Shown: in pieces, positions 1 to 54,628 of the stretch | Position numbering within the stretch: position 1 is the first letter of the stretch | How the letters are laid out: the number at the start of each line of letters is the position of its first letter | From: Elusimicrobiota bacterium | GTDB lineage: Bacteria; Elusimicrobiota; Elusimicrobia; 2-02-FULL-39-32 | DNA length: 54,628 bases | Reading direction: 5' to 3' | Assembly: GCA_021730935.1 (NCBI GenBank) | Contig: JAKFYJ010000038.1 | Coordinates: 1-54,628 of the forward strand | Notes under the pieces: generated by a model | Told to the model about the DNA's origin: nothing | Seen by the model: only the letters and a program-made list of their open reading frames with translations | Databases searched by the model: none | Made by a program: the position numbers and the translations under genes

Positions 1-323
1 TCATCGAAGGATTTGAGGGCGTTTCTGCGGGCTTCAATCAGGGGAATCAGGTTTTCCCATTTGGGGTTGGCGCCGGCGTTCAAAAGCCAGGGCTCGTCTG
101 TTTCCCGGAGACATTCTTCGATGAATTTCATGAGGCTCCGCCGGTTTCCATCTTTGTGATAGCTTGCGATGAAGGAGTCGAGGGCTTCGTCGTATTTTTT
201 TTCATAAAAAAGCTTCCGCCCCTGGGCATAGGACGCCCCGGAATCCTGTTCGGACGAAACTTCCGCCTTGCTTGACGCGGGAAACGCGAGCAAGAGAAGA
301 GAGCAAATAAGCAATGAATGCAT
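1..323 (-). CDS. Exported TPR-like protein, partial (runs off the window edge)
   Basis: The frame is open from the window edge to an ATG at 321-323, giving about 107 N-terminal residues. It begins with a signal peptide (MHSLLICSLLLLAFPASSKA) and continues with a TPR-like helix pair containing YAQGRKLFYEKKYDEALDSF. This matches the neighbouring 359-976 product (YSRGRQLFYEKKYEEALYTF), followed in both by a similar EECL segment, so the two are tandem paralogues. It is probably the last or a separately transcribed member of the repeat-protein/CsgG-like operon upstream. A -10 box TATAAT at 334-339 lies about 10 nt before the ATG and there is no Shine-Dalgarno sequence, so its mRNA may be leaderless. 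The function is unknown; a periplasmic accessory role in assembly or export is inference from context. Confidence 0.7.
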   Translation of the reverse strand, partial: MHSLLICSLLLLAFPASSKAEVSSEQDSGASYAQGRKLFYEKKYDEALDSFIASYHKDGNRRSLMKFIEECLRETDEPWLLNAGANPKWENLIPLIEARRNALKSFD

Positions 324-333
324 GAAGGCGCAT

Positions 334-362
334 ATTATACTCAATTCCGACGGTTATTTCAT
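334..362 (-). promoter_or_regulatory. Promoter for the 1-323 gene
   Basis: On the minus strand a perfect -10 (TATAAT, 334-339) is preceded at 17 bp by ATGAAA (357-362), a weak -35. The expected transcription start is only about 5 nt before the ATG at 323. The promoter lies in the 35-nt gap after the 359-976 gene, so the partial gene can be transcribed independently of the operon. Confidence 0.45.
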
Positions 363-976
363 TTGACTTCATCATCTTCAACCGTGATTTTTGCGGTGGA
401 GTCCAAAGTGATTTCGCGGCTCAAGCCCACGACTTTCGCGAGGCTGAGGTTCGCATCCACCTGGGCGATGACGATGCCGGCCACGGGTCTCTGGTGTCCG
501 TCAAGAATCACGCCGCTCATGCCCACCTGCATGCCGCCGCCGCTGCCGAGGTTGATGATGACTTTGTCTGCCCGTCCGCCGATTTTGTCGATCTGCATGA
601 CCTGGGCCGCGACATGCTTGGTTTTGGAGTCCTCGCCGTCGTTCAGCGGGACTTCTTTGCTCGGCGCGGGTCTCTGTTCGGGCGCCACTTTGAGTTTTCC
701 AGGGGCTCCGGAGCGTCTGCGCGTTTCCAGGATGGTCATGAGCGTGTCGGGCGGCTCGTTCATGCGGTGAAGGCACTCTTCCATATAGTTGAGCAGGTGG
801 CGGTTGCTTCCGTCCTGGATATACGCCTCGAGGAAGGTATAGAGAGCTTCTTCATATTTCTTCTCATAAAAGAGCTGGCGGCCTCGGCTATAGGGTTTGA
901 GCATGCCGGCGTCCGAGGCGAAGAGGGGCGCCGCCAGAAACGATGCCGCGATGAGTCCAAGAATTATTTTTTTCAT
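359..976 (-). CDS. Exported TPR-like protein with C-terminal beta-rich domain
   Basis: The 205-residue product has a signal peptide (residues 1-20, MKKIILGLIAASFLAAPLFA) and a TPR-like helix pair at about 28-75. A charged, proline-containing linker follows. A C-terminal beta-rich domain (about 130-205) contains INLGSGGGMQVGMSGVI, a pattern seen in periplasmic modules of FlgT C-terminal type. The ATG has a good Shine-Dalgarno (AAGGAG, 7 nt) and overlaps the end of the CsgG-like lipoprotein gene by 4 bp, so translation is coupled. The N-terminal half is paralogous to the partial gene at 1-323, which does not show the C-terminal domain within the window. It is probably a periplasmic or outer-membrane-associated accessory factor of the export system; the exact role is not known. 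Confidence 0.8.
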   Translation of the reverse strand: MKKIILGLIAASFLAAPLFASDAGMLKPYSRGRQLFYEKKYEEALYTFLEAYIQDGSNRHLLNYMEECLHRMNEPPDTLMTILETRRRSGAPGKLKVAPEQRPAPSKEVPLNDGEDSKTKHVAAQVMQIDKIGGRADKVIINLGSGGGMQVGMSGVILDGHQRPVAGIVIAQVDANLSLAKVVGLSREITLDSTAKITVEDDEVK

Positions 977-2100
977 GATTTTCTCCTTCCGCTGTTTTCA
1001 AGCTGGTGTCTTTTTGCGACCTGTTCCGGGGTGACGGGGATGTTCACATACACGCTCGTGAATGTGTCCAGATCGATCTGTGAAGATTTGGGGTCGAACT
1101 TCAGGTTGATTTCCGAGAGCGCCCGTTTGGTTTCGTCGTCCCACTTTCCGGTGACTTTGGTTTTATAGCCATAGAGAAAAAGCCATTCCTGCACATTGGC
1201 GAGCGCTTCCCTGGGGCTCAGACAGCGGAAATATTCCGAGATCTGGTTCAGGACCGCGGGATCCGGTTTTGCGTCGGGCCCGAGGAGTTTCCAATAGGGC
1301 AGGCGGAGGTGTTTGCCGACCATCTGGATCATGGAAAGTTCCACGAGGAGGCGGACCGCGGCGTGTCTGCCCTGAACGCGTTTCATGCTTCCTTTGAGAC
1401 CGAAAGTCTGGCCGAAGAGCCCGATGGCGAGTTCCTTTTCATTCATGCCTTTGCGGACTTCCATGGTGTTGACCACATTCATTTTGGGGATGCCTGTCAT
1501 GGTTTCCAGGTCAAGCAAATTGAAGTCCAGGGTGATGCGGGAAAGTCCGAACTTTTTGCCGCCGGAAGCGTTGAAGTTCACGCCTTTCGTCGGGAAATTG
1601 TCGGAGAGTCCGGGGAATTCGGCCTGGCCGCTGAGATCAATGTTTTTGCCTTGAGTCACAAGGCCTCTGTCAAACTCCGTGATGCCGCCGGAAAGGATGG
1701 CGTCCGGGATCACTTTGCTGAAAGATTCGGGGAAATATCCGGTGCCCGCCGTGTTCTGCATGAAAGCGGGGTCATAAGGAATGAACACCACACGGCCTCC
1801 GATGGAGTTAAGAACGCTCTTCATCATCTCCGTCACATCGCGGGGGATTTCCGCGCCGCTGGCGAGCGAGCTCCCGGTGTTGTCTCCGACGGGGGTGCAC
1901 TGGATCTTGAGCGGGGGAGCGCCATAAATTTCCGTCATCATGCCCAGGTCTTCAAGGGCTTGCGTATAGGTGGTGATGTTGGACATGGGCCGGGTTTCTT
2001 CGAGCACGATGTCGGCTCTCCGGGGATCCAGGGTCGCGCAGGCGCTGATCAGGCCTGAGAGGATCAGGATCGAAATTTTATAAATTTTCATGGCGCTCAT
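973..2100 (-). CDS. CsgG/HfaB-like outer-membrane lipoprotein with peptidoglycan-binding-like tail
   Basis: The product has 375 residues. A lipoprotein signal ends in L-I-S-A-C (Cys about 21). The core (about 45-260) has the CsgG-family layout: a strand leading to a 'G(D)NTGSSLASG' turn, a helix (EMMKSVLNSIGGRVVFIPYD) and a later LDFNLLDLETMTGI strand, the counterpart of the 'L-x-D-x-x-T-G' strand of CsgG proteins. Residues about 305-345 (LFLYGYKTKVTGKWDDETK) resemble a PG_binding_1 repeat. CsgG-type proteins form outer-membrane export pores for curli, and HfaB does so for Caulobacter holdfast anchors. Its place directly after genes for exported repeat proteins supports that role. The similarity is remote, so the family call is moderate. 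A second ATG (2091) is a possible alternative start. Confidence 0.6.
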   Translation of the reverse strand: MSAMKIYKISILILSGLISACATLDPRRADIVLEETRPMSNITTYTQALEDLGMMTEIYGAPPLKIQCTPVGDNTGSSLASGAEIPRDVTEMMKSVLNSIGGRVVFIPYDPAFMQNTAGTGYFPESFSKVIPDAILSGGITEFDRGLVTQGKNIDLSGQAEFPGLSDNFPTKGVNFNASGGKKFGLSRITLDFNLLDLETMTGIPKMNVVNTMEVRKGMNEKELAIGLFGQTFGLKGSMKRVQGRHAAVRLLVELSMIQMVGKHLRLPYWKLLGPDAKPDPAVLNQISEYFRCLSPREALANVQEWLFLYGYKTKVTGKWDDETKRALSEINLKFDPKSSQIDLDTFTSVYVNIPVTPEQVAKRHQLENSGRRKS

Positions 2101-2107
2101 TTCTCCT

Positions 2108-2416
2108 TTATTTTCCGGGGTTCACAATGTTGATGACATTGTTGACCTTGCTTCCGGGCTCGATCACGATGCTGTTTTCGTTGTTGTCTTCTCCGGAAAT
2201 ATTGATCTTGTCGTCTTTGGTTCCGTTGGCGACGCTGAGTTTCGCTTCGTTGAGGGCTTTGAGAACGTTATATTTGATGTTGAGGTCTTTGTCGCCCAGC
2301 ACGCAGTTGGCTTCGATCGGGTCTTCGCTCGCATCCCAGATGTTGTCTTTCATGTCGTCGGCATGAACCGCGGTTAAACTCATTCCGATCACTGCGAGGC
2401 ACATTAAAATTTTCAT
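2108..2416 (-). CDS. Small exported protein of the repeat-protein operon
   Basis: The 102-residue product has a signal peptide (MKILMCLAVIGMSLTAVHA). The mature part is Asp/Asn/Ile-rich and ends NSIVIEPGSKVNNVINIVN. The segment ENSIVIEPG resembles the C-terminal KNSVVIK of the 360-residue repeat protein, so it may share its fold or export signal. The Shine-Dalgarno is good (AAGGAG, 8 nt) and the CsgG-like gene starts 7 bp downstream. I do not recognise a family. A minor or nucleating subunit, comparable in position to CsgB or HfaA, is a guess from context. Confidence 0.75.
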   Translation of the reverse strand: MKILMCLAVIGMSLTAVHADDMKDNIWDASEDPIEANCVLGDKDLNIKYNVLKALNEAKLSVANGTKDDKINISGEDNNENSIVIEPGSKVNNVINIVNPGK

Positions 2417-2486
2417 GGTTCATTCTCCTTTTGGGTTTTGGCCATGGGTCCCGAGGACGGGAACCCATGGCCGTTTCATTCTTTGA

Positions 2487-2987
2487 TTATTCGCCTTTGA
2501 TGGTCGCCATGTTCGCTTGGGAATCGTCTCCGACGGCGACGTTGGCGGATTCTGTGACAAAAGCGCTGTTGCTGATGGTTCCATCCGCGCGGGTGTTTTT
2601 CAAGTCAATGGAGCCCATGGCGGCTGAAGAATTTTTGCCCACGGCAACGTTGGCGACTCTGTGGAGGATTGCCTCGTTGCTCACGGTTCCGTTGACCTTG
2701 GATCCGCTCATCGAGATTGAACCCATCGTTGCCGAAGATCCGTCTCCGACGGCGACGTTGGCGGATTCATTGACGGTGAGCATGTTGCTGATGGTTCCTT
2801 TGTCTCCGACATTGGTGTTTTTCAGGCGGATGGACCCGAGGGTTGCTTTTGATCCTTTTCCGACCGCGACGTTGGCCGTCCTGTTGACATCGACGATGTT
2901 GCTCACATTGCCTTTGATCTTTGAGTCTGCGAAGGCCATGGAACCGCTCATTAACAACACTGCGACGAGGCTGATGCTTTTTTTCAT
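2487..2987 (-). CDS. Exported 36-residue-repeat protein (short form)
   Basis: The 166-residue product is a signal peptide (residues 1-20) followed almost entirely by four tandem repeats of about 36 residues, each centred on S/R-A-N-V-A-V-G-x-x-S and followed by A-x-M-G-S-I-x-L-K-N and a G-T-[IV]-S-N turn. The regularity, the small and hydroxylated residues and the lack of Cys point to a stacked beta-structure (beta-solenoid or amyloid-like). The same repeat builds the upstream 360-residue protein. The repeat is not curlin-type (no regular Ser/Gln/Asn curlin spacing). It is probably a secreted structural subunit handled by the CsgG-like lipoprotein encoded downstream. Shine-Dalgarno AAGGAG lies 8 nt before the ATG. 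Confidence 0.8.
   Translation of the reverse strand: MKKSISLVAVLLMSGSMAFADSKIKGNVSNIVDVNRTANVAVGKGSKATLGSIRLKNTNVGDKGTISNMLTVNESANVAVGDGSSATMGSISMSGSKVNGTVSNEAILHRVANVAVGKNSSAAMGSIDLKNTRADGTISNSAFVTESANVAVGDDSQANMATIKGE
2490..2915 (-). repeat. Four tandem 36-codon (108-bp) coding repeats
   Basis: Residues 25-166 of the short repeat protein form four units. Two internal units are exactly 36 residues, one carries a small insertion (NTNVGD) and the last is truncated. Each contains ANVAVG at the same phase. Confidence 0.85.
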
Positions 2988-3015
2988 TTTAGTTTCTCCT
3001 TTATTTTATTGCTTC

Positions 3016-4098
3016 TTATTTGATAACCACTGAATTTTTGTTCGATGTCTTTCCGCCGAGAGCGATGTTGGTGTTGAAAGGGCACCAGGACATGAAGGGG
3101 ACCTTGCGGCTGTTGATGACGATGCCCGAGACCGACGCGTTGAAGGCTCCGCCGCCTGCTCCCGCGTTTCGGATCACGACAGAACCCATGTTGGCCTGGG
3201 CGCCGTTTCCGACCGCGAGGTTGGTGGCGGTCACGCCGGAAACGAAATTGATGATGGTCCCGTTGTATCGGCTGTTCTCGAGGCTCACGGAAGCCATGTT
3301 TGCTTTGGAATTGTTTCCAACCGCGAGGTTCGCAAGGACTCCGCTTGCCGCGATGTTGGCGATGGCTCCGTTCATCCGGCTGTTGTTCAGGTCGACGGAA
3401 GTCATGTTCGCGGTTGTTCCTCTTCCGACCGCCAGATTCGCCGCCGCTCCCGCAAACCCCGCATTGATCGCCGCTCCGTTCAGGGTGCTGTTTCTCAGGT
3501 TAAGGGAAGATTGGTTGGCGGTCGCGTGATCCCCGATGGCCGCGTTCACTGCGGCTCCGGCGCCCATCACATTGACGAAAACGCCTCTGGCTTTGCTTCC
3601 TTCAAGGTTGACCGAAGCCTGGTTTGCGCGAGCGTCCCGCCCCACGCCGAGGTTGACCGCGGCATAAGCTCCAAGGAGATTTGCGAAAGCTCCGATGCCC
3701 TGGCTGTTTTCCATATTAATGGAAGCCTGGTTCGCGCGGACATTTTCACCGACTGCGGCGTTGGCGAGAGCCATTCCAGCGCCGAGGTTGATCAAAGCGC
3801 CGCCCGCAACGCTGTTTTTGAGCCGCGTGCTGACCTGATTCGCTGTGGTTTGGTTGCCGACCGCAATGTTTCCCATGAACTTCGCTCCTGAAACATTGAC
3901 CGCCGTGCCCCAAAGCGCGCTGTTCTTGAGGTGGATCGCGTTCATGTTGGCGTTGGCGTGGTTCCCGATCGCCGCGTTCACCACATTGCTCTTGACCGCG
4001 GGGTTCACGAGGGTGCCGTGAATCTCAGATTCCGCAAATGCCAGGGTGGCCAGCATGGAGGTGATGATCGCTAAGAGGAACAGTTCAAAATGTTTCAT
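3016..4098 (-). CDS. Exported 36-residue-repeat protein (long form), candidate fibre or adhesin subunit
   Basis: The 360-residue product has a signal peptide (residues 1-22, ending LAFA). Eight consecutive repeats of exactly 36 residues (27-314) and a diverged ninth with a short insertion containing a single Cys (MSWCPF) follow. The repeat pattern is roughly G-[TA]-x-x-N, then A-x-N-[LA]-[AG]-[VI]-G-[ND], then A-N-[QM]-x-S-[VI]-x-[LM]-x-N-S. This is expected for a beta-solenoid with about two coils per repeat. The gene is the first in the minus-strand operon, behind an extended -10 promoter and AAGGAG 7 nt from the ATG. HfaD- or curlin-like surface roles are suggested by the linked CsgG-like exporter, but no sequence match to those proteins is claimed. 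Asn ladders and absence of charge in the core favour self-assembly (inference). Confidence 0.8.
   Translation of the reverse strand: MKHFELFLLAIITSMLATLAFAESEIHGTLVNPAVKSNVVNAAIGNHANANMNAIHLKNSALWGTAVNVSGAKFMGNIAVGNQTTANQVSTRLKNSVAGGALINLGAGMALANAAVGENVRANQASINMENSQGIGAFANLLGAYAAVNLGVGRDARANQASVNLEGSKARGVFVNVMGAGAAVNAAIGDHATANQSSLNLRNSTLNGAAINAGFAGAAANLAVGRGTTANMTSVDLNNSRMNGAIANIAASGVLANLAVGNNSKANMASVSLENSRYNGTIINFVSGVTATNLAVGNGAQANMGSVVIRNAGAGGGAFNASVSGIVINSRKVPFMSWCPFNTNIALGGKTSNKNSVVIK
3157..4020 (-). repeat. Eight tandem 36-codon (108-bp) coding repeats
   Basis: Residues 27-314 divide into eight units of exactly 36 residues with no indels; units 6-8 begin NGA or NGT and carry NLAVG at the same position. 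The DNA is diverged between units, so selection acts on the protein period rather than reflecting recent duplication. Confidence 0.85.
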
Positions 4099-4130
4099 AT
4101 CAATCTCCTTTAATGTTTGTTTCTGGTTAA

Positions 4131-4139
4131 ATCATAACA
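4131..4139 (-). promoter_or_regulatory. Extended -10 promoter of the repeat-protein/CsgG-like operon
   Basis: On the minus strand TGTTATGAT gives TATGAT (4131-4136) with an extended-10 TG. There is no good -35. The ATG of the first gene lies about 33 nt downstream. Confidence 0.45.
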
Positions 4140-4191
4140 CCCGGGCGGAAAACCCATATACCACATTTTTCGCGCCTGGGCAGACAAATTT

Positions 4192-4216
4192 CTTACCGGG
4201 CCGGGTAAGGTTTTTT
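4192..4216 (+). terminator. Terminator-like hairpin with T-run in the divergent intergenic region
   Basis: CTTACC (4192-4197) pairs with GGTAAG (4204-4209) around a GGGCCG loop, and TTTTTT follows at 4211-4216. No plus-strand gene lies upstream, so it may be a remnant, a block on readthrough, or chance. Confidence 0.3.
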
Positions 4217-4243
4217 GGGGGGACAGGAAACCTGAAAAACAGC

Positions 4244-4272
4244 TTGAAACCCTCGACGATTCCTGTTATATC
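4244..4272 (+). promoter_or_regulatory. Sigma-70-type promoter for the signalling cluster
   Basis: TTGAAA (4244-4249), a 17-bp spacer and TATATC (4267-4272) with an extended TG. The string CCTGTTATATCCAT here is repeated at the promoter of the giant secreted protein (45032-45045). The ATG lies about 25 nt after the predicted start site. Confidence 0.6.
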
Positions 4273-4303
4273 CATTATCGGCAGATATGGATAAAAGCCA
4301 TCT

Positions 4304-6250
4304 ATGAAAGAGCTCTTCAGTTTTTTGGGTTTTCACCTTTCTTTCGGCGCGTCGGACTCCGAGGAATTGAGAAAAGCCCATGAGGAAGTCCGCGACAAAG
4401 AAGCCTTTTTGCGGGACATCATCAGCAACCTGCCGGTGGCGGTGTTCTGCAAGGACGCTCAGAACGGATATCGCTTCATCCTCTGGAACGAGATGAGCGA
4501 GAAGATGTTCGGGTTGACCCGCGAGCAGATCCTGGGAAAAAATGACTATGAGTTTTTCCCGAAAGATCAGGCTGATTATTTCCGCAGGATGGACGAAAAA
4601 GTGATGAGCCAAAACTCCGTCGTTGATATCCCCGAAGAGCCGATCGATTCCAAAAGCCTGGGGAAAATCCTCCTCCACACCCTCAAAGTCCCTCTCCGTG
4701 ACGTCGAAGGCCGGCCCAAATATCTTCTCGGGATCAGCGAGAACATTACGGAGCGGAAAAAAGTGGAGCAGGTGAAAAAAGAATTCATCTCCATCGTCAG
4801 CCACGAACTCCGGACGCCCTTGACCTCCATCCGCGGCGCTCTCGGGCTCATCAAGGGCGGAGCGGCCGGCGCTCTGCCGGGCCAGGCCCACGAGCTTGTG
4901 GAGATCGCTCACCGGAACAGCGAACGCCTTGTCCTCCTCATCAACGACATTCTCGATATCGAAAAAATTGAGGCCGGCAAGATGGATTTCAAAATCAAGC
5001 CTGCGCAGCTGGGGCCGATCATCGAGCAGTGTGTTGAAAATAACCTCGCATATGCCGACCAGTATAAAGTGAAATTTGTTTATGATCCTGCGGCGCAGGA
5101 CTGGAAAATAGACATGGATTCGGACCGGCTGATGCAGGTCCTCACCAACCTGCTTTCAAACGCCGCGAAATTTTCTCCCGAGGGAGGATCGGTGGATGTG
5201 GCCATAAAAAAGAATGGAGCCAAAATACGCGTCTCCGTCACAGACCACGGCAACGGCATTCCGGAACAGTTCCGGGAAAAGATATTCCAAAAATTCTCCC
5301 AGGCCGATTCCAGCGACAACCGCCAGAAACAGGGGACGGGCCTGGGCCTGAGCATCTCCAAAGTGATCGTGGAAAAAATGGGCGGCGAAATCGGCTTCAC
5401 GACGGAAACGGGCAGGGGAACGACCTTCTTCTTCGAGTTCCCCGAATGGCGGGACATCAAACTCAAAAAAATGGTGGCCATCCCGGGCAAACACCGTCCC
5501 CGCATCCTGGTCTGCGAGGACGATCTCGATGTCGCGGGCTTGATCAGCGAAATCCTCAAGGACGCGGGACTGGACTGCGATTTGGCCCACACGGCCAGAC
5601 AGGCGAGAGAATTTTTGCGCATCAAGCGTTATAACGCCATGACCCTGGACCTCAATCTCCCGGACCTCAACGGAAATGATTTTCTGTCCGAACTCCGCTC
5701 CAACCGCCAGATGCGCTCGGTGCCTGTCGTGATCGTTTCTTCGCAAACGGACGCGGACATCAATCCTCCCAGATCAGAAAGCGGAATGTTTGGGGTTGTG
5801 AGCTCCGTTGAGAAACCCATCGATCATGATCAGTTTTTGGTGGCCATCGAGCAGGCGGTCAAATTGAGCCTTGAAGGCAAGGGGCGCATCCTCCACATTG
5901 AGGATGAGTCCGATGTCACGAGCGTGACCTCCATGATCCTTCAGGACATGGGGGAAATCGTGACGGCCGCGACCTGCAAAGACGCTCGCGAAAAAATTCA
6001 AAATGAAACCTTTGATCTGGTGATCCTGGACCTTCAGATGCCGGACGGTTCAGGGCTGGACCTTCTCCCCATCCTCAAACAGCAGGGCAAAAAGCCGGTG
6101 CCGATCATCGTTCTCACCGCCCTCATTCCGCCGGAAGATTTGTCCAGGAAAGTGGACGCGGTGCTCCTCAAGTCCAAAACCTCGAATGTTGAAATCATCA
6201 ACACCATTCATTCTCTTCTGATTAAAAGCAAGGAGGACGCGAAAACATGA
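4304..6250 (+). CDS. Soluble hybrid histidine kinase (PAS-HisKA-HATPase-REC-REC)
   Basis: The 648-residue product has no membrane segment or signal peptide. Domains in order: PAS (about 36-152), HisKA with phospho-accepting His167 in SHELRTPL, HATPase (N box NLLSNAAKF at 282-290, G boxes DHGNGIP and GTGLGLS), REC1 (about 399-520, Asp449) and REC2 (about 527-642, Asp576). It should autophosphorylate and pass phosphate intramolecularly or to the Hpt and receiver proteins encoded next. It heads a string of genes joined by ATGA overlaps. Both receivers keep the acidic pair and phospho-Asp; REC2 reads LLKSK rather than the usual K-P. The signal is probably cytoplasmic, sensed by the PAS domain, with unknown ligand. 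Confidence 0.93.
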   Translation: MKELFSFLGFHLSFGASDSEELRKAHEEVRDKEAFLRDIISNLPVAVFCKDAQNGYRFILWNEMSEKMFGLTREQILGKNDYEFFPKDQADYFRRMDEKVMSQNSVVDIPEEPIDSKSLGKILLHTLKVPLRDVEGRPKYLLGISENITERKKVEQVKKEFISIVSHELRTPLTSIRGALGLIKGGAAGALPGQAHELVEIAHRNSERLVLLINDILDIEKIEAGKMDFKIKPAQLGPIIEQCVENNLAYADQYKVKFVYDPAAQDWKIDMDSDRLMQVLTNLLSNAAKFSPEGGSVDVAIKKNGAKIRVSVTDHGNGIPEQFREKIFQKFSQADSSDNRQKQGTGLGLSISKVIVEKMGGEIGFTTETGRGTTFFFEFPEWRDIKLKKMVAIPGKHRPRILVCEDDLDVAGLISEILKDAGLDCDLAHTARQAREFLRIKRYNAMTLDLNLPDLNGNDFLSELRSNRQMRSVPVVIVSSQTDADINPPRSESGMFGVVSSVEKPIDHDQFLVAIEQAVKLSLEGKGRILHIEDESDVTSVTSMILQDMGEIVTAATCKDAREKIQNETFDLVILDLQMPDGSGLDLLPILKQQGKKPVPIIVLTALIPPEDLSRKVDAVLLKSKTSNVEIINTIHSLLIKSKEDAKT

Positions 6251-6630
6251 GCCAGGAACCTTTGACCCGCCTTCTCCTCGTGGAAGACGACACGGACATC
6301 CAAAAAATCGCCAAACTCTCTCTGGAAATGAACGGATATTCCCTGAAAGTCTGCGGGTCCGGCGTGGACGCGCTTCGGGATGTCCCCGCATTTCAGCCTC
6401 AGCTGATCCTGATGGACGTCATGATGCCCGGCATGGATGGTCCTTCGACCTTCAAGGCGCTCAAGGCCATTCCTCAGGCGGCATCCATTCCGATCATTTT
6501 TATGACGGCCAAAGTTCAGAAGGAGGAAGTGGAAAAATACAGGGAATTGGGCGCCGTGGGCGTCATCCAAAAACCCTTTGACCCCATGAACTTGTCAGCC
6601 TTGATTATGGAAATATGGAGGAAGATATAA
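6247..6630 (+). CDS. Single-domain response regulator (CheY-like)
   Basis: A 127-residue receiver with no output domain. It has the acidic pair EDD, the phospho-Asp in LILMDVMMPGMDG, the Thr of IIFMTAK and the K-P of VIQKPFDP. Its ATG overlaps the kinase stop codon (ATGA), so the two are translationally coupled. It is a probable phosphate shuttle or sink between the hybrid kinase and the Hpt-containing protein that follows 4 nt downstream. Confidence 0.93.
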   Translation: MSQEPLTRLLLVEDDTDIQKIAKLSLEMNGYSLKVCGSGVDALRDVPAFQPQLILMDVMMPGMDGPSTFKALKAIPQAASIPIIFMTAKVQKEEVEKYRELGAVGVIQKPFDPMNLSALIMEIWRKI

Positions 6631-6634
6631 TCCT

Positions 6635-7768
6635 GTGACGGAGAGGGAAGAGCTTCAGCGCGAATATCTTGAGGGGGTCCGGGCGAGGGTTCGCACTCTG
6701 GAGTCTTTGAAAAAAGACATCGCCTCAAAGTTTCCGGAAGCGTTTGAAGAGGTTCGGCGGATCAGCCACAAGATCTCCGGGTCCGCCGGCGTCTTTGGAT
6801 TCCCGGAACTCTCCTCCCTGGCCGGCGCCGTGGAAAAATCTTCCGACGAAGAATTGCCGGGAAAACTGGAACAGATGTTGAAATCCCTCAAGGCCGCGAG
6901 CGAAGCTCCCGCAGTCCAATCCAGTCCCGAGCGCGACATGCTGAAAGCGAAGTTCGACGCCTTTCTTCTGACGGCGCTCCAGGCGGGGAAACCTTTTTCC
7001 GTGTGTTTCGTCCGTTATGAAATCCTGAGTCCGTCAATGAGCACCCAGGAGAATCTCGACGGCCTCGCGAATTATTTCAGGGAAGCTCTCCCGGCATTCC
7101 TGACCAAGAGCGATGTTGTCGGCCGTCTGGACGCGTCAAGTTTTCTGGCCCTCCTTCCTTATGCAGATCTGGCGCGGGCCGGAACCTTGATCGACAAACT
7201 GATCGACGATGTGATGAAAACCAGATTCGAGTCCGCAGGCGGGGCGTTTTTGGAAGTGAAGATTTCAGCGGGGCTCTGCGAAGTGAAAAAAGACATGACT
7301 TTTTCCCAGGCCATTGACCAGTCCTTTTCTCAGTCGGAACGCGCCGCCCGGTTGGGGGGCAACTGCGTGATGGGCTCTCACATTGCGGAAGGGTCTCAAA
7401 AATCCGTCAACATCCTCGTGGCCGACGACGATGAGATGATCACCTCTTTCGTTCAGCGCAGGCTGGACCAGCGCAAATATAAAATACTTACGGCCCCCGG
7501 AGGCGTCCAGGCCATGGACATCGCCAGCCGCGAGGAGATCGGCCTTTTTGTCCTCGACATCCAGATGCCCGGCATGAACGGTCTGGAAATCCTGGAGCGG
7601 ATACGCAAAATGCCCAAACATGCCAAGACGCCCGTTTTGATGCTCACCGCCCTCGGAAATGAAACAGACATTGAGCGCGCGTTTGCGGCCGGCGCCAACG
7701 ATTATCTCGTGAAACCCTTTTCTCCCGTCGAACTCCAGGCCAGGATCCGCCGTCTCATCGGCTCATGA
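6635..7768 (+). CDS. Hpt-degenerate GGDEF-receiver fusion protein
   Basis: The 377-residue product starts at GTG 6635. Residues about 1-88 form an Hpt helical bundle with His45 in SHKISGSAGVFGF. Residues about 105-248 have the fold pattern of a GGDEF domain, but the signature is replaced by RLDASSF (164-170), so cyclase activity is unlikely. Residues about 257-375 are a receiver with DDDE, phospho-Asp308 (FVLDIQMPGMNG) and VKPF. The combination makes it a phosphotransfer hub that can take phosphate on His45 and hold it on its own receiver. The degenerate GGDEF may bind GTP or a partner. It lies in the overlapping signalling operon and overlaps the HEAT protein gene by 4 bp. Confidence 0.85.
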   Translation: MTEREELQREYLEGVRARVRTLESLKKDIASKFPEAFEEVRRISHKISGSAGVFGFPELSSLAGAVEKSSDEELPGKLEQMLKSLKAASEAPAVQSSPERDMLKAKFDAFLLTALQAGKPFSVCFVRYEILSPSMSTQENLDGLANYFREALPAFLTKSDVVGRLDASSFLALLPYADLARAGTLIDKLIDDVMKTRFESAGGAFLEVKISAGLCEVKKDMTFSQAIDQSFSQSERAARLGGNCVMGSHIAEGSQKSVNILVADDDEMITSFVQRRLDQRKYKILTAPGGVQAMDIASREEIGLFVLDIQMPGMNGLEILERIRKMPKHAKTPVLMLTALGNETDIERAFAAGANDYLVKPFSPVELQARIRRLIGS

Positions 7769-8784
7769 TCGCGCTCGTCTTTGTGAGCGTGTTCCTTTTG
7801 GTCCTGGCTCTCGGGTTCATGGTCCTGGCGATCCTGCTCTGGCTTCAAAATGAGTTGGAATCCCGAAAACTCTCCGGCCTAAAATCCAAATGGCAGAACC
7901 CTCTTTTCGACTGGATCTCTGACAGCAAACGCAAGTCTGCAGTTCCCGTGCTCGTGAGCCCGGACCAGGTCCCCTATTTCGTGGATTACCTTCTGGAACT
8001 GACCCAAAGGTTTCACGGAAGCGCCATGGACGCTCTGCGGCTCGCCGCTGAACCTCACCTTAAAATTGTGGCCCAATCCGTCTCGTCCCGGGACCCCTAT
8101 ACCCGCGCGTGGGCCGTCCGGGTCCTTGGAATTTTCGGCCTTCCGAGATATGTGAACGCGCTCCGCAAAGGCCTGCGCGATTCCTCTCCCGTTATCCGCA
8201 TGATTTCTTTCCGCAGCCTGATTTTATTCGGCTATCTCGAATATTTGGACGAAATGGTTTCGAGCCTCTCGGGATTCTCCGAATGGAACCAGAATTTTCT
8301 GGCATCGCTTCTCTCCACGCTTGGGCCGCAGGTGGCCGACAATCTCCGTCAACATTTCGTGTCCCCTCAAACGCCCGTCCAGGTGAAATCCGTCCTGGCC
8401 GTGGCACTCCGCCAGCTCAATGACGCCAAGTCCGGGCCTCTCGCCGAGAAGGTTCTGCAAAAAACTTCCGACAGGGATTTGCTGATCTCCTGCCTGAGGT
8501 TGCTTCGTTCCTCCGGGACTTCGGAACAGTCCGACGCCGTTCGGCGGCTCTGCCTTTCAAACGATTTTGCGGTGCGCGCCCAGGCGATCAGGACCCTTGG
8601 AAGTTTGGGAAATTCAAACGACATCCCGCTCCTCAAACGCGCGATGGACGAAGGCAACAGCTGGCTCTCCTCTCACGCGGCATTTTCTCTCAAACAGATC
8701 GGCGCGCTCGGCGTGCTCGAAGCCGCGGCGTCCTCTCCCGGCCCGCAGAAAATTTTCGCCCTGCAGGCGCTTGCGGAAAAATGA
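7765..8784 (+). CDS. Membrane-anchored HEAT-repeat protein
   Basis: The 339-residue product has one N-terminal transmembrane segment (about 3-27, FVSVFLLVLALGFMVLAILLWL) followed by alpha-helical HEAT/PBS-lyase-type repeats. Repeat motifs include YTRAWAVRVLGIFG, SPVIRMISFRSLILFG, DFAVRAQAIRTLGSLG and SWLSSHAAFSLKQIG. Such repeats are protein-interaction scaffolds. Its ATG and its stop both overlap neighbours by 4 bp, and it sits directly before the GT2 synthase, so it is likely a partner or regulatory platform for that synthase (inference). Confidence 0.85.
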   Translation: MIALVFVSVFLLVLALGFMVLAILLWLQNELESRKLSGLKSKWQNPLFDWISDSKRKSAVPVLVSPDQVPYFVDYLLELTQRFHGSAMDALRLAAEPHLKIVAQSVSSRDPYTRAWAVRVLGIFGLPRYVNALRKGLRDSSPVIRMISFRSLILFGYLEYLDEMVSSLSGFSEWNQNFLASLLSTLGPQVADNLRQHFVSPQTPVQVKSVLAVALRQLNDAKSGPLAEKVLQKTSDRDLLISCLRLLRSSGTSEQSDAVRRLCLSNDFAVRAQAIRTLGSLGNSNDIPLLKRAMDEGNSWLSSHAAFSLKQIGALGVLEAAASSPGPQKIFALQALAEK

Positions 8785-10202
8785 TGTCCCGCTATTTTTT
8801 CATCGCCATCGGCTGGTACAACAACCTCGTCCTGGCTTATTTCACGGGGCTGAATCTTTCATATTTTTTTATGACGGTGCTGGCCATGTGGAAAATCCGC
8901 GACTATGCCCGCCTCCGGAAAACCATGGTGCTTGAAGAGCTCATCGGCCATGTGGTCTGGCCGCCCGTCACGCTCCTTGCCCCGGCTTATAACGAAGAGC
9001 AGACCTGCACGGACTCCATTCAGTCTCTCCTCACTCTGATCTATCCCGAATATGAAATCCTCTTTATCAACGACGGCTCAAAGGACAAAACCGTGGAACG
9101 CATGGTGACGTTCTTCGATATGAAAGAAACCATCCGCGCCCCCACCGCGCAGATCCCCTCCTCGGAGGTGAAAAAAATATACCGGAGCCGCAGATATCCC
9201 AACCTCTGGCTCATCGACAAGGCCAACGGGGGAAAAGCCGACGCCTTGAACTGCGGCATCAACTTTTGCCGGACCCCTCTTTTCAGCGCCATGGACGCAG
9301 ACAGCCTCCTTGAACGCGAAGCCCTGAAACGCATTGTCCACCCTTTCGTCGAAGACACCACCACCGTTTCCGTGGGCGGCATCATCCGCATCGCCAACGG
9401 CTGCAAGATTGAATCGGGCATTGTCACCGACGTCAAACTCCCCCAAAACTGGCTCCCCAAATTTCAGGTCCTGGAATATCTCCGCGCGTTCCTGGCCGGC
9501 CGGCTCGGGTGGTCTTTTCTGGACTCGGTACTCATCGTCTCCGGCGCGTTCGGCATTTTCAAGCGTTCCTCGGTGGTGAGCGTGGGAGGCTACCGCACCG
9601 ACACCGTGGGGGAAGACATGGAACTCATCATGCGTCTCCACCGCCACTGCCGCGATAAAAAAATTCCTTATCGCATCCTCTTCGTTCCCGATCCCGTCGC
9701 CTGGACGGAATGCCCCGAATCCATCACTGTGCTCAGCAAACAGAGAGACCGCTGGCAGAGGGGGCTCATCGAATCGCTCCTGAAAAACATCTCCATGCTC
9801 TTCAATCCGCGTTATGGCCGCATCGGACTTTTTGCCTATCCTTACTTTTTTTTCTTTGAGATGCTCGGCCCCGTCATCGAGCTTTTCGGATATGTTTCCT
9901 TCGCCGTCTGCTGGCATTACGGGCGGGTCGACATGCGGTTCACGATCGCGTTCCTGATGGTGGCCTTCGTTTTGGGCGTGGCGCTTTCGATCGCCGCCGT
10001 CAGCCTGGAAGAACTGTCGTTCCGCAGATACCCTCGTTTTAAAGACCTCCTCCAGCTTTTCGCCCTCGCCGTCATCGAAAACTTCGGATATCGCCAGCTC
10101 AACATTTTCTGGCGCGTCAAAGGCGTTTTCACCTATCTCTCCGGTTCCCACAGCTGGGGAAAAATGGAGCACAAAGGGTTCCACAAAGCTCACTCGGCTT
10201 GA
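8781..10202 (+). CDS. Membrane glycosyltransferase family 2, processive polysaccharide synthase type
   Basis: The 473-residue product has the full signature of processive inverting GT2 enzymes of PgaC/IcaA or BcsA type. It has a nucleotide-sugar fold (NDGSKD at 97-102), NGGKADALN (149-157), the DxD motif MDADS (172-174), the acceptor motif GED (277-279) and QRDRW (321-325). A hydrophobic N-terminus and several C-terminal membrane helices (about 345-440) form the pore. It would polymerise and export a sugar polymer, perhaps a GlcNAc-type matrix; the substrate cannot be read from sequence. No PilZ domain is seen. Co-transcription with kinases, the HEAT protein, a CsgG-family lipoprotein and a diguanylate cyclase suggests c-di-GMP- or phosphorelay-controlled matrix production. 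Confidence 0.9.
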   Translation: MMSRYFFIAIGWYNNLVLAYFTGLNLSYFFMTVLAMWKIRDYARLRKTMVLEELIGHVVWPPVTLLAPAYNEEQTCTDSIQSLLTLIYPEYEILFINDGSKDKTVERMVTFFDMKETIRAPTAQIPSSEVKKIYRSRRYPNLWLIDKANGGKADALNCGINFCRTPLFSAMDADSLLEREALKRIVHPFVEDTTTVSVGGIIRIANGCKIESGIVTDVKLPQNWLPKFQVLEYLRAFLAGRLGWSFLDSVLIVSGAFGIFKRSSVVSVGGYRTDTVGEDMELIMRLHRHCRDKKIPYRILFVPDPVAWTECPESITVLSKQRDRWQRGLIESLLKNISMLFNPRYGRIGLFAYPYFFFFEMLGPVIELFGYVSFAVCWHYGRVDMRFTIAFLMVAFVLGVALSIAAVSLEELSFRRYPRFKDLLQLFALAVIENFGYRQLNIFWRVKGVFTYLSGSHSWGKMEHKGFHKAHSA

Positions 10203-10251
10203 AAAATTCCCCGTTTCATGGTATTTTCTTGTGAAATAATGAATAATTATT

Positions 10252-10259
10252 ATTGTTAT
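10252..10259 (+). promoter_or_regulatory. AT-rich motif ATTGTTAT, site 1
   Basis: The motif lies in an AT-only tract just before, and overlapping, the ATG of the histidine kinase at 10258. The same core occurs upstream of the genes at 12140, 15209 and 26805 (minus). Confidence 0.35.
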
Positions 10260-12009
10260 GAATACTGTAAATAATATCATTACCGAAATCGAGTCCCGTT
10301 CTCAGCGGAACGCCCGGCGGTTCGCGTGGACATTGATCGCTTCCGTGTCCGGGGCTTTGGGAGTCCTCAAGCTTTTCGTTTACGTCCTTCCTTTGAAGTA
10401 TCCCGAATATACCCATGAGAAGATCCTCAGCCTGACTTTTCAGTTTTCCGTTTTTCTGTCTGCCGCCGTTTCGTGGCTCATCTGGCGGTTTTACAGGCGG
10501 GTGTCGAAATCATATGTCAATTCAACCGTCAAGCAGATCGTCATGGAAGAGGCGCTCAGGAACAAGGAACAGCTCGTGCGGCAGATCACCGAAAACATTG
10601 ACGAGGTTTTTTGGATGACGAGCGTCGAGAAAAACAGGATGGAATATGTCAGTTCGGCTTATGAGAAAATTTGGGGGCGTCCCTGCCATGAACTTTATCA
10701 GGACCCGACATCCTGGGCCGACGCCATCCATCCTGAAGACCGTGACCGCGTGCTGAAAGCCGCTGTTGAAAAGCAGGTCCGGGGAGATTACGATGAAGTT
10801 TATCGGATCAACCGGCCCGACGGGTTCATCCGCTGGATCCGCGACCGCGCTTATCCCATTAAAAACAGCAAGGGAGAAGTGACGCAGGTCACGGGCATCG
10901 CCAGAGACATCACCCGCCAGGTCAACACCGATTATCAGCTCAAGCTCTGGATGAAAGCCCTTGAAACCTCAGCCACTGGAAAGATCATCACCGACATTGC
11001 TGGAAAAATCCTCTGGGTGAACCCGGCCCTTTGCTCCATGACCGGATATGAGGAAGAAGAGCTGATCGGCAAGAGTGTGAAGATTCTGAAATCGGGACAG
11101 CACGATAAATTCTTCTATAGTCAGATGTGGCAGACCGTGCTCTCCGGCAGGGTGTGGCGGGGGGAAATTATCAACCGAAGAAAAGACGGACGTCTTTATC
11201 CTGAGGAGATGACCATCACTCCCGTGAGGGCGGAGGACCGGGAAATCACTCACTTCATCGCGGTCAAGCAGGATATCTCCGGACGAAAGAAGGACGAAGC
11301 GGAAAAACACGACCTCCTCCTCAAACTTTTTCAGACGGAAAAGATGGCATCCGTGGGACAGCTGACGAGCGGAGTGGCCCATGAGCTCAACAACCCCCTC
11401 ACCGCGGTGGTCGGGTTGGTGGATCTGCTCCTTGAAGACGCCAAGGATCCGGAGGTCAAGGCGGACCTCAAAACCATCAAGGAACAGTCGGTCCGGTGCA
11501 GCAAGATCGTCCTCAGCCTGCTCCAGTTCGCGCGCCAGCATAAACCCCAAAAGATGCCCGTGGACGTCAACGACATCCTTGAAAAATCTTTTTCTCTTGT
11601 GAGTTATACGGCCAAAACGTCTTCGATTTCCCTCCATAAGGAACTCGATCCAGGTCTTCCTCATATTGTCGCGGATCCCAATCAGCTTCAGCAGGTTTTC
11701 CTGAATCTCATCACGAACGCCAGCCATGCGGTCCAGGAATCTCCAAGCCCGGATTTGACGCTCAAGACAGAAAAGGTCGGGGACAAGGTACTCATTCATG
11801 TGTCGGACAATGGGGTCGGCATCCCCCCGGAATCCCTGAGAAAGATTTTTGACCCATTCTATACGACAAAAGAACCCGGCAAGGGCACGGGTTTGGGGCT
11901 TTCCATCTGCCACAGCATCGTCCAGGAGCATTCCGGAGACATTCAAGTCAGGAGTGAGCCTGGCAAGGGGACCACTTTTACGGTTGAACTCCCGATTCAA
12001 AAAAGCTAA
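10258..12009 (+). CDS. Membrane sensor histidine kinase (2 TM-PAS-PAS-HisKA-HATPase)
   Basis: The 583-residue product has two N-terminal membrane helices (about 23-46 and 59-79) with only a short loop between them. PAS1 (about 104-222) and PAS2 (about 229-343) follow, each ending in a PAC-like strand. HisKA has His375 in SGVAHELNNPLTAVVG, and an NtrB-like HATPase has NLITNASHAV, DNGVGIPP and GTGLGLS. There is no receiver, so it must signal to a separate protein; the HTH-receiver regulator 130 bp downstream is the obvious candidate. No Shine-Dalgarno precedes the ATG, and the AT-rich motif overlaps it. Either the mRNA is nearly leaderless or the true start differs. Confidence 0.9.
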   Translation: MNTVNNIITEIESRSQRNARRFAWTLIASVSGALGVLKLFVYVLPLKYPEYTHEKILSLTFQFSVFLSAAVSWLIWRFYRRVSKSYVNSTVKQIVMEEALRNKEQLVRQITENIDEVFWMTSVEKNRMEYVSSAYEKIWGRPCHELYQDPTSWADAIHPEDRDRVLKAAVEKQVRGDYDEVYRINRPDGFIRWIRDRAYPIKNSKGEVTQVTGIARDITRQVNTDYQLKLWMKALETSATGKIITDIAGKILWVNPALCSMTGYEEEELIGKSVKILKSGQHDKFFYSQMWQTVLSGRVWRGEIINRRKDGRLYPEEMTITPVRAEDREITHFIAVKQDISGRKKDEAEKHDLLLKLFQTEKMASVGQLTSGVAHELNNPLTAVVGLVDLLLEDAKDPEVKADLKTIKEQSVRCSKIVLSLLQFARQHKPQKMPVDVNDILEKSFSLVSYTAKTSSISLHKELDPGLPHIVADPNQLQQVFLNLITNASHAVQESPSPDLTLKTEKVGDKVLIHVSDNGVGIPPESLRKIFDPFYTTKEPGKGTGLGLSICHSIVQEHSGDIQVRSEPGKGTTFTVELPIQKS

Positions 12010-12046
12010 TTAAAAGGTATTTTCAATGTATTTTTGCCCGAGGGGC

Positions 12047-12075
12047 TTGACAGGGACTGGTTTTCCTGTTATCTA
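12047..12075 (+). promoter_or_regulatory. Promoter for the HTH-receiver regulator gene
   Basis: TTGACA (12047-12052), 17 bp, TATCTA (12070-12075) with an extended TG in CCTGTTATCTA, similar to the promoters at 4244 and 45014. The motif pair at 12079-12104 lies over the predicted start site. Confidence 0.55.
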
Positions 12076-12078
12076 ATA

Positions 12079-12104
12079 ATTACAATAATTATAAATGTTA
12101 CAAT
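12079..12104 (+). promoter_or_regulatory. AT-rich motif pair (ATTACAAT and GTTACAAT), site 2
   Basis: ATTACAAT at 12079-12086 and GTTACAAT at 12097-12104 are direct repeats 18 bp apart, immediately downstream of the -10. The position would suit repression or autoregulation by the encoded HTH protein (inference). Confidence 0.4.
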
Positions 12105-12139
12105 ACTGATAAATCCGGTTAAAATTATTAAGGAGATTC

Positions 12140-12736
12140 ATGAGCGCAACCGTCCTTCAGCCTTTAACGACCCTTGAAGTCAGCCGCCACCTTAATGTGG
12201 ATTTGAGCACGGTGATCAATTGGTGCAATCAGGGGAAAATTCGATCTTTCCGGACGCCGGGTGGGCACAGGCGGGTTGAAATCAAAGATTTCATCAACTT
12301 TATATCTGTGTATCGGTTTCCGGTCCCCAAAGAATTTGAGTCCCTTGTTCCGAGGGGGGATCTCCGCATCCTCATTGTGGACGACGAAGAGCCTGTCCGG
12401 AAGTTTTTGATCAAGGCCATCATCCGGCATCTGCCTCAGGCCCAAATTTATGATGCGCGCGACGGGTTTGAAGCCGGGATGCTGCTCCTTGACGTTCATC
12501 CTCATCTGGTCGTGCTCGATCTCATGTTGCCCGGCATCGACGGTTTCCGGGTCTGTTCCAACATCCGCAGGGACGGCCGCTTCATCAACACGAAAATCCT
12601 CGCCATTTCCGGGCAAAGCACGCAGGAAAACAAAGACAAAATCATGAAGGCGGGCGCCGACGGGTTCTTGGCCAAGCCGTTCGATGTGGCGCATCTTATA
12701 GAGGAAGTGAGTCAGCTTATAGCCGTCAAAATCTGA
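12140..12736 (+). CDS. HTH (MerR/BldC/excisionase-type)-receiver transcription regulator
   Basis: The 198-residue product has an N-terminal winged helix-turn-helix (about 8-58) with the MerR/BldC/excisionase signature LEVSRHLNVDLSTVINW and TPGGHRR (39-45). A receiver (about 75-195) has DDE, phospho-Asp127 in VVLDLMLPGIDG and AKPF. Most DNA-binding response regulators carry the receiver first; here the order is reversed. The Shine-Dalgarno is good (AAGGAG) before the ATG. A paralogue with the same layout lies at 25744. It probably receives phosphate from one of the neighbouring kinases and may bind the AT-rich motif found in its own promoter. Confidence 0.9.
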   Translation: MSATVLQPLTTLEVSRHLNVDLSTVINWCNQGKIRSFRTPGGHRRVEIKDFINFISVYRFPVPKEFESLVPRGDLRILIVDDEEPVRKFLIKAIIRHLPQAQIYDARDGFEAGMLLLDVHPHLVVLDLMLPGIDGFRVCSNIRRDGRFINTKILAISGQSTQENKDKIMKAGADGFLAKPFDVAHLIEEVSQLIAVKI

Positions 12737-12765
12737 TTCGATCATTGGTGTTCGGGGGGATTCCG

Positions 12766-13155
12766 ATGTTTGACAGCAAAAAGACGAGAGTGGTCGTGGT
12801 GGACGACGACGCGGAAGTTTTGAGGACTCTGAAGAAGATCCTCCTCCGCAGGCGTTATGAAATTTTTGCTTTTGATTCACCCATCGCCGCGCTGGAGCAC
12901 CTCCGCAAGGAAAAAGCCGACCTCATCTTGTCCGACATGAAAATGCCCCAGATGGACGGACTCCAGTTCCTTATCCAGGCAAAGACGCTTCAGCCGACAA
13001 CTCCCTTCATCCTCATCACGGGATATGCGACCATCGACACCGCCGTGTCAGCCATCCAGTGGGGAGCGTTCGACTATCTCCGAAAACCTTTTGAGGTGAA
13101 GAAAATATATGAAGTGATCGACCTCGCATTGAAACAGGAAGGTTCAGCGTCATGA
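12766..13155 (+). CDS. Response regulator, receiver only (NtrC-type receiver)
   Basis: A 129-residue receiver. It has VVVDDDAEV, phospho-Asp in LILSDMKMPQMDG, the Thr of ILITGYA and RKPF. The segment ITGYATIDTAVSAIQWGAFDYL is NtrC-like, but no AAA+ or HTH output domain follows. I chose ATG 12766 (GGGGGGA 5 nt upstream) over an in-frame TTG at 12745. The stop overlaps the start of the CsgG-family gene. It is a probable phosphorelay intermediate. Confidence 0.88.
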   Translation: MFDSKKTRVVVVDDDAEVLRTLKKILLRRRYEIFAFDSPIAALEHLRKEKADLILSDMKMPQMDGLQFLIQAKTLQPTTPFILITGYATIDTAVSAIQWGAFDYLRKPFEVKKIYEVIDLALKQEGSAS

Positions 13156-13895
13156 TGCCGGCCTGGATGCGGGAATCTTCTCTCCGGTGGTACCGCAAAA
13201 TGCCGATGGTAAAAGCACTTGGGCCTTATCAATGGATCATCCCTGCGGCACTTCATTATTCCACCCGTGCCATTTACGGGGTGTTCTTCGCCGCGATCGG
13301 GACTTCCGGATGCGCCGCCAAGCGGGCGCTCGTCCCTCAGGTCCCCCTTCATTTCCCAACGCACCGCATCGCCGTCCTGCCCTTTGATTCCCGCAATCCT
13401 TACATTTCAGGCGCCGCTCTGAGCGACTGTTTCGTGGTCCGCATTCTTCAGCAGATTCCGGGCCTCCAGGTGATAGAGAGGCGGGACCTCATGAAGATCC
13501 TTGAGGAGCAGAAGCTGACGCTTTCCGGGATCGTCCGTCCCGATAAATTCGGGAAGCTCGGCATGCTTTTGGGGGTGGACGCGATCCTGGTGGGCGCAGT
13601 GGAAACCCTGGAGGCCATCCACAGCGTGCGAGGCAGCATCGCCGTCACCCTCAAGCTGATTGAAGTTTCGACGGGGAAAATTCTTTGGGCCGACCGCCAG
13701 ACGATTTCCCATTCGTCGTGGTCTGCGGAAGACATTGAAGTGATCGCTTCCGTCCTGCTCGAAAAATCAGCCGAGAAGTCTGTCCGGAACATGGGGCGGG
13801 CAGAAATATCGTCCCGGTTCACGCCCCGGGACGCGGGTGCTGATCCGGAGTTCCTCAAAGAAGCCCGGCTCAGCGCTCCAAAGGAGTTTCAATGA
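13152..13895 (+). CDS. CsgG-family lipoprotein (curli assembly/transport-like)
   Basis: The 247-residue product has a long N-terminus with a hydrophobic stretch ending in TSGC (Cys about 54), a plausible though atypical lipobox; the true start may be an internal Met (16 or 19). From about 72 onwards it matches the CsgG family closely: RIAVLPFDS, a helix (SDCFVVRILQQIPGLQVIER), DLMKILEEQKL, LLGVDAILVGAV and LIEVSTGKILWA. Family members are outer-membrane lipoproteins; full-length CsgG forms a secretion pore, and shorter relatives often act in envelope assembly. It sits inside a run of receiver genes, overlapping both neighbours by 4 bp, which ties envelope assembly to the signalling cluster. 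It is the second CsgG-like gene in the window and closer to the family core than the one at 973-2100. Confidence 0.82.
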   Translation: MMPAWMRESSLRWYRKMPMVKALGPYQWIIPAALHYSTRAIYGVFFAAIGTSGCAAKRALVPQVPLHFPTHRIAVLPFDSRNPYISGAALSDCFVVRILQQIPGLQVIERRDLMKILEEQKLTLSGIVRPDKFGKLGMLLGVDAILVGAVETLEAIHSVRGSIAVTLKLIEVSTGKILWADRQTISHSSWSAEDIEVIASVLLEKSAEKSVRNMGRAEISSRFTPRDAGADPEFLKEARLSAPKEFQ

Positions 13896-14848
13896 AAAAT
13901 TCGCCGACCGTTTTGATTGTGGATGACGAGCAGGAAATCTGCAGCGTCATTCAGCGATATCTGACCCGCCAGGGATATCAGCCGATTTTGGCCAACACCG
14001 GGGTGGAAGCCCTCGGCAAAGCCAAGGTCCAGAAACCTGATGTGATCCTGCTCGACATCAACATGCCTGAGATGGACGGCTTGTCCGTCTGCAGGAAGCT
14101 TCGGGAAGATCCCGTCACTCGCCTGACCCCGGTCCTCATGCTCACTTCGCGCGCCTCTGTCGCGGACCGCATCAACGGCTTGAATCAGGGCGCGGACGAT
14201 TATCTGCCCAAACCCTTTGAACTTGCGGAGCTGAACGCCCGCATCGACGTGCTCCTTCGCAGGAGCGAGCGCATGGTGTCCGTCAATCCATTGACTCATT
14301 TGCCCGGGAACCCCAGCATCGACGAAGAAATCGCCCTCCGGATCAAGTCCGGCAGGAAGTTTTCTGTGGCGTATCTGGATGTCGACAACTTCAAGCCGTA
14401 TAACGACATCTATGGGTTTCATCAGGGAGACCTCCTCATCGTCTGGCTGGCCAAGATGATTCAGGAACAAATTTATAAGATGCCGGGAGGGTTTGCGGAA
14501 AATTCTTATTTTCTTGGGCATGTCGGCGGAGACGATTTCATCGTGGTGGGGGACCTTGAACCGATGGCGGACCTCGCTCAGAGGATTGCGGACGATTTCG
14601 ACGGCAACCGGGGGCTCTGGTACAACTGGTGGCACGCGCACAAAGGATATGTCGTGACGAAAGACCGGATGGACCGAGAAAATAAATTTCCTCTCATGAC
14701 AGTGTCCGTCGCCGTCTGCACCAACGAACAGCGTTCCATTTCCCACATCGGCGAAGTTTCACAAATTCTTTCGGAGCTCAAAAAGTTTGCGAAGTCCCGA
14801 AACGATAAATCAAAAAGTGTCGTTATGTTTGATCGGAGGAAAGGATAA
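13892..14848 (+). CDS. Receiver-GGDEF diguanylate cyclase (PleD/WspR-type)
   Basis: The 318-residue product has a receiver (about 5-122) with DDE, phospho-Asp55 in VILLDINMPEMDG and PKPF. A GGDEF domain (about 132-315) follows with DVDNFKPYND and GGDDF at 212-216, an accepted active variant. No RxxD inhibitory site precedes GGDDF, so product feedback is not expected. It should make c-di-GMP from two GTP when phosphorylated. As the last gene of the operon that includes the polysaccharide synthase and a CsgG lipoprotein, it is the natural output of the phosphorelay. Shine-Dalgarno AAAGGAG lies just upstream, within the preceding gene. Confidence 0.9.
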   Translation: MKNSPTVLIVDDEQEICSVIQRYLTRQGYQPILANTGVEALGKAKVQKPDVILLDINMPEMDGLSVCRKLREDPVTRLTPVLMLTSRASVADRINGLNQGADDYLPKPFELAELNARIDVLLRRSERMVSVNPLTHLPGNPSIDEEIALRIKSGRKFSVAYLDVDNFKPYNDIYGFHQGDLLIVWLAKMIQEQIYKMPGGFAENSYFLGHVGGDDFIVVGDLEPMADLAQRIADDFDGNRGLWYNWWHAHKGYVVTKDRMDRENKFPLMTVSVAVCTNEQRSISHIGEVSQILSELKKFAKSRNDKSKSVVMFDRRKG

Positions 14849-14861
14849 TCGCTCGCCCCGT

Positions 14862-14890
14862 TTGCCAAAGCTCCTCTTAAATTGTAAAAT
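14862..14890 (+). promoter_or_regulatory. tRNA promoter
   Basis: TTGCCA (14862-14867), exactly 17 bp, TAAAAT (14885-14890); the predicted start is about 28 nt before the tRNA. Confidence 0.6.
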
Positions 14891-14924
14891 CCCATTTCCC
14901 TCAAAGCTCCTCGAAGGTTTTTTG

Positions 14925-15000
14925 GGGCTCGTAGCTCAGCTGGCAGAGTGCTCCCTTGACATGGGAGAGGTCTCCGGTTCAATCCCGGACGAGCCCACCA
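14925..15000 (+). tRNA. tRNA-Val (anticodon GAC)
   Basis: A full cloverleaf can be drawn. The acceptor GGGCTCG pairs with CGAGCCC; the D arm is GCTC/GAGT; the anticodon stem CTCCC/GGGAG carries loop TTGACAT (anticodon GAC); the T arm is TCCGG/CCGGA with TTCAATC. Discriminator A and CCA are encoded. It is a stand-alone gene with its own promoter and terminator. Confidence 0.96.
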
Positions 15001-15039
15001 CATTTTTAAATATCACTTTATCGCTTTCCTCGCCTCTCT

Positions 15040-15069
15040 GCGGATGGATCCTCCGTCCGCCGGTTTTTT
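15040..15069 (+). terminator. Intrinsic terminator after tRNA-Val
   Basis: GCGGATGGA (15040-15048) pairs with TCCGTCCGC (15052-15060), a 9-bp stem with one G-U, followed by CGG and six T (15064-15069). Confidence 0.75.
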
Positions 15070-15106
15070 CCTCCTCGTTTCAGAAAAAAATTATTTCATT
15101 ATTAGG

Positions 15107-15136
15107 TTGACATCTTTCCAAGTTAATTATTATATT
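15107..15136 (+). promoter_or_regulatory. Promoter of the ThDP-enzyme/methyltransferase cluster
   Basis: TTGACA (15107-15112), 18 bp, TATATT (15131-15136). A long AT-only tract with the shared motif follows before the gene, leaving a leader of about 65 nt. Confidence 0.6.
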
Positions 15137-15152
15137 ATGGAAAATTATTATA

Positions 15153-15169
15153 ATTACAATTATTGTTAT
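15153..15169 (+). promoter_or_regulatory. AT-rich palindromic motif ATTACAAT-T-ATTGTTAT, site 3
   Basis: The two half-sites form a near-perfect inverted repeat of 17 bp about 17 bp after the -10. It is the most symmetrical copy of the motif and suggests a dimeric regulator. Confidence 0.45.
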
Positions 15170-15208
15170 TAATAATTTATAAACTGTCGAAGCACTTTGA
15201 GGTGCGAA

Positions 15209-16990
15209 ATGGATGTCGATACCAAGACTCTGACGGCGGTTCAGCTTCTCCTGGAATATCTCTCGGCTGAGGGAGTGAGTCACATCTTCGGGATCCCCGG
15301 CGGTCCCCTGATGCCTCTCTACGAAGCCATTTTCGACAGCCATAAAATCAAACCCATTATCACCAAGCATGAGGAAGGCGCGGCCTTCATGGCGGACGGA
15401 TACGCGCGCGTGAGCGGGCGGCTGGGCGTCTGCTGTTCCACCACAGGGCCCGGCGCCACCAACGCTCTCACCGGGATGGCTTGCGCTTATCGCGATTCCG
15501 TTCCTGTCCTCCTCCTTTCGGCTCAGGTGGCTCTGGCGGCTTTCGGGAAAGGGGCCGCACAGGAAAGTTCACCCCTCGGCATCGATATCGTCAGTCTCTA
15601 TAAATCCGTCACGAAGGGAAGCTTCATGCTTCCTTCCGCGGAAAAAACCTCAGATATTGTCCGGCATCTGCTTCGAGCCGCGCTCAGCGGGCGCCCCGGA
15701 CCTGTGCACTTGAGCATCCCGGCCGACATGTTCAAACGTCCTGTTTCTCCAGACCTTGTTCCGCCCTGCACATATCGGCCCCTGACAGAATGTTTCGACA
15801 GGCAATCCATCCGCAGGGCATCCAAAGTTCTGATCGAGTCCCGCCACCCGATCATCCTCGCGGGATATGGCGTTCATCTCGGACGCGCTCATAAGGAACT
15901 CATCGCGTTGTCGGAACGGCTGAAAATTCCCGTGGTCACGACGCCCAAGGGAAAGGGGGTGTTCCCGGAAAATCATGATCTTTCCCTCGGTGTTTTCGGC
16001 CTCGCCGGTTCGCCCCGAGCGGATCAGGCCATGTTTTCGCCGGAGACGGACGCGGTCCTGGCCATCGGAACCAGTTTTGGGGAAGCGTCCACTCACGCCT
16101 GGGATTTCCGCATCGCGCGGGGAAAAAAAGTGCTCCAGCTCGACATTGATCCGAGAGAGATCGGAAAAAATTATCCTGTGGACATTGGGCTCCCTGGGGA
16201 TGTGCGTCCGGTGCTGGAGGAACTGAATTATCAGGTCCAGAGGGATTTGTTGTTCGCACCCTTGAGTCCGGATGTGATGGGAATGAGGATGGCGAAGGTC
16301 CGGGCGGTCCGCGCGATGCATCGGCGCGTGATTGATCCCAGGAGCATGAGAGATCTTTCGGTGCCGCTCAAGCCTCAGAGGGTGATCTCTGAGTTGAGGC
16401 GCGCCATGCCGGAAACGGGCATCCTGTTTGTGGACATCGGAAATGTCATGGCCTGGGCGATCCATTATTTCAAAACAGCTTTGCCCGGAACCTTCTTCAT
16501 CAACATGGGTTTCGGCTCGATGGGACACGGCATGGCGGCGGCGATCGGAGGCAAGCTTGCCGCTCCGGACAGGGCGGTGGTTTCTCTCGTGGGGGACGCC
16601 GCTTTCGCCATGAACGGGATGGAAGTGCACACTGCGGTCGAGCACAATGTCCCCGTCGTGTGGGTGGTCATGAACAACGGGGGGCATGGGATGGTCCACA
16701 TGGGCGAAAGCATCCAGTTTAAAAAGAAATTCAACACGTCTCTCTTCAGCCGCCCTCTGGAGATCGCAAAAATTGCCGAATCCATGGGAGCGAGAGCTGT
16801 GAGGGTCGCTCATCCGGGAGAAACGGAATCCGCGGTCCGCGAAGCCATCCTGGCGAATGTCCCTTCCGTTGTGGAGGTCATGATCGACCGGGAATCCCGC
16901 CCGCCGAGCGCGATCCGCATCGAAACGCTGGAGAAATTTTTTAATCCGGAACAATCGAAAGGCATCAACCATGAACTGGGGGCGCGCTGA
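15209..16990 (+). CDS. Acetolactate-synthase-like ThDP-dependent enzyme
   Basis: The 593-residue product is full length for the family. The N-terminal pyrimidine-binding domain has IFGIPGGPLMPLYEA, the catalytic Glu in TKHEEGAAFMADGYAR and STTGPGATNALTG. A central domain (about 200-340) follows. The C-terminal PP-binding domain has the metal site GDAAFAMNGMEVHTA followed by MNNGG. Enzymes of this family form C-C bonds by decarboxylating 2-oxoacids (acetolactate, sulfoacetaldehyde, benzoin-type). No ilvN regulatory subunit or other branched-chain gene is nearby; methyltransferases follow, so a biosynthetic C-C ligation is more likely than valine synthesis (inference). I chose ATG 15209 (GAGGTG 4 nt upstream) over TTG 15197. 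Confidence 0.88.
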   Translation: MDVDTKTLTAVQLLLEYLSAEGVSHIFGIPGGPLMPLYEAIFDSHKIKPIITKHEEGAAFMADGYARVSGRLGVCCSTTGPGATNALTGMACAYRDSVPVLLLSAQVALAAFGKGAAQESSPLGIDIVSLYKSVTKGSFMLPSAEKTSDIVRHLLRAALSGRPGPVHLSIPADMFKRPVSPDLVPPCTYRPLTECFDRQSIRRASKVLIESRHPIILAGYGVHLGRAHKELIALSERLKIPVVTTPKGKGVFPENHDLSLGVFGLAGSPRADQAMFSPETDAVLAIGTSFGEASTHAWDFRIARGKKVLQLDIDPREIGKNYPVDIGLPGDVRPVLEELNYQVQRDLLFAPLSPDVMGMRMAKVRAVRAMHRRVIDPRSMRDLSVPLKPQRVISELRRAMPETGILFVDIGNVMAWAIHYFKTALPGTFFINMGFGSMGHGMAAAIGGKLAAPDRAVVSLVGDAAFAMNGMEVHTAVEHNVPVVWVVMNNGGHGMVHMGESIQFKKKFNTSLFSRPLEIAKIAESMGARAVRVAHPGETESAVREAILANVPSVVEVMIDRESRPPSAIRIETLEKFFNPEQSKGINHELGAR

Positions 16991-17017
16991 TCGGCCTTCG
17001 TCATAAAGGAAGTGAAA

Positions 17018-18091
17018 ATGAACGCATTAACGCCTGAGAAAGAAAATGCTAACATTGCGGTGACCCCTGAAAAGCTGATCCAGCTTGGCTTGGGTTTTTT
17101 TGCGAGCAAGGTGTTCCTGTCGGCTCTGAAGTTTGATCTTTTCACGGAGTTGAGCGGCGGTCCGCTTCTTGCTGGGGAAATCCGCGCGCGGCTGGGGCTT
17201 CATCCCAGAGGGGTTCTGGATTTTTTGGACGCTTTGAGCAGTTTGGGGGTCCTGGTCCTCAAGGACGGGGCCTATGGGAATTCTCCCGAAACGCAGGTTT
17301 ATTTCAACCGGCGCTCCCAATATTATGTCGGACACATGCTGGAGATGGCGAACGACCGTCTCTATGAATTCTGGGGTCGGCTGGAAGAAGCGCTTATGAC
17401 CGGCAAACCGCAGAACGAAACAAGAGGCGGAAAGGATTTTTTTGAGGTGATCTATGCGGATCCGGAGAAACGCAATCTGTTCCTCAAAGCGATGATCGGA
17501 CTTTCCGCGGGCTCTTCCGCCGCGCTCGTTCAAAAATATAATTTCGGACAGCACCGAGTTTTTTGCGATCTCGGAGGCGGCCCGGGCACCTTGTCCGCGC
17601 TAGTCGCCGGAAAGTTTCCTGATCTGGAGATCATCAATTTTGATCTCCCTCCGGCTGAAGAAGTTTTTAATGAATATATTTCACGCCAGGGGCTGACCGA
17701 AAAAGTCCGGTTCGCCTCCGGAGATTGCCTCCAAGATCCTCTCCCTCCAGCGGACCTTTATGTGATGGGCCATGTCCTTCACGGCTGGGGAAGCTCTCCC
17801 GAAACCCACAGGATGCTTTCGAAAGTCCATAAGTCTCTCCCGCCCGGCGGAAAACTCATCGTCGTTGAATCTTTCATTGATCCTGAACGAAGCCTCAACA
17901 CTTTCGGTCTTCTGATGTCGCTCGATATGCTGATTGAAACGCCTTCAGGGCGCAATTTTACCGCTCCTGAGCTTCAGGAATGGATGCAGGGTGCGGGGTT
18001 TAAAAATGTTTTATATGAGCCGCTGGCCGGCCCTCACGGGATGCTGATCGGCGAAAAAGAGGAGGACAACAGCCATGGCAATCTCAACTGA
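17018..18091 (+). CDS. SAM-dependent O-methyltransferase (methyltransf_2 family), copy 1
   Basis: The 357-residue product has an N-terminal winged-helix dimerisation domain (about 15-90, LFTELSGGPLLAGEIRARLG) followed by a Rossmann methyltransferase. The SAM motif is FCDLGGGPGTLSALV, an acidic residue lies in INFDLPPAEE, and HVLHGWGSS carries the catalytic-type His. The family methylates hydroxyls of small aromatic or polyketide compounds. The start is ATG 17018, with AAGGA upstream; an in-frame GTG at 17012 is less likely. It overlaps the next methyltransferase by 17 bp, so the two are co-translated. The substrate is unknown. Confidence 0.88.
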   Translation: MNALTPEKENANIAVTPEKLIQLGLGFFASKVFLSALKFDLFTELSGGPLLAGEIRARLGLHPRGVLDFLDALSSLGVLVLKDGAYGNSPETQVYFNRRSQYYVGHMLEMANDRLYEFWGRLEEALMTGKPQNETRGGKDFFEVIYADPEKRNLFLKAMIGLSAGSSAALVQKYNFGQHRVFCDLGGGPGTLSALVAGKFPDLEIINFDLPPAEEVFNEYISRQGLTEKVRFASGDCLQDPLPPADLYVMGHVLHGWGSSPETHRMLSKVHKSLPPGGKLIVVESFIDPERSLNTFGLLMSLDMLIETPSGRNFTAPELQEWMQGAGFKNVLYEPLAGPHGMLIGEKEEDNSHGNLN

Positions 18092-19139
18092 TAAAATGCC
18101 TTTGACGGCGGAAAGCCTGTTCGAAGAAATTCACCGCGTTTCATCGAGTCCGCCTGAACTTTATGAACTGATCCTCGGTTGCCGCGGGGCGAAAGTTCTT
18201 TTCACGGCGGTTGAGCTGGACCTCTTCCATCATATTCAGAATGGAGCGGACAGCGCGGGTCTTTTGTGCGAACGTCTGTCTCTGGACGAGCGCGCTTGTG
18301 AAATTGTTTTGAATGCCCTGACGGCGCTGAAATTTCTCAGGAAGAGTTCGGGCCGTTTCATCAACACTCCCGTGACCTTGAAACACCTCCTCAAGACATC
18401 TCCGGAAAGCCTCTATCACACGCTCCGATTTCAAAATGTTTTGTTTCGGGCGTGGGCGGATCTCACTGATGTTGTCCGGAGCGGCTCTCCCCAGAAAAGT
18501 TTGCTCACTCTGCTCAGGGACGACCGTTTCAAGGAGGATTATGTCCAGAGCATGGTTGAAATCTCGCGGGAACCGGCAAGAGAAGTCGCCCTCAAGCTCG
18601 CGGATGATTCCATGTCGGAGATGATGGATATGGCTTGCGGGCCCGGCACCTTCAGCGTCGAATTGCTGAAACTGTGTCCTCAGCTTCGGGCCGCGCTCCT
18701 CGATTTGCCGACCACGCTTCTCGAGACCCGCAAAAAAATGGATGCGTCGCCCTTTTCAGACCGCATTTCATACATTGAATCCAACTATCACTCATGTTCT
18801 TTTAAGGAGCGGGCCTATGATCTCGTCCTCATGTCCCACATGACCCACAACGAGGGCGTTTCAGAAAGCAAGGAGCTCATCCTCAGGGCCGCTCAGTCCC
18901 TCAGGCGGGGAGGGAAGCTCGCGGTCCATGATTTTGCCGTGAGTTCAGACGGCTGTGATCCTCTCTTCGGCGCTCTCTATTCTGTTCACATGCTTGTTTT
19001 CACGGAAAAAGGACTGACGCACAAAGCTTCGGATTATGTCAGCTGGCTGAAAGAAGCCGGTTTAAAGGATGTCGAGCAGGTTCAGATATGTCCGGACAAA
19101 ATCAACGCGTCGACATTGTTTGTGGGGAGGCGTCCCTGA
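18075..19139 (+). CDS. SAM-dependent O-methyltransferase-like protein, copy 2
   Basis: The 354-residue product has the same two-domain layout as its neighbour: an N-terminal dimerisation domain (about 20-100, AVELDLFHHI) and a Rossmann domain with a drifted SAM motif, MMDMACGPGTFSVELL, then MSHMTHNEG in the position of the catalytic H-x-x-H. The drift from DLGGG to DMACG suggests a changed substrate or reduced activity, but the Gly-rich loop is intact. GGAGG precedes the ATG inside the upstream gene. Tandem divergent copies imply successive methylations or a heterodimer (inference). Confidence 0.85.
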   Translation: MAISTDKMPLTAESLFEEIHRVSSSPPELYELILGCRGAKVLFTAVELDLFHHIQNGADSAGLLCERLSLDERACEIVLNALTALKFLRKSSGRFINTPVTLKHLLKTSPESLYHTLRFQNVLFRAWADLTDVVRSGSPQKSLLTLLRDDRFKEDYVQSMVEISREPAREVALKLADDSMSEMMDMACGPGTFSVELLKLCPQLRAALLDLPTTLLETRKKMDASPFSDRISYIESNYHSCSFKERAYDLVLMSHMTHNEGVSESKELILRAAQSLRRGGKLAVHDFAVSSDGCDPLFGALYSVHMLVFTEKGLTHKASDYVSWLKEAGLKDVEQVQICPDKINASTLFVGRRP

Positions 19140-19140
19140 C

Positions 19141-20637
19141 ATGGCGCGTTTCGCCAGAGTTCTGAAACGCCTGACTCTCGCGGGGTTCCTTTGCGTCCTG
19201 CCTTTGACGACGAGCGTCGCCTCAACCTTGGTCGTATGCGACGACGTTCAAGGGCCTTTGACTCTGGACCCTCACAAGGAGTTTTCGGAAAAAAACCACT
19301 GCATCGTTCAGCAAATCTTTGATGGGCTCGTCCGTTTCGATTCGCGGGGAAAGATTGAGGGAGCATTGGCTTCATCCTGGGAGAGGCTCGGGCCGCTCCG
19401 CGTCCGGTTCCATCTGAGGGAAGGCGTTTTTTTTCACAACGGCGATCCCTTCAGCGCGGAAGACGTCAAGTTTTCCCTGGACAGATATCTGAACCCCGAA
19501 ACGGGTTTTCCCGCAAGAGGATTTTTAGCGTCGCTGGACAAAGTTGAAATCGTGGACGCTCACACCGTTGACATAACCACGATATTCCCGGACGGCATCC
19601 TTTTGAACCGTCTCGCCGGCTTCGTCCTCATCGTTCCCAAAAAATATCTGCAGGATAAAGGCGAAAACATTCTTTCGGAGAACCCGGTGGGGACCGGCCC
19701 TTTTAGATATATAGAGACGGATAAGGACGGCAAAATTATTCTGGATGCGAACAAGGGCTATTGGTCCGCTAAAAAGGCGGGAGTCGATCGTCTGGTCTTT
19801 CAATACAGCGACAGCAAAAGCCGCATCGACCGTCTCTTCGACGGCTCCGTTCACATATTGACGGATGTCCCGGGAACGATGACTTTTAAAATCCAAAACC
19901 ATCCCAACACGAGAGTGGAAAAGATTGAATCTTTTTTTACCGTCATGGGAACTTTTAATTCCGGACGAAAACCGCTGTCGGACAAACGCGTCCGCCAAGC
20001 CATCAATTATGCCGTCAACCGCGAGGACCTGGTCCGTTATGACCTGCTTGGAAACGGCAGGCCCATCGCCGGGATGGCCCTCCCTGGAACACTCGGTTAT
20101 GACCCGACTCTTGAACCCTATCCATATAACCCTGAAAGATCGAGGCGGTTGCTCAAGGAGGCGGGCATCAAACTCCCTCTGCATTTAAAAACCATCCTCA
20201 CTGAGCAGGTTCAAAGGACGGCTTCGATTCTGGACAAACAGCTTCAGAGAGTGGGAATTCATCTGGACCTCAAAGTGGTTCCGAACGCCGAAGTCATGGC
20301 CCGGCTCCAGGCGGAAGAATGGGACATGGGGATTTCCGCTTTTTCAAACGGCCTCGCCCACATTGCTTTTCCTCTGAGCATTCTGTTTTATTCCCGTTCG
20401 CCTTATAGCCTCCTGCACAGCCCGGAATTCGACGGCAAGTTTGAAGAGGCTTCCGGGACCCTTGATCCGGCGGAACAGGAAAAGAAATTCCAGGCGCTTG
20501 ACCGTTATGTTTATGACGAGGCTCTGGGGCTTCCGACATATCAGAAAATCAACATCTACGGCGTCAGCAAACGCGTGCATTTCGTGCCCTATATGACCGG
20601 GATCCCCCAATATTTTGAAACGGAGTTCATCCCCTGA
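19141..20637 (+). CDS. ABC-type peptide/solute-binding protein (SBP family 5, DppA/OppA-like)
   Basis: The 498-residue product has a signal peptide (about 1-26, LAGFLCVLPLTTSVAS). Family-5 features include LDPHKEFSEKNHCIVQQIFDGLV, the conserved FHLREGVFFHNGDPFSAEDV, NPVGTGPFRY, VRQAINYAVNREDLV and YNPERSRRLLKEAG. It binds peptides, opines or other small solutes in the periplasm. No permease or ATPase gene is close by, so it may deliver to a distant transporter or act as a binding or chaperone protein for the product of this cluster. The start ATG is 1 nt after the upstream stop, so it belongs to the operon. It is full length. Confidence 0.9.
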   Translation: MARFARVLKRLTLAGFLCVLPLTTSVASTLVVCDDVQGPLTLDPHKEFSEKNHCIVQQIFDGLVRFDSRGKIEGALASSWERLGPLRVRFHLREGVFFHNGDPFSAEDVKFSLDRYLNPETGFPARGFLASLDKVEIVDAHTVDITTIFPDGILLNRLAGFVLIVPKKYLQDKGENILSENPVGTGPFRYIETDKDGKIILDANKGYWSAKKAGVDRLVFQYSDSKSRIDRLFDGSVHILTDVPGTMTFKIQNHPNTRVEKIESFFTVMGTFNSGRKPLSDKRVRQAINYAVNREDLVRYDLLGNGRPIAGMALPGTLGYDPTLEPYPYNPERSRRLLKEAGIKLPLHLKTILTEQVQRTASILDKQLQRVGIHLDLKVVPNAEVMARLQAEEWDMGISAFSNGLAHIAFPLSILFYSRSPYSLLHSPEFDGKFEEASGTLDPAEQEKKFQALDRYVYDEALGLPTYQKINIYGVSKRVHFVPYMTGIPQYFETEFIP

Positions 20638-20714
20638 ACTTTCAAGAGAATATTTTTTCGTTGGTCCATTTTGTCAGAGCTGCTGGGTTCCTTCATTTTT
20701 GCCAGATTCCTGCC

Positions 20715-21071
20715 ATGGCGGTGGCGCCCAAAATGCTCCGATGGCAGGAAGATTTGTCACAGTTGACGCCCATCAATCGATGGATTTTTAAAATTATCGC
20801 CGCCGGGATGATGTTCGTTGTCATCGGAACCGGCGTGGTGGTGATTTTTTCGTCGGAAGAGCTCGTCTCCGGAGGGAGGCTTGCGTTGAGTTTTAGCGGA
20901 TTTATGACCGCTCTCTGGATATTCAGGGGGTCCGTCCAAATTTTTCTGTATTCAAAAATATGGCCGGACGGCTGGAGAGGAAAAATCAGTCATTATTCTC
21001 TCTGCGCGCTTTTTGTTTTTTTGGCAGGAGTTTATGGAGCGGCGTTCATCTACAACTGGAGGAATCAATGA
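20715..21071 (+). CDS. Small three-helix membrane protein
   Basis: About 118 residues from ATG 20715. The frame is open back to a TTG at 20661, and neither start has a convincing Shine-Dalgarno. Three hydrophobic helices are visible: IIAAGMMFVVIGTGVVVIF, LALSFSGFMTALWIF and LCALFVFLAGVYGAAFIY. I do not recognise a family. Its stop overlaps the start of the next gene (ATGA), so it is part of the methyltransferase operon and may be a transport or membrane-anchoring component. Confidence 0.65.
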   Translation: MAVAPKMLRWQEDLSQLTPINRWIFKIIAAGMMFVVIGTGVVVIFSSEELVSGGRLALSFSGFMTALWIFRGSVQIFLYSKIWPDGWRGKISHYSLCALFVFLAGVYGAAFIYNWRNQ

Positions 21072-21985
21072 CAACATACTCAAGCGTAAAAAAAATCAAA
21101 TGCGCCGCTTTGCTGGCGGCGTGTCTGTTGACGGCAAAAATGGCGTGGTCCTTCAACGAGCCGCCCGCGAACCTGGCCGTGAGCACGTTTTTGGACGGGG
21201 GCTCGCCCCCGGGACTGCATTATCTGAGCTATCTCATTTTTGCGGACGGCGAACAGGCGATAAACTCCCAGGGGGAGGTCATTCCGGGCAACGCGCGAGT
21301 GACCGTCCTGACTCAGCTCAATCAGTTTTATTATCTCTCGAACGTCCGGTTCCTCAAAGCCCGCCTCGGACTGGACCTGCTTCTGCCCTTGGTTTCGCCG
21401 ACCGTCAAAGGGTCTTTCGGTCCCGTTCCACTCACTGCCAACACGGCCGGACTTGGTGACTTGGTCGCGGGCCCCGCGCTTCAATGGGACCCTGTCCCCG
21501 TGCTGGGAGGGCCGCTTTTTAACCGGGTCGAATTCGATTTCATTCTTCCAACGGGAAAATATGATTCAAACTTTATGGTGAACCCGGGCTCGAATTATTT
21601 GACCTTCACGCCGTATTATTCTGCCGTCTGGTTCTTCCGCCCCAAATGGGAAACCAGTCTCAGGTTCTGGTATGCGCTTCACGATGAAAACAGCCGCACG
21701 AGCGTCAAGCCCGGCCAGGTTTTCCATTTCAATTATGCCGTTTCCAGGGAGGTTTATCCCAAGTTCAGGCTGGGCGCGGCGGGATATTTCCTCCAACAGC
21801 TCACGGAAGACGAAGTCCGCGGCGTTCAGTCGACGGATTCCAAAGAGCGGGCGGCGGCCATGGGGCCGGGCGCGGTTTACATGGGGAAAAGCCTCATCAT
21901 GATGCTGAGCTTCCCTTTCGAGTTTTCCGTCAGGAACCGTTTCCGGGGATACCGTTCTTCGCTCAACCTGATCTATACCTTTTAA
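21068..21985 (+). CDS. Outer-membrane beta-barrel transporter-like protein (phenol MetA-pathway family)
   Basis: The 305-residue product has a signal peptide (about 1-28, ending MAWS). Alternating hydrophobic/polar strands with aromatic ends follow, for example FYYLSNVRFLKARLGLDLLL, YLTFTPYYSAVWFF and KWETSLRFWY, and it ends in a beta-strand with terminal Phe (SSLNLIYTF), as outer-membrane barrels do. The overall pattern fits the 'MetA-pathway of phenol degradation' transporter-like family. The start ATG has GGAGG 5 nt upstream and overlaps the preceding stop. In this cluster it could carry a small, possibly aromatic compound across the outer membrane (inference). Confidence 0.78.
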   Translation: MTTYSSVKKIKCAALLAACLLTAKMAWSFNEPPANLAVSTFLDGGSPPGLHYLSYLIFADGEQAINSQGEVIPGNARVTVLTQLNQFYYLSNVRFLKARLGLDLLLPLVSPTVKGSFGPVPLTANTAGLGDLVAGPALQWDPVPVLGGPLFNRVEFDFILPTGKYDSNFMVNPGSNYLTFTPYYSAVWFFRPKWETSLRFWYALHDENSRTSVKPGQVFHFNYAVSREVYPKFRLGAAGYFLQQLTEDEVRGVQSTDSKERAAAMGPGAVYMGKSLIMMLSFPFEFSVRNRFRGYRSSLNLIYTF

Positions 21986-22034
21986 ACGGACCGCAGACAG
22001 TACGAACAACATTATTGATGAGGAGAGGTGAATC

Positions 22035-23093
22035 ATGATCGCGACTCTGGAGACGACGGAAAAGCAAAAAATGACGAAGGAGAAGTTTGAACTCATCGCA
22101 GGCGGCCACGCGGCGTTCCAGCTCTTTTGGGCGGGAATCGACCTGGGCCTTTTCAATCTGCTTTCCAAAAAGCCCGGCCTGACCGAAGATGAGGTCCGTC
22201 AGGAACTGGAATTGCAGAGGAAACCCGTCCGCATTTTGATCGCGGGGCTGGTCACGCTGGGATTGATCGAACGGAGCGGAGACTCCCTCCGCAACTGCGA
22301 GCTCGTCGAAAAATATCTTGTCGACGGAAAACCCAATTCGATGTCTCCCATCTTCGCCTGGCAGGCGCACATCGTTTATCCCGGCCTGGTGGACCTCACG
22401 CAGTCGATGCGCCAAAACACGAACATCGGGTTGCGCCGCTTCGAAGGCGCGGGCGAAACTCTTTATCAGCGCCTGGCCGCCACTCCGGCCATGGAAAAAG
22501 TGTTTCAGGACGCCATGAGCTCTCTCACGCTCAACACCAACCCCGGCATGCTCAAGTCCTTCAATTTCGGAGAGCTCACGAATGTCCTGGATGTGGGCGG
22601 AGGGGCCGCGACGAACGCCATCAGCATGGTGAAAGCCTTCCCCGGTTTACGCGCCACCGTCTTCGACATGCCGTCCGTCTGCAGGATGGCGCGGGAGAAT
22701 ATCCGTAAAAATAAGCTCGAAGACCAGGTGTCCGTCATCGAAGGGGATTTCCTCTCCGACCCTTTTCCTTCGGGGATCGACGGCGTCATGTTCAACCACA
22801 TCCTGGTGATCTGGTCCGAGGAACGCATCCTGAGCCTCCTGAAAAAGAGTTATGCCGCCCTCCCGAAAGGCGGAGCGGTTTTCATCCACAACATGATGGC
22901 CGGAGACATGGATGAAGGTCCCATGAGCCCTGTGTTCGGGTCGCTCTATTTCCTGGCGATCGCGACCGGCGAAGGCATGCTTTACCGCTGGAAAGATTAT
23001 ACGGCTCTGCTCAAGCAAGCCGGTTTCGGCAAAATCGAACGAGTGGAAAACCTTCCGCTCCACCATGGCTTATTGATCGGAAGAAAAGTATAA
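22035..23093 (+). CDS. SAM-dependent methyltransferase-like protein, copy 3
   Basis: The 352-residue product belongs to the same dimerisation-plus-Rossmann family. The N-terminal winged helix (about 25-90) includes DLGLFNLLSKKPGLTEDEVR; the SAM motif is VLDVGGGAATNAISM, with acidic FDMPS and GDFLSD. Where active O-methyltransferases have V-L-H-D-W, this protein reads H-I-L-V-I-W, so the usual catalytic His is replaced. It may use another base, methylate a different atom, or be a non-methylating relative. GGAGAGG lies upstream of the ATG. Confidence 0.85.
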   Translation: MIATLETTEKQKMTKEKFELIAGGHAAFQLFWAGIDLGLFNLLSKKPGLTEDEVRQELELQRKPVRILIAGLVTLGLIERSGDSLRNCELVEKYLVDGKPNSMSPIFAWQAHIVYPGLVDLTQSMRQNTNIGLRRFEGAGETLYQRLAATPAMEKVFQDAMSSLTLNTNPGMLKSFNFGELTNVLDVGGGAATNAISMVKAFPGLRATVFDMPSVCRMARENIRKNKLEDQVSVIEGDFLSDPFPSGIDGVMFNHILVIWSEERILSLLKKSYAALPKGGAVFIHNMMAGDMDEGPMSPVFGSLYFLAIATGEGMLYRWKDYTALLKQAGFGKIERVENLPLHHGLLIGRKV

Positions 23094-23130
23094 TCCTTCA
23101 TTAAAATAACGGGGGTTTTTCTGAAGACCG

Positions 23131-25662
23131 ATGGCAGATAGCCGCGATAAAAAGTATCGGCTGACGCTGGGCTATAAAATTCTCCTCGGCATCCTGCCGG
23201 TGGTTTTTCTTTCCGTCATCCTCGGCGGGATCGTGAATTATTATGTCGCGCGCGGCCGCGTGCTGACGAAAGTCCAAACCGAAATTGAAGCTTCATCCCG
23301 TCAGGTTTCCACCGCCCTAAAATATTTCCTTGAACAGCGTGAACGCGATCTCGAAACCCTCGCAGATGTCCCTCTGTTCCTGGACTATTCCAAAAATATG
23401 GAGTACGGCCTCCTCGCCGAAGCGGAGAGCTATCGCAATGAAATCGAGCGTTATTTCCTGACTTTCAACACCCGCTCCGAAGTTTACAACCTCATCGCCT
23501 ATTTTGATTCACAGGGCGTTCCCGTGGCGGCGGTTCAGAACGGAAAATCTGTCCGCAACCTCAACAGCTCCTCTTTTAAAGACGCCGCAGTCGGAGGGAG
23601 CCGTTTTCAGATCAGCAGCAACGAACTTTTTTATTCCAAACCGCTCTTCAATCGCGAACGCGCTCATTACGGCACCCTCATGTTCAAGTGCAACCTTTCG
23701 TTCGTGGAAAAAATCCTCATGAACGCGAAGTTCGGGGAAGGCGGCGGGGCATATCTCATGGACGCGCAGAAAAAGAAGATCCTCGGCGACAGCCCGGACA
23801 CCAAGGACGCCCTTGTCGGCTCTTCCGAGATTCAGGGGTTTCCCTGGACCGTCGTGGTCTGCACGAACCCCAACACGTTTTTGGGGACCCTGGCGCAGAT
23901 CCGGAACCTCACCATCGTTTTTTCCGCCGTGACCGGCATTTTCCTCTGTGCAATCTTTATCCTGGTGATACGAAACGCCACCCGTCCCATTTCGGACATG
24001 GTCCAGGGCACTCAGGAACTCGCGCGGGGGAACCTTTCTTATCGCTTGTCTGAGCCTGACGCCGTTGAGCTGAAATCCCTGGCCGCGTCCTTCAACGAGA
24101 TGGCGGGGAGCCTCCAGCGCCATAATGAAGACCTGGAATTCAAGATCCGCGAAAATGCTGTCCTCCTCGACAACCTGTCGCAGTCTGAGGCGAGATATCG
24201 TTCCGTCCTGGAAAATTCGCCCGTTGCGGTCCTGGGACTTTCAAATGAACAGCGCATCGTCACCTGGAACAGGGGCGCCGAGCAGATTTTCGGGTTCAGC
24301 GAACAGGATATTGTCGGAAAGCCCCTCACGGCGCTTTTCCCGCTTGAAGCGCAAAGCGAGTTCAACGCGCTCCTCGCTCAAATGATGGCCCAGGGCCATG
24401 TGAGAGATTATGCGCTCAGTGGAATCACCAAATCCGGCAAGAAGCTTGACCTCAGCCTTTCCTGGGGCGGATCCTATCCCGATTTTTGGATGAACAAGGA
24501 ATGGTCCGTGGTCATCCGGGACGTCACGGATGCCAAGCGCCTTCAGGAACAAGTCATCCGTTCAGAAAAACTGTCCGCCGTGGGCCAGCTTCTCTCTTCC
24601 ATCGCGCACGAGCTCAACAACCCCCTTCAAGCCGTGGTGGGTTATTCCCAACTCCTTTCCCAGTCCAAAAAGAAATCCAAAGACGACCTCCGGTTGATCA
24701 TCGAAAATGCCATGAGGTGCCGCAAGATCATTCAGAACCTCCTCCTCTTCGTTCGCCACGGCGAAATCGTAAAAGAGCCGGTGAAAGTTCAGAAAGCCGT
24801 CTCAGACGCCATTGAGCTTCTTCAATACAAATTGTCCAAGTCCGCCAACATCGCCCTCACCGTCCGCATTCCGGAGGACCTTCCCATGGTTCAGGCCGAC
24901 CTTCAGCAGATCCAGCAGGTGTTCGTGAACCTCATCAACAACGCCTGCGACGCCATGTTTGAGTGGGAAGGCCCGAAGGCGATGAAAATTTCCGCGGCCG
25001 TGAACGGTCCGATGGTCCGCGTCGAATTTGAGGACACGGGTCCGGGGATCTCCGCAGAATCTCAGAAAAAGATTTTTGAACCTTTTTTCACCACCAAGCC
25101 CGAAGGGAGGGGAACGGGTTTGGGTCTGACGGTCTGCCACCAGATCCTTGAGGACCATGGAGGTTCTTTGGGGTTTCACACGGTTCCGGGAGGCGGGACC
25201 ACTTTCTGGGTGGACATCCCCATCGCAAAGGGCGGCGCCAGAAGTCCAGTCGCGCAGGAGAGCGCGCCGAAAACGGCGGGTAAAACAGTTCTCGTGGTGG
25301 ACGACGAGGCGGACATTTTGGCCTGTCTTTCAAAAGCGCTCAAATTGGACGGTTGCGGCGTCTTGGAAGCGTCGTCCTTTGCCGAGGCCGTCGATTGGAT
25401 CCGAAAAAAATCCTTTGATCTTGTCGTCGCGGATATTCATCTGGGCGACGGCACCGGTTTCCATCTTTATGAATCGTGGGGAAAACGGACCGGAAAAAAC
25501 AGGCCGCCTTTCCTTCTTTTGACCGGAGACATTTTAAGCGGGTCGATCGAGAAATCGATCGCCGATTGCTCCATTCCGATCCTGCACAAACCCGTCGATG
25601 TGAACGAATTTCAGCAGACGGTCCGGCTCCTCCTCTCGGGGAAAACGGGCGTTCCCTCCTGA
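23131..25662 (+). CDS. Membrane hybrid histidine kinase (Cache-HAMP-PAS-HisKA-HATPase-REC)
   Basis: The 843-residue product has TM1 (about 12-38), a periplasmic Cache-type sensor (about 40-258), TM2 (about 261-280) and HAMP (about 281-335, NATRPISDMVQG). A PAS domain (about 350-470), HisKA with His493 in SSIAHELNNPLQAVVG, HATPase (NLINNACDAM, DTGPGIS, GTGLGLT) and a C-terminal receiver (about 718-835, Asp768 in VVADIHLGDGTGF) follow. Periplasmic Cache domains bind small molecules, so it could sense the product or precursor of the adjacent methyltransferase cluster. Its partner is probably the HTH-receiver protein encoded 81 bp downstream. Confidence 0.93.
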   Translation: MADSRDKKYRLTLGYKILLGILPVVFLSVILGGIVNYYVARGRVLTKVQTEIEASSRQVSTALKYFLEQRERDLETLADVPLFLDYSKNMEYGLLAEAESYRNEIERYFLTFNTRSEVYNLIAYFDSQGVPVAAVQNGKSVRNLNSSSFKDAAVGGSRFQISSNELFYSKPLFNRERAHYGTLMFKCNLSFVEKILMNAKFGEGGGAYLMDAQKKKILGDSPDTKDALVGSSEIQGFPWTVVVCTNPNTFLGTLAQIRNLTIVFSAVTGIFLCAIFILVIRNATRPISDMVQGTQELARGNLSYRLSEPDAVELKSLAASFNEMAGSLQRHNEDLEFKIRENAVLLDNLSQSEARYRSVLENSPVAVLGLSNEQRIVTWNRGAEQIFGFSEQDIVGKPLTALFPLEAQSEFNALLAQMMAQGHVRDYALSGITKSGKKLDLSLSWGGSYPDFWMNKEWSVVIRDVTDAKRLQEQVIRSEKLSAVGQLLSSIAHELNNPLQAVVGYSQLLSQSKKKSKDDLRLIIENAMRCRKIIQNLLLFVRHGEIVKEPVKVQKAVSDAIELLQYKLSKSANIALTVRIPEDLPMVQADLQQIQQVFVNLINNACDAMFEWEGPKAMKISAAVNGPMVRVEFEDTGPGISAESQKKIFEPFFTTKPEGRGTGLGLTVCHQILEDHGGSLGFHTVPGGGTTFWVDIPIAKGGARSPVAQESAPKTAGKTVLVVDDEADILACLSKALKLDGCGVLEASSFAEAVDWIRKKSFDLVVADIHLGDGTGFHLYESWGKRTGKNRPPFLLLTGDILSGSIEKSIADCSIPILHKPVDVNEFQQTVRLLLSGKTGVPS

Positions 25663-25678
25663 TCCCGGCTCCGGCTGT

Positions 25679-25707
25679 TTGACAAGCCCCTTCTGAAAAA
25701 GTAAAAT
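25679..25707 (+). promoter_or_regulatory. Sigma-70 promoter of the second HTH-receiver gene
   Basis: TTGACA (25679-25684), 17 bp, TAAAAT (25702-25707), close to consensus. The leader is about 30 nt and has no Shine-Dalgarno. Confidence 0.65.
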
Positions 25708-25743
25708 CTATTCAGAAAACTATCAAAACTAGTTTAATTATTT

Positions 25744-26391
25744 ATGGAAAAAACATACACCACATTTCAGGTCGCAGATCTCTGCGGCGTCCGCCCCACA
25801 ACCATCATCCTCTGGGTCAAACAGAACCGGATCAAGGCCTATGTTACGCCCGGCGGCCACCGAAGGATCCGTGAATCCGATCTTTTGAAGTTCCTGAACC
25901 ACTATGGTTTCCCGATCCCTGAAACCCTTCAGCCCGCGGAGCGCAAGAAAATCCTGGTCGTTGAAGATGACGCGGCCGTGGGACGGCTGATCAAGCGTTC
26001 TCTGGAGCAGGCTTTTGGAAAAAGCATCTCGGTGGAATGGATTGAAGACGGGATTCAGGCGTTGCTCGCGATTGGAAAAAAACCTGCGGACCTGGTGATT
26101 CTGGATGTGGTCATGCCGGTGGTGGACGGCGCCCGCGTTTTGGCAACCTTGAAGTCAGATCCCAAGACGAGCAAAATTCATGTTGTGGGCGTGACCGGCT
26201 CCAAACTTTCTGGGGAAAAACTCAAATTTATGCAGGACCACACGGCCGCGTTCTTTTATAAACCTTTCGACATGAATGAACTTGCGCAAAAGTGCAGGGA
26301 GCTCCTCGGCCTGCAGGACGCTCCTGTTGAAAAGCCTGCCAAAAAAAATGGACCGGCCTCAAAGCCGCCCGTCAAGCCGTCCCTCCAGTAA
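25744..26391 (+). CDS. HTH (MerR/BldC/excisionase-type)-receiver regulator, paralogue 2
   Basis: The 215-residue product has an N-terminal HTH (about 5-53, FQVADLCGVRPTTIILWV, TPGGHRRIRESDLLKFL). A receiver (about 68-195) follows with EDDAAV, phospho-Asp121 in LVILDVVMPVVDG, the Thr of GVTGSK and YKPF. A Lys/Pro-rich tail ends the protein. The layout is the same as the product at 12140, and the HTHs share NxG/PGGHRR-type sequence, so the two may recognise related sites. It is convergent with the receiver gene at 26401, with 9 bp between the stop codons. It is the likely target of the hybrid kinase upstream. Confidence 0.9.
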   Translation: MEKTYTTFQVADLCGVRPTTIILWVKQNRIKAYVTPGGHRRIRESDLLKFLNHYGFPIPETLQPAERKKILVVEDDAAVGRLIKRSLEQAFGKSISVEWIEDGIQALLAIGKKPADLVILDVVMPVVDGARVLATLKSDPKTSKIHVVGVTGSKLSGEKLKFMQDHTAAFFYKPFDMNELAQKCRELLGLQDAPVEKPAKKNGPASKPPVKPSLQ

Positions 26392-26400
26392 ACCCCTTTC

Positions 26401-26805
26401 TTATTTATTTTTTTTCATCAGTTCCCGGACGATGATGGTGAGGTCTTCCGGCAGGAACGGTTTGGGGATGAACTTGGCTCCCTCGGGGAGCTTGATGTTT
26501 AAAATGTCATAGCGTCCGGACATGAAAATGCAGTTGGCATTTTTGTTCAGTTCTTTGATCCTGTCATTCAGAATGCGTCCGTCCATGCCCGGGATCACCA
26601 GGTCGATCAGGACGATATCGATCTCCTTGGCGCGCGCTTCAAAAATGGCAAGACCTTCCGGGCCGCTGCCCGCCTCGAGCACGACATATCCCATCTTTTC
26701 GAGAAGTCTTTTGATAACAGACCGAACCTGCTCATCGTCCTCGACGAGCAGGATCACGGCTTTATATTTCAATTCCTTCCCATTGCTTAAGCGAATTTTA
26801 TCCAA
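26401..26805 (-). CDS. Response regulator, receiver only
   Basis: The 134-residue product starts at TTG (26803-26805); no in-frame ATG precedes the receiver core. Features are LLVEDDEQV, phospho-Asp in IVLIDLVIPGMDG, the Ser of IFMSGRY and PKPF. No output domain is present. The promoter region contains the shared AT-rich motif, so it probably belongs to the same regulatory circuit as the genes at 10258, 12140 and 15209. Confidence 0.85.
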   Translation of the reverse strand: MDKIRLSNGKELKYKAVILLVEDDEQVRSVIKRLLEKMGYVVLEAGSGPEGLAIFEARAKEIDIVLIDLVIPGMDGRILNDRIKELNKNANCIFMSGRYDILNIKLPEGAKFIPKPFLPEDLTIIVRELMKKNK

Positions 26806-26819
26806 GATGGCTCTCGACT

Positions 26820-26825
26820 ATTATA
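26820..26825 (-). promoter_or_regulatory. -10 box for the receiver gene at 26401-26805
   Basis: TATAAT on the minus strand. The predicted start is about 8 nt before the TTG start codon. The AT-rich motif at 26840-26847 overlaps the -35/spacer region. Confidence 0.45.
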
Positions 26826-26839
26826 ATATTTAATTAATT

Positions 26840-26847
26840 ATAACAAT
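26840..26847 (-). promoter_or_regulatory. AT-rich motif ATTGTTAT (minus strand), site 4
   Basis: ATAACAAT on the plus strand, identical in core to the sites at 10252 and 15162. It sits in a ~55-bp tract of almost pure A/T within an otherwise GC-moderate region. Confidence 0.4.
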
Positions 26848-26984
26848 ACAAATTATTATTATAATTAATTAATCGCAGAATCCCTTTGCGCGATAACCGT
26901 CTCCCTCCAGTTCTTGCAAAATGAAACAGGAGCCGCACGGCAATGATGGTGAGTGGCCGGCGGAGCGGGAAGTGAAAAAACAGC

Positions 26985-27617
26985 TTATTTTTTTATTTTT
27001 CCTATTTTTACTTTGGCGGGCTTGAACAGGCGGCCGTCTAAAACGTATCCCTTTTCCACTTCCTGCAAAACAAGATTGTCCTCTTTCGGGTTTTTAGTTT
27101 CAATGGTTTCCACGGCCTCGTGAAGATAAGGGTTGAAAGTCTGGCTCAGAGCTTCGATGGGCTCGATCCCTTCCATCTTGAGGATCGCGTCAATCTCATC
27201 CTCAATCCTCATGGGCGAAAGTTTGCTTATGTTGCCGCGAATCTCAATGAGCTTCTCAAGGATCATCTGTTTCCCGAACCGGATCGCGTCCATCCTGTCT
27301 TTTTCCGTCTTGGCCCTGGTTCCCGAAAGATCTGTTTCATCCTGTCCCTTTGAGGCCGGTTCGGGAGAGGCCTTCTCCTGCGGTTTTATAGACCGGACGG
27401 GTTCTTTGGGCGCGGGCGGAGGCTCATAAGAAAGGATGATGGGCTGGGACTTTTCAGACGCAGGCGGCGGGGGGGCTTTTTTGTTTTTGGCGAGCTCCGC
27501 TTCCCTTTCCGCTTCTTCTTTCCAAATTCGGAGCTGAGCTTCGTTGGCGATGCGGACTTCCTCGTCGATCTGGCTCGAAAAGGATTTTTCAAGGTCTTGT
27601 TCCATACCTTCAAACAT
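26985..27617 (-). CDS. GrpE-like protein with long Pro/Lys-rich N-terminus
   Basis: About 210 residues from ATG 27617 (GGAG directly upstream); the frame is open to a TTG at 27641. The N-terminal third is charged and coiled-coil-like, followed by a Pro-rich linker. The C-terminal third matches the GrpE beta-domain: GIEPIEALSQTFNPYLHEAV, then VLQEVEKGYVLDGRLFKPAKV. GrpE is the nucleotide exchange factor of DnaK. The coiled coil is short and no dnaK or dnaJ is adjacent, so this may be a divergent paralogue with a special client. It is divergently oriented from thrS. Confidence 0.7.
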   Translation of the reverse strand: MFEGMEQDLEKSFSSQIDEEVRIANEAQLRIWKEEAEREAELAKNKKAPPPPASEKSQPIILSYEPPPAPKEPVRSIKPQEKASPEPASKGQDETDLSGTRAKTEKDRMDAIRFGKQMILEKLIEIRGNISKLSPMRIEDEIDAILKMEGIEPIEALSQTFNPYLHEAVETIETKNPKEDNLVLQEVEKGYVLDGRLFKPAKVKIGKIKK

Positions 27618-27661
27618 ACTCCAAATTCGATGAAATTTCAAGGATCCGCGAAAATCCGTCC

Positions 27662-27690
27662 TTGCATCCAGCGTCGGTAAATTCTAGAAT
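27662..27690 (+). promoter_or_regulatory. thrS promoter
   Basis: TTGCAT (27662-27667), 17 bp, TAGAAT (27685-27690). The predicted start (~27697) is about 4 nt before the ATG, implying a leaderless mRNA. Confidence 0.6.
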
Positions 27691-27700
27691 AAGTCCCTTC

Positions 27701-29431
27701 ATGGAAGATTATCTTTATAAACTTCGTCATTCCACCACCCATGTCATGGCCCAGGCCGTGCAGGAATTGTTTCCCGGGACCCATCTCACGATCGGCCCTC
27801 CCGTCGAAGACGGCTTTTATTATGATTTCTATACGGAACATCACTTCACGCCCGAAGACCTGGAAAAAATCGAAAAACGCATGAGGCAGATCGCGGAAGG
27901 CAATCATCCTTTCGTCATGAGCACTCACAATTCGGATGAGGCCCGCAAGTTCTGGGGAGACCGGGGCGAGAAATTTAAAGTTGAAATCATCGATGACCTG
28001 AAAGCCCCCACGGTGACTTATTGCACCCACAGCACTTTCACGGATCTTTGCCGCGGCAACCACACGGAAAGCACCAAGGACATCCGCCATTTTAAACTGC
28101 TTAAAATTGCCGGCTCCTATTGGCGCGGCGACGAGAAGCGCGAACAGCTTCAGAGAATTTACGGCACGGCCTGGCCTTCCAAGAAAGAGCTGGACGATTA
28201 TTTGGCGCGCCTCGAAGAAGCCAAGAAGCGCGATCACAGAGATCTCGGCCAGAAACTGAACCTTTTCTCCATCCAGCAGGAAACCGTCGGCCCCGGCCTC
28301 ATCTTCTGGCACCCCAAAGGCGCCATGGTCCGCCACCTCGTTGAATCCTATTTAAAAGACACGCTCCTTAAAGAAGGATACGATTTCGTTTATACGCCGC
28401 ACATCGCGCGCCTGGACCTCTGGAAAATTTCCGGCCACTGGGATTATTACCGTGAAAACATGTTCTCGCCCATCGAGATTGAAAACCAGCCGTATATGCT
28501 GAAACCCATGAATTGCCCGGGCCACATCCAGATTTTCAACGCGCGCCTGCATTCTTATCGCGAACTGCCCATCCGCCTGGCGGAATTCGGCACGGTTTAT
28601 CGTTTCGAGCGGAGCGGCGTCATGCACGGCCTCATGCGCGTGCGGGGTTTCACTCAGGACGACGCCCACATTTTTTGCCGCATGGACCAGATTGAATCCG
28701 AGTGCGTGCATCTCCTCAAACTCACACTCCAGATCCTTCAGGCCTTCGGCTTTGACCGTTATGACATCAAGCTTTCCACTCGGCCGGAGAAGTTCACGGG
28801 AACCCCTGAGGCCTGGGACATTGCCGAGGGCGCGCTCAGAAAAGCCCTTGAGGCGCTCAACCTTAAATATGAAATCGACCCGGGAGAAGGCGTGTTTTAT
28901 GGCCCCAAGATCGATTTGAAAATCAAAGATTCCCTGAACCGCGAGTGGCAGTGTTCCACCGTGCAGGTGGATTTCAATTTGCCCCAGAAATTCGGCGTGA
29001 CCTATCGCGACAATAACAGCAAGGATGTAAACGCGGTCATGATTCACCGGGCACTCCTGGGAAGCATGGAACGGTTCATGGGCGTGCTTATTGAGCATTA
29101 CGGCGGAGCTTTCCCTCTGTGGCTCTCTCCCGTCCAGGTGAAAATACTCACGATCGCGGAAGTTCAGTCTGAATATGCCAAAGGGATCGCCGACAAACTC
29201 AAGGCAGAAAATTTCCGCGTCGAAGTGGACGACCGCACCGAAAAGATCAACGCCAAGGTCCGCGAAGGGACAATGGAAAAAGTGCCCTATCTCGCGGTGG
29301 TGGGGGAGAAGGAAAGGGAGAAAGGCGAAGTGAGCGTGAGGAAACGCGACGGCACGAGTTTGGGCGTCATGAGCGTCGAGGCTTTCATCGAGATGCTCAG
29401 GAAAGAAAACGCCGGAAAATTGGTTCATTGA
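27701..29431 (+). CDS. thrS: Threonyl-tRNA synthetase lacking the TGS domain
   Basis: The 576-residue product charges tRNA-Thr. It starts at the editing domain (HSTTH, the H-x-x-x-H motif at about 10-14, and CRGNH), followed by the class II catalytic core with the zinc Cys in KPMNCPGH, motif 2 (FGTVYRFERSG) and motif 3 (IHRALLGSMERF). The anticodon-binding domain is C-terminal. Compared with the ~640-residue E. coli enzyme, the N-terminal TGS domain (about 60 residues) is absent; no coding sequence for it precedes the ATG. The upstream in-frame extension to 27662 overlaps the promoter and is not coding. No Shine-Dalgarno is present. Confidence 0.95.
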   Translation: MEDYLYKLRHSTTHVMAQAVQELFPGTHLTIGPPVEDGFYYDFYTEHHFTPEDLEKIEKRMRQIAEGNHPFVMSTHNSDEARKFWGDRGEKFKVEIIDDLKAPTVTYCTHSTFTDLCRGNHTESTKDIRHFKLLKIAGSYWRGDEKREQLQRIYGTAWPSKKELDDYLARLEEAKKRDHRDLGQKLNLFSIQQETVGPGLIFWHPKGAMVRHLVESYLKDTLLKEGYDFVYTPHIARLDLWKISGHWDYYRENMFSPIEIENQPYMLKPMNCPGHIQIFNARLHSYRELPIRLAEFGTVYRFERSGVMHGLMRVRGFTQDDAHIFCRMDQIESECVHLLKLTLQILQAFGFDRYDIKLSTRPEKFTGTPEAWDIAEGALRKALEALNLKYEIDPGEGVFYGPKIDLKIKDSLNREWQCSTVQVDFNLPQKFGVTYRDNNSKDVNAVMIHRALLGSMERFMGVLIEHYGGAFPLWLSPVQVKILTIAEVQSEYAKGIADKLKAENFRVEVDDRTEKINAKVREGTMEKVPYLAVVGEKEREKGEVSVRKRDGTSLGVMSVEAFIEMLRKENAGKLVH

Positions 29432-29439
29432 TTTTGGAA

Positions 29440-29468
29440 TTGACAAAAGCCGCTGTTTTTCGTAGAAT
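29440..29468 (+). promoter_or_regulatory. Promoter of the infC-rpmI-rplT operon
   Basis: TTGACA (29440-29445), 17 bp, TAGAAT (29463-29468). A GGAGG at about 29478-29482 has no start codon after it in the infC frame. Confidence 0.7.
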
Positions 29469-29515
29469 TGTCCCCTTGGAGGAATATACAGACATCAAAA
29501 CGATTGAGGTGATTC

Positions 29516-30031
29516 ATCGCTAAGCCAGGGGAACCCCGCGTCAACGAAGAAATTCGCGCGAGGGAAGTGAGGCTCATCGATGAGGACGGGACCCAGCTCG
29601 GGATCAGATCGATCCATGAGGCCCTTTCCATGGCGCAGGCCAGAGGCAGTGATCTCCTTGAGATCGCTCCCGGCGCAACGCCTCCCGTCGCCAAGATCGC
29701 TGATTATTCCAAGTTCCGATACGAACGGGAAAAGCGCATCAAAGAGTCCCGCAAGCATCAGAAGGCAGGGCTGGTCAAGGAGATCCGGTTCCGGGTCATG
29801 ATCGGCGACCACGATTTAAAAACCAAGGTAGGTCACGCGAAAGAGTTCATAGACGAAAGGTACAAAGTGAGGATGACGGTGGTTTTTCGCGGACGCGAGA
29901 TGGAACACCGCCAGCTGGGCGTGAACCTCCTCAACAGGATCAAAGAATTAATGGAAGGAAATTTCGTGCTGGAGCAGGAACCCGCCCTGGAAGGGAACCG
30001 GATGTCCATGCTCATAGCCCCAAGGAAATAA
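29516..30031 (+). CDS. infC: Translation initiation factor IF-3, probable AUC start
   Basis: IF-3 binds the 30S subunit, checks start codons and prevents premature 50S joining. The 171-residue product has the N-domain signature RVNEEIRAREVRLIDEDG and the C-domain FRGREMEHRQLG. The conserved VNEEIR segment lies upstream of the first standard start codon (GTG 29567). In frame, between the stop at 29510-29512 and 29567, the only plausible start with correct spacing is ATC at 29516, with GAGG at 29506-29509. Non-AUG infC starts (AUU in E. coli) allow autoregulation, because IF-3 rejects them. rpmI follows 4 nt downstream. Confidence 0.92.
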   Translation: MAKPGEPRVNEEIRAREVRLIDEDGTQLGIRSIHEALSMAQARGSDLLEIAPGATPPVAKIADYSKFRYEREKRIKESRKHQKAGLVKEIRFRVMIGDHDLKTKVGHAKEFIDERYKVRMTVVFRGREMEHRQLGVNLLNRIKELMEGNFVLEQEPALEGNRMSMLIAPRK

Positions 30032-30035
30032 TAAA

Positions 30036-30236
30036 ATGCCAAAACTCAAAAGCCACAGCGGTGCAAAAAAAAGATTTCGCATTTCCGCCACAGGAAAAAT
30101 AAAATACAAAAAGGCGGGAGCTCGTCACTTGCTCGCCGGGATGTCCTCCAAACGGGGACGGTTCCTGCGCAAAGCCGGCCAGCTCTCAGGCTCAGACGCC
30201 AGGATCGTTCACAGGATGCTGCCTTACGGGAACTAA
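30036..30236 (+). CDS. rpmI: Ribosomal protein bL35
   Basis: A 66-residue, very basic protein with the family pattern MPKLKSHSGAKKRF at the N-terminus and HLLAGMSSKRGRFLRK in the middle. It is a component of the 50S subunit. It lies 4 nt after infC and 3 nt before rplT in the classical infC-rpmI-rplT order. It is full length for the family. Confidence 0.96.
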   Translation: MPKLKSHSGAKKRFRISATGKIKYKKAGARHLLAGMSSKRGRFLRKAGQLSGSDARIVHRMLPYGN

Positions 30237-30239
30237 CCA

Positions 30240-30587
30240 ATGAGAATTAAAAGCGGCGTATACACTCGTCAGAGAAAAAAGAAACTCCTCCGGATTTCAA
30301 GCGGCTATTATTCCAACCGCAACAACCGCTGGCGCCAGGCCATGCAGCAGGTCAACAAGTCGCTCGTTTATCAATACATCGGGCGCAAAGACCGCAAGGG
30401 CGATTTCCGCGAACTGTGGATCTCCCGCATCAATGCCGCGGTCCGGCCTCTCGGGCTTTCCTATTCGGCTTTCATCAACGCTCTCAAAAAATCCAACATT
30501 CTTTTGAACCGCAAGATGCTGGCTGACCTGGCCGTCAACGACGCTCAGGGCTTTGAGCAGATCGTTCAAGTAGCCAAAGCGGCTTAA
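30240..30587 (+). CDS. rplT: Ribosomal protein bL20
   Basis: The 115-residue product begins [17 protein letters not shown] and contains [13 protein letters not shown] and [16 protein letters not shown], all typical of bL20. It nucleates 50S assembly and in many bacteria represses this operon by binding its mRNA. I did not identify a clear L20 site in the short leader here. pheS follows after 26 bp. Confidence 0.96.
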
Positions 30588-30613
30588 AGCATTTCTCCTT
30601 TCAGACTTGTTCT

Positions 30614-31618
30614 ATGTCTGAAATCTCAAAGATCGAAGAAAAGTTCAATCAAGCCCTTTCAGGGGCAAAATCCCTGGAAGAGCTGGACGCCGTCCGCAGG
30701 GATTTTGTCGGCGGAAAAGGCCTGCTGGACACCCACCTCAAAAACTTAAAGAACCTTCCCATCGAAGAGCGCCAAAAAATGGGTTCATCCATGAACGCGC
30801 TCAAGGGCGTCATCATGAAGGCCCTCCATGCACGAAAATCTGAGCTGGAAGACGAAGCTTTGGCCAAAACCCTTGCATCCCAGGCCGGAGACCCCACGCT
30901 TCCGCCCTTCCCTTTCCGTGTGGGACGCATTCATCCTCTGACGCAAGTCATGAACGAGATCACCCAAATTTTCCTCGGGATGGGGTTCGGCATCGCCGAA
31001 GGCCCCGAAGTGGAGACGGACGAGAACAATTTCGGGTCCCTCAATTTCCTTGAAGATCACCCGGCGCGCGACATGCACGACACTTTTTTTCTGGAACCTT
31101 CTCCAGGGTCGGTTCATGAATCGCCCCTTCTGTTGAGGACTCACACCTCTCCGGTTCAGATCCGCGAGATGAGATCCGCGAAACCGCCGTTGCGCATCAT
31201 TGCCCCGGGCAAGGTTTTCCGCCACGAAGCCATTGACGCCACTCATTCCTCCGTTTTTCATCAGGTGGAAGGGCTCGTGGTCGACAAAAACATCTCGTTC
31301 GCCGACCTCAAAGGCACGCTTGAGATATTCGTGCACCGTTTTTTCGGCTCCAGCGTGAAGACTCGCCTCAACCCGTCTTATTTTCCTTTCGTGGAGCCCG
31401 GAGCGCAGATGGACATCCTTTGGGGCGACCGCTGGCTGGAAGTTTTGGGGGCCGGCATGGTTCATCCCAATGTGTTCAAGTCCGTCGGATACGACGCTCA
31501 GGAAGTGAGCGGTTTCGCCTTCGGCATGGGCGTGGAACGGCTTGCCATGATCCGATACGGCGTCAAAGACATGCGCTTGTTTTATCAAAACCACGTCGAT
31601 TTCCTGCATCAATTCTGA
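30614..31618 (+). CDS. pheS: Phenylalanyl-tRNA synthetase alpha subunit
   Basis: The 334-residue product has an N-terminal coiled-coil arm (about 1-85), then the class II catalytic core: motif 2-type FRHEAIDATHSSVFHQVEG, EPGAQMDILWG and motif 3-type FAFGMGVERLAMIRYG. It pairs with PheT as an alpha2-beta2 enzyme charging tRNA-Phe. The stop overlaps the pheT start (TGATG), so the subunits are translationally coupled. Confidence 0.97.
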   Translation: MSEISKIEEKFNQALSGAKSLEELDAVRRDFVGGKGLLDTHLKNLKNLPIEERQKMGSSMNALKGVIMKALHARKSELEDEALAKTLASQAGDPTLPPFPFRVGRIHPLTQVMNEITQIFLGMGFGIAEGPEVETDENNFGSLNFLEDHPARDMHDTFFLEPSPGSVHESPLLLRTHTSPVQIREMRSAKPPLRIIAPGKVFRHEAIDATHSSVFHQVEGLVVDKNISFADLKGTLEIFVHRFFGSSVKTRLNPSYFPFVEPGAQMDILWGDRWLEVLGAGMVHPNVFKSVGYDAQEVSGFAFGMGVERLAMIRYGVKDMRLFYQNHVDFLHQF

Positions 31619-34035
31619 TGAAAATCTCCTTATCCTGGGTTGAAGAAATTCTGGGGACCAAAATCCCTCTCGCGCCCAAAGAGCTTGCCGAAAAGCTGTT
31701 CTCCCTTGGTTTTGAAGTGAGTTCCGTGACTCCCTTCCCCGTGATCGATCATGTGGTCACAGCCAAAATTCTGGAAATTGACCGGCACCCGAACGCGGAC
31801 AAGCTTCGCCTTGCCAAAGTCACAGACGGGAAAGACATGCTCACGGTGGTTTGCGGCGCGCCCAACATCGAAGTGGGGCAAGTTGTTTTTTGGGCCAGGG
31901 TGGGCGCCATTTTGCCGGACGGGCTTGAGATCAAGGAAACCCCCATCCGCGGAATCAAATCTCCGGGCATGCTCTGTTCGGGGCGCGAATTGGGCGTGGG
32001 GGAAAACCATGCGGGCATCTGGGTTTTGGATGCCGGCACGCCCTTGGGAGCTTCTGTCCAGAGCGTTGCCGGCCTGGAAGACACGATTTTTGACATCGAA
32101 ATCACTCCAAACAGGCCCGATGGTCTCTCAGTCGTGGGCATCGCGCGCGAAATTGCGGCCGCGCTCAACATCAAGTGGACTTCGCCGCATTATAAATTTG
32201 AAAACCGGTCCACCCTTTCATTTTATCCGGTTGAGATCGAGGACAAAGGCGGCTGTTCCAGATATATCGCCAAGAAGCTCACGAATGTGACCGTGGCGCC
32301 TTCGTCTCCCAAAATACAGGTGCGCCTGATCCGTTCCGGGATCCGGCCCATCAACAACATCGTGGATATCACCAATTATGTCCTGCTGGAAACGGGCCAG
32401 CCCCTGCACGCGTTTGACGCGGACAAACTGGAAGGCGGAAAAATCATCGTCCGCAGAGCGCAGGAAGGAGAATCTGTTCTGGCTCTCGACGGAAAAACCT
32501 ATAAACTGGACACGGACCTCCTCGTGATCGCTGACGCCTCAAAACCCGTTGCGATCGCGGGCATCATGGGCGGTCAGGACTCCGCGGTGTCTGAAACCAC
32601 CAAAAACATATTGCTTGAGAGCGCCGTTTTCAACCGCAGTCTCATCCGCTATGGCCGGAAAAAGCTGGGCTTGGCCTCCGAATCTTCTTATCGTTTTGAG
32701 CGCGGAGTCAGCCGCTGGTCCGTTCAGGCCGGAAGCGACGACGCGGAATCTTTGATTCAGGAAAAAGCGGGCGGGAAAATCGCCGCCATCTCGGATGTCC
32801 ATGCGGCCGCGGAAGAGAAATCTCCGACGGTGACGATCCGAAACAGTTATGTCGAGCGCACTCTCGGCGAAAAAATTCCCGTCTCGGAAATCGCGAATGT
32901 TTTTCAGAAGCTCGGAATTTCCGTTTTGTCGTCCAGCAACGAAAGCCTCTCGGTCCACGCTCCGGAATGGCGGCTGGACCTTGAACAGGAAGCCGATTTC
33001 GCCGAAGAGATCGCCCGCGTCCGGGGCTATGACAAGGTTCCGTCGCACGGTCAATCGGCCTGGCTTCCCGCTTCCACCGGAAGGGTCTCGATATTTTATT
33101 GGCAGAACAAGGTCCGATCTCTGTTTTTGTCTCTCGGTTTCGACGAAGCCCTCAATTACGGCTTGGTGGAAAAGGATGAGGCGCTCAAATTTTTTCCGAA
33201 AGAATCTCTCGCGTGTCTCCAAAACCCACTCGCTTCAGATCAATGTGTTTTGAGGCCCGCGCTTTTTCTGGAACTCCTCGGCAATTTAAAATCGAACCTC
33301 GCTTATCAGAAAAAAGAAGTCCGCCTTTTTGAGGGCGGGACCGCGTTCCAGATTCACGGGGGGAATGTGATTGAGCGGCACCATTGGGGCGTTGCGGCTT
33401 CGGGCAAAACCGCGGAGGGTTCCTGGCAGGACAACGATCCTTCCGCCGTCAATTTTTATTGGATCAAAGGTGCGGTCCTGGAACTCCTTCGGGGTTTGGG
33501 GACCCAGGCAAAGTTTGCCGCGCTGAACGATCTGTCTCAGTCCGCTGAATTTTTGTTTCCCGACGCGAAGAAATTTCTGCATCCGGTTTATTCCATGGGC
33601 GTGATTCACGACAAGGAGCTCATTGGGCTTTTCGGGCTCGTTCACCCGGGATATGCCAAAAAAAATGACATCGCGGAAAACACGGTCTTCGCGGAGCTTG
33701 ATTTGTCTTCAATCGAACGGCAATCCCGCGATTTTTCCATCAAAAAGATTTCGCTCCTGCCTGAAATTGAGCGCGACTGTTCGCTCTGGATCAAGCAGGA
33801 CGTTTCCTGGGAATCGGTCAGCTCCGAAATTTATGCCTCCGCCGGCCCCATGCTGAAGTCCTGCCGGCTTTTCGATGTGTATACGGACGATGCTCACCCC
33901 GGTCTCAGGAGTTTAAGCTTCACTTTAACTTTCCAGCCCTCCGAAAAGACGCTCAGCGACGACGAAGCCAACGCGTTCCGCGATGCCGTCATCAAATCCC
34001 TCTCCAAAAAGTTCCACGCCGAACTCCGCAAGTAA
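31618..34035 (+). CDS. pheT: Phenylalanyl-tRNA synthetase beta subunit
   Basis: The 805-residue product starts at ATG 31618-31620 (MKISLSWVEEIL), overlapping the pheS stop by one base; the longer open frame back to 31420 lies inside pheS. Domains: B1/tRNA-binding OB fold (about 38-150, ILEIDRHPNADKLRLAKV), B3/B4 editing region (about 205-390), B5 and the catalytic-like core, and a C-terminal anticodon-binding FDX-ACB domain (about 710-805, LFDVYTDD then SLSFTLTFQPSEKTLSDDE). It is full length. Confidence 0.97.
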   Translation: MKISLSWVEEILGTKIPLAPKELAEKLFSLGFEVSSVTPFPVIDHVVTAKILEIDRHPNADKLRLAKVTDGKDMLTVVCGAPNIEVGQVVFWARVGAILPDGLEIKETPIRGIKSPGMLCSGRELGVGENHAGIWVLDAGTPLGASVQSVAGLEDTIFDIEITPNRPDGLSVVGIAREIAAALNIKWTSPHYKFENRSTLSFYPVEIEDKGGCSRYIAKKLTNVTVAPSSPKIQVRLIRSGIRPINNIVDITNYVLLETGQPLHAFDADKLEGGKIIVRRAQEGESVLALDGKTYKLDTDLLVIADASKPVAIAGIMGGQDSAVSETTKNILLESAVFNRSLIRYGRKKLGLASESSYRFERGVSRWSVQAGSDDAESLIQEKAGGKIAAISDVHAAAEEKSPTVTIRNSYVERTLGEKIPVSEIANVFQKLGISVLSSSNESLSVHAPEWRLDLEQEADFAEEIARVRGYDKVPSHGQSAWLPASTGRVSIFYWQNKVRSLFLSLGFDEALNYGLVEKDEALKFFPKESLACLQNPLASDQCVLRPALFLELLGNLKSNLAYQKKEVRLFEGGTAFQIHGGNVIERHHWGVAASGKTAEGSWQDNDPSAVNFYWIKGAVLELLRGLGTQAKFAALNDLSQSAEFLFPDAKKFLHPVYSMGVIHDKELIGLFGLVHPGYAKKNDIAENTVFAELDLSSIERQSRDFSIKKISLLPEIERDCSLWIKQDVSWESVSSEIYASAGPMLKSCRLFDVYTDDAHPGLRSLSFTLTFQPSEKTLSDDEANAFRDAVIKSLSKKFHAELRK

Positions 34036-34053
34036 TTCCGCCCCAGCTAAAGC

Positions 34054-34084
34054 TTTACTTTAAGTTTGGTTTTTGTTATATAAT
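34054..34084 (+). promoter_or_regulatory. Promoter for zapB-like/zapA/rarA
   Basis: TATAAT (34079-34084) is perfect; the best -35, TTTACT (34054-34059), is 19 bp away, longer than ideal. The first ATG is about 12 nt after the predicted start. Confidence 0.45.
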
Positions 34085-34102
34085 TGACTTTAAGAATTAA
34101 TT

Positions 34103-34354
34103 ATGGAAAAAATCGAACTGCTGGAAGAAAAAATTGAGTCGGTCACTCGCCTGATTTATTCCCTCCGCGGCAAGAACGATGACTTGCTCCACCAATGCGA
34201 GAGTTTGCGTCAGGAAAATGAGCTTTTATCGTCAGAAAACAAGATGGTCCGAAAACTCATGACCGAACTGGATCAATACCGCGAAGAGCGCAAATTTATA
34301 AAAACGAAGTGTGAAAAACTTTTGATGCAATATGAAAAGATGAGCATCTCATGA
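34103..34354 (+). CDS. Small coiled-coil protein, ZapB-like
   Basis: The 83-residue product is almost entirely coiled coil (heptads of Leu/Ile with Glu/Lys/Arg, for example IELLEEKIESVTRLIYSL and LRQENELLSSEN). Its size and composition fit ZapB-type division proteins, which bridge ZapA-FtsZ to chromosome-bound partners. The stop overlaps the zapA ATG. Coiled coils align spuriously, so the ZapB call rests mainly on linkage to zapA. Confidence 0.65.
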   Translation: MEKIELLEEKIESVTRLIYSLRGKNDDLLHQCESLRQENELLSSENKMVRKLMTELDQYREERKFIKTKCEKLLMQYEKMSIS

Positions 34355-34722
34355 TCGAAGATAAAATCCCAGTCCAAATTTTCGGCCAGACCTATGAGAT
34401 CCTGGGGAACCCCACGGAAACCTTGTATTACAGTTCCCTCGCCCGATATGTGGAAGATAAAATGAAGGAAATCATGCACCACACCAATGTTGTTTCCACG
34501 CAAAAAGTGGCGGTCCTGGCCGCGCTCAACATCACGGACGAACTTTTCCGCGACCGCGAAAATAAAACTCTGGGCGGAAAATCCGCGGACAAAAAAATCG
34601 AAGATTTGCTGAAAAAACTTGAAGATGCCGTCCGCGACCCCAACGCTCCCGTTCCCGTCAAAACCAAAACCGCGGTCATCCATCATGACCAGACGGTCCC
34701 ACAGGAACTGGAACTCATTTAA
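34351..34722 (+). CDS. zapA: Cell division protein ZapA
   Basis: The 123-residue product starts with the ZapA globular domain (about 1-65): VQIFGQTYEIL, YYSSLARYVEDKM and VAVLAALNITDELF. A helical tail and a Lys/Asp/Pro-rich C-terminus follow. ZapA cross-links FtsZ filaments at the division site. It overlaps the coiled-coil gene (ATGA) and precedes rarA by 12 bp. Confidence 0.85.
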   Translation: MIEDKIPVQIFGQTYEILGNPTETLYYSSLARYVEDKMKEIMHHTNVVSTQKVAVLAALNITDELFRDRENKTLGGKSADKKIEDLLKKLEDAVRDPNAPVPVKTKTAVIHHDQTVPQELELI

Positions 34723-34734
34723 CCCAGGGGATAT

Positions 34735-36039
34735 GTGGAGCTTTTCTCTCAGTCCAAAGAGCAAGATTTAAAGTCCCAGCCCCTCGCCCTCCGTCTCACC
34801 CCCAAATCCCTCGACGAATTTTTCGGACAGGAACATCTGTTGGGCCCGGGAAAACTCCTGCGCCGAGCTGTGGAAGCCGACCGTCTGGGATCTGTGATAT
34901 TTTTTGGGCCTTCCGGATGCGGAAAAAGCGCATTGGCCCGCTTGATCGCGCTCAAGACACAAGCCCACTTTTCTGATTTAAACGCTGTCACCGCAGGAGT
35001 TGCAGATCTGCGCAAAGAAATTGAAGGCGCAAAACTCCGGCTCCAGGCCCAGGGCAAAAAAACTATTCTGCTCGTCGATGAAATCCATCATTTCAACAAG
35101 AGTCAGCAGGACGCGCTTCTGCCGGACGTTGAGCGCGGGACCATCACTCTCATTGGCCTTACGACGGAGAATCCTTATTTTTATGTGAACACGGCGCTTC
35201 GATCCCGCTCGCAAATATTCGAATTTTTCCCTCATTCCAAAGAAGATTTGAGCAAAATCATCGACCGCGCTCTCTCCAACAATGAGATGGGCCTCGGGAA
35301 CATGAACATCAAATTGGATGAGGAAGCGCGGGAACATTTGATCAGCATGAGCAACGGGGACGCGAGGCGGATTTTAAATGCCCTGGAGATTGCGGTCAGT
35401 TCCACGCCTCTCGGCAAAGAGGGTTTGATCCATGTCACCCTCGCCGTGGCGGAGGAGAGTTCCCAAAAGCGCGCTCTCACATACGACAAGCACGGCGACG
35501 AGCATTATGACACCATTTCTGCGTTCATCAAGTCCATGCGGGGCGGGGACCCGGACGCGGCGCTCTATTGGATGGCCAAGATGATCGCTTCCGGTGAAGA
35601 CCCGCGGTTCATCGCACGCAGAATTTTGATCTGCGCGTCAGAAGATGTGGGGAACGCGGATCCCAGGGCCCTCATGATTGCTTCCGCCGCCTTCAATGCC
35701 GTGGAACTGGTGGGCATGCCCGAAGGCAGAATTCCTCTGGCCCAGGCCGCGGCTTATGTTGCCTGCGCGCCCAAATCCAACGCCGCTTATTTGGGGATCG
35801 ATGCTGCATTGCAGGAAGTAAAAAGGGGAAAACATCGCGCGGTTCCCAATCACCTGAAAGACGCCAACATGGACGGAAAAGAGCGCGGCCATGGCCAAGG
35901 ATACAAGTATCCGCACAATTTTCCGGATCATTGGATCGAGCAGGAATATATGCCCGACCCCAAAATTTTTTATGAGCCCACCGAGCTTGGGGAAGAAAAA
36001 AAGATTAAAGAGCGTCTTTCGAAGTGGAGGAAGAGATAA
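34735..36039 (+). CDS. rarA: Replication-associated recombination protein A (AAA+ ATPase)
   Basis: The 434-residue product starts at GTG 34735, with AGGGGA upstream. It has the clamp-loader-like AAA+ core: RLTPKSLDEFFGQEHLLG, Walker A GPSGCGKS (58-65), Walker B ILLVDEIHHFNKSQQD and sensor 1 GLTTENPYF. The C-terminal tetramerisation/SSB-type region includes the family hallmark HYDTISAFIKSMRGGDPDAA and YKYPHNFPDHW. RarA/MgsA acts at stalled forks. The gene is convergent with the rhodanese gene, with 3 nt between stops. Confidence 0.95.
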   Translation: MELFSQSKEQDLKSQPLALRLTPKSLDEFFGQEHLLGPGKLLRRAVEADRLGSVIFFGPSGCGKSALARLIALKTQAHFSDLNAVTAGVADLRKEIEGAKLRLQAQGKKTILLVDEIHHFNKSQQDALLPDVERGTITLIGLTTENPYFYVNTALRSRSQIFEFFPHSKEDLSKIIDRALSNNEMGLGNMNIKLDEEAREHLISMSNGDARRILNALEIAVSSTPLGKEGLIHVTLAVAEESSQKRALTYDKHGDEHYDTISAFIKSMRGGDPDAALYWMAKMIASGEDPRFIARRILICASEDVGNADPRALMIASAAFNAVELVGMPEGRIPLAQAAAYVACAPKSNAAYLGIDAALQEVKRGKHRAVPNHLKDANMDGKERGHGQGYKYPHNFPDHWIEQEYMPDPKIFYEPTELGEEKKIKERLSKWRKR

Positions 36040-36042
36040 TGC

Positions 36043-36603
36043 TTAAGAGCAGCCCGGTTCGCAGGGAGAACTTTTTTTAGAAGCTGGGGAAGTCTTTAAA
36101 CTTTTGTTCCAGGGCATATAGACCAGGAGCTTGGCCATGGTGCAGAAACCGGAAATTCCTGCGAAGATGAGGCCGGCTCCGACGAAGATGGCGATGCCGC
36201 GAAGCGAAGGGAAAAGGCCTCCGATCAATGCGAGACTTCCCGCGATGATCTGGACTTGCCGCATGATGGGGATGGGGCCTTTGGACTGAACCACGGGGAA
36301 CCCCGCAGATTTCCACGCCGTGAGCCCGCCTTCCACAAGATGCACTTTGGGAAATCCGTTGGACCTCAGAATTTCCGCAGATTGAGCGGAGCGGATGCCG
36401 GTGTTGCAGAAAACATAAATTTCTTTGTCTTTGGAGACAGACTCCATTTCTTCCCGAAGCCGGCTCTGGGGCAGGTTCGTGGTCCCTTCAATATGCTCAT
36501 AGGCAAATTCGTCCGCTTCCCTCACATCCAAGGCCAAAACTCCCGGTTTCCCGAGGAGATTTTTCAGGTTTATAGCGCTGGCAGAGGGACTTGCGGTCTT
36601 CAT
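36043..36603 (-). CDS. Rhodanese-domain membrane protein (YgaP-like)
   Basis: About 186 residues from ATG 36603 (the frame is open further upstream, but that part lies inside gpmA). The rhodanese domain (about 10-105) has LDVREADEFAYEHI and the active loop CNTGIR (Cys66, Arg71). A DUF2892-like segment (about 113-165) with two membrane helices (IIAGSLALIGGLF, IAIFVGAGLIFAGISGF) follows. YgaP-type proteins carry sulfane sulfur on the active Cys at the inner membrane. It begins 1 nt after the gpmA stop, so the two are one transcript. Confidence 0.85.
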   Translation of the reverse strand: MKTASPSASAINLKNLLGKPGVLALDVREADEFAYEHIEGTTNLPQSRLREEMESVSKDKEIYVFCNTGIRSAQSAEILRSNGFPKVHLVEGGLTAWKSAGFPVVQSKGPIPIMRQVQIIAGSLALIGGLFPSLRGIAIFVGAGLIFAGISGFCTMAKLLVYMPWNKSLKTSPASKKSSPCEPGCS

Positions 36604-36604
36604 T

Positions 36605-37354
36605 TTATTTCTTCGCTTTGCCCTGAGCGGCCACGGCTTCCAGACGGGCTTTGAGTTCGGCGGGGTCCCCAAGATAATAATGCTTGATGGGTTTCAAATC
36701 CTTGTCCAGTTCATAGACGAGGGGGATCGCTGTCGGGAGGTTGAGTTCCAGGACTTGAGCTTCGGTCATGTTGTCCAGGTGCATGGCAAGGGCCCGGAGC
36801 GAGTTTCCATGCGCGGCGATGATGATGTTTTTGCCCGCGCGGATGTGGGGGACAATCTCTTCGTTCCAATATGGAATCACGCGCGCAACTGTGTCTTTCA
36901 GGCATTCGGTGAGGGGCAGTTCGCTTTCGTGGAGGTTTTTATACCGGACATCTTTGCCCGGAAATCTCTCGTCGGTCTTTTCGAGGGCGGGAGGCGGGAC
37001 ATCATAGCTCCTGCGCCAGATTTTGACCTGGTCCTCGCCATATTTCGCGGCAGTTTCGCTTTTGTTCAGCCCCTGGAGCGCGCCATAATGGCGTTCGTTC
37101 AGTTTCCAGGAATTGATGACGGGGACCCACATGGAATCCATTTCGTCGAGGGTGAGCCAGAGGGTGCGGATGGCGCGTTTCAAGACGGAGGTGAAGGCCA
37201 TATCGAAGTGATACCCTTCTTTTTTAAGCGTCTGGCCGCCCTTTTTGGCCTCTTCCCGGCCCTTTTCAGACAAATCCACGTCATACCAGCCCGTGAACCG
37301 GTTTTCCTTGTTCCAGACGCTTTCCCCGTGCCTCAACAAAACGATTTTATACAT
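36605..37354 (-). CDS. gpmA: 2,3-bisphosphoglycerate-dependent phosphoglycerate mutase
   Basis: The 249-residue product interconverts 3- and 2-phosphoglycerate in glycolysis/gluconeogenesis. The catalytic His9 lies in [37 protein letters not shown] and the second His in [13 protein letters not shown] are all present, and the length is standard. Shine-Dalgarno GGGAG lies 9 nt upstream. It is divergent from fau. Confidence 0.97.
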
Positions 37355-37373
37355 GAAATGTCGCTCCCAAAGA

Positions 37374-37402
37374 TTAGATTTAGAGTCTATATTTTATAAA
37401 AT
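37374..37402 (+). promoter_or_regulatory. fau promoter, adjacent to the start codon
   Basis: TTAGAT (37374-37379), 17 bp, TAAAAT (37397-37402). The predicted start is at about the ATG (37410), implying a leaderless transcript. Confidence 0.5.
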
Positions 37403-37409
37403 ACCTCTT

Positions 37410-37967
37410 ATGAAGGAAACCCTGCGGAAGAAATATAAAAAAATACGGGACGGGATGACGGCGGCTTCCCGCGAAAAATTGAGCCGGAAGATCGTCGAAA
37501 AACTGTTTTCGATGCCGGAATGGAAGGCGGCCAGGGCTGTGGGGGTTTATGTGAGCGCGTCGTCGGAAGTGATGACGGAGGACATTTTAAAGCACGCGCA
37601 CTTGCAGGGCAAAAAACTGCGCGCGCCCAAAGTCCTGGGCGAGCATAAAATGAGGTTTTTTGAAGTGCAGAGTCCAGAAGATCTTGAGAAGGGGCATTTT
37701 GGGATTATGGAGCCTGGAGATTCGTGTAAAAAAGTTGGATGCAGCACGATGGATTTGATTTTGGTGCCCGGGATCGCTTTCGACAAAAAAGGGTTTCGGC
37801 TCGGCCATGGCCTTGGATTTTATGACAGGTTTCTGCCCCGCGCGAAAAAAACCTTTCTCGTGGGTCTTTCTTATGAAAAAACGCTTGCTTCATCCTTGCC
37901 TCACGATGCAAATGACTTTCCCGTGCACGCTGTGGTCACTGAAAAGCAAATTATCCGCCCAAAGTAG
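37410..37967 (+). CDS. fau: 5-formyltetrahydrofolate cyclo-ligase
   Basis: The 185-residue product converts 5-formyl-THF to 5,10-methenyl-THF with ATP. Features: the N-terminal RKKYKKIRDGM basic helix, VGVYVSASSEVMTEDIL, LILVPGIAFDKKGFRLGHGLGFYDRFL (family signature) and the C-terminal HAVVTEKQII. The ATG at 37410 is right for homologue length; an upstream extension of the frame overlaps gpmA on the opposite strand. No Shine-Dalgarno is present. Confidence 0.93.
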   Translation: MKETLRKKYKKIRDGMTAASREKLSRKIVEKLFSMPEWKAARAVGVYVSASSEVMTEDILKHAHLQGKKLRAPKVLGEHKMRFFEVQSPEDLEKGHFGIMEPGDSCKKVGCSTMDLILVPGIAFDKKGFRLGHGLGFYDRFLPRAKKTFLVGLSYEKTLASSLPHDANDFPVHAVVTEKQIIRPK

Positions 37968-37973
37968 TATAAT
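37968..37973 (+). promoter_or_regulatory. -10 box for xseA
   Basis: TATAAT lies 11 nt before the xseA ATG, just after the fau stop; no clear -35 is visible. The transcript would have a ~5-nt leader. Confidence 0.45.
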
Positions 37974-37984
37974 ATTCCTCCAAA

Positions 37985-39301
37985 ATGCCCATCCCTAAAT
38001 TGAGACATTCCAATGATATGTCCGTCGAAGATCAGCGGCCGAAAATATTTTCGGTCAGCGAGTTTAACCGTGCGGTCAAAGACGAGCTTGAAGAGCGGTT
38101 TGGGGACGTCTGGATTGAGGGGGAAATCTCCAATTATCGCGGGGCTTCCTCGTCAGGCCACTGCTATTTTTCTCTGAAAGATTCCGACGCCCAAATCGAC
38201 ATTGTTGCCTTCCGGGGCGTGATGGGTTCTCTCAAATTTAAGCTCGAAGAAGGGCTCCAGATTTTGGTTCTGGGACGCGCGTCTCTTTATCCTCAGCGCG
38301 GGCGGTTTCAAGTGATCGCCAATTTCATTGAGCCCAAGGGCGCGGGCGCTTTGCAGATGGCGTTCGAACAGCTCAAGAAAAAACTTGAGGCGGAAGGACT
38401 TTTTGACCCCGCGCGCAAAAGAGAAATTCCGGCTCTCCCTCAGCGGATCGGGATCGTGACATCTCCCACGGGCGCGGCCATCAAAGACATTTTGTCCGTC
38501 ATTGACCGCCGTTTTGCCAATGTCGAGATTTTGATCTATCCCGCCAAAGTTCAGGGGGAGGGCGCCAAGGAAGAGATCGCGGAAGGCATCCGATATTTGA
38601 ACGCGGAAAGGCCGGACCTGGAAGTGCTCCTCGTCGGGCGGGGCGGCGGGTCCATCGAAGATTTGTGGGCGTTCAACGAAGAAATTGTGGCGCGCGCCAT
38701 TGCCGCGTCCAACATCCCCGTCATCTCCTGCGTGGGACACGAAATTGATTTCACCATCGCGGATTTTGTGGCGGATTTGCGCGCTCCAACGCCGTCCGCC
38801 GCGGCCGAGCTCGTCGTAAAAAATAAAGCGGAGCTCAAAAGGCATCTGGAACAAATTTATGCGCGGCTTAAGCGAAGCCTCACTTCCGTGCAGGAAAAAG
38901 TCCAGACTTTGGATTATCTTGTGGAGCGAATGGGAAATGCCGTGCGCTCTCGCCTCGAACGCGAAGAGGGCAACCTGGAATTTTTAAAATCCAAACTCAA
39001 ATTTCTCTCTCCCAAGGCTTTTTTAGACCAGCGCGGCGAATTTTTGGCGGGACTGATAGACAGAATGAACCTCGGGTTTTCGTCTCAGATGAGGAGTTTC
39101 GGCGAAATCCTGAAAGGCCATGCCGGACGGCTTGAGGCCCTGTCTCCTCTGGCGGTCCTCTCGAGAGGATATTCCATCGCCTGGGCTCTCCCTCAGAACA
39201 AAATTTTGAAATCCGCTTCCCAGGTCAAAGCCGGGGATTCCATCCGGGTCCGTCTGCACGAAGGCGAACTGGAAGCGAAAGTCCAAGAAAAGAAGGTGTG
39301 A
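37985..39301 (+). CDS. xseA: Exodeoxyribonuclease VII large subunit
   Basis: The 438-residue product has an N-terminal OB fold (about 18-115, VSEFNRAVKDELEERFGDVWIEGEISNY) and the catalytic domain (PQRIGIVTSPTGAAIKDIL, VLLVGRGGGSIEDLWAFNEE, VISCVGHEIDFTIADFVADLRAPTPSAAAE). A coiled-coil region binds XseB, and the C-terminus ends with LSRGYSIAW. It degrades single-stranded DNA. Start ATG 37985 is favoured by the close promoter; Met12 (38018) is an alternative. xseB follows after 1 nt. Confidence 0.95.
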   Translation: MPIPKLRHSNDMSVEDQRPKIFSVSEFNRAVKDELEERFGDVWIEGEISNYRGASSSGHCYFSLKDSDAQIDIVAFRGVMGSLKFKLEEGLQILVLGRASLYPQRGRFQVIANFIEPKGAGALQMAFEQLKKKLEAEGLFDPARKREIPALPQRIGIVTSPTGAAIKDILSVIDRRFANVEILIYPAKVQGEGAKEEIAEGIRYLNAERPDLEVLLVGRGGGSIEDLWAFNEEIVARAIAASNIPVISCVGHEIDFTIADFVADLRAPTPSAAAELVVKNKAELKRHLEQIYARLKRSLTSVQEKVQTLDYLVERMGNAVRSRLEREEGNLEFLKSKLKFLSPKAFLDQRGEFLAGLIDRMNLGFSSQMRSFGEILKGHAGRLEALSPLAVLSRGYSIAWALPQNKILKSASQVKAGDSIRVRLHEGELEAKVQEKKV

Positions 39302-39302
39302 A

Positions 39303-39587
39303 ATGGCGACTAAAATCGAAGGAAAATCCGTGAAATTTGAAGACGCGCTCAAGCGCCTGGAAAAAATAGTGGAAAGTCTGGAAGGCGGAGAAGCCGCGCT
39401 GGAAGAATCGCTTTCATTATATGAGGAGGGCATTTCGCTTTTCCGCCAGTGCTCCTCCAAGCTCGAAGAAGCGAAAAAGAAAGTCGAAATTCTCACCAAA
39501 GCCCCCAGCGGAAAACTGAAAGCCGAACCTTTCTCCGTCGACAAAGGCGCCCCCGAAAAATCCGCTGGAGAGGAGGATTTGTTTTAG
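39303..39587 (+). CDS. xseB: Exodeoxyribonuclease VII small subunit
   Basis: The 94-residue product has the family pattern FEDALKRLEKIVESLEGGEAALEESLSLYEEG, two helices forming a hairpin that sheathes the XseA coiled coil, then a Lys/Pro/Glu-rich tail. The ATG lies 1 nt after the xseA stop. Downstream the gene order is interrupted by a YhcG-type nuclease gene before ispA. Confidence 0.93.
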   Translation: MATKIEGKSVKFEDALKRLEKIVESLEGGEAALEESLSLYEEGISLFRQCSSKLEEAKKKVEILTKAPSGKLKAEPFSVDKGAPEKSAGEEDLF

Positions 39588-39618
39588 TAATCCTCGATAG
39601 CTTCAAATTTGCCCAATA

Positions 39619-39642
39619 ATGAAACCCAAGCTTAAAAAATAC
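39619..39642 (+). repeat. Direct repeat copy A: duplicated start of ispA
   Basis: The first eight codons (M K P K L K K Y) of the YhcG-type gene match the first eight codons of ispA at 40689-40712, with three synonymous third-position changes. The pair brackets the nuclease gene. Confidence 0.7.
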
Positions 39643-40692
39643 TCCGATGGATATCACGATTTTCTATCTGAGATATCAAATCTTATTGCTCAAGGGCGGG
39701 ACCTTGCGGTCAGGCAGGTTAATACCGCCCAAGTTATTACATATTGGATGGTGGGCAGACGGATTGTGGAATATTATCAGCGGGGAAGTGACCGCGCGGC
39801 ATATGGGGAACAGCTCCTTGGTCGATTGTCCGCTGATTTGTCAGCAATGTACGGGAAGGGGTTTTCCGAGAGGAATCTCGAGATGATGCGGACATTTTAC
39901 CTTAATTATCCAATTCCGCAGACACCGTCTGCGAAATTAAGAGCTGGAAACCACATTCCGCAGGTGCTGTCGGAGAAATTTGCCCTTTCATGGTCCCATT
40001 ATTGCGAGCTTTTGAAAGAAGATAATCCTGCGGCGCGAAAATTTTATGAAATCGAATCTGCCGGCAACGGCTGGTCCATCCGCGAACTCAAGCGCCAGAT
40101 GAATTCCATGCTTTATGAACGGCTGTCTTTGTCCCGAGACAAGAAGAAAGTAAAAACTTTGTCCCAGCGCGGACATATCGTTGAAAAGCCGGAAGACGCT
40201 GTCAAAGATCCGTATATTCTTGAGTTTTTGGGACTTAAAGAGGAAGCGTCTTATACAGAGTCTCAGCTTGAGCAGGCTATCATCGATAAGCTTCAACATT
40301 TTCTTCTCGAACTGGGCAAAGGTTTTGCCTTTGTTGCCAGGCAGAAACGCATCACCATCGCCAATCGGCATTATTTTATTGATCTTGTATTCTATAATCG
40401 GTTTCTCAAATGTTTTGTGCTCGTTGATTTGAAGAGCGGTGAATTTGATCACGCTGATGCAGGGCAAATGAATTTTTATCTTAATTATTTTAAAGAAAAT
40501 GAGTTGGCAGAAGGAGAAAATCCTCCCATTGGTTTGATTTTGTGCGCTAAAAAAGATGAAGTGTTTGCGAAATATGTCATCGGAAACATGAATAATAAAA
40601 TTTTTGCTTCAAAATATAAGTTGACTCTTCCCACGGAAAAAGAGCTGGACAAAACTCTGCGTTTTGAAAGGATAAAAGGTGCAAAAAAATGA
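39619..40692 (+). CDS. PDDEXK nuclease domain protein (YhcG/DUF1016 family)
   Basis: The 357-residue product has a helical N-terminal domain (about 10-170, VITYWMVGRRIVEYYQ, YGEQLLGRLSADLS, FSERNLEMMRTFYL, LSWSHYCELLK, WSIRELKRQM). A C-terminal PDDEXK-type nuclease (about 205-350) follows with FIDLVFYN and VLVDLKSGEF, the family's D...DLK active site, and GQMNFYLNYF. Such proteins often travel with restriction and defence islands; here it stands alone between xseB and ispA. It is more AT-rich than its neighbours in the second half and overlaps ispA by 4 bp. Its first eight residues copy those of IspA, which points to insertion at the ispA start. Confidence 0.9.
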   Translation: MKPKLKKYSDGYHDFLSEISNLIAQGRDLAVRQVNTAQVITYWMVGRRIVEYYQRGSDRAAYGEQLLGRLSADLSAMYGKGFSERNLEMMRTFYLNYPIPQTPSAKLRAGNHIPQVLSEKFALSWSHYCELLKEDNPAARKFYEIESAGNGWSIRELKRQMNSMLYERLSLSRDKKKVKTLSQRGHIVEKPEDAVKDPYILEFLGLKEEASYTESQLEQAIIDKLQHFLLELGKGFAFVARQKRITIANRHYFIDLVFYNRFLKCFVLVDLKSGEFDHADAGQMNFYLNYFKENELAEGENPPIGLILCAKKDEVFAKYVIGNMNNKIFASKYKLTLPTEKELDKTLRFERIKGAKK

Positions 40693-40712
40693 AACCCAAA
40701 CTTAAGAAATAT
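40689..40712 (+). repeat. Direct repeat copy B: start of ispA
   Basis: The partner of 39619-39642; the distance between copies is 1070 bp, which equals the inserted segment. Confidence 0.7.
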
Positions 40713-41594
40713 TTCGAGAAGTGGTGCAAAATTGTCGACAAGGCGCTGGACTTTTATTTGCCGAAGGAAAATGTTGAGCCGAAAAAGATTCACAAGGCCA
40801 TGCGTTATTCCATCTTCGCCGGGGGCAAACGCCTTCGTCCTGTGCTGGTGGTTGCGGGGGCAGAGGTCTGCGGGATGAGCGGCCAGAAAGTGTTGGCCCA
40901 GGCCTGCGCGCTTGAGATGATCCACACTTATTCTCTGATTCACGACGATTTGCCCGCCATGGACGACGACGATTTGCGCCGCGGGCGGCCCACCAACCAC
41001 AAAGTTTTTGGAGAGGCGGCGGCCATTCTTGCGGGGGACGCGCTCCTGACATATGCCTTCAAAATCGCATCGAAAAATGGTAAAATCAACGGCTCTGCGA
41101 TCCCCGAAGTCGTTCACGCGATTGCGGTGGGTGCAGGCACGGAAGGCATGGTCGGCGGACAAGCCATCGACATTGAGATGGAAGGCGGCCGGTGGATGAA
41201 GCTTTCGCGGAAAAAACAGGAAGAAGTTTTGGACCGTATTCACGAGAACAAAACTGCCGCGCTCATTCAGGCGAGCGTGATCTCGGGCGCAAAGCTGGCG
41301 GGGGCCAGCCCAAAACAGCAGAAAGCCCTCATGGAATATGGCCGGTGCATCGGCCTCGCTTTTCAGATTGCCGACGACGTTTTGGACGTGGTTGCCGACA
41401 AAAAGCTCCTCGGCAAGAAGGGGTCGGACAAGGAAAACAAGAAGCTGACTTATGTCGCGCTTTTTGGCCTGGACAAGTCCCGCGAGATGGCGAACGCTCT
41501 CGTGGCCAAAGCCAAAAAGTCTCTCGAAATTTTTGGGAATCGCGGCTGGGTGCTGTCGGACCTGGCGGATTATATCGTCGAAAGAACGCACTAA
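40689..41594 (+). CDS. ispA: Polyprenyl (farnesyl/geranylgeranyl) diphosphate synthase
   Basis: The 301-residue product condenses IPP with allylic diphosphates. The first Asp-rich motif is HDDLPAMDDDDLRRG (86-95), the second is FQIADDVLDVVAD, and GGKRLRP is at 45-51. The insertion and residues before the first motif fit the IspA (FPP) group; chain length cannot be fixed by eye. It is followed by dxs, so isoprenoid precursor supply is clustered. Its ATG overlaps the end of the inserted nuclease gene. Confidence 0.92.
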   Translation: MKPKLKKYFEKWCKIVDKALDFYLPKENVEPKKIHKAMRYSIFAGGKRLRPVLVVAGAEVCGMSGQKVLAQACALEMIHTYSLIHDDLPAMDDDDLRRGRPTNHKVFGEAAAILAGDALLTYAFKIASKNGKINGSAIPEVVHAIAVGAGTEGMVGGQAIDIEMEGGRWMKLSRKKQEEVLDRIHENKTAALIQASVISGAKLAGASPKQQKALMEYGRCIGLAFQIADDVLDVVADKKLLGKKGSDKENKKLTYVALFGLDKSREMANALVAKAKKSLEIFGNRGWVLSDLADYIVERTH

Positions 41595-41613
41595 ATTAAC
41601 AAGGGATGAAAAC

Positions 41614-43506
41614 ATGTCGCTACTAAAAAATATCAAAAGCCCGAAAGACCTCAAAGCCATAAAAAAGGATCAGCTTCCCCAAGTCTGCAGGGAAGTCCGC
41701 GACAGGATCCTTGATGTGGTTTCCAGAAAAGGCGGTCACCTGGGCGCGTCTCTGGGCGCCACCGAGATGACCGTTGCCCTCCACTATGTTTTCGATTCTC
41801 CCAAAGACAAGATCGTCTGGGACACAGGGCACCAGACTTATGGTCACAAAATTTTGACCGGACGATATGACCGTTTTGAGACGATCCGCCAATACGGCGG
41901 CCTTTCCGGCTTTATTAACCGCAAGGAATCCGAGCATGATACCTTCGGCGGCGGACACGCTTCAACTGCAATCTCCGCGGCTCTCGGGATGGCGGCGGCG
42001 CGCGACATCAAGGGTGAAGACAGCAAGGTTGTGGCCATCATTTCCGACGGATGCATCACGGGCGGAGAATCCTATGAAGGCCTTCAGAACGCGGGCCACC
42101 TGGGAAGCGACCTCCTCGTCGTCCTGAATGACAACCAGATGTTTATTTCGCACCGGGTGGGCGCCATGGGCACATTCCTGGCCAAGATCCTGACCCTCGG
42201 CATCGTCACCAAGTGGGAAAAACGGCTCGAGAAATTTTTGGCCCGCCTTCATTTCTGGGGCACGGGGCTTGTCAGATTGGGCAAACGCCTCAAGGTTCTG
42301 CTCTTTCCCGGCATTTTGTTCGAGGAAATGGGTTTTGCTTATTTCGGTCCAGTGGACGGTCACGACATCGGCCGCCTCGTTGAAGTTTTGAACGCAATCA
42401 AGCAGGTGAAGGGCCCCGCGTTGCTGCATATCATCACCAAGAAGGGCAAGGGATATGACAAGGCTGAGAAAGACGAGTTCGGCTGGCACGCGCCGGGCAA
42501 ATTCGACGTTTCCACCGGGGAAATTCAAAAGTCCTCCGGAACTCCCACGCCTTTCACGAAGATTTTTGGACAAACGCTCGTCCGCGTCGCCAAAGAGGAC
42601 AAACGGATTGTCGCCATCACCGCCGCCATGCCTGAAGGCACGGGCACTGACCAATTCCGCGACGAAATTCCGGAACGATATTTTGATGTGGGTCTTGCCG
42701 AACAGCACGCGGTCACCTTCGCGGGCGGTCTCGCCACTCAGGGCTTGAAACCTTTCGTTGCGGTTTATTCCACATTTTTACAGCGCGCATTTGACCAGAT
42801 GGAAAACGATATCGGTCTTCAAAGTTTGCCGGTTGCGTTCATTCTGGACCGCGCGGGCCTCGTCGGAGATGACGGCCCCACGCACCACGGCGTTTTTGAC
42901 TTGAGCTATGTCCGCATGATCCCCAATTTCGTGCATATGGCTCCCAAGGACGAAAACGAGCTTCAGCACATGATTTATACCGCAGCGATTTATGAAAAAG
43001 GCCCCATCGCGCTTCGTTATCCCAGAGGCGCAAGTCTCGGTGTGGAAATGGACAAGGAATTGAAGCTCATTCCCATCGGTAAAGGCGAAATCCTGAAAGA
43101 AAGTTCTTCTGACCAGGCTGCAATCCTTGCCATCGGAAGCATGGTTTATCCCGCTCTGGAAGCGGCTCAGGCCCTGTCCAAAGATGGTCTGAATGTCGCA
43201 GTCGCGAACATGCGGTTTGCCAAGCCCATCGATACGGAGCTTCTCAAAGCCTTCATCGCCAAGGGGATCCGCAAATTCGTCACCGTCGAGGAAAACTTGC
43301 TTGCAGGCGGATTCGGTTCCGCCGTGATGGAAGCTCTCGAAGGGGAAACGGTTCAAATCACCCGCATCGGCATTGATGACCATTTCACAGAACACGGCAC
43401 TCAGCCGATCCTTCGCGATCAGGAAGGCTTGTCGCCTGAGAAGATTGCGGAACGCGTCCGTTCCCTGCTCCCCAAACGCGCGCAACAGCCTGCCACGGTT
43501 GCCTAA
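41614..43506 (+). CDS. dxs: 1-deoxy-D-xylulose-5-phosphate synthase
   Basis: The 630-residue product is the first enzyme of the MEP isoprenoid pathway and is ThDP-dependent. Features: HLGASLGATEMTVALHYVF, DTGHQTYGHKILTGR, FGGGHASTAISAALG, the ThDP/Mg motif SDGCITGGESYEGLQNAG then LNDN, the catalytic Glu region FDVGLAEQHAVTFAGGLA and the C-terminal transketolase domain. The start is ATG 41614 with AAGGGATG upstream; the longer frame back to 41452 lies inside ispA. The length is standard. Confidence 0.96.
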   Translation: MSLLKNIKSPKDLKAIKKDQLPQVCREVRDRILDVVSRKGGHLGASLGATEMTVALHYVFDSPKDKIVWDTGHQTYGHKILTGRYDRFETIRQYGGLSGFINRKESEHDTFGGGHASTAISAALGMAAARDIKGEDSKVVAIISDGCITGGESYEGLQNAGHLGSDLLVVLNDNQMFISHRVGAMGTFLAKILTLGIVTKWEKRLEKFLARLHFWGTGLVRLGKRLKVLLFPGILFEEMGFAYFGPVDGHDIGRLVEVLNAIKQVKGPALLHIITKKGKGYDKAEKDEFGWHAPGKFDVSTGEIQKSSGTPTPFTKIFGQTLVRVAKEDKRIVAITAAMPEGTGTDQFRDEIPERYFDVGLAEQHAVTFAGGLATQGLKPFVAVYSTFLQRAFDQMENDIGLQSLPVAFILDRAGLVGDDGPTHHGVFDLSYVRMIPNFVHMAPKDENELQHMIYTAAIYEKGPIALRYPRGASLGVEMDKELKLIPIGKGEILKESSSDQAAILAIGSMVYPALEAAQALSKDGLNVAVANMRFAKPIDTELLKAFIAKGIRKFVTVEENLLAGGFGSAVMEALEGETVQITRIGIDDHFTEHGTQPILRDQEGLSPEKIAERVRSLLPKRAQQPATVA

Positions 43507-44227
43507 AGCGCGTCTCGACCAACTCTTAATCGAAAAAGGTTTAGCGACAGATCTCAAGGAGGCGCATGCCCTGCTTCTGGCGGGGCGTCTGCGCGTGCAC
43601 CCTCCCGTTTCCCCTCTCAAAGCAGGCACTCTCCTCAACGATCAGTCTGAGATTTCAATCATTCAAACCTCAAAGTTCGTTTCCCGGGGCGGTGACAAGC
43701 TGGAATCCGCCCTTGACTTTTGGGGCATTTCCGTCAAGAATCATGTCTGTCTGGATGTGGGAAGCTCCACGGGAGGGTTCACCGATTGCCTGCTCCAGCG
43801 CGGGGCGGATTTGGTTTATGCCGTGGATGTGGGCCGGGGCCAGGCGGACCCTAAAATTAGGCACCACCCGCAAGTCCGACTCAAAGAAGAAACGCATTTT
43901 TTGCAGTGGGAACCTGTTTGGGAAGGAAAATCTCCGTCTCTGGCTGTCGTGGACGTGTCTTTTATATCGTTAAAAAAAGTTTTGCCCCGGCTTAAAGACA
44001 TTTTGGATAAAAACAGCGAAATTTTGGCTCTCATCAAGCCCCAGTTTGAAGTGGACGCGTCAGATTTGGTGAAAGGCATTGTCCGGGACATTGCCGCAAG
44101 GGAAAAAGCTTTAAGCGAAGTTGCGGACGAGGCAAAAAAACTTGGGTTTTCCGTCGAGGGAAGGTTTCCCTGTCCCGTGCACGGAGCCAAGGGCAATCAG
44201 GAAGAATGGGTGAAGCTTATCGTCTGA
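43499..44227 (+). CDS. tlyA: TlyA-family rRNA 2'-O-methyltransferase (S4 + FtsJ-like)
   Basis: The 242-residue product starts at TTG 43499, overlapping dxs by 8 bp. The N-terminal S4 RNA-binding domain (ARLDQLLIEKGLATDLKEAH) is followed by SRGGDKLESAL and an FtsJ-like Rossmann domain with VCLDVGSSTGGFTDCLLQ, VDVGRGQ, VVDVSFISL and LIKPQFEV. TlyA methylates 16S/23S rRNA cytidines in mycobacteria; some relatives are annotated as hemolysins. It is often clustered with dxs and xseAB in bacteria, as here. Confidence 0.92.
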   Translation: MPKARLDQLLIEKGLATDLKEAHALLLAGRLRVHPPVSPLKAGTLLNDQSEISIIQTSKFVSRGGDKLESALDFWGISVKNHVCLDVGSSTGGFTDCLLQRGADLVYAVDVGRGQADPKIRHHPQVRLKEETHFLQWEPVWEGKSPSLAVVDVSFISLKKVLPRLKDILDKNSEILALIKPQFEVDASDLVKGIVRDIAAREKALSEVADEAKKLGFSVEGRFPCPVHGAKGNQEEWVKLIV

Positions 44228-44237
44228 GGAGGCGTCA

Positions 44238-44930
44238 ATGATCATCAGGATTCCCAAAGGTCTGTTCAAGGGCATGAAGATGAAAGTTCAGGAAAAGGGC
44301 GTTCAGCCGCCCCCATCGAACCCGGCCTCTCCTTCCAAATCCCCGTCTCCAGAACCCGTAAATTTAGACAAAGAACTCGCTAAAAAACCCAGTCCCGCTT
44401 TGATCAGCTCGCTGGACGATCCCGACCCCTTCGTCCGTTCCGTCTCGTCGGAAGTCCTGGGCCGCATGAAGGACAAAGACGCGGTCAAACCCCTGATCCG
44501 CCTCCTCAAAGACTCTTCAAAATATGTCCGCGAAAAAGCGGCGATCGCGCTCGGATACATCGGCGAAAAAGCGGCGGTGCCGGCTTTGATTGAAGCGCTC
44601 AACGACGATGCGGAAGAAGTGCGCGTGACGGTTGCGGGAGTTCTGGGCCACTTGAAAGACCGAGAAGCGGTTCCGGCCCTGATTCATTCTCTTGGCGACA
44701 TGAGCGCTGTGGCCCGCATGAAGGCCGCGATTTCCCTTGGAGTCATCGGGGACGACGAAGCCGTTTCCGCTCTTTTTCAGGCCGCGAAAGATGAAAACGA
44801 AATGGTCCGGAAATATGCCTGCGAAGCGCTCGGCAACATTGGAAAACCCGCGGTTTCCGCCCTCCTCATGTGTTTGAAAGATGAAAAAATCCGCGCGCAC
44901 GCCGCCCAGGCGCTCGTTAAAATAAAATAA
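44238..44930 (+). CDS. HEAT-repeat (PBS-lyase-type) protein
   Basis: The 230-residue product has a basic N-terminus and a Pro/Ser-rich linker (about 20-45). About five HEAT repeats follow, for example DPDPFVRSVSSEVLGRMKD, SSKYVREKAAIALGYIGE, DAEEVRVTVAGVLGHLKD and ENEMVRKYACEALGNIG. There is no signal peptide or membrane segment. It is a generic interaction scaffold; the partner is not evident. It is the last gene before the long regulatory region. Confidence 0.88.
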   Translation: MIIRIPKGLFKGMKMKVQEKGVQPPPSNPASPSKSPSPEPVNLDKELAKKPSPALISSLDDPDPFVRSVSSEVLGRMKDKDAVKPLIRLLKDSSKYVREKAAIALGYIGEKAAVPALIEALNDDAEEVRVTVAGVLGHLKDREAVPALIHSLGDMSAVARMKAAISLGVIGDDEAVSALFQAAKDENEMVRKYACEALGNIGKPAVSALLMCLKDEKIRAHAAQALVKIK

Positions 44931-44964
44931 TCCGGAGCTCAAATTCCTCGACGGTGAATCGGGG

Positions 44965-44980
44965 TGTGACAAAAGTCACA
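44965..44980 (+). promoter_or_regulatory. CRP-like palindrome 1
   Basis: TGTGACAAAAGTCACA is a 16-bp inverted repeat fitting TGTGA-N6-TCACA. It is centred about 76 bp before the predicted transcription start. Confidence 0.7.
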
Positions 44981-44986
44981 TGCCTC

Positions 44987-45002
44987 TGTGACAAAAATCA
45001 CA
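44987..45002 (+). promoter_or_regulatory. CRP-like palindrome 2
   Basis: TGTGACAAAAATCACA also fits TGTGA-N6-TCACA. Its start is 22 bp after that of site 1 (two helical turns), centred about 54 bp before the predicted start. Confidence 0.7.
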
Positions 45003-45013
45003 TCAAAAATCCC

Positions 45014-45042
45014 TTGACAGATTTTTCAATCCCTGTTATATC
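45014..45042 (+). promoter_or_regulatory. Promoter of the giant secreted protein gene
   Basis: TTGACA (45014-45019), 17 bp, TATATC (45037-45042) with an extended TG. The string CCTGTTATATCCAT is shared with the promoter at 4244-4272. The predicted start is about 45049, giving a 259-nt leader. Confidence 0.7.
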
Positions 45043-45048
45043 CATAAC

Positions 45049-45307
45049 GCTGAAAATAAGTTTTGATCTTTTTATCGCTCAACAACTCGAAAAGGCAACT
45101 CTCTTTTTAATAAGAAGAGAGGCGCAAAGTCACAAAACACTGGCCTGAGCATCGGCCGATGTTGGTTGGACTACCGAAAGTTCTTGAGGATCATCAGGAC
45201 AGTTTATTTCATCGGGGGATGATGCGACTCTGACGATGATCTGGAACGGAAGGTGGGCTATGCCAACATTTATCAAACGAATGTTGGTTTTTTTATTTTA
45301 AGGAGAG
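45049..45307 (+). promoter_or_regulatory. Structured leader RNA with terminator/antiterminator switch (candidate riboswitch)
   Basis: The stretch has no ORF but dense complementarity. Hairpin 1 is CTCTCTT (45099-45105) with AAGAGAG (45115-45121), followed by GCGCAAAGTCAC. Hairpin 2 is AGCATC (45148-45153) with GATGTT (45158-45163). A long irregular stem stacks CTACC/GGTGG, GTTC/GAAC and GATCATC/GATGATC (45171-45256) with a CATC/GATG tip. The terminator 5' arm CCAACAT (45263-45269) can pair either with ATGTTGG at 45281-45287 or with the identical ATGTTGG at 45159-45165, the latter inside hairpin 2. This is the layout of transcription-attenuating riboswitches. GGCAA, GCGCAAAG and GGCCT recall c-di-GMP-I (GEMM) RNAs, but the closing helix does not fit, so the class is left open. 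Confidence 0.65.
45263..45294 (+). terminator. Intrinsic terminator just before the giant gene
   Basis: CCAACATT (45263-45270) pairs perfectly with AATGTTGG (45280-45287) around a 9-nt loop, followed by seven T. It ends 13 nt before the ATG, so it must be conditionally bypassed. Confidence 0.85.
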
Positions 45308-48300
45308 ATGATTAACAAACGGACTTCCTATATAAGCAGGTTGATCCCCTCGGATATGCGTCAGAATCCAAGGGGATTGCTCTTGTCTTTGGGGTTTTTT
45401 ATGGCAGCTCTCGTTTGTCCGGCAAAATCGCTTGCTGTCTCTCCCAACGACAACATTGCCTTCGCCACGAACCTGACCGTTAATTTCTCGACGATCTCCG
45501 GTGTTTATGCCTCTTCGTTCTCCGCCGTCACCACGGGGGACTCCACCGAAAACGGCGAACAGGGCGGTTGCACCACGGTTTCCCGAAGCGTGTGGTATAA
45601 GTTTATATCGACCGCGGCCTATACTCTGAATGCTGAAACGGTGGGTTCAAATTATGATACCGTTCTTTCGGTCTGGAAAGGAACCGATGCGGTGGTTTCC
45701 ATCGGCGGACTTTTGGCGACGCCTTTGGCATGCGATGATGATGGAGGAGGAAATGTCACATCGAAAGTCAGCAATGTCTCCTTGATAAAAGGCGTCACAT
45801 ATTTCTTCCAGGTTTCCGGGTTTGGCTCTGCAAGTTCGGGCGGTTCCCTCGTGTTCAGCTCAACTCTGACCCCTGTCCTTCAGGACCTGACCGTTCCGAC
45901 GGTTAAAATCCAACAGCCGGCAGAGGGAACCTATCCGGTTTATACCAGCATCTATAACATTTCAGGGACAGCTCAGGATCAGGGCGGGCTGACTCAAGTC
46001 AACATCATCCTGAGCACGGGAGGCATCAGCGCAGGCGGCTCCATGTGGAACGGCGCAAGCTGGATCCCCGCATGCACGAGCAGCTGCACGCTTTCTGCGT
46101 CGCTTTATAACGGGATAAATTCGACCAGCACGGTGTGGAGTTATTATCTGCCGCTGTTGCTGGATGGGATGAGTTATTTCATTCAGGCCCAGGGGGTCGA
46201 CGCGTCCGGCAATCTCTCTGCATTCACCGCGTCGATCAGTTCCTTCACCTATTCATCGCCTGTGACCGCGAACGACAACATGTCCTCGGCAAAAGTCATT
46301 TTCTCTTCGAACCCGCTTCCTTACGTCGACGTGACCACCAACACCATTGCAACGAATTTAATTCAGAAAAGTCCAGGCTGTGAAGGCGGCTCCGGCTCCA
46401 GAGACATCTGGTATCAATATCTTTCAACCTCCACGGACGGAATGACCGTGAGCTCGGTCGGAAACGGGTTCAACACAATCTTGGCCGTTTGGAAGAGCAC
46501 GGGAGGAGTCCTTCCGATTCCCGGAAATTCGGCCACGGAGATCGGCTGTGACAGGCCTTATTCTCCCAATGCTTCCGTTTCGTTCCAATTGGCGTATGGC
46601 GGGACCTATTATTTTCAGGCGATGTCGGAAAACGGGAATGGCGGGGCGATTCAGCTGACTTTGCAAAGAGCTGGGGGCGGCGACGTGACCGCGCCTGCGG
46701 CCGTGACAGATTTGGCGGCCAGTCCGGATTATGTTGCCGGCGGGGCTCAGCTGAGGTGGCGCGCTCCAGGAGATGATGGTTACACGGGGCTGGCTCAAAA
46801 TTATGAGATCAGATATTCAACCATCGCGCCCATATCCTCGACGGTGTTTGGAACCTTCAACAATTTCAGCTCAGCCACTCTCGTTTCCAACCGGACTCCC
46901 ACGGTTGCAGGGACGCAGGAAACGGCTTATTTTTACGGTCTGCCGCAGAAGACCACCATCTGGTTTTCCCTCCTGACGAACGACGACGCTTTCAACTTCA
47001 GCTCTCTCTCGAACGGCGCGACCGTGTTTGTCCCCGGAACCATTCCGATTTACACTTCCACCAGCCCCGGAGTCGCGGTTTCGGTCAGCACAGTTCCATA
47101 TTCAGACGAGACCAACACGGCATCCTCCGCTGGTGTCCTCGACAAAACGCCCACATGCGGAACCTCCAAGATCTCCGGAAGCGACAGGGATATGTGGTAT
47201 GTCTTTCATGCCCTGGACAACCGCCGCATGACGGTGAACACTTTCAATTCCGCTGTTGACACGGTCCTTCAGGTTTGGGCCGGAAGCGACACAGCCGTGT
47301 TTCAGCATGTCGCCTGCAGTGATGATGAACCGGGATTTGGGCTTCAGTCAAAAGTCTCCTTCAACATGATCCCGGGAACAACCTATTTCATTGATCCCAT
47401 CGGTATGGGTGGCGGCGGTGATGTGGTCCGCCTTCAGTTTGATGAAGCGGACAGCATTGCTCCGGGACAGCTCACCACCCTCTCGGCTTCCCCCGGCGTT
47501 TCTCTCGGAGAAGTGGATCTTTCCTGGACAGAGCCTGCGGACAATGCCTATAACGCTTCGAGCGGCAAGGTCCTTCGTTATCAGATCCGCTATTCGTCTT
47601 CCGGATCCATCAACGGGTCCAACTGGACAGCGTCTTATACCTCCACGGGCGCGGTCCGCGACATTGAAATCGCCCCGATCACTCAGTTCCCTCCGACCCC
47701 TGTTTCTGCCGGATCTCTCATGACCTATACCATCCGCAACCTGAACCAGGGAACGACCTATTGGTTTTCCGTGCGAAGCGTCGACGGGTCTGGGAACATT
47801 TCCAACGCGTCCAACAGTCCGTTCGCAAGGGCCAAGGCCCCGGTCCCTCTGCCGGGAGACGGGCAGGGCACAATTCAGATCCGCGATGTGAGTGACACCT
47901 CCGTTTTAACCCAGGTTCCGGCCAGTTCTCAGACCACGCTTAATTTGCGCTATACCGTGGGAGTTTCATCGTTGTCCGCGGGCGGGCGCATCTCCATTAA
48001 GTTCCCGGACTATTGGTCCCTCCCCTGTCCCGGATGCGGTTCCGGAATTGCCGGGCTGATCACCCTCAGCACGATCACTTCGTCCGTTCCGCTGAGCAAA
48101 TTGTCGGTGAGTTATGATCTTAACGACAACACTGCCCGCACGATCATCATCAAGAGTTCCAACACAAGACTGAATCAGGGCGACATCATTAATATCCAGT
48201 ATTCCAACGCGTTCACTCAGCCCAGCCGTCAAACCGGCGTTCAGTTCCTGACACAGGTCAAGGGTTCAGAAAATGGAGCTTTCCTGAATATTCCTGTCCA

Positions 48301-51300
48301 GCCGAGCATCAATGTCGTCGGGGGAAGTCCGGTGAGAGTGAGTTTCATGGACTCAAATTACATCACTCTCGGCTCCAATCAAAATTCTCCGCAACTCCTG
48401 GTTGAGCCTCAGGACGTGAACTGGGTTGGAACGACCGCCGACCGCACTCTGAATATGCGGGTTTTCACATTGCGGAGGGACACGCTCACCTATACCTATC
48501 ATTACGACAACAATGCCCAACTTTCCAAAAACAATTTCACGACCTTTTTGGCTTCCGCCACGATTTCAACCGCGGCTTTCCAGGGAGCCGGATATTATTA
48601 TTCCCTCTCTTCCGGTGTCGGCATGGCGACCTATTATCAATTCTCCATCCCGCAGGGCGAAAGCGTTCAGCCGATTTATTATCGCACCTCGACTCTGGGA
48701 GAAACTCTGCTCTGGGTTGAATATAACAACGATTTCAATTTCGGACCCTCGACCCAGTCATTTTCCAGAAACTTCACGATCCGTCCCAACGCCATCGGGT
48801 TCAGCGGCCTGACGGCTTTGCCCGCGGTTGTCTCGCCGGACAATGACGGCGCGAACGATTTCGCTTCCATTGATTTCAATCCGTCAGATTCGGACATGCA
48901 GTGGAGGGTGAGGATTGGAACGGACCCCGTGCTTTCAAATCTTTCTTCGTTGGCGAGGCTCAACATCGGCGGGGGGGCCGCGTCAGGCGCTCCAGGGGCG
49001 GCCGCCGCAGCGGTTTCCGCATCCACCATCAGCGTTTTCCTGGACTGGTCTGGTTATGGAAGACCTCAGGGCATCACTTGGTACGGCCAGGACTTCTCCG
49101 GGAAAACTCTTCCCAGCGGAACGTATATCGTCCGCCTGGAAGACACGGCAGGCACCGTGATTTCAACAACGACATTGACACTGAGCTCGTCGTTCCTGGA
49201 CATTTATGTGGACCGGAGCGGGCCCGTGAGCGGGGCGGATGTGTTCATCAACGGCCAGAGCGGCAATGGGTATGTCTCCCGTTTCGCCAAGACAGGCTCC
49301 GACGGAAAAATACGCGTTTGGGGGCTCAAGAGCGGCTCTGCCTATAACATCAACGCCAATTATTATGACCTCTCGACCGGCAAGAGCCTTTTCGGAAACT
49401 TGTCAAACCAATCCGCGCCCAGCGTGAACACCAGTTCCATCACTTTTGTCGAGCCCGCGATCCTCCGGTTCCACGCGAGCATTCCCTTGGGGTCTGAAAC
49501 CTCATATGACCAATGGGGTTCCATCAACATGATGGAGCTTGCCAGCGGTTTCTTTGTGACCAACGGGTCCATCCGCATCCCCAACAACAGCCTGGAATCC
49601 GACAGCGGCTGGATTTACGGCGGGTTCCCGAGTTCCTGGACCACCCTGAACGTGACGGCTTCAGGCGGAGGAAGTTCTTATAAAATCCGCCTGGACATGT
49701 TTGGATACACCCCGGTGGACATCACGACCACGGTCGTCGGCGGGACTCAGCACGAGTTCAACATATCCCTGATCAAAAAACCCAGGATTTACGGCATGGT
49801 GGTTTTGCCTTCCACGAGCACGCTTGCCTCTCAGGGAACCTGGGTTTCAGTTGAAGGGAGAAAATCCAGCCAAAATTATCCGACGACCTGGGGCGGAGTG
49901 TGGTTCCCGAGCGCTTCGGGAGGACTCACTCCAAAATCCACGGGATATTTCAGCCTGGACGTTGATACGGGAACGACCTATATCCTCAAGGCCCGAGGAC
50001 AGGGCATCGGGTCCGTTCAAACTCAAGTTGCCGTTGCAACCACCGATATCGGTTCCATCCAGGTGGACAACTCGGGGACCGTGGAAGGCGGATATTCTGT
50101 TGCGAACGGAATCACTCTCGCTTTCAGCACGACGGTGAGCCAGGGAATCGCAGGAGCCATCACCGTGGAAGGCAACAGCACGAACCTGAACAATCCTTTC
50201 ACCCTTTATGTCAACGCGTTCAGCCCCACGAATTATTCCTATGCCAACACGCAGGTGAGCATCACGCCCAGCGCTTCTTCCGCCACCGCGAGCTATCAGA
50301 TGCAGGGGCTCGAAGACGGTCTATATCAAATCTATACCTATCTCGACGGATATGAAATTTTCCCTCAGGGGCCGAAAACGGTCAATGTGGTGAACGGGCG
50401 CGGGGACCTCAGTTTCACGCTCAAGAAATTTTCCGGCGTCGCCATCGTGCGGTTCACAACGAGCGCCGCGGGCGGATATAACGACGTGTCGCTTCGGGTT
50501 GACGGAAACGGCATCAGTTTTTCAACCGGGGACATTCAGCGTCCGCCCTCTCAGGCACAATTCCGCCAGTTCGCGACCACCGGGGAAATCGTTCTTTCAA
50601 ATCTGGGCACTGGATTTTATGACTTCACCTCCTCGTTCAAAGGCCGTTATCTGACGAAGAAAGCCAACATCCTCAACGGACAGACCGCGGTCATTGACCT
50701 TGATTTCAGCGGCAATGTTTATACCGTCACGGGCACGGCGAAAGTTCAAGCTTTCACTTATGGAGTCACTTCCTCTTTCCCTTCAGGCATCCGCATCAAC
50801 ACCATCAGCGACCTCGTGGACCGCAGCAAAGTCGGACTGGACACGGTTTATGTCGGCACCGGAAACACCCAGGTGCCCATCGCGCGAATTGAGGCCTATC
50901 CCCGAACTTCCTCCAATTTCGGTTCCGGAATATCAAACCTCGTGAGCGTCAACAACGCGGCCAATGTCGGAACGGCCGGCGGGTTTGCAGGAACTCAATT
51001 CAACACCGGTCAAGTCCGGTTTGGGACCATCGATTCTTCCGGCAACTGGCGCATTGACAACCTGTTCCCGGGAGTCTATATCCTCCGCCACCCTCTGAAT
51101 CTGGATCCCAGCGCGACCTATTATACGTCCACCGTCGGGGGCAGTTTTGAAACGAACACGGCGGATGTGGGGAACGAACAGAAAGTCATTTCAATCTCCA
51201 CCGCCGGATTGATCTCCGTCATTGAACCTCTCAACGGCAACCTCGAATTCACTTATCAGGCCGGGGCGCAACTGAGCGGCCAGATTCTTCTGCCCGCGAG

Positions 51301-54300
51301 CAACCCGTCCGACACGCGCTTCATGACGCTGGTGGTCCTCAACAGCCGCAAGGAAATTGTGAGCTGGCAATCGATTTATTTGAACGGAGCGTCAGCCAAT
51401 TATAGCGTGACAAACCTCGGCGACGGGGATTACACCGTGATCCTGAACGACGAGAGGAAAGGAAACGAGACGAATCCCGACAATTATGTTTTCGCCGCGG
51501 GCAACACCAGCAATTACGAAAAATATGTCGCAAAGCCGCTCAACATCTCCATCCGCGGATCCAACCTCTCGGGGCAGAACATCCAGCTTTACCGCGCAGG
51601 ATTTGCGGAGGGCAAACTGGCCATCGTCCGCATTTCCAGCACGGGCGTGAAAACCACGGAGCTGATCACCTCCAACAACGCGAACCTTCTTCCAAGCAGT
51701 TTCAGGGTCTATGCCTATCACGACACCATCGACAAGTCGAACATCAGCGCGGACAGCAACGGCTCAGGTTTCGTCAGCATCGACAGCGCGAAAGGGACCT
51801 TCAGGATTTCAAAGCTGTTCCCGGACACGGAGTTCAGGATCTTGGCCGGACCTTCGGGGAGCTCTTTCGGCTCCGCCGATGTGCTGGGACAAGGAAAGCT
51901 CAATGTCGTCCCTGTGGAAAAAACGGGGTATACCGTCGGAGCGGGCCAAATTCTGGATGTCGGGACCCTGGAAATGCCCATGGGGCTCACCATCTCAGGT
52001 CAAGTCCAGGGGCCGGACCAGTCAGGTTCCACCGTCCCTGTCGCCAATGTGCGCGTGAGCGTGAGAGCTTCTGGCGCCACCAACCACGAAGAGATTATTG
52101 CTTTCACCGATTCCCGCGGGAGCTATACCGTTTCGGGCCTCAATCCGGACCAGAGGTTTTATGATTTCATTTTCGCCAGCCGCAACGATCGTCAGGACAC
52201 CGACGTCAACTTCAGCGCCCTCATCAACATTTCCGGCTTTGCCGTCCAGAAAGATTATGCCCAGAAGACCAAGAAAAATGTGGATGTCCGCATTGCCACG
52301 CAGACGGTCAATGTCGTCCTGGAAAGAGGTTTGGGCGCGTTCACAGGACGGGTGACGACAGCGGACGGAGGACCCCTTAAAAACCCTGTCGGAGGAAACA
52401 GCGATATGGGGTATCCCGTGGCGACGATCATTATGAATAAGCTTGGGGACATTCCGACCAACAACCCCATCGGGGACATTGAAGTGAGGACAGATCTGCA
52501 GGGCAATTTCACCATTGATCGCCTCGCTCCCGGGACTTATGAACTATACGCCATGAGCCTTGGATACGCCGTCAAAAAAATGCTCATCCACCTGGCTTCG
52601 AGCGACACCGCAAAAGCGATCGGCGACGTTCAGCTTCAAAACGGACTTGAACTTTCCGGAGAAATCGTGAAGCCGGACGGGACGCACCCTCTGGCGGACC
52701 GCGAAGTGAGCATTTTGGCCGCGGCCAACTCGGATTTCTCGGAACTGACCATTGCCTCCCTCATCAGCAACCCCCAGACCGGAACCATCGACGGATATTC
52801 TCTGGCGGGTCTGAAAGCCGGCACGACCTATACCCTCATGATTTTTAACGAAAGCGGACAGCCCATCACGCCGCCGGAACGCTTGCCTTCCGGCAACAGC
52901 GGGATCAGGATCTCGACGACGACCAAAAACTTCAACCTCACCTTCGCCCAGTCCGCGCCGCAGGTCGTGATGAAAGGCAAAAAAACCGGCACAAAAATCG
53001 GCGGGATCGACCAGTACAAATTTGAATTCGTGAGCACTCACCCTCTCCGCAACAAAACGAACCGGGAGAAAGAAGACACCTATTGGCAGGACGTGGTTTC
53101 GATTTCAGCGGGAACGGGGGGGACCTCTGCAAATCTGAGCGCGGACCCCGCGGATGTCAACCCGATCAATCCTGAACGCAAAAAAGTGACGGTGCTTTAT
53201 GTTCCTCCGTCCGCGGCCACTTCCAAAGTTTCTCTGAGGTTCAATTCTCCGACGACCGAACTGATGCCGGGAACCACCACCAATTTCGTTATCGACAAGG
53301 TGTTTGATTATTATCTCGGGCTTTCGGGCCAGAAGCTGAGCAGCATCAATCTGATGAAAGGTGACAATGTTTCAATCGAAGGCGATGATACGGAGTTCTT
53401 GATTCCCGGAGGCGCGTTCAAAAAAGCTGACGGGACAGATCTGGATGTTTCGTCGTCCGTCAGCGTTGGGCTCCAGAAAGCGACGGATGTGAGCCAGGCC
53501 ACGGGAGCTGTGAACGCCGCTCCCGCTCTTGCGGCCGCCCAGCCTCTTGATGAGAGCATGCCGCCGATCCTGGCCAACGCCATGAAGTCGATGCGGGTCC
53601 TGAAATCGCTTGAAGTCGAAAAGACTTCCGTGAAAGGGGCTCCCGGAATTCTCGGCGCGGCCTCTGTCGCTTCCGATGTCGCGACGAACGTCCTGTCATC
53701 TTTCTATGATTTGTTCCTCCCCGCCGGAGTCCGCAGGACCTTGGCCAAGAACGCGACCGTCACTTTGTCCTATACTTCCGCTCCGGCCAACACCTCCGCC
53801 CTCAATGTCTATTTTTATAACGACACCAATTCTTCCATGTTCGCAACCGACGGAACCACCGTGGCTCCCGGGGCTTATGGCTTGGAATCAACGGGACGAA
53901 GCCTGAACACCTCCAACAACACCATTTCAGTCAGCGTGAACCACTTCACGGTCTATGTCGTCGTCAACAGCACTGAAAGCGTGCTGGGTTCCGCCAGTGT
54001 CCTCGGCTCTGTCACGAGCACGAACCTGACCCTGCCGACAACGGTGGACTATTCCGGAGGCGAGCTTGAAGTCTTCAACTTCCCCAATCCTTTCGACGCG
54101 ACGGCCCGGGGCTTCAATTTCACGGGCACAAAAACTTCCGGCCAGCAGACACTTCACGCCGACGGTTCGACTGCGATCCGTTATGCGTTGCCGTCCAATC
54201 TTGGGCCCAGCGATGTCCGCGCGACCTGCGAGATTTATGATGTGGCGGGCGACCTGGTCAAGCGATTGGATTTCGGGTATCAAACCACGGGCAAATATCA

Positions 54301-54424
54301 TTACGCTGATTGGGACGGCAAAAACGAAGACGGCGAGACGGTCGCCAGCGGCGTCTATATCGGCAGACTTTCAATTGAAGGGTCTTCACGGACCAAGACC
54401 TTCAAGATGGCGGTGATCAAATGA
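45308..54424 (+). CDS. Giant secreted multidomain protein with FlgD-type Ig-like C-terminus
   Basis: The 3038-residue product has a signal sequence (hydrophobic GLLLSLGFFMAALVC, about 24-38, ending AKSLA). Three PPC-like beta domains (about 46-190, 320-455, 600-715) share S-x-S/D-x-W-Y and D-T-V-L-x-V-W patterns. Fibronectin III-like domains occur at about 458-585 and 717-850. A stalk of many carboxypeptidase-regulatory/Cna-B-like beta units (about 1300-2530) follows, with turns such as SGQVQGPDQSGSTVPVANV. The end is an FlgD-type Ig domain (about 2917-3038, VFNFPNPFD ... IYDVAGDLVKRL ... WDGKNEDGETVASGVY), a tail seen on proteins exported with PorV-type partners. It is probably a surface adhesin or matrix protein. 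AGGAG lies only 2 nt before the ATG; Met17 (45356) is an alternative start. Confidence 0.85.
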   Translation: MINKRTSYISRLIPSDMRQNPRGLLLSLGFFMAALVCPAKSLAVSPNDNIAFATNLTVNFSTISGVYASSFSAVTTGDSTENGEQGGCTTVSRSVWYKFISTAAYTLNAETVGSNYDTVLSVWKGTDAVVSIGGLLATPLACDDDGGGNVTSKVSNVSLIKGVTYFFQVSGFGSASSGGSLVFSSTLTPVLQDLTVPTVKIQQPAEGTYPVYTSIYNISGTAQDQGGLTQVNIILSTGGISAGGSMWNGASWIPACTSSCTLSASLYNGINSTSTVWSYYLPLLLDGMSYFIQAQGVDASGNLSAFTASISSFTYSSPVTANDNMSSAKVIFSSNPLPYVDVTTNTIATNLIQKSPGCEGGSGSRDIWYQYLSTSTDGMTVSSVGNGFNTILAVWKSTGGVLPIPGNSATEIGCDRPYSPNASVSFQLAYGGTYYFQAMSENGNGGAIQLTLQRAGGGDVTAPAAVTDLAASPDYVAGGAQLRWRAPGDDGYTGLAQNYEIRYSTIAPISSTVFGTFNNFSSATLVSNRTPTVAGTQETAYFYGLPQKTTIWFSLLTNDDAFNFSSLSNGATVFVPGTIPIYTSTSPGVAVSVSTVPYSDETNTASSAGVLDKTPTCGTSKISGSDRDMWYVFHALDNRRMTVNTFNSAVDTVLQVWAGSDTAVFQHVACSDDEPGFGLQSKVSFNMIPGTTYFIDPIGMGGGGDVVRLQFDEADSIAPGQLTTLSASPGVSLGEVDLSWTEPADNAYNASSGKVLRYQIRYSSSGSINGSNWTASYTSTGAVRDIEIAPITQFPPTPVSAGSLMTYTIRNLNQGTTYWFSVRSVDGSGNISNASNSPFARAKAPVPLPGDGQGTIQIRDVSDTSVLTQVPASSQTTLNLRYTVGVSSLSAGGRISIKFPDYWSLPCPGCGSGIAGLITLSTITSSVPLSKLSVSYDLNDNTARTIIIKSSNTRLNQGDIINIQYSNAFTQPSRQTGVQFLTQVKGSENGAFLNIPVQPSINVVGGSPVRVSFMDSNYITLGSNQNSPQLLVEPQDVNWVGTTADRTLNMRVFTLRRDTLTYTYHYDNNAQLSKNNFTTFLASATISTAAFQGAGYYYSLSSGVGMATYYQFSIPQGESVQPIYYRTSTLGETLLWVEYNNDFNFGPSTQSFSRNFTIRPNAIGFSGLTALPAVVSPDNDGANDFASIDFNPSDSDMQWRVRIGTDPVLSNLSSLARLNIGGGAASGAPGAAAAAVSASTISVFLDWSGYGRPQGITWYGQDFSGKTLPSGTYIVRLEDTAGTVISTTTLTLSSSFLDIYVDRSGPVSGADVFINGQSGNGYVSRFAKTGSDGKIRVWGLKSGSAYNINANYYDLSTGKSLFGNLSNQSAPSVNTSSITFVEPAILRFHASIPLGSETSYDQWGSINMMELASGFFVTNGSIRIPNNSLESDSGWIYGGFPSSWTTLNVTASGGGSSYKIRLDMFGYTPVDITTTVVGGTQHEFNISLIKKPRIYGMVVLPSTSTLASQGTWVSVEGRKSSQNYPTTWGGVWFPSASGGLTPKSTGYFSLDVDTGTTYILKARGQGIGSVQTQVAVATTDIGSIQVDNSGTVEGGYSVANGITLAFSTTVSQGIAGAITVEGNSTNLNNPFTLYVNAFSPTNYSYANTQVSITPSASSATASYQMQGLEDGLYQIYTYLDGYEIFPQGPKTVNVVNGRGDLSFTLKKFSGVAIVRFTTSAAGGYNDVSLRVDGNGISFSTGDIQRPPSQAQFRQFATTGEIVLSNLGTGFYDFTSSFKGRYLTKKANILNGQTAVIDLDFSGNVYTVTGTAKVQAFTYGVTSSFPSGIRINTISDLVDRSKVGLDTVYVGTGNTQVPIARIEAYPRTSSNFGSGISNLVSVNNAANVGTAGGFAGTQFNTGQVRFGTIDSSGNWRIDNLFPGVYILRHPLNLDPSATYYTSTVGGSFETNTADVGNEQKVISISTAGLISVIEPLNGNLEFTYQAGAQLSGQILLPASNPSDTRFMTLVVLNSRKEIVSWQSIYLNGASANYSVTNLGDGDYTVILNDERKGNETNPDNYVFAAGNTSNYEKYVAKPLNISIRGSNLSGQNIQLYRAGFAEGKLAIVRISSTGVKTTELITSNNANLLPSSFRVYAYHDTIDKSNISADSNGSGFVSIDSAKGTFRISKLFPDTEFRILAGPSGSSFGSADVLGQGKLNVVPVEKTGYTVGAGQILDVGTLEMPMGLTISGQVQGPDQSGSTVPVANVRVSVRASGATNHEEIIAFTDSRGSYTVSGLNPDQRFYDFIFASRNDRQDTDVNFSALINISGFAVQKDYAQKTKKNVDVRIATQTVNVVLERGLGAFTGRVTTADGGPLKNPVGGNSDMGYPVATIIMNKLGDIPTNNPIGDIEVRTDLQGNFTIDRLAPGTYELYAMSLGYAVKKMLIHLASSDTAKAIGDVQLQNGLELSGEIVKPDGTHPLADREVSILAAANSDFSELTIASLISNPQTGTIDGYSLAGLKAGTTYTLMIFNESGQPITPPERLPSGNSGIRISTTTKNFNLTFAQSAPQVVMKGKKTGTKIGGIDQYKFEFVSTHPLRNKTNREKEDTYWQDVVSISAGTGGTSANLSADPADVNPINPERKKVTVLYVPPSAATSKVSLRFNSPTTELMPGTTTNFVIDKVFDYYLGLSGQKLSSINLMKGDNVSIEGDDTEFLIPGGAFKKADGTDLDVSSSVSVGLQKATDVSQATGAVNAAPALAAAQPLDESMPPILANAMKSMRVLKSLEVEKTSVKGAPGILGAASVASDVATNVLSSFYDLFLPAGVRRTLAKNATVTLSYTSAPANTSALNVYFYNDTNSSMFATDGTTVAPGAYGLESTGRSLNTSNNTISVSVNHFTVYVVVNSTESVLGSASVLGSVTSTNLTLPTTVDYSGGELEVFNFPNPFDATARGFNFTGTKTSGQQTLHADGSTAIRYALPSNLGPSDVRATCEIYDVAGDLVKRLDFGYQTTGKYHYADWDGKNEDGETVASGVYIGRLSIEGSSRTKTFKMAVIK

Positions 54425-54628
54425 TGATCCTTCGCCGTATACAGATTTCGTTCCTCTTTTTGCTCCTCACATCGTCAGCCGCGCGCGCGGCGTTCACTTC
54501 AAAGAGTGCCGGAACATCGGGGTCGGCATTCCTGAAGATCGGCGCCGGAGCGCGGCCGACGGGCATGGGGGGCGCCTATACCTCCGTTTCCGACGATGTG
54601 AACGCGGTCTATTGGAACACGGCCGGCC
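54421..54628 (+). CDS. PorV/PorQ-type outer-membrane protein, partial (N-terminus)
   Basis: 69 residues are visible before the window ends. A signal peptide (ISFLFLLLTSSAARA) is followed by FLKIGAGARPTGMGGAYTSVSDDVNAVYWNTAG, the N-terminal signature of the PorV/PorQ (UPF0164-like) beta-barrel family. The ATG overlaps the stop of the giant gene (ATGA), so the two are coupled. In Bacteroidetes, PorV shuttles type IX secretion cargo bearing C-terminal sorting domains. Here the coupling suggests that the barrel handles the giant protein (inference). Confidence 0.85.
   Translation, partial: MMILRRIQISFLFLLLTSSAARAAFTSKSAGTSGSAFLKIGAGARPTGMGGAYTSVSDDVNAVYWNTAG

Follow-up and report, generated by a model that had tools for sequence, protein, structure and literature searches.

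CsgG-type pores handle curli and, probably, holdfast anchors. The CsgG fold is also found in the rings formed by PelC and FlgT, which are not protein exporters. The Fap system of Pseudomonas, like the locus described here, encodes repeat-built exported subunits in a small operon, but its exit is the trimeric beta-barrel FapF and not a CsgG ring; no Pfam or NCBIfam match to Fap was found among the proteins of the window, by which we mean the whole stretch of Elusimicrobiota DNA analyzed here (54,628 nucleotides). The curlin repeat has a QxGxxN kernel and a spacing of about 22-24 residues (PMC3521004, PMC10192328). In curli the size of CsgG is independent of the size of CsgA, and secretion of the subunits is believed to take place in the unfolded state (PMC3521004); given this precedent, long repeat subunits could plausibly be exported through a CsgG-like pore.

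At the start of the window lies an operon whose products probably form a dedicated CsgG-type system for export and assembly. Its pore protein is predicted to have the CsgG fold, its putative cargo is built from 36-residue repeats that are not curlin repeats, and the same gene cassette is present in other phyla. The literature, as far as it was covered, describes no CsgG system with such repeat cargo.

Operon layout and surroundings

The operon occupies positions 3-4098 of the minus strand, at the start of its contig (contig C13; assembly of 2.7 Mb in 96 contigs). The genes are transcribed in the order P0002, P0003, P0004, P0001, P0005 and P0006 (Table 1), with successive gaps of 28, 70 and 7 bases, a 4-base overlap between P0001 and P0005, and a last gap of about 35 bases. 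All six proteins have a signal peptide-like start, which in P0001 is a lipobox. The initial annotation had placed here, on this strand, two repeat proteins, a small protein, a lipoprotein and further exported proteins, tightly spaced and partly overlapping, and every one of these genes is present in that arrangement. It had also called these last proteins TPR-like: their export signals stand, and the TPR-likeness is weak, since P0005 matches only TPR_2 in Pfam at E 0.25. By eye, P0006 resembles a paralogue of the N-terminal half of P0005. A suspected resemblance of the C-terminal half of P0005 to the C-terminal domain of the CsgG protein that this genome also encodes found no support in BLAST. 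Promoter and terminator scans of the operon gave results no better than shuffles.

Table 1. Features of the window and of selected related loci. Positions refer to the window, except in the last five rows, where they refer to the named locus.
Feature	Position	Strand	Length	Description
P0002	4098-3016	minus	360 aa	Eight 36-residue units behind a signal peptide; conserved tail at the C-terminus, with the end GGKTSNKNSVVIK
P0003	2987-2487	minus	166 aa	Exported, short; about four units of the P0002 repeat family
P0004	2416-2108	minus	102 aa	Small, exported
P0001	2100-973	minus	375 aa	Lipoprotein, lipobox LISAC; predicted CsgG fold at about residues 40-280, PG_binding_1-like helical C-terminal domain at about 281-350
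P0005	976-359	minus	205 aa	Exported; weakly TPR-like N-terminal half, small C-terminal half
P0006	from 323 (or 344) down to 1	minus		Exported; incomplete at contig end
Divergent gene group	4304-12009	plus		Sensor kinase, response regulators, HEAT-like protein, family-2 glycosyltransferase, second kinase
Family-2 glycosyltransferase	8781-10202			About 4.7 kb from the operon
Second CsgG-family protein	13152-13895	plus		Unrelated to P0001; PF03783 over cut-off; response regulator directly after
Thiamine-diphosphate enzyme-like ORF	15197-16990			Adjoins the O-methyltransferase-like ORFs
O-methyltransferase-like ORFs	17012-18091, 18075-19139, 22035-23093	plus		Seemingly paralogous; Pfam check for the first only
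Giant exported ORF	45308-54424	plus	3038 aa	fn3 and Ig-like stretches, C-terminal FlgD_ig / CHU_C-like domain
Pore of L025	8834-10327			TPR repeats after the PG_binding-like region
Pore of L054	6709-8253			TPR repeats after the PG_binding-like region
Pore of L058	6768-8207			TPR repeats after the PG_binding-like region
Repeat protein of L047	10683-14001		at least 1106 aa	Very long; runs past the end of the stretch
Repeat protein of L021	5046-7718		890 aa	About 26 motif matches

The gene group running divergently from the operon possibly provides a regulatory or polysaccharide link to it. Further into the window, the gene for the second CsgG-family protein is kept in both congeners, and the stretch from about 15.0 to 27.7 kb, which holds the O-methyltransferase-like ORFs, is absent from one of them (G295) between two shared flanks. 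The giant ORF near the far end likely encodes a surface protein.

The predicted pore lipoprotein and its putative cargo

Taken as a single sequence, P0001 has no match to the CsgG Pfam family (PF03783) and finds nothing among solved structures; its best family is the NCBIfam HfaB model (E 0.0012; 18.1 bits, the curated cut-off being 300). Across the family of 17 pore proteins, HfaB weakly matches five relatives and the CsgG Pfam model weakly matches three members (best E 0.0016). An hhalign comparison of the P0001 family with a small CsgG alignment, one comparison only, gave a probability of 86.8 and an E-value of 4.3e-6, and paired the DxTG motif of CsgG with a DxTG motif of the P0001 family. 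The profile of the pore family found no CsgG match among the sequences of solved structures, so the link to CsgG is carried by the predicted fold and the hhalign result.

The AF2 model of P0001, built on the 17-sequence family alignment (pLDDT 75.5, pTM 0.69), contains long strands at residues 134-161, 173-197 and 203-228 that resemble the CsgG hairpins, with confidence falling below 50 at the hairpin tips (157-159, 176-179 and 232-242). All top Foldseek matches of the model are CsgG (best E 1.6e-10, 6l7a). With VIA-align it superposes on CsgG 7brm with Z 15.0 (206 residues, 5.8 A) and on membrane-bound CsgG 4uv3 with Z 14.4 (196 residues, 5.2 A), whereas FlgT, the fold ranked after CsgG, scores Z 10.2, with PelC and TolB also at about 10; the aligned length is 171-209 residues with CsgG versus 113-151 with PelC, FlgT and TolB. 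P0001 is thus predicted to have a CsgG fold with two beta-hairpins per protomer, and the CsgG likeness proposed in the initial annotation, marginal from the single sequence, is confirmed by the family-built model. The lipobox cysteine is invariant in 17/17 members and is never followed by Asp, a sequence pattern that lacks the inner-membrane retention residue and suggests an outer-membrane-type lipoprotein. From fold and gene order we infer that P0001 may form a ring-shaped outer-membrane channel that secretes the repeat proteins.

The C-terminal 90 residues of P0001 are helical in the model and weakly PG_binding_1-like. A peptidoglycan-binding-like tail had been proposed for this protein, and the proposal is weakly supported: PG_binding_1 matches 7 of the 17 pore relatives (best E 7e-4), while P0001 itself scores 14.7 bits, below the Pfam cut-off of 23. 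Most pore relatives end in a GxxLxxxEW-like motif, apart from the three that carry appended TPR repeats (Table 1), and this motif is absent from P0001.

It is unlikely that P0001 is instead a periplasmic or outer-membrane-anchored ring of the PelC or FlgT kind, without a protein channel, the repeat proteins being periplasmic or reaching the surface by another way out. Such a ring would fit the core fold common to PelC, FlgT and TolB, the hairpin tips, where the model is least certain, and a PG_binding_1-like tail suggestive of a wall-anchored role, yet CsgG scores well above all three and is matched over the whole of residues 40-280, the modeled strands are 25-28 residues long, and repeat proteins are the usual neighbors of the pore gene. 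Less likely again is a divergent holdfast-anchor (Hfa) system, in which an HfaB-like pore, HfaD-like repeats and an HfaA-like small protein would anchor polysaccharide. The presence of two cargo types and one pore does resemble HfaA/HfaD and HfaB (PMC6707917), HfaB is the best-matching family, and a family-2 glycosyltransferase gene lies nearby; set against this, the HfaB score is so low that P0001 would not be classed as HfaB, the CsgG Pfam matches are about as good, the cargo has no NCBIfam holdfast-protein match, and no holdfast-like gene was recognized in the relatives' loci. A CsgG-type exporter of the repeat proteins is the reading followed below.

P0002 contains eight units with an NxAVG-type motif at a spacing of exactly 36 residues, and P0003 has repeats of the same type, with one step of 38 residues. 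Identities at a lag of 36 residues number 119/302 positions in P0002 and 34/108 in P0003, values reached by 0/2000 shuffles of either protein, which rules out repetition by chance and establishes, for the putative cargo, the 36-residue repeats described in the initial annotation. Pairwise identity among the P0002 units is 28-56%, and the second-best lag in this protein is 9 residues, a sign of a possible sub-period of that length. Pfam and NCBIfam yielded no meaningful match for either P0002 or P0003. Across the repeat-protein relatives the 36-residue spacing is maintained in 91 intervals, and 108 distinct units yield the consensus NVA[IV]G....AN[ML]GS[VI].[ML].NS.V.G.[VI].N, in which N1, G5, A10, S20, G24 and N28 are conserved at 90-100%, the conservation of N1, G5, A10 and N28 being partly imposed by the search pattern. 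The long repeat proteins carry a conserved C-terminal tail (SNKNSVV), and the tail of P0002 recurs in L020, L045, L021 and L048. Among the very long family members, such as those of L047 and L021, some have a spacing of 35 instead of 36 residues.

The AF2 model of P0002, a structure prediction that the initial annotation had proposed for the repeat proteins, is a regular beta-solenoid (pLDDT 85.1, pTM 0.86). Foldseek of the repeat-protein model against solved structures found nothing significant (best E 0.25); VIA-align matched it to autotransporter-type beta-helices (Vag8, Z 18.5, rmsd 3.9, 247 residues), which we take as a general resemblance only. AF2 over-predicts beta-solenoids for near-perfect repeats (PMC11795689), a bias that the imperfect P0002 units lessen and do not remove, and for this reason we regard the predicted beta-solenoid fold of the cargo as likely. 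P0002 is probably the main cargo or fiber subunit, with P0003 as a candidate second cargo or subunit.

The small protein P0004 has a C-terminal NxNS[VI][VI] motif that resembles the end of P0002, and its relatives, encoded directly upstream of the pore gene in most loci, have an NxNSVV motif near the C-terminal end. Since this end motif is shared with the long repeat proteins, we propose that P0004 may act as a linker or nucleator.

The claim that the subunits are not curlin is supported: a Pfam scan admitting E-values as high as 1 found no Curlin_rpt match in P0002 or P0003, and CsgF is present in 0/14 cassette genomes, with a positive E. coli control. By these two features the cassette would not be classed as curli. 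CsgE had no Pfam match among the cassette proteins scanned. A true, highly diverged curli operon, which the CsgG fold and the N- and G-rich repeat cargo might bring to mind, is very improbable given the lack of Curlin_rpt matches, the lack of CsgF in the 14 genomes and a 36-residue unit that has neither the QxGxxN kernel nor the curlin spacing (PMC3521004, PMC10192328).

Relatives, linkage and distribution

Searches with the single P0001 sequence came up empty in its own phylum (294 genomes) and in viral contigs; it was an alignment of the repeats that opened up the family. A search with this alignment, using one genome per species, identified seven loci in records labeled Nitrospirae, Deltaproteobacteria, Pseudomonadota, Proteobacteria and Magnetobacteriaceae. 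Four of the seven encode a P0001 relative, 39-56% identical, and the genomes of the remaining three also have one. A pore gene was present in 6/6 repeat-reached genomes searched whole, a count that leaves aside the genome of L020, which has the pore in the locus itself. Searches with an alignment of the lipoproteins found the pore in 6/345 genomes of the phylum of G305 (Nitrospirae) and 7/345 genomes of the phylum of G304 (Deltaproteobacteria); the results of a further search, of G303's phylum, overlap those of the second.

Repeat protein(s), a P0004 relative and the pore occur together in ten loci besides the window (L020, L022, L023, L025, L045, L048, L049, L050, L053 and L054), and L055 encodes a P0004 relative plus the pore. 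Homologs of the repeat proteins are thus adjacent to CsgG-like genes in other phyla, as an export role had led the initial annotation to expect, and the cassette is real. Typically the repeat genes come first, then the gene for the small protein and then the pore gene, and in 10 loci the pore is followed by an LPP20-like protein (its match to Pfam LPP20, at E 2.7e-4, is below cut-off). A 110-aa exported protein (s110) follows the pore in 8 loci and a 100-aa membrane protein (s100) in 11; a DUF2807 protein is often found after the pore (6 loci), and some loci also have an HtrA-type protease. In the window, P0005 and P0006 stand in place of these genes, and no counterpart of P0005 was found in the other loci. 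The window version may be reduced or diverged, because it has no s110, LPP20-like or s100 gene, a lack to be read with the end of the contig soon after the pore, and its pore has no GxxLxxxEW-like motif.

Linkage free of the bias of the repeat search was assessed in the pore-found loci with intact flanks (L048, L049, L050 and L053-L058; n=9). Canonical repeats are present in 5/9 and a divergent repeat protein in 2/9. Even the most diverged pores, those of L056 and L057 (26 and 23% identical), occur with small repeat proteins whose units are spaced at 36 and 35 residues, which indicates that the association between repeats and pore spans the whole sampled pore family.

The distribution is sporadic, with the cassette in 1/294 genomes of its own phylum alongside the low frequencies in the two other phyla. 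Among those 294 genomes and the 117 nearest genomes, it is found in the window genome only; with the repeat profile, no convincing match came up either in the rest of the phylum or in viral contigs, and a search of plasmids with P0002 found nothing. Contamination of the assembly is unlikely, the threonyl-tRNA synthetase on the same contig being 87% and 84% identical to those of two congeners. Genes at 12.8-14.8 kb are common to the congeners, and shared synteny begins near 12.8 kb. A native contig, synteny only from that point and a cassette restricted to the window genome make horizontal gain or scattered loss the likely origin; the genomes of the two congeners are 79% and 73% complete. In a phylogenetic tree the window pore protein is nearest to the Nitrospirota proteins, without firm support.

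A candidate CsgG-type pathway and its comparison with known systems

Beyond a dedicated export system, we put forward, with slightly less than even confidence, a more specific model: a separate CsgG-type pathway, scattered over three or more phyla, in which non-curlin cargo of 36-residue repeats folds outside the cell into a beta-solenoid fiber or rod. In this model a small protein that bears the subunits' terminal motif would nucleate the fiber or rod, and a pore with a wall-facing tail would hold it. For the export system as such, the repeat proteins would cross the inner membrane by Sec, stay unfolded in the periplasm, traverse the outer membrane through the lipoprotein ring and take on their fold as beta-solenoid rods or fibers once outside. 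P0004 might anchor the rod to the pore as it grows, or else seed it, by analogy with CsgF and CsgB in curli. On the periplasmic side, the helical tail of the pore could hold the pore or hand over cargo, and P0005 and P0006, or elsewhere the LPP20-like protein, could do the same. The system is likely used for surface attachment or matrix formation.

If the model is correct, these proteins would constitute a third conserved class of CsgG cargo, which would suggest that repeat proteins with extracellular folding generally can leave by CsgG-type export. The family would then offer a natural test of what makes cargo acceptable to a CsgG pore, as well as further pore variants for use in nanopores, and it might also include secreted protein fibers of a new kind.

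Of the described systems, PelC, FlgT and the N-domain of TolB share with the pore protein its core alpha/beta fold, but match a shorter part of the P0001 model than CsgG does. The HfaABD system of Caulobacter resembles the cassette in having a CsgG-related pore and two kinds of surface cargo, and its HfaB profile weakly matches P0001; it differs in that the HfaB score of the cassette is far below the cut-off, the cargo lacks a holdfast match in NCBIfam and no holdfast-like genes were recognized in the loci of the relatives. Unlike curli, the cassette has no curlin repeats, no CsgF in the genomes searched and no CsgE in the Pfam scans of cassette proteins; its pore has an extra helical tail, and its repeat unit is 36 residues long, as opposed to 22-24. 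With curli it shares a lipoprotein predicted to have the CsgG fold, repeat-built exported cargo and a small exported putative helper encoded beside the pore.

Follow-up and report, generated by a model that had tools for sequence, protein, structure and literature searches.

The window analysed here, a stretch of 54,628 nucleotides, belongs to the genome of an Elusimicrobiota bacterium (2.7 Mb in 96 contigs, 95% complete) whose nearest named relatives, as judged by one neighbouring gene, are Elusimicrobia MAGs, several of them from groundwater. A structured leader precedes a 9-kb open reading frame that encodes a protein of 3038 amino acids with a signal-peptide-like N-terminus, fn3/Ig-like and carboxypeptidase-regulatory-like domains, and a C-terminal FlgD_ig domain (Pfam). 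The product is probably secreted, and it may act as an adhesin or as a scaffold for extracellular enzymes. Of note, the N-terminus of the giant protein is weakly similar to open frames of 15,000-17,600 amino acids in G047:C11, G022:C12, and G000:C1. The features of the locus are as follows.

44965-44980, forward strand: CRP-like palindrome TGTGACAAAAGTCACA (sequence)
about 44986-45001, forward strand: second, similar CRP-like site TGTGACAAAAATCACA (sequence)
45014..45043, forward strand: likely promoter, TTGACA at 45014-45019 and a TATATC-like -10 element (alignment with orthologous promoters)
45078..45188, forward strand: P1 closing helix (present in the minimum-energy folds of RNAs with 3' ends at 45195 and 45245)
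45084..45178, forward strand: c-di-GMP-I (GEMM-I, RF01051) aptamer core (cmscan, covariation in 22 aptamers)
45095-45125, forward strand: P2 (RF01051 model alignment)
45128-45172, forward strand: P3 (RF01051 model alignment)
45158..45166, forward strand: antiterminator 5' strand, which is part of the P3 3' strand, includes the equivalent of G83, and pairs with 45262-45270
about 45168..45260, forward strand: predicted long hairpin with imperfect pairing that separates the aptamer from the terminator and, when no ligand is bound, is predicted to run on into the antiterminator helix
45262..45294, forward strand: intrinsic terminator, stem 45262-45288 and U-tract 45288-45294 (terminator scan, fold)
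45300..45305, forward strand: probable Shine-Dalgarno sequence AAGGAG, only 2 nt ahead of the ATG at 45308 (sequence)
45308..54424, forward strand: regulated gene, encoding the 3038-aa protein (ORF list, Pfam, orthologues in G001, G005, G007, and G008)

A sensitive cmscan of positions 44800-45500 matched the RF01051 (c-di-GMP-I/GEMM-I) model at 45084-45178 with 45.1 bits (E 1.5e-7), about 10 bits above the curated cut-off of 35 bits. The alignment spans the full model (positions 1-87), all 22 consensus pairs are standard with no non-canonical one among them, and a repeat search of a second copy of the locus (L034) gave the same result. The likeness to c-di-GMP-I RNAs remarked on in the preliminary description was thus borne out by the Rfam model search, and the leader is a genuine, divergent member of this known class. 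Its announcement as a new riboswitch class does not hold, because a divergent member is missed by a fast scan or by eye: a fast Rfam scan covering the entire window at the gathering threshold returned no match, its filters having wrongly passed over the element, and a search of the organism's own genome with RF01051 likewise missed this copy.

The fold itself stands out from chance. For positions 45080-45180 the z-score was -3.6, with 0 of 200 dinucleotide shuffles folding as well, and for the whole leader it was -3.1 (1 of 200). P1 comprises 11 pairs in three segments that join 45078-45089 to 45175-45188, namely CUCAA/UUGAG (45078-45082 with 45184-45188), AAC/GUU (45084-45086 with 45180-45182), and UCG/CGA (45087-45089 with 45175-45177). 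By model alignment, the predicted ligand contacts are present as G45094 (G20), A45126 (A47), and C45174 (C92), as is the inter-helix pair C45123-G45165, equivalent to C44-G83. These equivalences presume a transfer of the Vc2 residue numbers, which the published numbering supports (PMC11218506, PMC4744006). All of these residues have been tied to contact with c-di-GMP (PMC11218506, PMC9049102, PMC4744006). The leader therefore shares with Vc2 of Vibrio cholerae, the reference for RF01051, the P1-P2-P3 arrangement, the pocket residues, and every consensus pair. It differs from Vc2 in a J1/2 that is one nucleotide shorter, a form also seen in other Elusimicrobiota members, and in its P2 and P3: P2 is a 10-bp stem rich in A and U, in particular U, without a GNRA tetraloop, and no canonical tetraloop receptor is recognisable in P3. 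By a simple motif test, the tetraloop is found in at least 79 of 102 members of the class. A GEMM-I subtype lacking the receptor has been described, and the tetraloop and its receptor are common in the family and not universal (PMC11218506). These departures explain why the fit to c-di-GMP-I had been called incomplete, although all consensus pairs form. Given the absence of the tetraloop and of a canonical receptor, the affinity for the ligand may be low.

The genome of the window's organism holds four further matches to RF01051, the leader scoring lowest of the five, and 34 of 60 relatives carry at least one match over the cut-off. The preliminary description had also called for a covariation check, and the aptamer helices came through it when aligned with other Elusimicrobiota members: in 22 aptamers including the leader, 93.9% of the cells were standard pairs, 12 of 17 pairs had changed on both sides (at most 7 in any slid register), and the covariation score reached 0.595 (at most 0.141 in slid registers). 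A riboswitch class unrelated to GEMM-I could draw only on the miss by the fast scan and on the non-canonical P2 loop; set against the full-length match with its intact pairs, the conserved pocket, and an aptamer that aligns and covaries within the class-wide set, it seems exceedingly improbable. GEMM-I riboswitches usually precede genes concerned with the environment, the membrane, and motility. The first downstream genes in the Elusimicrobiota class, which were picked automatically and may be wrong in places, are in line with this setting and include those for TPR, UPF0164, FecR, CsgG, FlgO, fn3, and FlgD_ig proteins. Tandem aptamers, with two matches a few hundred bases apart, occur at L023, L005, L194, and L197 (G031:C228, G039:C238, G010:C20, and G028:C65). 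Our literature search found no report of a c-di-GMP-I riboswitch in Elusimicrobiota.

Regarding the ligand, G20 (G45094) favours c-di-GMP over 3',3'-cGAMP, because a GEMM-I riboswitch with the G20A substitution binds cGAMP (PMC6274999). The A20 hallmark of GEMM-Ib, the cGAMP-sensing riboswitches of Geobacter that share the same fold, is present in 23 of 102 class members and absent from the leader, and cGAMP specificity of this copy was rejected on the basis of G20. Two other GEMM-I aptamers of the same genome do have A20 (CGACAATAGCACACCC), at G000:C1:61060-61138 on the reverse strand (L001) and at C1:6876-6953 on the forward strand (L002). As for the enzymes, the genome encodes several GGDEF domains with intact GG[DE]EF motifs. 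The diguanylate cyclase that had been noted in the window corresponds to a GGDEF domain at 14288-14551 (41.7 bits), but its motif is a degenerate GGDDF. No Hypr-type Ser/Thr was seen among the 12 GGDEF matches of the genome and no SMODS CD-NTase was found there, so that no known family of cGAMP synthases was detected.

These observations bear on the idea that the leader derives from a GEMM-I aptamer that now senses another cyclic dinucleotide such as 3',3'-cGAMP, or that it has lost binding and persists as a fixed attenuator. The missing tetraloop and receptor, the lowest score in the genome, and the A20-type aptamers beside it lend this idea some weight, as does the report that some class I riboswitches of C. 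difficile are non-functional (PMC6366702). G20 and the lack of detected cGAMP synthases argue against a different ligand, and pocket residues and pairs that are all intact would be unexpected in a decayed copy; we consider both variants unlikely.

The expression platform lies exactly where the preliminary description had placed it, according to the terminator scan, the fold, and the sequence. The terminator stem (45262/45263 to 45287/45288) has 10 bp including a closing G-U pair, with few G-C pairs (3 in the count of the terminator scan), and is followed by seven T (45288-45294). Its 5' arm, CCAACAT at 45263-45269, has two perfect ATGTTGG partners, one at 45281-45287 in the terminator and the other at 45159-45165 in the aptamer, and the antiterminator consists of 9 pairs, two of them G-U, between 45158-45166 and 45262-45270. 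Recurrence of this 7-mer was found in 0.05% of dinucleotide-shuffled aptamers and an equally strong duplex in 1.15%. Across 24 terminator-bearing Elusimicrobiota loci, the matching of terminator arm and aptamer strand was not above that of permuted sets (p 0.20-0.29). The pairs GUUGG/CCAAC and GUCGG/CCGAC recur at the same place across loci, and a sister locus of the same genome (C48) has GUCGG/CCGAC where the leader has GUUGG/CCAAC, which is suggestive only. A DNA search of the 60 relatives with the leader matched nothing except the leader itself, yielding neither a homologue of the 45168-45260 hairpin nor a donor.

We favour the reading that c-di-GMP switches off transcription through this leader, a class I (GEMM-I) riboswitch, and assign it a probability of about 0.8. 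The aptamer (45078-45188) would be transcribed and folded first. Binding of c-di-GMP would keep the P3 3' strand, along with its G45165 of the inter-helix pair, in the aptamer, which would leave the terminator 5' arm at 45262-45270 free and allow the terminator to halt transcription ahead of the gene. Without the ligand, 45158-45166 would leave P3 to pair with 45262-45270, and the antiterminator, which together with the 45168-45260 hairpin would make up a single long helix, would let RNA polymerase read into the 9-kb gene.

Staged folding of growing transcripts, with and without constraints, is consistent with this scheme. The aptamer is the minimum-energy fold of transcripts up to 45262. By equilibrium energies of the RNA alone, the antiterminator is then favoured, unless the aptamer is held in place, by 6.8 kcal/mol in the transcript to 45272 (ensemble -72.3 versus -65.5) and by 5.9 kcal/mol in that to 45279 (-73.4 versus -67.5), and at full length the aptamer with terminator (-76.3), the terminator (-77.8), and the antiterminator (-77.2) lie within 1.5 kcal/mol of one another on the same equilibrium scale. 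In this model, such near-equality would be what a choice set by the ligand needs.

The terminator uses no base of the aptamer, whereas the antiterminator takes the P3 strand with the G83 equivalent. Since aptamer and terminator do not overlap and the antiterminator requires an aptamer strand, only the OFF polarity fits, and a ligand that holds the aptamer would therefore favour termination. GEMM-I riboswitches include both ON and OFF types and use several mechanisms (PMC6366702, PMC11218506), which leaves some room for an ON switch or for a translational switch masking the AAGGAG at 45300-45305. An ON switch would have to contend with terminator arms outside the aptamer, which ligand binding leaves unbroken, and with a sole competitor of the terminator that itself uses an aptamer strand, while the Shine-Dalgarno sequence of a translational switch lies 3' of the U-tract, outside the competing helices; both are very unlikely. 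The OFF riboswitch proposed here resembles Cd1 of the flgB operon of C. difficile, where the terminator can likewise form alongside the bound aptamer, with an antiterminator as their competitor (PMC9262584). The two differ in organism and regulated gene, and in the long extra hairpin between aptamer and terminator of the leader. The earlier proposal that a riboswitch ahead of a 9-kb gene chooses between a terminator and an antiterminator that exclude each other is thus supported.

The upstream region offers a comparison with leaders that have no such element. The first 300 residues of the giant protein have an orthologue at 45% identity in G001, which belongs to the same genus, and further orthologues in G005, G007, and G008. 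In each of these genomes the orthologous gene is preceded by one or both of the CRP-like sites; a CRP-like site, TGTGACAAAARTCACA, and a TTGACA promoter recur in all four, with a short leader before the start codon. The promoter layout in G007, G008, and G005 matches that of the window, in which a strict consensus promoter scan reported no promoter. The match between G001 and the window, with 88% identity across 78 nt, extends to the -10 region; the 260-nt leader that follows is absent from G001, and an Rfam search of the four orthologous leaders gave no match and hence no riboswitch. Because the four orthologues share the promoter region without the riboswitch, the latter was probably gained in the lineage of the window, seemingly in one species only; repeated loss in other lineages is possible. 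An extended form of this scenario, in which a GEMM-I variant newly inserted into a CRP-type promoter leader in one species has shifted in affinity or ligand preference for want of the tetraloop-receptor clamp, strikes us as having a small chance of being right; if true, a recent gain of a riboswitch would have been caught against riboswitch-free orthologues.

Several observations concern the promoter region and its relatives. Elsewhere in the genome the first CRP-like site is matched exactly, as a palindrome, at a single position, an 18-mer of the CRP-like site also precedes an A20 GEMM-I riboswitch in L009 (1423-1440), and the genome encodes two Crp-type HTH proteins. In G007, the leader of the orthologue (L155, about 7120-7160) has a hairpin, AATCCGAAT...ATTCGGATT, with a T run a few bases on, possibly a separate attenuator; this hairpin is not kept in G008. 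A GEMM-I element ahead of a gene for a secreted protein that is also under CRP control is known from Vc1 (gbpA, V. cholerae) (PMC11218506). Vc1, however, is a positive regulator in which no terminator is apparent (PMC4744006), and the site upstream of the promoter described here is CRP-like by sequence only.

The riboswitch described here is ordinary in kind, with a probable OFF mechanism of the standard sort; it adds no new class, and its unusual points are minor. Its interest lies in the gene and the setting: in an Elusimicrobiota lineage of groundwater type, a very large secreted protein is probably under the control of c-di-GMP, and one promoter and gene, seen both in a form that carries the switch and in forms that lack it, provide a useful comparison for how riboswitches are gained.
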